Virus record (IMG/VR): IMGVR_UViG_3300025873_001679
Span: 1-26,703 of that record
DNA from: a virus
DNA: 26,703 nt
Strand: one strand, 5' to 3'
Shown: positions 1 to 26,703 of the stretch, one piece after another
How the letters are laid out: every line of letters begins with the position of its first letter
How positions within the stretch are numbered: position 1 is the first letter of the stretch
Made by a program: the position numbers and the translations under genes
The notes under the pieces: model-generated
Seen by the model: only the letters and a program-made list of their open reading frames with translations
Told to the model about the DNA's origin: nothing
Database searches by the model: none

Positions 1-567
1 GACCACCGGCTCGGGCTCGGTGCCCGGTAGCTGGTCGCCGGTCACCGTCACATAGCCGGCCGGACCGCAACCGAACACCTGCACCTCGGGCGTCTTGTCG
101 ACGCCGATCGGGGCGTCGGCCGGGACGCGGATAATCGGCATAGCGCGCGGGGGCTGCCGGACCAGCAAGTAAAGCCGCAAGCCGGCACCGCTCGGCGTCA
201 CCTCGGTATAACTGCGCCCATATTTTAGGAGCAGTTCCTCGGCCCAGGACGTCAGCGCGCCGGTTGCCGGGTCGCGGCAGGCGTCCATATCGAGCGCCAG
301 CAAGCGCGCGCCGTCGACGTCGACCCCGTCGGTGAAAGTGAACCCGATACCGCCGTCGGCTGCGACCAGCTCGTCGGCGACGGCTGCGAATGGTAGGCGG
401 TTGCGCGGGTCGAGTGTCGAGCCTGTAGGCCGCTTGGTAGGCTTGCCGCCGTGGTTTTTCACCAGCCGCCAGGTTGTCCACCGATTCGCCTCGAGCAGCG
501 CGCGCGGGATGCAAGTCCGCGACCGCGCGCTCGTGCCCCGAGTTGTCCGCCCGTTTTTTCGACCCAT
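1..567 (-). CDS. Primase-polymerase (AEP/prim-pol domain), N-terminal part, runs off left edge
   Basis: Reading leftward from an ATG at 567 gives 189 open codons to the window edge, so the C-terminus (often a helicase domain) is missing. The sequence follows the phage/plasmid archaeo-eukaryotic primase-polymerase pattern: an NRW..W segment near residues 28-33, LLALDMDAC with the likely metal-binding Asp93 and Asp95, the YTEVTPSGAGLRLYL block at 120-134, and EVQVFGCGPAGYVTVTG at 161-177. In this family the domain makes primers and can extend them at the phage origin. The usual SGxGxH His position is Arg here (GAGLRL), as in related phage versions. It is divergent from the helicase gene and shares a 150-base control region with it. 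The family call rests on motif recognition; the start is chosen as the first ATG after a plausible promoter. Confidence 0.85.
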   Translation of the reverse strand, partial: MGRKNGRTTRGTSARSRTCIPRALLEANRWTTWRLVKNHGGKPTKRPTGSTLDPRNRLPFAAVADELVAADGGIGFTFTDGVDVDGARLLALDMDACRDPATGALTSWAEELLLKYGRSYTEVTPSGAGLRLYLLVRQPPRAMPIIRVPADAPIGVDKTPEVQVFGCGPAGYVTVTGDQLPGTEPEPVV

Positions 568-578
568 GACCGCAACCG

Positions 579-594
579 CCGCCGAAAGCGGCGG
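579..594 (-). promoter_or_regulatory. Hairpin in the primase mRNA leader
   Basis: CCGCCG (579-584) and CGGCGG (589-594) form a perfect 6-bp stem with a 4-base loop. It lies between the proposed start point (about 595) and the primase ATG, so it would fold at the very 5' end of that mRNA. No T-run follows it on either strand, so it is unlikely to be a terminator. Confidence 0.35.
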
Positions 595-601
595 ACCCCC
601 G

Positions 602-630
602 ACTATGGCAGAACGTGCCGGCTATGCCAA
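602..630 (-). promoter_or_regulatory. Candidate sigma70-like promoter for the primase gene
   Basis: On the minus strand there is TTGGCA (625-630), a 17-base spacer, then CATAGT (602-607), which matches 4 of 6 consensus -10 positions. Transcription would start near 595, giving a leader of about 28 bases before the ATG at 567. The -35 box is identical to the one in the divergent helicase promoter candidate. This is a by-eye consensus match only. Confidence 0.35.
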
Positions 631-666
631 GCGGAAAAGCCGCGCGGAATATCTCGGGAAAAGCCC

Positions 667-696
667 TTGGCAGAAATCAGGCGACGCCGGTAGAGT
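667..696 (+). promoter_or_regulatory. Candidate sigma70-like promoter for the replication operon
   Basis: TTGGCA (667-672, 5 of 6 to consensus), an 18-base spacer and TAGAGT (691-696, 4 of 6) precede the helicase start by about 21 bases. The mRNA leader would be only about 15 bases, which fits the lack of a clear Shine-Dalgarno sequence before the ATG. Recognised by eye only. Confidence 0.35.
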
Positions 697-717
697 GCCC
701 GTCGCTAATTTTACGTG

Positions 718-2082
718 ATGCCTGAACTATACCCGCACCAGGCCGCCGGGGTTTCCTGGCTGGCCGAGCGCCGCCGCGCTCTACTGCTCGACGAGCAGGG
801 CTTGGGTAAAACGATCACCGCGATTGTAGCCGCCGATCTGGTGCGCGCCGAGCGCGTTTTGGTCTTGTCGCCGACGGTCGTCCTGTGGAATTGGGCGGCC
901 GAGTTCCGCGCGTGGTCACCGGACCGCCGCGTGCAGGTAATCGAGAACGGGAAAACCGACATCGACCCCGCCGCCGACGTCGTCATAACGACGCACGGCC
1001 TACTACTAAGCGGTTGGGTCTATACGCAACTGCTCCGCGCGTCGTGGGATCTGCTGGTGGTCGACGAGGTCCATATGTTCCGCACGCGCTCGGCGCAGCG
1101 AACAAAAATTTTATACGGCACCCATGGACACGGTCGCGACGCGGCCGTCGTCGCGCATTGCGCGCGGGTCTGGGCGCTGACCGGGACGCCGATGCCGAAC
1201 AACGCCGCCGAGTTGTGGACCCACCTCTGGGGCTTGTTCCCCGAGCGGATCGAAGGGGCCACCAGCGGCATACCGCGCAGTTTCCACTCCTTCCGCGCCC
1301 GCTACTGCCAAACGCGAGAGACGCCTTGGGGTACCAAGGTCATTGGTAACCGCAATCTGGAGGAGCTGCGCGAGAAAATCGACGGCGTGACCCTGCGCCG
1401 ACTGAAAGCGGATTGCCTGCAAGACCTCCCGGCGATCCGCTACGAGTCGGTCGTTCTCAATTCGACGGCGAGCTCGTGGGGATTGGTAGCGGATATCGAG
1501 GACAAGCTACGGGCGGACATTCTCGCGGCAGTCGAAAACGAACTCGACCCGAACGCCACCGCCGCGCAGAGCTTCGCCGCGCTCAAGGGCCAAACCGAAT
1601 TCGCTCGGTGGCGGCATTTGTGCGGGTTGGCGAAGGTCGCCCCGGCCGCCGAATTGCTCGCGATGGAGCTCGAACATCGGGGCCTCGAGAAGGTCGTCGT
1701 ATTCGCGCACCATTCGCTGGTGCTCGCGGAACTCGAAAAGGCGTTGGCGGAATACCAGCCCGTGCGGATAACCGGCGCGGTCCCCGCCAAGCAACGGCGC
1801 GGGCTCGTCGAGAAATTCCAGAACGACCCCGAGGTCCGCGTCGCGCTCTGCCAGATCGTCGCGGGCGGCGTGGGCATCACGCTCACCGCTGCCAGCGACG
1901 TCGTGTTCGTCGAGCTGTCGTTCGTCCCCGGTGAGAACGCGCAGGCCGCCGACCGATGCCACCGCATCGGCCAGGTCGAGCGCGTTCGCGTGCGCTTTGT
2001 CGCCTTGGCCGGGACCGTCGACGAGCACGTCGTCGCCGCGTTGAAAATCAAAACCAAAATGATCCGCGAGGTGATCCAGTGA
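718..2082 (+). CDS. SNF2-family DEAD/DEAH-like helicase (superfamily 2)
   Basis: A 454-residue protein with the full set of superfamily 2 motifs: a Q-motif-like YPHQAAGV (5-12), Walker A DEQGLGKT (25-32), Walker B DEVH (116-119), motif III LTGTP (154-158), VVVFAHHSLVL in the second RecA domain, GGVGITLTAASDVVFVE, and motif VI QAADRCHRIGQ near the C-terminus. The order and the HRIGQ ending are typical of SNF2-type translocases and of the short versions common in phage replication operons. It probably remodels or unwinds DNA during phage replication using ATP. It is the first gene of the rightward operon and overlaps the next gene by 4 bases (GTGA). The start is ATG 718; an in-frame GTG at 715 directly before it is also possible. 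No strong ribosome binding site is visible. Confidence 0.9.
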   Translation: MPELYPHQAAGVSWLAERRRALLLDEQGLGKTITAIVAADLVRAERVLVLSPTVVLWNWAAEFRAWSPDRRVQVIENGKTDIDPAADVVITTHGLLLSGWVYTQLLRASWDLLVVDEVHMFRTRSAQRTKILYGTHGHGRDAAVVAHCARVWALTGTPMPNNAAELWTHLWGLFPERIEGATSGIPRSFHSFRARYCQTRETPWGTKVIGNRNLEELREKIDGVTLRRLKADCLQDLPAIRYESVVLNSTASSWGLVADIEDKLRADILAAVENELDPNATAAQSFAALKGQTEFARWRHLCGLAKVAPAAELLAMELEHRGLEKVVVFAHHSLVLAELEKALAEYQPVRITGAVPAKQRRGLVEKFQNDPEVRVALCQIVAGGVGITLTAASDVVFVELSFVPGENAQAADRCHRIGQVERVRVRFVALAGTVDEHVVAALKIKTKMIREVIQ

Positions 2083-2588
2083 CCGCCCCGCACAAACCCA
2101 AACCCGAACCCGAGGAACCCCTACCCGTGAATATCACCCTGAGTATCTCCGCATCCGAGCCCGAGGACGTCGACCGCGTCGCGCGCATCCTGCGCGACGG
2201 TTTCGGCACCGCCGTCGGTACCGATATCGTCGTCGGCGACCAGCGTTACGTGCGGACCCTGCCCGACGCGACCGCGAACGCGGCCACCGAACCGCCGGTC
2301 GAGCCGCCGGCCGAACCGCCGGTCACCGAAAAGCCCAAGCCCAAGCGCGGCCGGAAGAAAGCCGCCAAGAAAGCCGCCGCCAAGCCCGAGCCGAAACCGG
2401 AGCCCGAACCGGAACCGTCGGCCGCCCCGTCCCTCGACGACCTCCGCGGCGCTGTCCGCACCTACATCGAAACGCACGACGTCGGGGCCGCGAAGGCGAT
2501 CCTTGAGACCTACGACGCCGCGAAACTTAGCGACGTCGATCCGGCGCGCTATGCCGAACTCCACGCGGAACTCGGGGCGGCCGGATGA
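2079..2588 (+). CDS. Small acidic/basic accessory replication protein, unknown function
   Basis: A GTG start at 2079 overlaps the helicase stop in a GTGA junction and is preceded by GAGGTG (2068-2073), 5 bases upstream. This site decides the start; the frame stays open further upstream but without such support. The protein is 169 residues: an N-terminal part with a short beta-like stretch (NITLSISASEPEDVDRVARI), a low-complexity linker rich in Pro, Glu, Lys and Ala with KKAAKKAAAK, and a C-terminal helical module (LRGAVRTYIETHDVGAAKAI ... KLSDVDPARYAELHAEL). The C-terminal module resembles short helical tails found on various phage DNA-metabolism proteins. The Lys/Ala-rich linker suggests DNA contact, which is inference. 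It sits between helicase and nuclease, so a role in replication or recombination is likely. Confidence 0.75.
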   Translation: MTAPHKPKPEPEEPLPVNITLSISASEPEDVDRVARILRDGFGTAVGTDIVVGDQRYVRTLPDATANAATEPPVEPPAEPPVTEKPKPKRGRKKAAKKAAAKPEPKPEPEPEPSAAPSLDDLRGAVRTYIETHDVGAAKAILETYDAAKLSDVDPARYAELHAELGAAG

Positions 2589-3778
2589 CCGGGCACGCCA
2601 AGCTATCGCCCTCGTCCGCTCACCGCTGGATGGCTTGCCCCGGCAGCGTCGCGCTATGCGATGGCCTGGCCGACGTGTCCTCGAAACACGCCGAGCTCGG
2701 GACGTTCGCGCACGACGTCGCGGCCGACTGTCTCGAATGTGATACCGACGCGGCGACATGGGTAAATGGCAAGGCCGACAACCCCTGCACCGAGGAAATG
2801 GCGGGCTACGTACAGGAGTATCTCGACGAGGTGCGCGCCTATATGTTCGGCGGCGCGTCGCTGTTCGTCGAGCAACGAGTCGACGTCTGCGAATCGGTGG
2901 GCGAGGTCTACGGCACGGCCGACGCGATCGTGCTCTCGGGCGACGGTAAAAGCCTCGACGTGTTCGACTTCAAATACGGCGCGGGCGTTTTCGTCGGCGT
3001 CGAGGACAACCCCCAGCTCTGGGTTTACGGCCTCGGCGCGCTTGAGACCTTGCCCCGCAAGGACGGCGAGGAATCGAACCGCTGCGACGACGTCGAGGTC
3101 GTAACCGTCCACATTGTACAGCCGCGCCACCACCAGGGCGGCCACCACTGGCAGGATATCCCCGTCGGCAAGCTGCGCGCGTGGGGCGAAAAGACCCTGC
3201 GCGACGCGGTCGACGCGACCAGCATCGCCAGCGCGCCGCTGGTCGCTGGTGAACATTGCCGCTGGTGCTTGGCGAAACCTACCTGCCCGCAACTGCGCCG
3301 CGCGGCGCTGGAGCATACCCGGCACCTGTTCGAGGACGAGGACCTCGCCGTGCCTGCGAAAACTCCACCGGCTCCCGAGTCGCTGACGCCCGAGCAGATC
3401 GCGGCGGCCCTCGCGGCGTTCCCGGTGATCGAACAATGGCTCAAGGCTGTACGCGAGCACGCCTACGACCTGGCGAGCGCGGGCGCGATCCCACCCGGCT
3501 ACAAGCTGGTCGGAAAGCGCAGCATTCGCCAATGGAAAGACGAAGCCGTGACGGTGCTCGCGCTCGAGGCATTCCTGCCAGCCGGCTCGGCGATCTATGC
3601 GCCGCTAAAAGTGCTCTCGCCCGCGCAAGCGGAAAAGCTGTTGCCGAAAGGCGAGCGCGAGATCATCGCGCAGCTAACGCACAAACCGAAAAGCGGAACC
3701 ACGTTGGTTCCGGCCTCGGACAAGCGCCCGGCGGTCACGCCTGGCGACGTGTTCGGGGAACTCTCCCCCTGTGACTGA
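2585..3778 (+). CDS. DUF2800 RecB/Cas4-like PD-(D/E)XK nuclease
   Basis: A 397-residue protein starting in an ATGA overlap with the previous gene. It opens with KLSPSSAHRWMACPGS, the hallmark of DUF2800 and related AddB/Cas4-like nucleases. YGTADAIV followed by DVFDFKYG (Asp128, Lys130) gives the PD-(D/E)XK metal-binding core, and GVEDNPQLWVYGLGAL is the usual following helix motif. Cys18 together with Cys225, Cys228 and Cys234 (CRWCLAKPTC) fits the four-cysteine iron-sulphur cluster of this nuclease class. The C-terminal third is family-typical but carries no motif I can name. In phages it is regularly found next to a DUF2815 protein and a family A polymerase, as here, which suggests end processing or recombination during replication. 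Confidence 0.88.
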   Translation: MTGHAKLSPSSAHRWMACPGSVALCDGLADVSSKHAELGTFAHDVAADCLECDTDAATWVNGKADNPCTEEMAGYVQEYLDEVRAYMFGGASLFVEQRVDVCESVGEVYGTADAIVLSGDGKSLDVFDFKYGAGVFVGVEDNPQLWVYGLGALETLPRKDGEESNRCDDVEVVTVHIVQPRHHQGGHHWQDIPVGKLRAWGEKTLRDAVDATSIASAPLVAGEHCRWCLAKPTCPQLRRAALEHTRHLFEDEDLAVPAKTPPAPESLTPEQIAAALAAFPVIEQWLKAVREHAYDLASAGAIPPGYKLVGKRSIRQWKDEAVTVLALEAFLPAGSAIYAPLKVLSPAQAEKLLPKGEREIIAQLTHKPKSGTTLVPASDKRPAVTPGDVFGELSPCD

Positions 3779-3793
3779 GAATGAAAAGCTGAT

Positions 3794-3799
3794 AGGAGG
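3794..3799 (+). promoter_or_regulatory. Strong ribosome binding site of the DUF2815 gene
   Basis: A perfect AGGAGG lies 9 bases before ATG 3809. It is the clearest Shine-Dalgarno site in the rightward operon and suggests that this protein is made in larger amounts than its neighbours, as expected for a single-strand-binding-type protein. Confidence 0.8.
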
Positions 3800-3808
3800 C
3801 TTTATCCG

Positions 3809-4402
3809 ATGACTGTAGAAATCTCCCCGACCGAGATCGTAACGCCGCCGCTGCGGTTGGCGTTTCCTGCCCTGTTTGAACCCAAGCCCACGTTCAAGGG
3901 CTCGGACGAAAACAAGTACCAAGCGGCGCTCCTGATTCCCGACGACGTCGACCTCGGCCCGTTTTACGACTGCGTCAAGGCGGCGATGATCGACAAGTGG
4001 GGCAAGGCCGTAAAGCTGCCGACGCGGAGCAACCCGATAAAGTCGTGCGACGAGAAAGAGCTCGACGGCTACGCCGAGGGCTGGCACTTCATCAATACGA
4101 AATCGGGTTTCCAGCCCAACGTGATCGACCAGAAGCGCCAGGAAATCCTCGACGTCGAGCGGATTTTCGCTGGCTGTTGGTGCCGGTTCCACCTGACCGC
4201 GTACGCATGGGACCACCAGACCGGCGGCAAGGGCGTCTCGTTTTCACTAAACGCCGTCCAGCTCGTCCGCGAGGACGCCCGGCTCGACGGCCGCCGCGCC
4301 GCGACTGACGTTTTCGACGCGATCGAGGTCGACGTCGACGGGATCGGCAGCCGGGACCAGATCGACAACCTTTCGGATACCGCCGAGGACTTGTTCGGAT
4401 GA
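3809..4402 (+). CDS. DUF2815 single-stranded-DNA-binding-type protein
   Basis: A 197-residue protein with the DUF2815 pattern: an early PPLRLAFPALFEP segment, KYQAALLIP, a central GWHFINTKSGFQPNVID, then GCWCRFHLTAYAWD followed by GKGVSFSLNAVQLVRED, and an acidic C-terminal tail ending DNLSDTAEDLFG. DUF2815 proteins are OB-fold proteins regarded as phage single-strand DNA binding proteins; the acidic tail with a terminal Phe-Gly resembles the partner-docking tails of SSBs. It has its own strong ribosome binding site 9 bases upstream after a 30-base gap. Context between nuclease and polymerase supports a role coating DNA at the fork or during recombination. The function is inferred from family and context. 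Confidence 0.88.
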   Translation: MTVEISPTEIVTPPLRLAFPALFEPKPTFKGSDENKYQAALLIPDDVDLGPFYDCVKAAMIDKWGKAVKLPTRSNPIKSCDEKELDGYAEGWHFINTKSGFQPNVIDQKRQEILDVERIFAGCWCRFHLTAYAWDHQTGGKGVSFSLNAVQLVREDARLDGRRAATDVFDAIEVDVDGIGSRDQIDNLSDTAEDLFG

Positions 4403-4704
4403 GAGGTAAGCGCATCCGGCTAATGCTGCCCGAGGGTTTCCCCTCGGTGAAGTGGGGAGCCCCCGGCTCCAAGTTCGGCGGCTGGGCGATCTGCTCGGGG
4501 ATACCCGGTAAGCCGAGGCGCGGCTGCCAGTGGTTAGTCGTCGGCTTTCGTCGAACGGACGCCCAGGCCCAGAAAGCCATGCGCGAGCTACCCGCGAGCG
4601 AGGGCCGCGCTATGGTGAACCTCGGTTACGAGCGGTTGCAGCTCGTAGCCCCCGACGGTCAGGTGCGACGCTGCGCCGAGACCGAGAGGAAAATGCTGTC
4701 TTGA
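4399..4704 (+). CDS. Small protein of unknown function
   Basis: A 101-residue protein that starts inside the ATGA junction with the DUF2815 gene, so its translation is probably coupled to it. It is basic (MRGKRIRLMLPEGFP at the start), has three Cys residues (two of them around 32-43) and no membrane segment or known motif that I recognise. It is the last gene before the hairpin and T-run at 4711-4787, so it may end the first transcription unit. Codon use matches its neighbours. I cannot assign a function. Confidence 0.7.
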   Translation: MRGKRIRLMLPEGFPSVKWGAPGSKFGGWAICSGIPGKPRRGCQWLVVGFRRTDAQAQKAMRELPASEGRAMVNLGYERLQLVAPDGQVRRCAETERKMLS

Positions 4705-4710
4705 TATTTT

Positions 4711-4787
4711 GCCCGGTCGGCCCGCCGCGCGGCCCGCGAGATCCGCGCGTACCCCTCCATCCTTCATCGAGGCCGGCCGGGCTTTTT
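4711..4787 (+). terminator. Possible long-loop terminator or attenuator before the methyltransferase
   Basis: GCCCGGTCGGCC (4711-4722) pairs with GGCCGGCCGGGC (4771-4782) over 12 bp with one G-U pair, and is followed directly by five T (4783-4787). The 48-base loop itself holds the palindrome GCCGCGCGGC (4724-4733), so the structure may be branched. It lies between the stop at 4704 and the start codons at 4804/4808. A GC stem plus T-run is terminator-like; the long loop lowers confidence. It could act as an attenuator that limits methyltransferase expression. Confidence 0.4.
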
Positions 4788-4803
4788 CTCCCCCTATAGG
4801 TAA

Positions 4804-5889
4804 ATGCATGAGTTGGCTTTATGTGCCGGGAATGCCGGACTGTCCCTCGGACTCCGAATCGCTGTCCCTGGATCTAGAGCTCGCCTTGTGTGTATGGTGG
4901 AGAGGGAAGCCTTCGCCGCCGCGGACCTGGTTGGGAAGATTAAAGCGGGCACCCTGGACGACGCGGCTGTCTTTTCTGACGTCGCCACGTTCGACGGGCG
5001 ACCGTGGAGTCGAGTCCCTAATCTCCTCGTTAGCGCGGGGATACCCTGCCAGCCCTTCAGCGCAGCCGGTAGCCGACTCGGCACCGCCGACCCTCGCTGG
5101 CTCTGGCCCCACGTCGAGCGAATCATCGAGGAGTGCGAGCCCGCGCAAGTGTTCCTCGAAAACGTCCCCGGACTTGTGCGTCGCGGACTTACCCCCGTCC
5201 TACAAGGACTTACCCGCCTCGGGTTCGCTGCGGAATGGGACCTGTTCAGCGCGGCCGCGGTTGGCGCACCTCACCTCCGCAAAAGGCTGTTTGTTCTTGC
5301 TACCCACCCCGGCCGCGAGTTCGTACGGCCGGAATGCGGGGGGCCAGAATCCGGGCAAGGACCGACCAAGCCTGGAGACGATGGCCCGGAAGGGTCTACT
5401 ACCCACCCCGACCGCGGGCGACGGCAAGAGCTCAGGGTCGCGGAATCTGGAGGGGAGCAAAGCGCACAAGGGGACGAGCCTAACGGATTACGTCAAGTTC
5501 GGGAACTCGACGACGCCGCGGCTATGGCCGACGCCGCGGACGATCACGGGGGGCGCGGAAAGCGCCGAACGCAAGCAGGAGCTCGGGCGGACGGCGAGCG
5601 GCGGCGGGGATCTACAGGCGGCGGTCAAAATGTGGCCGACGCCAGCGTCGAGGGACCACCGGCACCCGAACGCGAAGCCTTACAGCGAGCGGGGCGGGGG
5701 GAAGAAGGGCGAACAGCTACCGAATGCGGTTGGTGGAGCGTTGAACCCGAATTGGGTCGAGTGGCTCATGGGATTACCGATAGGGTGGACCGGCTGCGGA
5801 GTCTCGGAAACGGAGTTGTACCGCTTTGTGCGGCGTATGCGTATCGAACTCTCGCGGCTCGTCTCGGCCTCGCAGTACCTGGAGACTGA
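4804..5889 (+). CDS. DNA cytosine-C5 methyltransferase (Dcm type)
   Basis: A 361-residue protein with the ordered C5-methyltransferase motifs: motif I ALCAGNAGLSLGLR (5-18; the usual FxGxGG is NAGLSLG), GIPCQPFSAAG with catalytic Cys82, FLENVPG with Glu119, GAPHLRKRLFVLA (motif VIII), and a C-terminal EPELGRVAHGITDRVDRLR plus SLGNGVVP (motif X, about 330-340). It transfers methyl from S-adenosylmethionine to cytosine, probably shielding phage DNA from host restriction. The stretch between motif VIII and motif X, where the target recognition domain should lie (about 170-305), is low-complexity and rich in Gly, Arg, Glu and Asp, and does not look like a folded domain. In this stretch the +1 frame instead looks coding (see 4808-5905). 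The start ATG 4804 is only 3 bases after AGG (4798-4800), which is tight. Confidence 0.85.
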   Translation: MHELALCAGNAGLSLGLRIAVPGSRARLVCMVEREAFAAADLVGKIKAGTLDDAAVFSDVATFDGRPWSRVPNLLVSAGIPCQPFSAAGSRLGTADPRWLWPHVERIIEECEPAQVFLENVPGLVRRGLTPVLQGLTRLGFAAEWDLFSAAAVGAPHLRKRLFVLATHPGREFVRPECGGPESGQGPTKPGDDGPEGSTTHPDRGRRQELRVAESGGEQSAQGDEPNGLRQVRELDDAAAMADAADDHGGRGKRRTQAGARADGERRRGSTGGGQNVADASVEGPPAPEREALQRAGRGEEGRTATECGWWSVEPELGRVAHGITDRVDRLRSLGNGVVPLCAAYAYRTLAARLGLAVPGD

Positions 5890-5905
5890 GGACTTACTGG
5901 AGTAA
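4808..5905 (+). CDS. Overlapping second-frame gene: PTP-repeat / LNPxWVEWLMG protein embedded in the methyltransferase
   Basis: The +1 frame relative to the methyltransferase is open for 365 codons from ATG 4808. It begins MSWLYVPGM, as do many phage methyltransferase-associated proteins, then has SCS/SKTSP-like Ser-rich sequence (CSSKTSPDLC) and SGSLRNGTCSARPRLAHLTS. Next come four PTP units: LLPTPAAS (5297-5320), LLPTPTAGD (5396-5422), LWPTPR (5522-5539) and MWPTPASRD (5630-5656). It closes with GALNPNWVEWLMGLPIGWT (5735-5791). From 5402 to 5629 I count G or C at 65 of 76 third positions in this frame against 48 of 76 in the methyltransferase frame. AGG at 4798-4800 is 7 bases before this ATG, better placed than for 4804. 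Its TAA overlaps the next ATG (TAATG). Function unknown; it may supply or partner the target-recognition part. It could still be a shadow whose motifs are forced by the other frame. Confidence 0.6.
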   Translation: MSWLYVPGMPDCPSDSESLSLDLELALCVWWRGKPSPPRTWLGRLKRAPWTTRLSFLTSPRSTGDRGVESLISSLARGYPASPSAQPVADSAPPTLAGSGPTSSESSRSASPRKCSSKTSPDLCVADLPPSYKDLPASGSLRNGTCSARPRLAHLTSAKGCLFLLPTPAASSYGRNAGGQNPGKDRPSLETMARKGLLPTPTAGDGKSSGSRNLEGSKAHKGTSLTDYVKFGNSTTPRLWPTPRTITGGAESAERKQELGRTASGGGDLQAAVKMWPTPASRDHRHPNAKPYSERGGGKKGEQLPNAVGGALNPNWVEWLMGLPIGWTGCGVSETELYRFVRRMRIELSRLVSASQYLETEDLLE

Positions 5906-6186
5906 TGAAACACCGCGACGGGCGTGCGCGATGCGTAAAGGGCAGGCGGGCCGACCACGTCGTAGGCTTCGCGTCGGTGGAATGCGCCGGATGTGATTCC
6001 GAAGTTACTTACGCGACCACCGAACGGCCGGCCGCGTGCCCGCTGTGCGGGACGCCGCTACCCGTGGACGATAGCGCGGTGCGGGTGGCCGACATCGCAG
6101 GCGCGTCGCGGAAAGGCGGGACGCCCGCGTTCATCGCTGGGCGGCTGGGCCGCATGGTGGAGCACAAGAACAGGCGCAACGAATGA
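5905..6186 (+). CDS. Small zinc-ribbon protein
   Basis: A 93-residue basic protein with Cys27-x2-Cys30 and Cys45-x2-Cys48 (CAGC and CPLC), the arrangement of a four-cysteine zinc ribbon with a 14-residue knuckle spacing. The rest is Arg/Lys-rich, ending in RMVEHKNRRNE, which fits nucleic-acid binding. Its ATG shares one base with the TAA of the overlapping second-frame gene (TAATG), and its own stop overlaps the polymerase start (ATGA), so it is translationally coupled on both sides. Being directly before the DNA polymerase it may act as a polymerase or modification accessory factor, which is inference. I do not recognise the exact family. Confidence 0.75.
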   Translation: MKHRDGRARCVKGRRADHVVGFASVECAGCDSEVTYATTERPAACPLCGTPLPVDDSAVRVADIAGASRKGGTPAFIAGRLGRMVEHKNRRNE

Positions 6187-8216
6187 ACCCGCGCCACGGT
6201 ATCCTCGGCGTCGACATCGAGACCTCGTCGGCCTGCGACATCAAGTTCGGCGCGTGGGCTTACAGTCAGCACCCGTCGACGATTGTCTACTGCGTCGTAT
6301 TCGCGCACGCCACGCGCTCCGGTGATTACGCGACGATCGCGTGGCAACCTGGCGACGAGCTGCCGCAGGACGTCGTCGACTACCTGGAGGACGGCGGCCT
6401 GGTGCTCGCCCATAACGTCGGTTTCGAGCGGTCGATATGGGAGAACATCCTGCGGGGGCACTGGTTCCCGCCTATCGCCGCGAGCCGGTGGCGCGATACG
6501 CAGGCCCTCGGCCGGGCGCTAAACCTGCCGTCCTCGCTCGAGGGGCTTGCCAGGGCGCTCGGATGCCCGGTGCAAAAGGACCTCGAGGGCGGGAAACTCA
6601 TGCGCGCCATGGCGACCGCGACGCCGGCTGACGGGGGCGGGTGGTCGTATCCCCACGACACGCCCGCGAATCGCGAGCGCCTGCGGGAGTATTGCGCGCA
6701 GGACGTCGCGGCCACGCTCGACTGTTATTTCCGAATGCCCGCCTTGTCGAAGGCCGAGGCGGCGGTCTGGCGGGTCGACCAGGGCATAAACTACCGCGGC
6801 GTCTACCTGGACCGAGCATTCGCCGACCAGTGTTCGGCCGTCACCGCCGCCCGCAAGCGCGAGCTCGACGACGAGGCGTTCCACGTCACCGCCGGCGAGC
6901 TCGCGAACAGTACGGCCGCGCCTGCGCTCAAGCGGTGGCTGGTCGGCAAGGGCGTCGAGCTCCCCTTGGTGGCCCGGAAGCGGGCCAACGGGGCGACCGT
7001 CGAGACAGCGTCCACCGATAAAGCGGCCGTCGCGCAGATACTTAGCGACCAGGCGCTCGCGGCCGACGTGCGCGCGGTGCTCGAAAACCGCCAGGAAGCC
7101 AACAAGGCCACCAGCCTCGCCAAGCTCGAGCGGGTCGGCCGCATGATCGGCGGCGACGGCCGGCTGCGCTTCGCGCTTCAATTCGAGGGCGCGCATACCG
7201 GCCGGTGGACGTCGTCGGGGTTGCAGATCCACAACTTACCAAAGGACAAAATGAGCCGCGAAGCGGGCGAGCTGGTGCGGGCCATGCTCAAACGCGGGAG
7301 CCTGGACGGGCTCAAGATCGCGGCCGACCAGCCGCTCGCCGCGATATCGCAATCGCTCCGGTCGGTGATCGCAGCGCCGCCAGGCCGCGAGATTATCGCG
7401 GCGGATTACTCCGCGATCGAGGCGCGCGTCGTCGCGTGGCTCGCCGGCCAGGGCGACGTCGTGCAGTTGTTCCGCGACGGCGTCGACGTCTACACCTACG
7501 CGGCCGAGAACGTCGGGAGCGCCGACCGACAGCTCGGTAAGGTCTGCGTCCTCGCGCTCGGCTACGGTATGGGCGCGATAAAATTCGCGGACACGGCCGC
7601 CGCGTGGGGTATCCCGCTGGAGCTCGGCGAAGCGCAGACAATCCAGCGCGCTTGGCGCGAGGCTAACGACAGGATCGTCGGCTTTTGGGAGACCTTAGAG
7701 GAGGCCGTGCGCGACGCCCTCGCCGATCCCGGCGAGACGTTCCTGGCTGGCCGGATCGCGGCGACGTGTTGCCGCGATTGTCTAGCCTTGCGGCTACCGT
7801 CGGGCCGCGTCCTGCGCTACTGGCGGCCGTGGACGCGGACCGCGGCGAAGCTGGTGCGCTACGTCGACGACGACGGCCATATCGCGGAGGCGGAACGGAT
7901 ATCGAACGAGGTCGGGTTCTGGGGGATGGGGCCGGACCGCCGTAGCATGGTCCGCGAGTCGACTTACGGCGGCAAGCTGGTCGAGAACGTGACGCAGGCC
8001 GTCGCGCGCGATCTGCTGGCCGAGGCGCTGGTGCGCTTGGACGGCGTCGAGCCTTACGACGTGGTTATGCACGTCCACGACTCGATCGCGGCCGAGGTGC
8101 CCGAGGGCGCGGGCGACGTCGGGGAGTTTTGCGAGGTCATGGCGGCGACGCCGCCGTGGGCTGAGGGCTTACCGATCGCCGTCGAGGGCTACCGCGACCG
8201 GCGCTTTAGGGGGTAG
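6183..8216 (+). CDS. Family A DNA polymerase with 3'-5' proofreading exonuclease
   Basis: A 677-residue protein. The N-terminal exonuclease domain shows Exo I GVDIETSS (Asp11, Glu13), Exo II LAHNVGFERSIWE and Exo III YCAQDVAATLDCY. The polymerase domain has THTGRWTSSGLQIHNLP-like sequence (AHTGRWTSSGLQIHNLP), motif A IIAADYSAIEARVVAWLAG with Asp408, motif B RQLGKVCVLALGYGMGAIKF, and motif C VMHVHDSIAAEV with His632 and Asp633. All catalytic residues for both activities are present, so this should be an active proofreading replicative polymerase. Motif C has HDS where bacterial Pol I has HDE, common in phage enzymes. There is no 5'-3' exonuclease domain. It is the last gene of the rightward operon and overlaps the zinc-ribbon gene by 4 bases. 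Six bases separate it from the convergent gene at 8223. Confidence 0.95.
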   Translation: MNPRHGILGVDIETSSACDIKFGAWAYSQHPSTIVYCVVFAHATRSGDYATIAWQPGDELPQDVVDYLEDGGLVLAHNVGFERSIWENILRGHWFPPIAASRWRDTQALGRALNLPSSLEGLARALGCPVQKDLEGGKLMRAMATATPADGGGWSYPHDTPANRERLREYCAQDVAATLDCYFRMPALSKAEAAVWRVDQGINYRGVYLDRAFADQCSAVTAARKRELDDEAFHVTAGELANSTAAPALKRWLVGKGVELPLVARKRANGATVETASTDKAAVAQILSDQALAADVRAVLENRQEANKATSLAKLERVGRMIGGDGRLRFALQFEGAHTGRWTSSGLQIHNLPKDKMSREAGELVRAMLKRGSLDGLKIAADQPLAAISQSLRSVIAAPPGREIIAADYSAIEARVVAWLAGQGDVVQLFRDGVDVYTYAAENVGSADRQLGKVCVLALGYGMGAIKFADTAAAWGIPLELGEAQTIQRAWREANDRIVGFWETLEEAVRDALADPGETFLAGRIAATCCRDCLALRLPSGRVLRYWRPWTRTAAKLVRYVDDDGHIAEAERISNEVGFWGMGPDRRSMVRESTYGGKLVENVTQAVARDLLAEALVRLDGVEPYDVVMHVHDSIAAEVPEGAGDVGEFCEVMAATPPWAEGLPIAVEGYRDRRFRG

Positions 8217-8222
8217 CGTCTT

Positions 8223-8522
8223 CTAGCCTTGGGTCGCGGTTGCTTCGACGACGCCCTGCGCGAAGTCGGCGACGCGCCGCATATCGGCGGCGCTTACGAT
8301 GACCTCGGGGGCCCACTTGTCACCGCCGTCGAGCAGGAGGGCGTAGCCGTCTGTATGCGTCGCGAGCGTCTCGGCGTAGTAGCTGTAGCGCGTCGCTTCC
8401 TCGCCCGCCCAGAAGCGGACCGCAGCGCGGCCCATTTCGGTCTCGGCGCGGAGGTGGTAAACCTTGCCGCAGTTGGTCGTGATAGCGAGAGGGGAAAGGC
8501 TGCTGGGTGCTGGTGACTTCAT
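8223..8522 (-). CDS. Small protein of unknown function, convergent with the polymerase
   Basis: Leftward gene of 99 residues from ATG 8522. The frame stays open further upstream to 8747 but that extension is Arg/Pro-rich, overlaps another gene and lacks a better start. The product looks globular: ITTNCGKVYHLRAETEMGRA, then ATRYSYYAETLATHTDGYAL and a C-terminal helix SAADMRRVADFAQGVVEA. No catalytic motif, membrane segment or known family is recognised. It is the last gene of a three-gene leftward set. A 5-bp hairpin (8547-8560) sits in its upstream gap. No strong ribosome binding site is visible. Confidence 0.65.
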   Translation of the reverse strand: MKSPAPSSLSPLAITTNCGKVYHLRAETEMGRAAVRFWAGEEATRYSYYAETLATHTDGYALLLDGGDKWAPEVIVSAADMRRVADFAQGVVEATATQG

Positions 8523-8546
8523 GCCAGTAAGATACCCGCAAGGCTG

Positions 8547-8560
8547 GGGGTTTCCACCCC
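8547..8560 (-). promoter_or_regulatory. Short hairpin upstream of the 8223-8522 gene
   Basis: GGGGT (8547-8551) and ACCCC (8556-8560) form a perfect 5-bp stem with a 4-base loop, 25 bases before the start codon at 8522, in the only non-coding gap of this leftward set. No T-run follows in the leftward direction. It may shape the leader or be chance. Confidence 0.2.
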
Positions 8561-8625
8561 TTTCCACTCTTTTCTGCCGCCCCGTGCTTTTCCGGTCTAC
8601 CGGGTCGCCAGGTCGCGGCGGCCTT

Positions 8626-8841
8626 TCAGTCGCGCCAGCCGTCACCGCGTCGCCAGTGCCAGACGCGATGCGCGAGGATAGCCCACGCCAGACCGGGGAG
8701 CGTGCGCGCGAAATAGAACTGGGGGCGTCGCTTTGGGTCGAGCGCATCCGGCGGCACCTCCAAAGCGTAACGAAATCGGCGCGGGGGGTGCCCCGGCCCT
8801 AAGTCTATATTTTCCCGCCAGGCCCCCAGCTCGGCGGTCAT
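8626..8841 (-). CDS. Very small basic protein of unknown function
   Basis: A 71-residue product from ATG 8841, which overlaps the stop of the MazG-like gene in an ATGA junction, the same coupling used elsewhere in this genome. That overlap is the main reason to accept it. It is rich in Arg, Pro and Trp, with FYFARTLPGLAWAILAHRVW as a mildly hydrophobic segment near residues 43-62 that might associate with a membrane, and ends WRRGDGWRD. No family is recognised. Confidence 0.6.
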   Translation of the reverse strand: MTAELGAWRENIDLGPGHPPRRFRYALEVPPDALDPKRRPQFYFARTLPGLAWAILAHRVWHWRRGDGWRD

Positions 8842-9215
8842 TTCGACCCCTCAGATTGCTCTGTAAGGGCCTCGGAGCTCTCGGGTGGTCTTCCGCTAGG
8901 GCTGGAATCGGCGGGCCCTGCGGCGGGATCCTCGAGGCCCTCGAGATCCTGCGCGACCAGCTCGGGGTCCTCGAGATCCTGCGCGACCAGCTCGAGACCC
9001 TCCAGCCGCCGGCGTAGCTGAACCCAGACAATGAACGACCAGCCGGCAATATCGAGGATTTCGTCGAGGAGCTCGTCGACGGTATCAGGCCGGTCGAAAC
9101 TGGCGTCGCCGTATTCCTGGGCACCGGCTACAAGGCGGGACTCCAGCCGGGCCAGGAACTCGAGTTGCAGTTTCCGAGATTGGGCCTTGCGCGAGGTATT
9201 GGTATCGGTTGACAT
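8838..9215 (-). CDS. MazG-like nucleotide pyrophosphohydrolase-type protein with acidic repeat tail
   Basis: A 125-residue protein from ATG 9215. Residues 10-65 form a helical unit with QEYGDASFDRPDTVDELLDE followed by ILDIAGWSFIVW and a basic helix, which resembles short phage MazG-like proteins: an EYGD segment, then acidic E..DE..D residues that would bind magnesium. MazG-like enzymes hydrolyse nucleoside triphosphates and are thought to adjust host nucleotide or alarmone pools. The C-terminal half is an acidic tail containing two copies of a 10-residue unit (ELVAQDLE core) and a Ser/Pro/Gly-rich end. A longer start at 9272 is possible but would overlap the divergent gene at 9225. The start codons of the two divergent genes are only about 10 bases apart. 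Confidence 0.6.
   Translation of the reverse strand: MSTDTNTSRKAQSRKLQLEFLARLESRLVAGAQEYGDASFDRPDTVDELLDEILDIAGWSFIVWVQLRRRLEGLELVAQDLEDPELVAQDLEGLEDPAAGPADSSPSGRPPESSEALTEQSEGSK
8939..8994. repeat. Tandem 30-base repeat (26 identical bases per copy)
   Basis: Bases 8939-8964 are repeated exactly at 8969-8994, a period of 30 bases. On the minus strand this encodes two 10-residue units sharing ELVAQDLE in the tail of the MazG-like protein. The period is a multiple of three, so copy number can change without breaking the frame. Confidence 0.9.
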
Positions 9216-9236
9216 GGGGCGACTATGGTTGAAAAT
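9209..9236 (+). promoter_or_regulatory. Candidate promoter for the HTH gene
   Basis: A perfect TTGACA (9209-9214), a 16-base spacer and GAAAAT (9231-9236, 4 of 6 to the -10 consensus) point rightward towards the HTH gene at 9359. If used, transcription would begin near 9243, inside the small ORF at 9225, which would then not be translated from this transcript. Confidence 0.3.
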
Positions 9237-9374
9237 CAGAAGTTGGGAACGCCCCTGGTCCTCGGGGGCCAAGGCCGTTCGTCTCAGGAAGTGGTCGCGT
9301 CGGCGGCCTGGCTGGCCGTCCTATTCGCGATCGGGCTCGGTATCCTAGGGGGCGCGCTATGCCTGGGCCAGTGA
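9225..9374 (+). CDS. Tiny single-pass membrane protein candidate
   Basis: A 49-residue ORF from ATG 9225. A hydrophilic N-terminal half (MVENQKLGTPLVLGGQGRSS) is followed by one strongly hydrophobic segment, WLAVLFAIGLGILGGALCL (about 29-47), then the end, so it would be an N-out or N-in single-span protein. Third positions are mostly G or C, like real genes here. Its end overlaps the HTH gene start by 16 bases. A GGGG sits a few bases upstream as a weak ribosome binding site. Against it: the promoter candidate at 9209 would start transcription inside it. Confidence 0.4.
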   Translation: MVENQKLGTPLVLGGQGRSSQEVVASAAWLAVLFAIGLGILGGALCLGQ

Positions 9375-9616
9375 CATTTCGCGAGCTCGTCGACGAGGCC
9401 CGCACGTCCGGCCGAGCCTCGCACCTTCGGCCCCGGCCGATTAGCTGGGCGGCCAAGCGTTGCGGGGTATCGGTCGCGCACCTGTATAACCTGTTCAACG
9501 GGGCCAAGATTGCGCCGCCGTGGACGGTCGCCCTGATCGCCAAGGGCCTCGCGGTCGAGGTCTCGGTCGTACAGCAGGCCCTCGACCGCTCCCGAGCCGA
9601 GACGCTGGCGACGTGA
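9359..9616 (+). CDS. HTH (Cro/XRE-like) DNA-binding protein
   Basis: An 85-residue protein from ATG 9359, 7 bases after an AGGGGG ribosome binding site. Residues 28-65 read ISWAAKRCGVSVAHLYNLFN followed by GAKIAPPWTVALIAKGL, a helix-turn-helix with the recognition helix around VSVAHLYNLFNG, then VEVSVVQQAL, which resembles short Cro/XRE-type regulators. It probably binds DNA near this divergent junction and sets expression of the accessory genes or an early-to-late switch, which is inference. Its stop overlaps the next gene in a GTGA junction. Confidence 0.75.
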   Translation: MPGPVTFRELVDEARTSGRASHLRPRPISWAAKRCGVSVAHLYNLFNGAKIAPPWTVALIAKGLAVEVSVVQQALDRSRAETLAT

Positions 9617-9966
9617 GCCGCGTTTATATAGCGGGACCGATGAGCGGGCGGCCCTTGCTCAATTTCCCCGCCTTTTTCGCGGCGGCTATCCAGCTCCGCG
9701 ACGCGGGTCTCGTCCCGGTCAACCCGGCCGAGGTCGATATGGCGCTGGGGTTTAATCCGGGGCTGTCGATGGAGGCGCAGGGCTGGAACCGGGAGGACTG
9801 TTTGCAGCGGGATTTCGGCCTCGTGGTAACCTGCGACTGGATCGCGCTACTAGGAGGCTGGGAAACGTCCGACGGGGTAGCGCGCGAGATCCGGGTCGCA
9901 GCCACGCAGGGCATAGCCCCGCGGTCCTTGGAGGTGATCCTCGCGGACCCCGACCGCTACGGCTAG
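9613..9966 (+). CDS. DUF4406 (nucleoside 2-deoxyribosyltransferase-like) protein
   Basis: A GTG start at 9613 overlaps the HTH stop (GTGA). The 117-residue product begins VSRVYIAGPMSG and continues with NFPAFFAAAIQLRDAGLVPV and NPAEVDM, the signature of DUF4406, a family with the nucleoside 2-deoxyribosyltransferase fold that is frequent in phages. A later segment, NREDCLQRDFGLVVTCDWIA followed by LLGGWETSDGVAREIRVAA, is the second conserved block (substrate-side acidic residues and the GW.S.G motif). It may act on nucleotides or their derivatives; the true reaction in phages is unknown to me. Its TAG stop lies in a CTAG shared with the stop of the convergent lipoprotein gene. Confidence 0.85.
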   Translation: MSRVYIAGPMSGRPLLNFPAFFAAAIQLRDAGLVPVNPAEVDMALGFNPGLSMEAQGWNREDCLQRDFGLVVTCDWIALLGGWETSDGVAREIRVAATQGIAPRSLEVILADPDRYG

Positions 9967-10265
9967 ACCGGCGCGGTACCCTTCCGGCCCGTGATCGGGC
10001 CGCGCCACCAGCGGACGCCGACGTAACCGGCGGCCAGGGTCAGCACGCCGTCGAGGATTTTCATTAGGACGGGCTCCCAGTCGCCCGCCGCGACGCCGAC
10101 CAGCGAGGCCATGATCGCGTCGAATTGAATCGACGTCATGCTGCCGCTTTTCACCTGTTCGGCGAGCACCTCCTCGATCGTCTTGAGGTGCTCGGCGGTC
10201 ATGCTGCACGAGCTCAAGAAGGGGATACACAAACAAACGGCCGCAATGGGATAGACGTAGCGCAT
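9963..10265 (-). CDS. Phage lipoprotein with C-terminal membrane segment, lysis-cassette candidate
   Basis: A 100-residue leftward gene from ATG 10265. The N-terminus is a lipoprotein signal: MRYVYPIAAVCLCIPF followed by the lipobox LSSC with Cys20 as the lipidation site. The mature part has a helical segment (EHLKTIEEVLAEQVKSG) and a second hydrophobic stretch, ILDGVLTLAAGYVGV (about 69-83), before a basic tail. Small lipoproteins of this layout are common beside holins in phage lysis cassettes, and the adjacent XhlA-like gene fits that. It could be an outer spanin-like or holin-accessory protein; no endolysin is next to it. Function is inferred from layout and neighbours. Confidence 0.7.
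   Translation of the reverse strand: MRYVYPIAAVCLCIPFLSSCSMTAEHLKTIEEVLAEQVKSGSMTSIQFDAIMASLVGVAAGDWEPVLMKILDGVLTLAAGYVGVRWWRGPITGRKGTAPV
9985..10002. terminator. Hairpin just past the convergent stops
   Basis: CGGCCCG (9985-9991) and CGGGCCG (9996-10002) form a 7-bp GC-rich stem with a TGAT loop, 19 bases after the stop of the rightward DUF4406 gene and inside the 3' end of the leftward lipoprotein gene. There is no T-run, so intrinsic termination is unproven; it may still slow polymerase where transcripts converge. Confidence 0.25.
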
Positions 10266-10275
10266 AGTGGGGCTC

Positions 10276-10527
10276 TCAGGTTTTGGAAACTAGTTGAACG
10301 ATCCAGGCGACCAGACCCCCGAGGGCCATAGCCACCGCCAGGAATACGCGGCCGCCGGCGCGGGCCGCGGTTATCGACAGTTTGACGTCCTCGACCCCGG
10401 TACGGATAGCGCGGAGGTCGGTTTTCAGGTCGGTAATTGCCGCGGCCTGGACGCGGCTATACGCCTCGAGGGACGCGATTCTACTCGCGTGGTCGTCGTT
10501 TCGTCGTTCGGTTCCATCCCACCCCAT
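10276..10527 (-). CDS. XhlA-like coiled-coil membrane protein (holin or holin-accessory candidate)
   Basis: An 83-residue protein from ATG 10527: a charged N-terminus (MGWDGTERRNDDH), a heptad-like helical region (RIASLEAYSRVQ through DLKTDLRAIRTGVEDVKLSI), and a single C-terminal transmembrane segment, VFLAVAMALGGLVAWIVQLV (about 61-80), ending SKT. This layout matches the haemolysin XhlA-type proteins of phage lysis modules, which sit in the inner membrane with the coiled coil in the cytoplasm. The open frame extends upstream to 10683, but the extension is Arg-rich and overlaps the next gene. Neighbouring lipoprotein supports a lysis role. A structural role cannot be excluded. Confidence 0.7.
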   Translation of the reverse strand: MGWDGTERRNDDHASRIASLEAYSRVQAAAITDLKTDLRAIRTGVEDVKLSITAARAGGRVFLAVAMALGGLVAWIVQLVSKT

Positions 10528-10538
10528 AACGCACCGGC

Positions 10539-10817
10539 TCACTTTAGGGGGATCGGGCGGATACCGTAGGACGCGGCGACGATGATCCGGTCGCCCGCGA
10601 CGCCGACCGGCTCGGGCGGCAAAACGTAGGGCTGAATAACGCAATGGAACGTCTCGAGCGTCTGCTGGATTACGGCGCTGCATTCCTGCGCGCGCCTGGC
10701 GGCGTCGTCGCGTTCGTCGGGCGTGCCGTCGACGAGCACGGTCTCGTCCCCGACGTCCTTGGTCTTGGTGGGGGTCTTGGTGTCGGGCACGAGCTCGGGT
10801 TGGGCGGTTTTAGTCAT
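10539..10817 (-). CDS. Small protein of unknown function between fibre and lysis genes
   Basis: A 92-residue protein from ATG 10817, 16 bases after the fibre gene stop. The N-terminal 40 residues are polar and rich in Thr, Asp and Lys, probably unfolded. The C-terminal half is compact: RAQECSAVIQQTLETFHCVI, QPYVLPPEPVG and DRIIVAASYGIRPIPL. Two Cys residues could pair. It resembles short conserved proteins near phage tail or lysis genes, but I cannot name the family. Confidence 0.7.
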   Translation of the reverse strand: MTKTAQPELVPDTKTPTKTKDVGDETVLVDGTPDERDDAARRAQECSAVIQQTLETFHCVIQPYVLPPEPVGVAGDRIIVAASYGIRPIPLK

Positions 10818-10833
10818 GCTGTTAGGTTAGCGT

Positions 10834-13800
10834 TCAGAAACAATCTTGCCAGCCTGAGCCGTTATGGCACTGGAGCTTGTTAGTGGTCGTGTTGTAGTAG
10901 ACGCTCCCGGTTTCCTGCGAGATCGCGTCTCGCTGCGAGGTCGTGCCCTTGGGTGGAATGAACGTCTGACCGGTGACGCTGCCCAGGTCGAGGATTGCCG
11001 TCGCTGTCGGGTTGCCCGACCCCCCTATCCGCATCCCGGTAGACTTCACCCGAATAAGCTCGGTGCCGGTCGTCGTGTTGAGGCTGGCCGCGACGTAGAT
11101 CCCGATAGCCGTCGAGGCGTTTACGCTGCTGTCGCCTCCCCCTAGGGACAGCTTGGATACGGAGTTGGTGTTTCTCAAGTACGCAATGGCGACCGTCTCC
11201 TCGTCGGTGTCATAGCTCGGCACGACCAGAAACCCCTTTTTCGTCGCGTTGTCTGCGGCGCTGTCCGAGACGGTCAAGTGCGGGGCCGTCCCGACTATCT
11301 CCAGGCCCCCGGTCATGGCATCTGAGCCGTCCTTGTCGAGCTTGTCGTCGGTCGATACGACGCCCTGGGCGGTGAATTGTTTCCATGAGGCCGTTTGCCT
11401 GTCGTAGTACTCCGGCGTATCGACGCTCGGCGTTACGTTGGTATTTATCCGTATCTCACCGCCGACCTTGGTAATCGTGCTTTGCCTCTGGGCGGTCGTC
11501 CCGCGGGGAATCACGAAAGCCTGGCCGCTCTGGTTGGTGTCGCCCGTCACGTTTTGCACCGCGCCCCGGCAAACGACCTCGCCAGACGACTGGCTAATAA
11601 CACCACTGAACAGCTCGATCTGATTCCCGGCGCTGTTGATCTGCTTAAGAACCAGCCCGTGGTCGTCAGTATCGACCGGGTCCTGCGCGATTATGATGGA
11701 TCCGCTATTTAGGCCGCCGTCCGTTCCCGGCGTCCCGAGGGCGAACCCGACGCCAGGCGCGACGGTGACATACGAAACCGTCGACAGCGTGTGTACGTTG
11801 GTCTGGCTGCCGATTCCGAAATAGTCCTCGAGCTCGAGGTGCGGCGGCGTGAATAAAATACCACCGTGCGCCGTGCCGCCTCTCGCCCTAGAAACGTCTG
11901 GCTGTTGCACGTAGGTCCACTCTGCCGAGGCGTTGTCCTGGCCTCCCCACGAGCGCACGGCCAGGACTTGAGGCCGGACCGACTCGTCGTCCCGCACGGT
12001 CTCGAATTCTGCGTCTGGGTTATGGGTAAATGAGGGGTACCCGTTCACCATGAACTGCGGCCGGAAAGCCATTTCGGCGAACGACTCCATGGTCGGGTGG
12101 TGGATGACGAACAGGCTCTCGTCGACCGTGGACGTGTCGCCCACCGATTCGCGTATCAGGGCTGCCCCTGGCCCGCCGCCAAGAGACTTCCCGTTGCTCT
12201 GACCCCAGTAGCCTCCCTGCCCACTACCCGGCATCGTCCACGGAGGATCTTCTTCCCCTTCCCAGCCGGGGGGAACTGATCCCGGCCCGTACCATTGTCC
12301 GGGCGGCATGGTTCCATTATCGCCACCCGGCGGCGGGGGAATGTTGATTGGCACGCGGGGAAGGGGAGCCGGTGGCCCTGGTGTTATCGGGCCGCCTTTC
12401 TTCTTGGGGTCTTCGGGCAGCAGATCCCACGAGTAAGGACCACCGCCGCGAGGCGCTCCACGGCTGCCAGTTTTCGGGCCGCTTCCTGAGTTTTGGCGTC
12501 CGGTATTAGGGCCGCCAGGCGCGCCCGTACCTGGAGCGGTGCCGGGACCGCCAGTAGTCGGGCCACCTCGGGGGGCTGTGCCTGGAGCACTGCCGGGAGT
12601 AGTCGGGCCTTTCCCTGGGGGGACACCGCCGGGGGGGTTTGGACCGGGAACGCTGGGACCACCAGTAGTCGGGCCTTTCCCTGGGGGTTTCTTGCCGCCA
12701 GTCTTCTTCCCAGGCGGGGCGTAATACGGAACCTCGGCATACCAACGCCAATGGCCTTCCTTGCTCCCGCCGGCCCACTTGTGCGGTAGGTCTTTATCCC
12801 AGCAGAGGTGTACCTTGCCCTTGAGTTTTAGAGACTTGACGTCGTGGGGATACCGCTGCCTCTCAAACAGCAACGGGCCGTCGTACTCTGAATCGTTGTA
12901 AAAGTAAGCCCCGGTCGCGATATGGCCGCTGTTCATTACGTGGCCGTCTGCGTCTTTCCCGTGTCGGTGCTTGTCGGTTTCGCTCCCTGCGTGGAACGGG
13001 CCGAAGGTTGTGGCGTGCGCCATGAAGGCGCAACCATGCGAAGCCTTCGGCGCAGGTTCCCACCGGCCGAAATTGTCGGGGGACCCGTAGTGAGTGTATT
13101 GCCCGTGTCCGCTTCCCCCGCCGCTCGAGCCACCGCCGCCGGTTAGCCCTCGCAGGCCGCCATTCCCGTCGGGGATAAATCCGCCGCCTTCTTGACCGTG
13201 ACCGCCTCCCGCGTTGCCGCCGACGTTGCCAGGATCGCCGCCGCCTTCGGGGCCGCCTCGAAAGTCTTTACCGAACGAACCCCCTCTGCCCGCTCCCTTT
13301 CCTGTTAGCGGACCTTTTTGGCCTGGGCCTCCGGTAATCGGGCCGCCGCCGTCGATCTCGGCGAAGCATAAACCGTAACCGGCCAGCTCGTCGATACCGC
13401 TCTTTCCTAATTGCCACGCGAGGGAATTACCCTGGCCTAGTGATAGCGTTGCGATGTCACCCTCTAGCCCTGTCGGCATACAAATCACTCGCATCATCGA
13501 CTGGAGCCGAGCATCGCGGCCAGCGTCGCGGGTTGCGTTTACGCAGAGCTCCCCCTCGGGCTGTAGGTCCATGACAATCGTGCCAGCGTTAGCGGGGCCA
13601 CCGGCTTCGCAGTTTACCGCGACCAGGCGCGGGTCCGCGTGCAGCATTAGCTCGTGCTGGGCCGAGTGTGACGTCCCCGGCATAACGACGACCATGGTGC
13701 CCTGCGGGATATTCGGGAAAATGTCCATCGGCCAGCCGGGATACTTTCGCCGGTAGGCTTCCGTCACGCCGGGACTTGTCCCGCCTCGGTTGAACGGGAG

Positions 13801-14148
13801 CACCTGCGACGGGCTGACGGCGTGGCCGGTCTGGCCGGGTTTGAAACCTCCCGTGCAGCCGTCCCAGGTCATACCCGCGAACGCCTGCGCCCAGGATCCC
13901 ATAGCGCGCTCGCCCCGGTCGGCGGTCTGCCAGAAAAACCAAGGGTGAATATCGCCCAGCGTCCCGAGGCCGTGGTCTGCCCCGTACTCCACCATCGAGC
14001 TCTCTGGGTCGCTGTCGTCCCCTGGGTCGGTCATTTTGACGAGCCGGCCGCCGACTAGCTGCTGGCGGATACCTTCGGGGACTCCGTACTCGTGATCCTG
14101 TAGGGGGAAGATTCCGAGCTGGGACCAGTCTGTAAAGCCTTGCGTCAT
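10834..14148 (-). CDS. Large fibre/adhesin-like virion protein with Gly-rich and collagen-like segments
   Basis: An 1104-residue protein. Residues 1-265 form a unique N-terminal domain, probably the virion attachment part. Residues 266-350 are extremely Gly-rich with GGP/GGG runs. Residues 352-475 hold a His/Trp-rich domain (FGPFHAGSETDKHRHGKDAD near 382-401) that could bind metal. Residues 477-660 are a Pro-Gly-Thr collagen-like region with repeated PPGKGPTT. The C-terminal 440 residues look like beta-rich fibre with two similar segments (AFVIPRGTTAQRQ and TFIPPKGTTSQRD), the second near the C-terminus, followed by VYYNTTTNKLQCHNGSGWQ, a motif common at the tips of phage tail fibres. It probably recognises the host surface. 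It overlaps the upstream tail gene by 4 bases (ATGA). The exact family is not recognised; the fibre role is inferred. Confidence 0.8.
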   Translation of the reverse strand: MTQGFTDWSQLGIFPLQDHEYGVPEGIRQQLVGGRLVKMTDPGDDSDPESSMVEYGADHGLGTLGDIHPWFFWQTADRGERAMGSWAQAFAGMTWDGCTGGFKPGQTGHAVSPSQVLPFNRGGTSPGVTEAYRRKYPGWPMDIFPNIPQGTMVVVMPGTSHSAQHELMLHADPRLVAVNCEAGGPANAGTIVMDLQPEGELCVNATRDAGRDARLQSMMRVICMPTGLEGDIATLSLGQGNSLAWQLGKSGIDELAGYGLCFAEIDGGGPITGGPGQKGPLTGKGAGRGGSFGKDFRGGPEGGGDPGNVGGNAGGGHGQEGGGFIPDGNGGLRGLTGGGGSSGGGSGHGQYTHYGSPDNFGRWEPAPKASHGCAFMAHATTFGPFHAGSETDKHRHGKDADGHVMNSGHIATGAYFYNDSEYDGPLLFERQRYPHDVKSLKLKGKVHLCWDKDLPHKWAGGSKEGHWRWYAEVPYYAPPGKKTGGKKPPGKGPTTGGPSVPGPNPPGGVPPGKGPTTPGSAPGTAPRGGPTTGGPGTAPGTGAPGGPNTGRQNSGSGPKTGSRGAPRGGGPYSWDLLPEDPKKKGGPITPGPPAPLPRVPINIPPPPGGDNGTMPPGQWYGPGSVPPGWEGEEDPPWTMPGSGQGGYWGQSNGKSLGGGPGAALIRESVGDTSTVDESLFVIHHPTMESFAEMAFRPQFMVNGYPSFTHNPDAEFETVRDDESVRPQVLAVRSWGGQDNASAEWTYVQQPDVSRARGGTAHGGILFTPPHLELEDYFGIGSQTNVHTLSTVSYVTVAPGVGFALGTPGTDGGLNSGSIIIAQDPVDTDDHGLVLKQINSAGNQIELFSGVISQSSGEVVCRGAVQNVTGDTNQSGQAFVIPRGTTAQRQSTITKVGGEIRINTNVTPSVDTPEYYDRQTASWKQFTAQGVVSTDDKLDKDGSDAMTGGLEIVGTAPHLTVSDSAADNATKKGFLVVPSYDTDEETVAIAYLRNTNSVSKLSLGGGDSSVNASTAIGIYVAASLNTTTGTELIRVKSTGMRIGGSGNPTATAILDLGSVTGQTFIPPKGTTSQRDAISQETGSVYYNTTTNKLQCHNGSGWQDCF
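12598..12687. repeat. 24-base direct repeat in the collagen-like region
   Basis: Bases 12598-12621 are repeated exactly at 12664-12687. A shorter 13-base match to the same core occurs at 12552-12564. They encode the PPGKGPTT units of the fibre. Runs of six to seven G lie between the copies (for example 12631-12637), a setting prone to slippage or recombination. Confidence 0.85.
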
Positions 14149-16493
14149 ATTTCACTCTTGAAAGGAACAATGCCCAGGATCCACTGGCGCGCCTCGTCCG
14201 GCAGCATGGCCGCCCGGCTGATCGTTTTCCGGGTGCCGGGGAATTCGTGTACTACCATCGTTTTAGACGAAGGGGCACCGCCTACCATGATCGTTGCGCC
14301 GCTCATGTTGCCCTTGAGTTGCATCCCGTAGCCGTCGGGCATCCGGCCAGCTATGCGGCCCATAAACGAATCGGCAAACGGCGCGATAGCTTCGGCGGCC
14401 AGGGACTTAGCGTAGGGTACAACTGCGCGTTTTTCGTTTATCCAGGTGAAGCCGCGAAGCTCTCGGGTGCCTTTCAGTAGCCCCGCGTCATTTATGTCGA
14501 GGTCACCAAGGAGGCCGAGCATTTCCTTGACCGTACGCTCGGGGTCGTCGTCGGTCATGTCGCGCGTTAGGTCTGGGTCCCATGCGAACATCGCCGTAGT
14601 CTCGGACGGAGAAACGAACAGGTCGAGCTCGGGGCCGTCGCCGTCTTGTAGCCGGAACTCGGTACGGAACAGCGCGCTTATATCCTCGGCCTCGATCTCC
14701 TCGACGTGGTACTGGTTCTTATTGTTCGGGGCCGCCGGGACGATGGTAAGTAGGACCTTTAGCTCCATTTGATCCTTCAAGAACAAAGCGTTTATATGCC
14801 CGGTCATTATGATACCCGCGCCCATGGCCCGCTGTTCCTGCATGGACAGCGAGCGGTCGGGGACGTGGTCCTCCCCGGCTGAATTCACCACGTTGCAAGG
14901 GACGATCGACTGCACGGTGCCGTAGGGCGACGTCTCCCAGCTCACGCGAAACACGCCGTTATCGCGGTCGATAAATGTGATCTTCGCCGGGCCAGCCGGC
15001 TGGGTCGCCATGTTCTCGCTCTTTTCCCCGCCGGTCAGTGGGTCGACAGCGTCGGGGTCGGGGACCGTGGATATATTCCGCCACTGGCCCTGCTTGTCGG
15101 GGTGTTTCCGCGACGCTATGCGCTCACCCTTGACCGTGGGAATAACGCACCACTGGCCCATGACCAAAGCGAACGCACGCTGGCCTGTTACTGGGTCGGC
15201 GGCTCCCCCGACGCGCGTGGCTTTGAGGTCGCGTATTCGTTCCATGTAGGCTGGATTGATTCGGAAGGTCTGGCGGAAATGCTGTCTTAGGGCCTGGACC
15301 CGCAGCATGATATTAGCGAAATCGTCCTCGCCTGCTGTTCCCCGCTTGTTATCCCCTCCCAGTACCCCCTCCAGGTCGCCCTTTAGCCAATGCCTCCGAA
15401 TCGTGTCGAACGTCCAAGGTAGACAGCCCTCGGGCTTACCATTCTCGGGGTCCTCCATGGCTTCGAGCCATAGATCGACCGAGACCCACGTCCCGGCGGG
15501 GACCCGGTGGATTTTAAACTCGGAGCCTCCACCACCCCCCGGTCCGACGACGCTGCGAATCTTAAGATTCGTGATTGGGTCGACGGTGGGTAACACGTTC
15601 TCGAGGTAAGGGTCTTCGCGGTTAAACTGGACCGCGGTGTTGTCGTCGTAGTCGTCCTTGAAGCTGAACACGGCCTCGACCTCCCGCGTGAAATGGACGT
15701 TCACCTTAGACGGCCGTATCGCGGAGCGGTCTACGTGGACCCCGTGATCCCCGGCCCAGGTCGCGGGGCTTTTCTTTAGTACTTTATCGCCGTATGTTTT
15801 GGCGGCCTTAAAATCCGTGCCGTCGATAACGCGAGTCATGCCGCCCGTATCGACGTAGACCGTTGCGCCAGGCACAAACGCCAGGGCCCGCGCGATAGCT
15901 ACGTCGCCCTGGTCACGGATAACGAGGTTCTGGATTGAGAACTCGCCGCCCTCGTCCAAGGGCCAAGACTCCTCGAACCACGTATCCCCACCGTCCCCCC
16001 CGTCGACGACCATTACCGCGTCTAGCAGGTTTTCGATTACTCTCTTAGCCGTCCACTTGTGGTCGGTGTCGAGACTGAACTCCTTAAAGTCGTACACGTC
16101 GACAGTGATATCGAGCTCGACGGGAACGTGATCGTAGAGGGTAGTACGGTCGCCGCTTTTCTTGGGTATGTTGTAATCCCGCGAAACGAACGTGTAGGCC
16201 CACATCCAGCGCCGGTCGGCCACGACGAACGAGACGCGGTTGGGGCTGTCGCTCGGTATCTCGTGCAGGATGTAGACGCCTTGGACCTTCTGTATACGGT
16301 TCTCGGCGTCTACGATTTCCAAGGTGAGCGGTTCGCCTATCTGCTGCTGTAGCTTGCCCCACGACTTTCGGTGGACCTGAAAGACGGTACTGTAGGGCTG
16401 CGTCCCGGTTACCAGTTTCCACATAACCGGACCTTTAGCCGCCAGCGAGACGCCGCCTAGCTTCACCGTGGACTTAATCGCTCGATATGACAT
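14145..16493 (-). CDS. Large tail/baseplate hub-type protein
   Basis: A 782-residue protein from ATG 16493. The N-terminal 110 residues are beta-rich (STVKLGGVSL, PLTLEIVDAENRIQKVQGVY), followed by WTAKRVIENLLDAVMVVDG and DVAIARALAFVPGATVYVD, then GGMTRVIDG. The pattern 'helical segment, then hydrophobic strand, then VYVDTGG' is seen in phage tail hub proteins. A Gly-rich loop (GPGGGGGSE) lies near residue 320. The C-terminal 250 residues include a long acidic region and GFTWINEKRAVVPYAKSL. No lysozyme or peptidase motif is visible. It sits between the 478-aa tail protein and the fibre, with which it overlaps by 4 bases, so it probably joins the tube tip to the fibre. The role is inferred. 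Confidence 0.75.
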   Translation of the reverse strand: MSYRAIKSTVKLGGVSLAAKGPVMWKLVTGTQPYSTVFQVHRKSWGKLQQQIGEPLTLEIVDAENRIQKVQGVYILHEIPSDSPNRVSFVVADRRWMWAYTFVSRDYNIPKKSGDRTTLYDHVPVELDITVDVYDFKEFSLDTDHKWTAKRVIENLLDAVMVVDGGDGGDTWFEESWPLDEGGEFSIQNLVIRDQGDVAIARALAFVPGATVYVDTGGMTRVIDGTDFKAAKTYGDKVLKKSPATWAGDHGVHVDRSAIRPSKVNVHFTREVEAVFSFKDDYDDNTAVQFNREDPYLENVLPTVDPITNLKIRSVVGPGGGGGSEFKIHRVPAGTWVSVDLWLEAMEDPENGKPEGCLPWTFDTIRRHWLKGDLEGVLGGDNKRGTAGEDDFANIMLRVQALRQHFRQTFRINPAYMERIRDLKATRVGGAADPVTGQRAFALVMGQWCVIPTVKGERIASRKHPDKQGQWRNISTVPDPDAVDPLTGGEKSENMATQPAGPAKITFIDRDNGVFRVSWETSPYGTVQSIVPCNVVNSAGEDHVPDRSLSMQEQRAMGAGIIMTGHINALFLKDQMELKVLLTIVPAAPNNKNQYHVEEIEAEDISALFRTEFRLQDGDGPELDLFVSPSETTAMFAWDPDLTRDMTDDDPERTVKEMLGLLGDLDINDAGLLKGTRELRGFTWINEKRAVVPYAKSLAAEAIAPFADSFMGRIAGRMPDGYGMQLKGNMSGATIMVGGAPSSKTMVVHEFPGTRKTISRAAMLPDEARQWILGIVPFKSEI

Positions 16494-16495
16494 TG

Positions 16496-17932
16496 CTACA
16501 GGCCCCAGTGCTTACCGCCGCCACTGCCGCCTTTCGGCCGTTTGTGGAATCGCTCGACGACTGTCTCGGTGAGGATCGATAGCTCGATCTGGTCGCCGGT
16601 TTCCGGGTCGCCGATGTATTTCCGCGTAACCTGGCTGGTGTTCTGGACGATATTCCAGCCGGACGTACTGACGTTTTTACCCCCTTCGACGCCCTTTATC
16701 GGCCCGGCCGCGCCGCCGGTCGGGTCTTCACCGAGGCGTCTTTTTGGTGTTTCGAGCCCGACGACTACCGCAGTCCGCGAGCATATGCGCTCGACTACGG
16801 CGAAACCTGGGTCGGCCTCGGCGACTAGCTCGTCGTCCTCGAATACCGGGGTGTAGTCGATGTTCCGTTGCTCTCGGTAGGCTACGGATTGCGAAATCTC
16901 CACCGGGGCCCCGCCCTTCGATGACTGGTAGAGGAACTGGAGCGAGACCGACATACGTTTAGAGGTCTCGTCGTAGCCGACCCGTTTGTCCTCGATGCAA
17001 AATACGGACGGCTCGTAGTTGGCCTCGAACAGCTCGGTGATATGCGGCCGGACCAGGGTCTCGTATACGTCTTGCAGGTTCGTACTCGCGCCAAGGGTGG
17101 CGACGTCTACCGCGCAGTCGTATGTCGCGATGACTCGGCGCAAACGGAACAGGCCTGGCCGGCTGTCGCCGGGGTGCTGGCTCGTGTCGGTGAATACGAT
17201 ACGGTGATCGCGTATGTTGGTATCGTCGTGGACGCCTGACGACTGCTGCGCCAGGAGCTCGACGTATTGCCGCGAGAAACTACAGGTGTCGTTGTTCCTG
17301 TCTTCGGTAAAGGCTTCGTCGACGAGCTCCCAGGCTGCGGTTTCGGATATGCCGTCGAGCAGGGTGCCCGATACGCTGTCGAATCCGTGCGTTTCGTGTT
17401 GGTACTGCGCCGACGCTTTCCGGTCTGCCACCGCGGTATAAACCCCGCGCATACTAACGATCCGCTGGCGGCCGGCTTCGTAATCGACGTGCATTTCCAT
17501 ATCGCGCAGGCCGTTTTTCGATGATTCTTCGGCGGGGAGCTCGGCCGATATATTGATTGTGTAGGCCCGGCTAAACCCTATGTCGCTCTCGCGGTCGCCG
17601 GCCTTGGCGATCGAGGACGTGCTGTTAAGTAGCGTAGTCCCCGCCGTGTAGGTCCAGGCGGTGCCGTCGATATCAATTTTCAGGCTGCGGTCGCGCTTTC
17701 TAAAGGCTGTCTCGAGCGCGTCGCTCAGTTGTTGCAGGCCGTTCGAGTCCGCGTCGTAACTCGTGCCGACGACGACCACGTCGAACACCAGGCGCAGGCC
17801 GTCGTAAGACTTGTCGATAACGTAGGGGCCGTGGAGCTGGTAGACGTCTGAGGTACCGCCTACCTGTTCGCCCGCCGCAGGGGAGGCGACGTTGGTGGCG
17901 TAGGTAATCGTAAACTTATTGTTAACTGCCAT
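16496..17932 (-). CDS. Tail-tip/distal tail-type structural protein
   Basis: A 478-residue protein from ATG 17932. It begins with beta-strand-rich sequence (KFTITYATNVASPAAGEQVG, YQLHGPYVIDKSYDGLRLVF, DVVVVGTSY), and further on has SAELPAEESSKNGLRDMEMH and VDYEAGRQRIVSMRGVYTAV. A repeated all-beta pattern is compatible with a distal-tail or tube-like fold. The C-terminus is a Gly/Lys-rich flexible end (RPKGGSGGGKHWGL). It follows the two small tape-measure-position proteins, where a distal tail protein normally lies, and is 2 bases from the hub gene. The assignment is by gene order and fold type; no diagnostic motif is seen. Confidence 0.7.
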   Translation of the reverse strand: MAVNNKFTITYATNVASPAAGEQVGGTSDVYQLHGPYVIDKSYDGLRLVFDVVVVGTSYDADSNGLQQLSDALETAFRKRDRSLKIDIDGTAWTYTAGTTLLNSTSSIAKAGDRESDIGFSRAYTINISAELPAEESSKNGLRDMEMHVDYEAGRQRIVSMRGVYTAVADRKASAQYQHETHGFDSVSGTLLDGISETAAWELVDEAFTEDRNNDTCSFSRQYVELLAQQSSGVHDDTNIRDHRIVFTDTSQHPGDSRPGLFRLRRVIATYDCAVDVATLGASTNLQDVYETLVRPHITELFEANYEPSVFCIEDKRVGYDETSKRMSVSLQFLYQSSKGGAPVEISQSVAYREQRNIDYTPVFEDDELVAEADPGFAVVERICSRTAVVVGLETPKRRLGEDPTGGAAGPIKGVEGGKNVSTSGWNIVQNTSQVTRKYIGDPETGDQIELSILTETVVERFHKRPKGGSGGGKHWGL

Positions 17933-17935
17933 ACG

Positions 17936-18499
17936 TCACTTCCAGAACTGCAAAGCCTCGGCGAGTTTATCTACGGCCGTCGCGAGCATTCCGCTTATAC
18001 CTGTCATAATGCGCTTTAGAATGTCGTCGATTTTCGGCCCCGAGAAATCCCCATGCGCCTCGAAGCGCGAACGCCCCTCCTCCTCCTCGCGATATTCGGC
18101 GACGCGCTGATCGAAGAAGTTTTTAGCGCCTGCTGGGATCGCGTTCTCGACCCCGGCCTGGTAGCCGAACGCCTGGATGGTTTCCTCGCGGGCTTTTCGC
18201 GTTGCCCGCGCTTTGTCGTCCAGGTCGCCGAGAAAGAACTCGTTAAGCTGCGCGCCGATTGCACTAAAAGACTCGCCGACCACGTCACCGACGCCCGACG
18301 ACGTCGCCCCGCGGACCGCCGCCATACCGACGCCGATACCGCCGCCGAGCCCGACCGCGCCCATACCCTTACCGACAGCTCGACGAACACCGCCGGCGAT
18401 ACGGCCGCCGGTCTTTTGCGCCCGCTTGGCTAGATCGCGGAGGTCGCCCTTCGCCTGGCGGGTGTCGAGCTTTAGTTTTACTTCTGCTTGGTCGGCCAT
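17936..18499 (-). CDS. Short Ala/Gly-rich tail protein, tape-measure position (second of two related proteins)
   Basis: A 187-residue protein from ATG 18499. The N-terminus ADQAEVKLKLDTRQAKGDLR looks like the start of tape-measure proteins. Residues 30-72 are Gly/Ala-rich and hydrophobic (GKGMGAVGLGGGIGVGMAAV), a possible membrane or pore segment. Residues 81-98, IGAQLNEFFLGDLDDKAR, match 10 of 18 residues of a segment in the neighbouring 278-residue protein. The C-terminal half is charged and helical with a last amphipathic helix (ISGMLATAVDKLAEALQFW). The helix content and gene position suggest a tape-measure or tail-injected protein, but the length is far below the usual several hundred to thousand residues. 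Function is inferred. Confidence 0.7.
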   Translation of the reverse strand: MADQAEVKLKLDTRQAKGDLRDLAKRAQKTGGRIAGGVRRAVGKGMGAVGLGGGIGVGMAAVRGATSSGVGDVVGESFSAIGAQLNEFFLGDLDDKARATRKAREETIQAFGYQAGVENAIPAGAKNFFDQRVAEYREEEEGRSRFEAHGDFSGPKIDDILKRIMTGISGMLATAVDKLAEALQFWK

Positions 18500-18502
18500 G
18501 GG

Positions 18503-19339
18503 CTACTTGTACCCCGGGCCCTGCGGGCCAGTGTAATTTCCGTCGTCGTCATACCAAGGCGTAGACCACCCGAAACCGACCCCGGGGCCGCCCGGTTGCG
18601 CCGTGCTGGGTTTGCCGTGCGGGATAGCGTCGGTTCGGGCTCGCCTGAGCTTTTCGACAGCCTCGTTACCCCCGGCAGCCACCCACCCCTGAGTAAAGAG
18701 ACCCGCCGCCCGCAAAATAAGTATATCGAGCGTGCTGTTGACCTGGAACATATCGTCCTCGAGGAACTTGCTCGCGCCCTTTAGCTCCTCCTCGCGGGCC
18801 TCCCGTATGTCGTCGAAGATCGACTTTAGCTGGCTGTTGTTTGCCCCGTCCTGCGCGATCATGCGGACGATATGCCGGTCGCCGCTGAAGCGTTTCCGGG
18901 TGTCCATGTACGAACGGGCCTCCTCGTCCGAGTCCCCCAGGAGCATTTTATTTACCTGGGCCCCCATATTCTCCATCGACCGGCCAGTGCCGAGGCGTAT
19001 CGCCACCACCGCCGCAACGACCACCGCGGCGACAATCGCGCCGATCGGGTTCGCGACCGCGGCCCGGCCTGCGCCGCCGGCTACTTGTCTCCCGACAGCC
19101 GAGGCGGCTTTCATCGCCCCGCGGGCACCTTTCGCAGCCGATACGGCGCGCCTCCCGCTCCGCGCGGTCCGCGCCCGTCGCAGTTTCCGAGCGGCCCTGG
19201 CCTTAGCTATCCGGCGTAGTACGCTCCTTTTCTTGCCTAGCGCGGCGGTCCTGCGTTCTTCGCGGGCCTGGTGCTGGGCCGACCCGCTGTATTGCGTGTC
19301 GAAGCGCGGAATCAGGACCATGTCGTCGCGGTTCGTCAC
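18503..19339 (-). CDS. Short Ala/Arg-rich tail protein with membrane segment, tape-measure position (first of two related proteins)
   Basis: A 278-residue protein with a GTG start (19339) in a GTGA overlap with the preceding gene. Residues 25-75 are very basic (RRIAKARAARKLRRARTARS). Residues 98-116 form one clear hydrophobic segment (IGAIVAAVVVAAVVAIRL). Residues 125-142, MGAQVNKMLLGDSDEEAR, align with the related segment of the 187-residue neighbour, and helical sequence follows (SQLKSIFDDIREAREEEL). The C-terminal 50 residues are Gly/Pro-rich and probably flexible. A basic region plus membrane segment in the tape-measure slot fits a protein that is ejected with DNA and inserts into the host membrane. 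That role is inference. Confidence 0.72.
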   Translation of the reverse strand: MTNRDDMVLIPRFDTQYSGSAQHQAREERRTAALGKKRSVLRRIAKARAARKLRRARTARSGRRAVSAAKGARGAMKAASAVGRQVAGGAGRAAVANPIGAIVAAVVVAAVVAIRLGTGRSMENMGAQVNKMLLGDSDEEARSYMDTRKRFSGDRHIVRMIAQDGANNSQLKSIFDDIREAREEELKGASKFLEDDMFQVNSTLDILILRAAGLFTQGWVAAGGNEAVEKLRRARTDAIPHGKPSTAQPGGPGVGFGWSTPWYDDDGNYTGPQGPGYK

Positions 19340-20130
19340 GATGCTAACAGGCTCCCGACCTCGGCCTCGCTCGTGCCCTCGACCTGAAAGCTGCCGCTGG
19401 AGTGTTTGCGGGAGCTGTATTCGGCGAAAACGCCGTAGAACTTGCTACCGACGACCGTGTGGGTTGTCGTTGCAGCCGTGCCAGTGTAGACGTCTACGTC
19501 GAAATCGTCAGGCGACGCCGGGGCGGCTGAGTTAGCGTATCCGAAATGGTATTGTTTGAAGTCGAACCGCCCCGAACAATGCGCCCCCTCCCAGGTCCAG
19601 GTCGTGCTGGCCCGCTTTATCTGCTGCGGGGCTGCGTAGTGTAGCGCGGACGTGCAGAGCGCCGATACCGTGAGCTCGTCGAGGACGATATGCCGGCCCG
19701 TGCCGATTAGCGTAGGGCTGCCCGTCGAGACCGACGAAACCAGGATTTTAGCCCCGTCTGAGCCCACCAGATCGCCCACCGTAGCGCGGACGCGCTCGGC
19801 TATCTCGGCAACCCCTCGGCCTACGGACTTCCCTGGGTTGGCCGTAGCCCCGCCTATGAGGGCCTGCTCGCCGAGCGGGTCGCCCGATACCTCGGCCGCC
19901 GTCAGGATATTGTAGGTCTGGGTCAGGAATTCCGGGTTTTCCGGGTCCGCGTCACCGCTCCCGAATCCCACCATGCACCACGGGAACCCGGCCGGGATCT
20001 GCTCCTCGGTAGGCGTCCCTGAGAATATATGGACGCCTCGAGCGCCGAAAACCTCGTCGGCCGCCCCGCTCGACCAGACGGCCGCCGCGAGCTTGTGCTT
20101 GAGTTGTTGCGCCATTTGCCAGGGGTTCAC
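19336..20130 (-). CDS. Tail-terminator-like or minor tail protein
   Basis: A GTG start at 20130 sits in a GTGA overlap with the preceding gene (the open frame extends to 20172 but the overlap decides the start). The 264-residue product begins with a helix (NPWQMAQQLKHKLAAAVW), then GARGVHIFSGTPTEEQIPAG and FPWCMVGFGSGDADPENPEF, and TQTYNILTAAEVSGDPLGEQ, followed by GVAEIAERVRATVGDLV. Helix, then P-x-FPW with a strand, then an acidic loop and a second helix is the arrangement of tail terminator or completion proteins. The C-terminal 80 residues are an added beta-rich domain ending SFQVEGTSEAEVGSLLAS. The likely role is tail completion, inferred from layout only. Confidence 0.65.
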   Translation of the reverse strand: MNPWQMAQQLKHKLAAAVWSSGAADEVFGARGVHIFSGTPTEEQIPAGFPWCMVGFGSGDADPENPEFLTQTYNILTAAEVSGDPLGEQALIGGATANPGKSVGRGVAEIAERVRATVGDLVGSDGAKILVSSVSTGSPTLIGTGRHIVLDELTVSALCTSALHYAAPQQIKRASTTWTWEGAHCSGRFDFKQYHFGYANSAAPASPDDFDVDVYTGTAATTTHTVVGSKFYGVFAEYSSRKHSSGSFQVEGTSEAEVGSLLAS

Positions 20131-20567
20131 AGCGTCGCCTCGTCCGGTGGGGTGCCTAGAAACGAGCGGCAAACGTCGCGGTCCTTTTGGTCCGCCAAGG
20201 CCGCCTCCTCGCGTCTTTTGGTTACGCCGCCCATAGTCGGCGCAGGGGGGCGGCTGCGTATTGCTGGGCCTTCCTGCTGGAGCAGTTTAGACGCCAGGTC
20301 GGCCGCCATACGCCGCAACAGCACCTCCTCGGATTCGGGGTTGTCCTTCGCGTCGAGCCCTGCGTCGGCGAGGCTCGGGTCCACGACCGCGTAACCGATC
20401 GCGACCGCTATATCGGCGGCGTGCTCGTCGCCGAGAATCGCGAGCTGCTCCTGGTTGTCGTCCTCGAGCGCCAGAAACCACGCGATCGGCTGGGGGCTCC
20501 CGGCTCGCAGCCACCGGGCATAGGCTTCGTTCGTCAGTTCTACGGTTGCGCGTTTTGGTGGGGCCAT
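20127..20567 (-). CDS. Tail assembly chaperone candidate
   Basis: A 146-residue protein from ATG 20567, directly after the tail-tube candidate and before the tape-measure-position genes, which is the normal place for a tail assembly chaperone. It is mostly helical and acidic in the middle (PIAWFLALEDDNQEQLAILG, then IAVAIGYAVVDPSLADAGLD) with a charged C-terminus. I looked for the usual frameshift into a longer product and found no convincing slippery run at its 3' end. The family call rests on position and character, not on a motif. Confidence 0.6.
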   Translation of the reverse strand: MAPPKRATVELTNEAYARWLRAGSPQPIAWFLALEDDNQEQLAILGDEHAADIAVAIGYAVVDPSLADAGLDAKDNPESEEVLLRRMAADLASKLLQQEGPAIRSRPPAPTMGGVTKRREEAALADQKDRDVCRSFLGTPPDEATL

Positions 20568-20574
20568 GGTTTTC

Positions 20575-21129
20575 TCAGAGTGTCAGGTCGGCTAACCGAC
20601 CGATCCGTAGGACGTTACTACTCGAATCCCTTAAACAGTCGATACCCAAGGCCAGGCCGAACTCCTCCGCACGGCTAAGGGCGATCTCCGCGCCCTCGCC
20701 GAGCTCGGGGATACCGTTGTATATCAGCACGGCCGGCGCGTGGATGATGTCGTCGGGCACGTATAGCAGTTTCACCGCGCGACCCGCCGACGACTGGCCC
20801 GGCGACTTGTTGCCGGGTACGTGCCAAATAGCGTGTTGCGTTACTGCGCCGAGCTCGTAGCCGTCCGCCAACAGGAGGCGGATAGCGTCGTCGTCCCACC
20901 CCCGCAGGAAGCACGTAAACAGGTAATGATTGTTCCCCTCGAGGACGTCCGTAGCCTCGCCCAGGGCCTCGCTCTCTACGCGGAACGACGTTCCGAGCGT
21001 TGTAAGCGCGCACTGGTTGGCCTTGCCGACTTCGGTGCCCCCGTAAGGATACGCCGCCGCCAGGTTCGTCGGTGCTAGGACGATCCGGCCAGGTGCCCGG
21101 AGGATACGCGAGACGCTACCGGCGGCCAT
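20575..21129 (-). CDS. Major tail tube protein candidate
   Basis: A 184-residue protein from ATG 21129. It starts SVSRILRAPGRIVLAPTNLA and continues with GTEVGKANQCALTTLGTSFR, FLRGWDDDAIRLLL and a C-terminal EFGLALGIDCLRDSSSNVLR, a pattern of alternating strands and one helix consistent with the tail-tube fold and with the usual length. The GGAGGT ribosome binding site 5 bases upstream is the best of the leftward block, as expected for a protein needed in many copies. Gene order (after gpG-like, before chaperone candidate) supports the call. Confidence 0.7.
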   Translation of the reverse strand: MAAGSVSRILRAPGRIVLAPTNLAAAYPYGGTEVGKANQCALTTLGTSFRVESEALGEATDVLEGNNHYLFTCFLRGWDDDAIRLLLADGYELGAVTQHAIWHVPGNKSPGQSSAGRAVKLLYVPDDIIHAPAVLIYNGIPELGEGAEIALSRAEEFGLALGIDCLRDSSSNVLRIGRLADLTL

Positions 21130-21132
21130 TTA

Positions 21133-21729
21133 TTACCTCCACGACTTCGTCTCCATGATCTCGACGCCGACGATTTCCTTTACGTCGGCAATCGTCCGCT
21201 TGGTTATCCCAACGATCGGCCGCGCCGAGACTTCGCCCTCGAGCTGTTCGCCGGTCCAGTCCGGGGATAGGAGCCACTCGAGATCGTCCCGCCAGGCGCT
21301 CCCCTTTTTCTCCAGCCACCGCTGGAGGAGCTCTTGCACCGACTCGGTGATCGGTAGCGACTTGATCGGGCCCCCCTTGTGGAGCACGCCCGCATAGGGG
21401 AGCTTGGTCCCGACGGCGATAACTCGCCGGCTAACGACACGCATGGCGATCGACTTTTTAAGCGCCCCCGTATCCATGAGCGCCGGCGTGGACTCGAAAC
21501 GGCGTTTCGGTGGGGCCGCCTTGCCCATATGGAAATCGGCAATTATGCCGTACACGTTGGGGACGCCGCGCTCGTCCCATTTGTCCTTCCCGAGCTGCTG
21601 CGTTTTGAAAGCCTCCTGGGATTCGCTCACGATGAGCGCGCCGATCTGCTTTAGCGCCCGCCGGGGGTCGTCAACCGCGACCGACCACCGCTTGAACTTA
21701 GCGCCGGGTTTGAACGTGGCGCGAGCCAT
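21133..21729 (-). CDS. Mu gpG-like virion morphogenesis / tail completion protein
   Basis: A 198-residue protein from ATG 21729. The central part, RFESTPALMDTGALKKSIAM followed by RVVSRRVIAVGTKLPYAGVL and HKGG, is the signature of phage virion morphogenesis proteins of the Mu gpG/HK97 gp10 kind: 'L.tG.L..S', a strand with VGT, then YA..H..G. The N-terminal helix (DPRRALKQIGALIVSESQEA) is also usual. It probably joins head and tail or completes the tail end. The C-terminal 70 residues beyond the core are extra and unassigned. It sits 3 bases after the preceding gene. Confidence 0.8.
   Translation of the reverse strand: MARATFKPGAKFKRWSVAVDDPRRALKQIGALIVSESQEAFKTQQLGKDKWDERGVPNVYGIIADFHMGKAAPPKRRFESTPALMDTGALKKSIAMRVVSRRVIAVGTKLPYAGVLHKGGPIKSLPITESVQELLQRWLEKKGSAWRDDLEWLLSPDWTGEQLEGEVSARPIVGITKRTIADVKEIVGVEIMETKSWR
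21134..21139 (-). promoter_or_regulatory. Perfect ribosome binding site of the tail-tube candidate
   Basis: On the minus strand GGAGGT lies 5 bases before ATG 21129, inside the 3' end of the gpG-like gene. Its strength points to high-copy synthesis of the downstream protein. Confidence 0.8.
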
Positions 21730-21732
21730 GGC

Positions 21733-22209
21733 CTAACCCTCCTGGGCGGTTCGCCTGCTCGGGAGATAGCTTACAGGTAGAGACTCCGTGTCGGACCATC
21801 CCCGCACCCGCTGGCCGTTAGACGTTAGTTCCGATTTTTGCTGTACGCCGCTGTTGCTGTTTGGCCCTCGACGTCCTCGCGGCCCGGTTTCTCGGACGCG
21901 GGCGACCAGGCCGGCCGCGCCGAACACCTCGTCCCATTCCACCTTGGCTATCGCCGAGCTCGAGCCGCCGCGCTCCCAGAGCATCGCGATCGTACCCCGC
22001 TTGGCGACCTCCAGGTGTAGGGCGTCCGTTGCGTCGAATGCGATCTGCGCGTACGCGGGCCACAAGTCGATAACGGCCTGGGCCGCGTCCTGGCCGGTGG
22101 CCGTCGTAATCGACGTCGCGCTGCGGTCGCGGATGTTGGTAAGCGTTATCAGGCCGTCGCCGTCGTAGCTCGCCACCACCGCTGTCCAGATCGTTGCTTT
22201 ATCCGTCAT
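21733..22209 (-). CDS. Head-tail connector-region protein, unknown family
   Basis: A 158-residue protein from ATG 22209. The first 100 residues are mixed alpha/beta (TIWTAVVASYDGDGLITLTN, TGQDAAQAVIDLWPAYAQIA, LHLEVAKRGTIAMLWERGG, KVEWDEVFGAAGLVARVRET). The C-terminal 50 are basic and polar, probably flexible (GPRGRRGPNSNSG). Position between a head-side protein and the gpG-like gene points to a head completion or connector role. No diagnostic motif is seen. Confidence 0.65.
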   Translation of the reverse strand: MTDKATIWTAVVASYDGDGLITLTNIRDRSATSITTATGQDAAQAVIDLWPAYAQIAFDATDALHLEVAKRGTIAMLWERGGSSSAIAKVEWDEVFGAAGLVARVRETGPRGRRGPNSNSGVQQKSELTSNGQRVRGWSDTESLPVSYLPSRRTAQEG

Positions 22210-22212
22210 GGG

Positions 22213-23541
22213 TTAGACCGGGTTCCCGATGTCTGGGCTAGAGGTTACAGGCTTTAGGTAGCCGAGGCCCGCTTTCCAGAGCCAGTACTGCACGATCCCC
22301 TTAGCGATATCGGACTGGGTTGTAGCGACCGTAAATTTGTCGTCCACGAGCCACGATACCGGAGCGTTGTCCTCGTGCCTGAGAAAGTAATACGTGCCGT
22401 CGATCAGATCCCACGGCGCGAGGATTGCGTCGTCCACGATTAGGTAACCGCTGCCCGCATCGTACCATTCGATATCGACGTCGAGAGCGTCCTGGTTGAA
22501 CTCTTTAGGCCAACAAGTCTTGTCGAATGGGATAACTACCTCGGTCCATTCCGTGGCGTGCAACGAACTCACGGCCACCGTACGCACAGTCGACCCTAGA
22601 TGTATCTTGAGCGACCCGCCGACCGCGGTGCCAGCGCCCCGTTTCGCCATGACCCGGAAGAAGTAAGGCGTATTATGGTCGATGCGTGAGATTCGCATAT
22701 TGTCAAGCGTCTGTTTGACTCGGCCGGTGGCGGTGAACTTCATGCTCGCGTCGGTGCTGGCGTTCGGGTGCGAAATATAGATTTCGGCCGCCGTTGTCGA
22801 TTGCGAGGGCACCGTCCCCGACACGAGGTCCCACCCCAGGAACTTCGGCGTAGCCGTTGCGCTGTAGGTCGAGAACGAGCTATTCCGTAGCAAGCTCCCG
22901 CCCTCGGCGGATCCGGCGTGGTGGTTGCGTATGAAGGCGCGGCCTGCTTCACCGCTTCCGTACCGCGGCGACGAGCCGCTCGTCTTGTTTAGTAGCGCGT
23001 CCTGCGATGACGCGATACCGATACACTCGAAGGACTCGGCGAATTCGTTTGTGCCTGTATTTTGGTCAGAACGGCACCTGAGATACTTCGTCTCGACCGT
23101 TGTGGCCTCCAGGTCGTAATCCATATCGTCCTTGGTCAGACGACTAAGGAGGCCGTTCCCGACGTTCGACCCGCCAGCCGATGCCGCCGCGTACGTCAAG
23201 GCCCGCGACTCGACGGTTACCGGCACCTCGTACAGGGCGCGCATAATGTCGTTTACGTTGCTGTAGCCCGCGCCCTCGGTTAGTAGCTTGGCGTAGTCAA
23301 ACAGGCAAGGGGTGAGAAACTCCAGAACCCGCGCACCTGTTACCAGGTTTGAAAGGTCGGCCCGGTAGCTCGCTAACGAAGCCGTAACCGAGGAAGGTAT
23401 GTATTCGCCTTCCAGCTCTGCTACGAGGTCGTCGTACTCGGCGCTATCGGTCCAGAGACCGTCGGCTGCGATCCTCGTGGTCTCGATCAGGTCGAGGATT
23501 TTCGTAATTTGGGTTCGTACTTCTGCGACTGTTAGGGCCAT
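22213..23541 (-). CDS. Virion protein with carbohydrate-binding-like (CBM) domain
   Basis: A 442-residue protein from ATG 23541. The first 200 residues are helical (VAEVRTQITKILDLIETTRI, then LASYRADLSNLVTGARVLEF) and look like a structural base. Residues about 215-375 form a beta-sandwich resembling the CBM4/9 galactose-binding-like fold: LLRNSSFSTY at the start, GWDLVSGTV, MKFTATGRVKQTLDN, NTPYFFRVMAKRG, ATEWTEVVIPF and YLIVDDAIL at the end. This order (NgsF, gW, Ytf..wvK, tWt.v..pf, yvDd) is typical of the fold. Such domains bind polysaccharides. Lying among head and connector genes, it may decorate the head or neck and tether the phage to glycans. Binding is inferred. Confidence 0.72.
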   Translation of the reverse strand: MALTVAEVRTQITKILDLIETTRIAADGLWTDSAEYDDLVAELEGEYIPSSVTASLASYRADLSNLVTGARVLEFLTPCLFDYAKLLTEGAGYSNVNDIMRALYEVPVTVESRALTYAAASAGGSNVGNGLLSRLTKDDMDYDLEATTVETKYLRCRSDQNTGTNEFAESFECIGIASSQDALLNKTSGSSPRYGSGEAGRAFIRNHHAGSAEGGSLLRNSSFSTYSATATPKFLGWDLVSGTVPSQSTTAAEIYISHPNASTDASMKFTATGRVKQTLDNMRISRIDHNTPYFFRVMAKRGAGTAVGGSLKIHLGSTVRTVAVSSLHATEWTEVVIPFDKTCWPKEFNQDALDVDIEWYDAGSGYLIVDDAILAPWDLIDGTYYFLRHEDNAPVSWLVDDKFTVATTQSDIAKGIVQYWLWKAGLGYLKPVTSSPDIGNPV

Positions 23542-23563
23542 GGTCTGCTCTTTTGGTTGGGTC

Positions 23564-24166
23564 CTATGTCAAGATATCCGGCTCGCCGGCCTCGTGCCAT
23601 ACCAGCCCGGTCTTGTCCAGGGTCGCGGGATACACCTCGCCGCGTCTGGGTTCGTTCTGGTCGGCGCAGGGCGTCAGGAACATATAGCGCGCGGCCGGTT
23701 CGTCGTTCGGTTGGTGGACGTATCGCCGTATCGCGATCCCGCGGGCGTTCGCGTCCTTTACCGCGTCCTCGGTCGGTATCGTAATGACGAAGCCCTTGCG
23801 CGTACGCATATGCGCGTCGCCGATGTTCTTCCCCGTGCCTGGCTCCTCGTGGGTGCCTGCGTCCTCGGTAAAGCGGATCACCAGGCGCGGCAGAATCTCG
23901 CGCAGGGCGGCCAGTTTGTCCGCGGTCATATCCCGAACAAGGCCGCCGATAACGGGCACGCGCTGCTTCTCGTTCTTGAACCCTGGCCGGGGGATCAGTA
24001 GCTCGTTGATTTTCGGGAAGTTCAAGCCCCCACAATTGATCTGGGGGACGGGGCACTGGGGGGTAACGCCTACCCAGTAGGCGACCTGGCGCTCGTGCGT
24101 GACGCCGTGCGCGTCAAGATCGGCGACGAGCTCGTCGCCTGCGGCTTTCAATTCATGCTTACTCAT
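23564..24166 (-). CDS. Structural-region protein of unknown function
   Basis: A 200-residue protein from ATG 24166, following the major capsid gene after the hairpin at 24210-24244. It reads as a mixed alpha/beta protein: KAAGDELVADLDAHGVTHER, VPVIGGLVRDMTADKLAAL, REILPRLVIRF, GFVITIPTEDAVKDANARGI, then AARYMFLTPC. Three Cys residues lie near 38, 45 and 167. The KGFVITIPTED stretch reads like a globular core. No family is recognised. Its place directly after the capsid gene suggests a head or connector component. Confidence 0.65.
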   Translation of the reverse strand: MSKHELKAAGDELVADLDAHGVTHERQVAYWVGVTPQCPVPQINCGGLNFPKINELLIPRPGFKNEKQRVPVIGGLVRDMTADKLAALREILPRLVIRFTEDAGTHEEPGTGKNIGDAHMRTRKGFVITIPTEDAVKDANARGIAIRRYVHQPNDEPAARYMFLTPCADQNEPRRGEVYPATLDKTGLVWHEAGEPDILT

Positions 24167-24209
24167 TCCGGGGTTTCTCCGTGTCTAAGAGTGTCTAGGG
24201 GTTTATGTC

Positions 24210-24244
24210 AGCGGGCCGCCGTCCTAGAAGAACGGCGGCCCGCT
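24210..24244 (-). terminator. Strong 13-bp hairpin after the major capsid gene
   Basis: Bases 24210-24222 and 24232-24244 are perfect inverted repeats (GC-rich, 13 bp) with a 9-base loop, 18 bases after the stop of the leftward capsid gene. In the leftward direction GACATAAACC follows and no T-run is seen. It is therefore either a factor-dependent or partial terminator, or an mRNA 3' end stabiliser that raises capsid expression over downstream genes. Confidence 0.6.
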
Positions 24245-24262
24245 GGCGCAATGTCGGGCCTT

Positions 24263-25249
24263 CTAGTTCGTAATCTGGATGGCCCCGAACGGGAGCGCGA
24301 TCCCGCTACCGGCGCGGGTCTCCCACTGGATGTATTCCTCGCCAGTGCTGCGCGTCAGGTCGGAGTTGTTATCCCCTTCGAGGCTGGAGAATTCTTGTAC
24401 GCCTTCGCGATCGAGGAAGAAGGTCGGCTTCTTGGGCGCGCCCTTCAGGAAGATATACCAGTCGTCGACGTCGGTTAGGCGGTTGGTCCCCCAGAGCTCG
24501 ACGGTGCGGTTAGCTTCCTGCACCACGTTCGACGGGGTCGACCCGCTGGTGCCGACTTGGCGCGTCTGCTCGAAAGCCTCCTCCATTTTCTGCGTGATCT
24601 CCACCGGGTGGATAATCAGGAACCCCTGCTCGAGCACGTCGTCGCCGAGTAGCGGCTGCCCCTTGCCGTCTTGGAAGGACTTCCAACGCACGATCGACTC
24701 GTAGAAATTCGTCTGAATCTGCGCCGTCGTGGTGACGCCGTCGCCCGCGACGATGTTGCCGCCGCTCTCGCCGAAGCGGGCACCGCCGGCCCCGTCCGTC
24801 GCGTTGAACATCGCAACGCCGTCGGGTGCCAGCGGGACGGCCGGCATAGTCGACGCGCTGCCGGTCAGCAGGTCGAACAGCATACGTTCTGGAAGTAACG
24901 CGGCGCTGCTGGCGCATTGTCTAACCATGGTCATTAGCGAATCGGTCTGGTCGTCTTTGCGGTCGTGCTTAGACCAGGGCACCCGACGCGCCCACTCGTA
25001 GATCGGCACGTTAAACTGGACCGAGCTCATAGCATCGGTGGGAATCGTCTCCCCCCTCTCCCAGTAAGAAATATGTGGGGAGCTCTCGAAGTACGCGAAA
25101 TCGTGGTTTCGGTTCGTCGCGCCGATGCTTAGGTCCATGATCTGACCGAGGCGGCTGTCCGCCTGGCGGTTGCGAATCGCCTCGTAGGTATCTGCGAACT
25201 CCGTGCGGAGCCCGTTTACCAGGACGTTGTTAGAAATTACAGTTGCCAT
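24263..25249 (-). CDS. Major capsid protein (Mu gpT-like)
   Basis: A 328-residue protein from ATG 25249 behind AGGAG 5 bases upstream. It shows the Mu gpT-like major head protein pattern: SNNVLVNGLRTEFADTYEAI at the start, SIGATNRNHDFAYFESSPHI, VPIYEWARRVPWSKHDRKDD, a Gly/Ala-rich loop (ATDGAGGARFGESGGNIVAG), TNFYESIVRWKSFQDGKGQP, QGFLIIHPVEITQKMEEAF, WGTNRLTDVDDWYIFLKG and RAGSGIALPFGAIQITN at the end. Length is close to Mu gpT (about 305). It forms the HK97-fold shell. The gene lies between the decoration protein and the 200-residue gene, and is followed by a strong hairpin. The clearest structural call in the window. Confidence 0.88.
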   Translation of the reverse strand: MATVISNNVLVNGLRTEFADTYEAIRNRQADSRLGQIMDLSIGATNRNHDFAYFESSPHISYWERGETIPTDAMSSVQFNVPIYEWARRVPWSKHDRKDDQTDSLMTMVRQCASSAALLPERMLFDLLTGSASTMPAVPLAPDGVAMFNATDGAGGARFGESGGNIVAGDGVTTTAQIQTNFYESIVRWKSFQDGKGQPLLGDDVLEQGFLIIHPVEITQKMEEAFEQTRQVGTSGSTPSNVVQEANRTVELWGTNRLTDVDDWYIFLKGAPKKPTFFLDREGVQEFSSLEGDNNSDLTRSTGEEYIQWETRAGSGIALPFGAIQITN

Positions 25250-25257
25250 TGGTTCTC

Positions 25258-25746
25258 CTAGCTATCCCACTTAGTGCCGTCAGCGGCGTCGCCGATAGAC
25301 CACTCGGCCATCGAAAAGAGTTGCACGTCCATGTCGCTGGCGGTACGGAATCGCAGGACGAATCCGATAGGCGGGTTGGTGGTATCGACAACCGTTAGGT
25401 TCGCCGCGTCTGAGTCAGCGCAAAAGACCGGGTCGCCAACGCCTCCGGCATCCCCGCTAGCGACGGCCACGTGCATAAGCACGACGCCGCTCGTGTCGAC
25501 GTAAGCGTGCGGGTCGGGGCTGTCGTCGGTCTCGCCCGTTAGAACCCCGTCGCCTGCGCGATCGACGCCGCCGATGACGATGCCGGCAAAAGTCCCTGCC
25601 CCGGACCAGTGGTCGAGCGACCCGGCGGCGGGATCAATCTGGACAAGCGTACCGGGCGCAACGGTCACGCCGTCCTTGATTGGAAAAGAGTCCCGGCCTG
25701 CGCTCGGGCGCGTCTCGTAGATTTTGGTCTTTGTTCTGTCGCCCAT
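25258..25746 (-). CDS. Head decoration-type protein
   Basis: A 162-residue protein from ATG 25746. After a short N-terminal arm it has the beta-barrel pattern of capsid decoration proteins such as DUF2190/lambda D-like: FPIKDGVTVAPGTLVQIDPA, FAGIVIGGVDRAGDGVLTG, HAYVDTSGVVLMHVAVASGD and GDPVFCADSDAANLTVVDTT, then IGFVLRFRTASDMDVQLFSM. 'Pgt.v..d' followed by 'GdpVy..d......t' is typical of these proteins. It lies directly before the major capsid gene with 8 bases between. It probably binds the capsid surface and stabilises it. Confidence 0.78.
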   Translation of the reverse strand: MGDRTKTKIYETRPSAGRDSFPIKDGVTVAPGTLVQIDPAAGSLDHWSGAGTFAGIVIGGVDRAGDGVLTGETDDSPDPHAYVDTSGVVLMHVAVASGDAGGVGDPVFCADSDAANLTVVDTTNPPIGFVLRFRTASDMDVQLFSMAEWSIGDAADGTKWDS

Positions 25747-25749
25747 TGT

Positions 25750-26523
25750 TTAGCTCTCCGCTCCTGAATCCTTCGCCATGTTAAGGGCGACGTATCGTTC
25801 CTCGGACGTCCGCAAACCAGACCCGCGCAGGGTCTCCCATTCGCGGGAATACCGGGTGGCCTGGTCGACGGCTCCGGTGCCCTTGTCCTGGTATTGCATA
25901 GCGACAGCGGGCACCTTGCCGAGCTGCGCGTTGAATGTCTCGCCCCGGCCGTCCTCGTCGTCAGGCCAGACGCCAGCGGTCTTTGCCATGCTGTCGACGT
26001 AGTCCTTGAAGGCTTCGCCGCCGTGGCTTTTGTGAAACGCGACCATGCGCGTCTCGAGGTCCGCGCCGAGCGGGCGACCTTCGAGCCGCTTCATGGCTGC
26101 CGCTACGTCGCTCGTGCGCTGGTCGGATGCGTCGCGCGCATCGAGCCGCGCCTTGAGCGCCTCGTTCTCCCCGGCAATCGAGGCGAACTTGGCGGATAGG
26201 CTATTGCCGCGGCGCATCGCTTCGACGCCCGGCGTAACCGCGGGAGCTGGTTCCTCCTCCTCGGGTGCCGACTCGGCCGTCTGCGATTGGATGGCCGTAA
26301 GGATCGCGTCCATATCGGCGACGCTAATCTCGCCCGACTCGATCGCCTTTACCACGCCGGCCACGTCGAGGACTTCCTGCATTTCCTCGCCGTTGTCGTC
26401 GTCGTCCTTGGCCTTGTATTCCTTGTCCTTCGGGTCGTCGCCGTTCTCCGCGAACTGCGCCGTACGCGTCGCGTCGGCTGTTTCGGTTGCGATCAGTTCG
26501 TCGGTCGTCTTGTCTTCTGCCAT
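25750..26523 (-). CDS. Capsid scaffolding-type protein
   Basis: A 257-residue protein from ATG 26523, which has GAGGGA 3 bases upstream. It is strongly acidic and helical: a charged N-terminus (DDPKDKEYKAKDDDDNGEEM), ISVADMDAILTAIQSQTAES, EEEEPAPAVTP, then a coiled-coil-like GNSLSAKFASIAGENEALKA and RLDARDASDQRTSDVAAAMK. The C-terminal region, GRGETFNAQLGKVPAVAMQY with YSREWETLRGSGLRTSEER, contains a capsid-facing helix. Charge, coiled coil and position before decoration and capsid genes fit a scaffold. The same frame stays open to the window edge (at least from 26697), so this start may be internal to a longer gene, as in protease-scaffold fusions. Confidence 0.7.
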   Translation of the reverse strand: MAEDKTTDELIATETADATRTAQFAENGDDPKDKEYKAKDDDDNGEEMQEVLDVAGVVKAIESGEISVADMDAILTAIQSQTAESAPEEEEPAPAVTPGVEAMRRGNSLSAKFASIAGENEALKARLDARDASDQRTSDVAAAMKRLEGRPLGADLETRMVAFHKSHGGEAFKDYVDSMAKTAGVWPDDEDGRGETFNAQLGKVPAVAMQYQDKGTGAVDQATRYSREWETLRGSGLRTSEERYVALNMAKDSGAES

Positions 26524-26703
26524 GGTTCCCTCGCGGAAAAGTAAATGGGCGGCTGCGCCTTTCCTGAAACACGCTAACACAGGTTCGTCGTTTGTGCGCG
26601 CGTCCATCGACCAGGGGCGGCGGAATGTCGCATCTGCGACAGCCCCGCCGAGCTTGGTGGTCGCTGCGCGTTCGTCCACCTCGGAGACCATAAGCATAGG
26701 GAG
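26524..26703 (-). other. Right-edge stretch upstream of the scaffold start, coding status unclear
   Basis: This 180-base stretch is open in the scaffold frame (in-frame ATG at 26697) with moderate third-position GC (about 41 of 60 by hand). Another leftward frame ends at a TAG near 26570 and could be the C-terminus of a neighbouring gene. I cannot decide between the tail of an upstream gene, an N-terminal extension of the scaffold, or a leader. Confidence 0.4.

Follow-up and report, generated by a model that had tools for sequence, protein, structure and literature searches.

Two overlapping reading frames at one methyltransferase locus

Can a single 1.1-kb stretch of phage DNA be under selection in two reading frames at once, and, if so, do the two products belong to one enzyme? 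The question is raised by a C5-cytosine DNA methyltransferase (MTase) locus in an entire IMG/VR virus record of 26,703 bases, referred to here as the window. In prokaryotes, few cases of long overprinted genes on the same strand have been established. A first-pass annotation had described two protein patterns in different frames of this locus. We checked coordinates and translations and confirmed that both frames are open and that the motifs lie where they were placed (Table 1). Frame A begins directly downstream of a TAA codon (4801-4803) and ends with TGA. Frame B, in the +1 frame, runs from ATG to TAA, and its frame is open upstream back to 4649. B starts with MSWL (4808-4819), followed by four PTP units (first bases at 5297 to 5630) plus LNPNWVEWLMGLPIGWT, as had been described. 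The paired readings are indeed the same DNA, apart from the shift in frame: MADAAD in A (5524-5541) reads as LWPTPR in B (5522-5539), and EPELGRVAHGITDRVD in A (5743-5790) reads as NPNWVEWLMGLPIGWT in B.

Table 1. Features of the overlapping methyltransferase frames in the window (TRD, target-recognition region)
Feature	Coordinates	Strand	Basis
Frame A ORF (ATG 4804 to TGA 5889); putative alpha polypeptide, C5-cytosine methyltransferase with motifs I-VIII and X, 361 aa	4804..5889	+	PF00145, phrog_363, AF2
Frame B ORF, +1 (ATG 4808 to TAA 5905); putative beta polypeptide with MSWL start, PTP-unit TRD, and motif IX, 365 aa	4808..5905	+	phrog_1008, stop avoidance, substitution tests
ATGCATG, the neighboring start codons of A (4804) and B (4808)	4804..4810	+	Start spacing kept in relatives
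Motif I-VIII half: A strongly constrained; B open, weakly constrained	4804..5301	+	z scores, substitution rates
Predicted TRD region in B: LLPTP 5297, LLPTP 5396, LWPTP 5522, MWPTP 5630 (B residues 165, 198, 240, 276)	5297..5734	+	Substitutions in relatives; single-chain fusions
Motif IX in B: GALNPNWVEWLMGLPIGWT	5735..5791	+	Conservation over 86 sequences; hhalign
Motif X in A: RVDRLRSLGNGVVP	5782..5823	+	AF2 helices; renewed selection on A in relatives

Stop avoidance indicates selection on both frames

We compared stop codons in the +1 frame of 95 nonredundant phage loci with the number expected from permutation of A's synonymous codons. Overall, 82 stops were observed versus 431 expected; the counts were 65 versus 298 in the motif I-VIII half and 17 versus 133 in the TRD half. 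Stop avoidance was absent from the +2 frame of the same loci (630 observed versus 600 expected, and 598 versus 657, in the two halves) and from the +1 frame of flanking ORFs (2977 versus 2879). With an expectation of at least 2 stops, 62 of 86 MTase loci were free of +1 stops, versus 0 of 294 flanking ORFs. Loci retrieved with B are biased toward an open B; hence, the 36 loci retrieved by A alone weigh most, and they had 4 stops versus 116 expected, some of the A-query patterns containing peptides from the A-frame TRD. Seven bacterial MTases that have no B showed no +1 avoidance (181 versus 176.7). In the window alone, synonymous permutation of A predicts 3.9 B stops for the motif I-VIII half and 0.8 for the TRD half; neither half contains any (p = 0.005 for the former).

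When B-synonymous codons were permuted instead, 243 A stops were expected in the TRD half and none was observed, indicating that A is read through to motif X. Since stops are avoided in both directions, both frames are held open along their entire length. It had been suggested from the window that selection preserved both frames over about 1.1 kb, and the stop permutation bears this out together with the substitution tests in relatives (see below). Neither a B-frame dN/dS near 1 nor frequent B stops, which the first-pass annotation had named as evidence to the contrary, was found in relatives. We conclude from these counts that the 1.1-kb stretch is readable in two overlapping frames through selection.

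The dominant frame changes along the locus

We then mapped the constraint on each frame along the locus. Among divergent pairs, the similarity of A given B had a z score of 11.3 in motifs I-VIII and 2.4 in the TRD-IX region, and that of B given A had z scores of 1.9 and 4.7, respectively; third-frame controls gave 0.65 and 2.3. When the window was compared with its relatives, A scored 10.3 and 2.3, B scored 3.2 and 4.2, and third-frame controls scored 1.0 and 2.6. Both in relatives and in the window, the second frame is selected to remain open and is conserved beyond the first, which is what overprinting entails.

Substitution counts derive from relatives, because the window had no close relatives among those fetched. 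In closer relatives (138 nonindependent pairs), B-only changes stood at 0.118 and A-only changes at 0.030 in motifs I-VIII; the values in TRD-IX were 0.013 and 0.191. Bin by bin, 18 independent pairs likewise showed the dominant frame switching from A to B and then back to A at motif X, where B-only changes were 0.130 and A-only changes 0.034. The corresponding values for flanking genes were 0.187 versus 0.023, based on just 7 gene pairs. Base composition moves in the same way: in the first half of the window locus, the G+C-rich codon positions are A1 and A3 (0.72 and 0.67), in the TRD half the G+C-rich position is A1, which is B3 (0.81; A3, 0.60), and in flanking genes G+C is 0.82 to 0.88 at codon position 3. 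This move of the G+C-rich position along the window agrees with the switch in frame dominance. The proposal of overprinting along the whole length thus stands as far as both frames being open, but constraint is unequal, with protein-level selection switching from A to B and back to A. What selection does in the nondominant frame is mainly to exclude stops.

Frame A resembles a catalytic domain, and frame B carries a predicted recognition region and motif IX

Residues 5 to 172 of A matched PF00145 (3.3e-25), residues 6 to 167 matched an NCBIfam model, and residues 3 to 349 matched phrog_363 (3.8e-47); PADLOC matches of A were to generic MTase models. A has the motifs I, IV (PCQ), VI (ENV), and VIII and the SAM-binding large domain of a C5-MTase with the PF00145 fold (GIPCQPFS, 5038-5061; FLENVPG, 5152-5172; LRKRLFVLA, 5275-5301). 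Foldseek found this large domain to be like those of M.HhaI and M.HaeIII over ~174 columns (M.HhaI, E = 2.1e-14). AlphaFold (AF2) modeled residues 1 to 170 and 327 to 353 of A confidently, with helices at 327 to 335 and 340 to 353 in the motif X region, and gave residues 171 to 325 a pLDDT of mostly ~40. In hhalign, the A profile aligned to single-frame actinophage MTases over motifs I-VIII only. A chain that holds the TRD together with motif IX, as expected of a C5-MTase with this fold, is not what A encodes; motif IX sits in frame B. The earlier statement that A carries every C5-methyltransferase motif is therefore incorrect, motif IX and a foldable recognition domain being absent from A. 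The models indicate that A is a large domain only, without a foldable TRD, and A appears to evolve nearly freely between motifs VIII and X.

B matched phrog_1008, named DNA methyltransferase, at 1.8e-29. Both patterns had been said to occur among database proteins, and they do: A in phrog_363 and PF00145, and B in phrog_1008, phrog_27243, and phrog_26627. B had no match in Pfam, NCBIfam, or PADLOC, and comparison with the PDB by sequence and profile gave nothing real. Over 86 sequences, L312 and M321 of B are invariant and N313, P314, V317, E318, L320, G322, P324, and T328 are near invariant. The B profile aligned exactly at motif IX of actinophage MTases that have motifs I-VIII, IX, and X in one frame (hhalign prob 97; E = 1e-10). 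The (near-)invariant L, P, M, G, and P fit motif IX of M.HhaI (LxPxxxxxxMGxP). Since AlphaFold of B alone was poor (pLDDT, 57.7), we infer the TRD fold. Together, the alignments indicate that B supplies the TRD region and motif IX that A lacks; the B pattern, once described as independent, appears instead to be the missing half of A's enzyme.

Related loci, fusions, and other layouts

B-frame relatives were found in phages of Acidovorax, Paenibacillus, Lacticaseibacillus, and Synechococcus; in the relatives read out, B is the +1 frame of an MTase, and an Acinetobacter phage retrieved with A has the same layout. Among 123 IMG/VR loci retrieved by either frame, A and B are in the +1 relation in nearly all, down to ~37% G+C. 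Depositors annotated A, B, or both, and in many records just one of the frames is annotated. The enterobacterial relatives N15 (gp58), TOK-001, and E21 have a corresponding layout with an internal B start. In bacterial genomes, B lies in +1 at 73 of 80 loci retrieved via A's motif IV, which is not a fraction of all C5-MTases, since the confirmation alignment was centered on the window's family. This set spans Proteobacteria, Actinobacteria, Firmicutes, Bacteroidota, Verrucomicrobia, and Planctomycetes, among others; 7 of the 80 loci are without B.

The same parts also occur in other arrangements. In Gordonia phage Leonard gp5 and Mycobacterium phage Silvy gp53, motifs I-VIII, PTP units, motif IX, and motif X form a single polypeptide. 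In Phanphagia 65/66, Gruunaga 90/89, and Andrew 43/44, they are divided over two overlapping +1 genes, both of which carry a methyltransferase or methylase annotation in Andrew and Phanphagia. At three loci (L067, L085, and L104), A ends after motif VIII and B holds the TRD, IX, and X. Streptomyces phages (L138-L151) have motifs I-VIII, IX, and X in A and a long +1 ORF with PTP units only, ending just before motif IX. This third layout is hard to understand, as it would place the recognition units on a polypeptide of their own. The PTP region in these various loci is mainly +1 relative to motifs I-VIII, with IX and X in either frame.

Two loci deserve separate mention. L106 is near identical to L103 and has a frame change near the ENV motif that moves the rest of the MTase into the B frame; this is either a sequencing error or a natural broken copy. 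At L155, a prophage of E. coli ECCTRSRTH03, RefSeq lists two partial pseudogene pieces, yet frame A is free of stops throughout.

A probable two-polypeptide enzyme and the alternatives

The start codons of A and B are -5 to +4 nt apart in ~68 of 74 loci with a full-length B, mostly as ATGAATG, GTGAATGTGG, or ATGTG and usually after a Shine-Dalgarno-like sequence. The most probable reading, in our view, is a single C5-cytosine DNA methyltransferase that is made as two polypeptides, alpha from A and beta from B, which then assemble. Ribosomes would initiate separately at two start codons 4 nt apart. Alpha would form the large domain that binds SAM and carries out catalysis (motifs I-VIII and X), with a fast-evolving linker separating VIII from X, and beta would provide the target-recognition region, with its PTP units, and motif IX. 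Opposite the conserved motifs of alpha, the first half of beta may serve mostly as a leader. The two chains would then associate into an active enzyme that methylates the phage genome. With separate initiation, the first half of B must stay open though weakly constrained, and A must stay open through the fast-evolving TRD span to reach motif X. We infer translation of both frames, assembly, and activity, along with a biological role that may be self-protection or evasion of restriction. Counting against two polypeptides are the weak Shine-Dalgarno sequence at the window's starts, B's missing Pfam, NCBIfam, and solved-structure matches, the poor model of B alone, and the Streptomyces phages with motif IX in A, which imply that motifs are not always divided alike. 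We considered whether coupling of a stop codon to the start of the next gene could signal B translation and set this aside as not diagnostic, since B couples in the window and in Alfacinha3 and A couples in most loci.

Under programmed +1 frameshifting, translation would instead begin in A and move into B once past motif VIII, so that motifs I-VIII, the TRD, and IX end up in a single chain. The switch of the dominant coding frame at the motif VIII/TRD boundary fits such a shift, as do the natural in-frame fusions of Leonard and Silvy and the three loci at which A stops after motif VIII and B continues through motif X. However, frameshifting leaves unexplained why B is free of stops opposite motifs I-VIII at most loci, why its start codon is conserved, and why A is open across the TRD span, and motif X, which lies in A at most loci, would need a second shift back; we regard it as unlikely. 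Nor do we think that A encodes a methyltransferase in full while B is functionally unrelated to it, for example as an inhibitor or a partner with its own job. The first half of B is somewhat constrained beyond A (window z score, 3.2 versus 1.0 in the control), as such a protein might be, but A lacks a foldable TRD and changes almost freely in that span, the conserved end of B is motif IX, and natural fusions join both parts in one enzyme. This makes two unrelated proteins very improbable, and on the motif IX alignment and the single-chain fusions we rejected B as an unrelated phage protein.

It might also be argued that B is untranslated and open merely through codon composition and constraint on A; B has no match in Pfam or among solved structures, and the many records with only one annotated frame would accord with this. 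Yet stop avoidance is confined to the +1 frame, being absent from the +2 frame and from flanking genes, the seven MTases lacking B show none, and B evolves far more slowly than A in the TRD half in relatives. On the +2-frame, flanking-gene, and B-less MTase controls, we discarded an untranslated B as extremely improbable. The two-protein modification system proposed in the first-pass annotation is the best reading, with the products themselves being putative.

Comparison with known systems

In M.EcoHK31I (E. coli, YGGCCR), the beta polypeptide is said to be short (176 aa) and is reportedly translated from an alternative frame within the alpha gene. This two-polypeptide C5-MTase has motifs I-VIII and X in the large polypeptide and only motif IX in the small one (PMC3404938). 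The window is alike in its encoded frames, A having motifs I-VIII and X and the second frame having motif IX. B, which lies +1 within A and is selected in relatives, would also share the alternative-frame trait. In contrast to M.EcoHK31I, beta in the window begins just 4 nt beyond the alpha start, spans nearly the whole of alpha, and carries a constrained TRD, whereas the TRD of M.EcoHK31I was predicted in the large subunit; the two were compared by layout. M.AquI is split after motif VIII, with the TRD and motif IX in the second polypeptide (PMC3404938). The window resembles it in this division and in the content of its second frame but differs in having motif X in A, apart from motif IX, and in its fully overlapping frames. 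Gruunaga 90/89, Phanphagia 65/66, and Andrew 43/44 resemble M.AquI, with +1 overlaps. Paenibacillus phage Diva gp49 is an MTase of the A type that contains a +1 gene of the B type (DIVA_50, "g49 internal gene" in the depositors' annotation); unlike in the window, the B start is internal and not beside the A start.

A falls into phrog_363 and B into phrog_1008, two families that share the name DNA methyltransferase, and we found no statement in the literature searched that these families overlap on the same DNA. Similarly, no description of an overprinted phage C5-MTase was found in that literature, whose coverage excluded subscription journals. New relative to the literature searched, as far as shown here, are the near-full-length overlap with paired starts, the quantification of selection for each frame and each region, the placement of recognition in beta, and the breadth.

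The locus would represent a long overprinted pair with strong statistical support in relatives and a clear logic, one enzyme in two frames, distributed over many bacterial phyla by sequence survey. If this is true, phage and prophage annotations of "DNA cytosine methyltransferase" often miss the specificity subunit, an annotated ORF tested alone would lack activity, and prediction of site specificity should use the other frame. The location of the recognition domain in M.EcoHK31I-like enzymes may need revising, and the pair could offer a natural system of two genes in which to study evolution when both frames are constrained. We put forward, tentatively, a broader possibility: a large undescribed class of C5-MTases, in phages and bacteria of many phyla, may have its recognition subunit in the +1 frame of the catalytic subunit. 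In dual-start members, the N-terminal half of beta would then be a functional domain and the whole 1.1 kb doubly coding in terms of protein, and many "complete" database C5-MTases would be half enzymes with an unannotated partner frame.

Surroundings of the locus

At 5903-5907 (TAATG), the B stop shares bases with the start codon of the following ORF (5905-6186), which encodes a zinc-ribbon-like protein of 93 aa; the A stop lies 16 nt before the B stop. Replication genes on the + strand (715-8216) encode a helicase, an exonuclease, an Enc34-type single-stranded DNA-binding protein, and a family A DNA polymerase. Genes after ~10.8 kb (10834-26697) are on the - strand and include one for a major-head-like protein (24263-25249). 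The record is thus laid out as a phage with divergent modules. At 4711-4785, a strong hairpin, GCCCGGTCGGCC...GGCCGGCCGGGC, is followed by TTTTT (-42 kcal/mol; z = -2.1); it lies ~20 nt upstream of the methyltransferase starts and looks like an intrinsic terminator.
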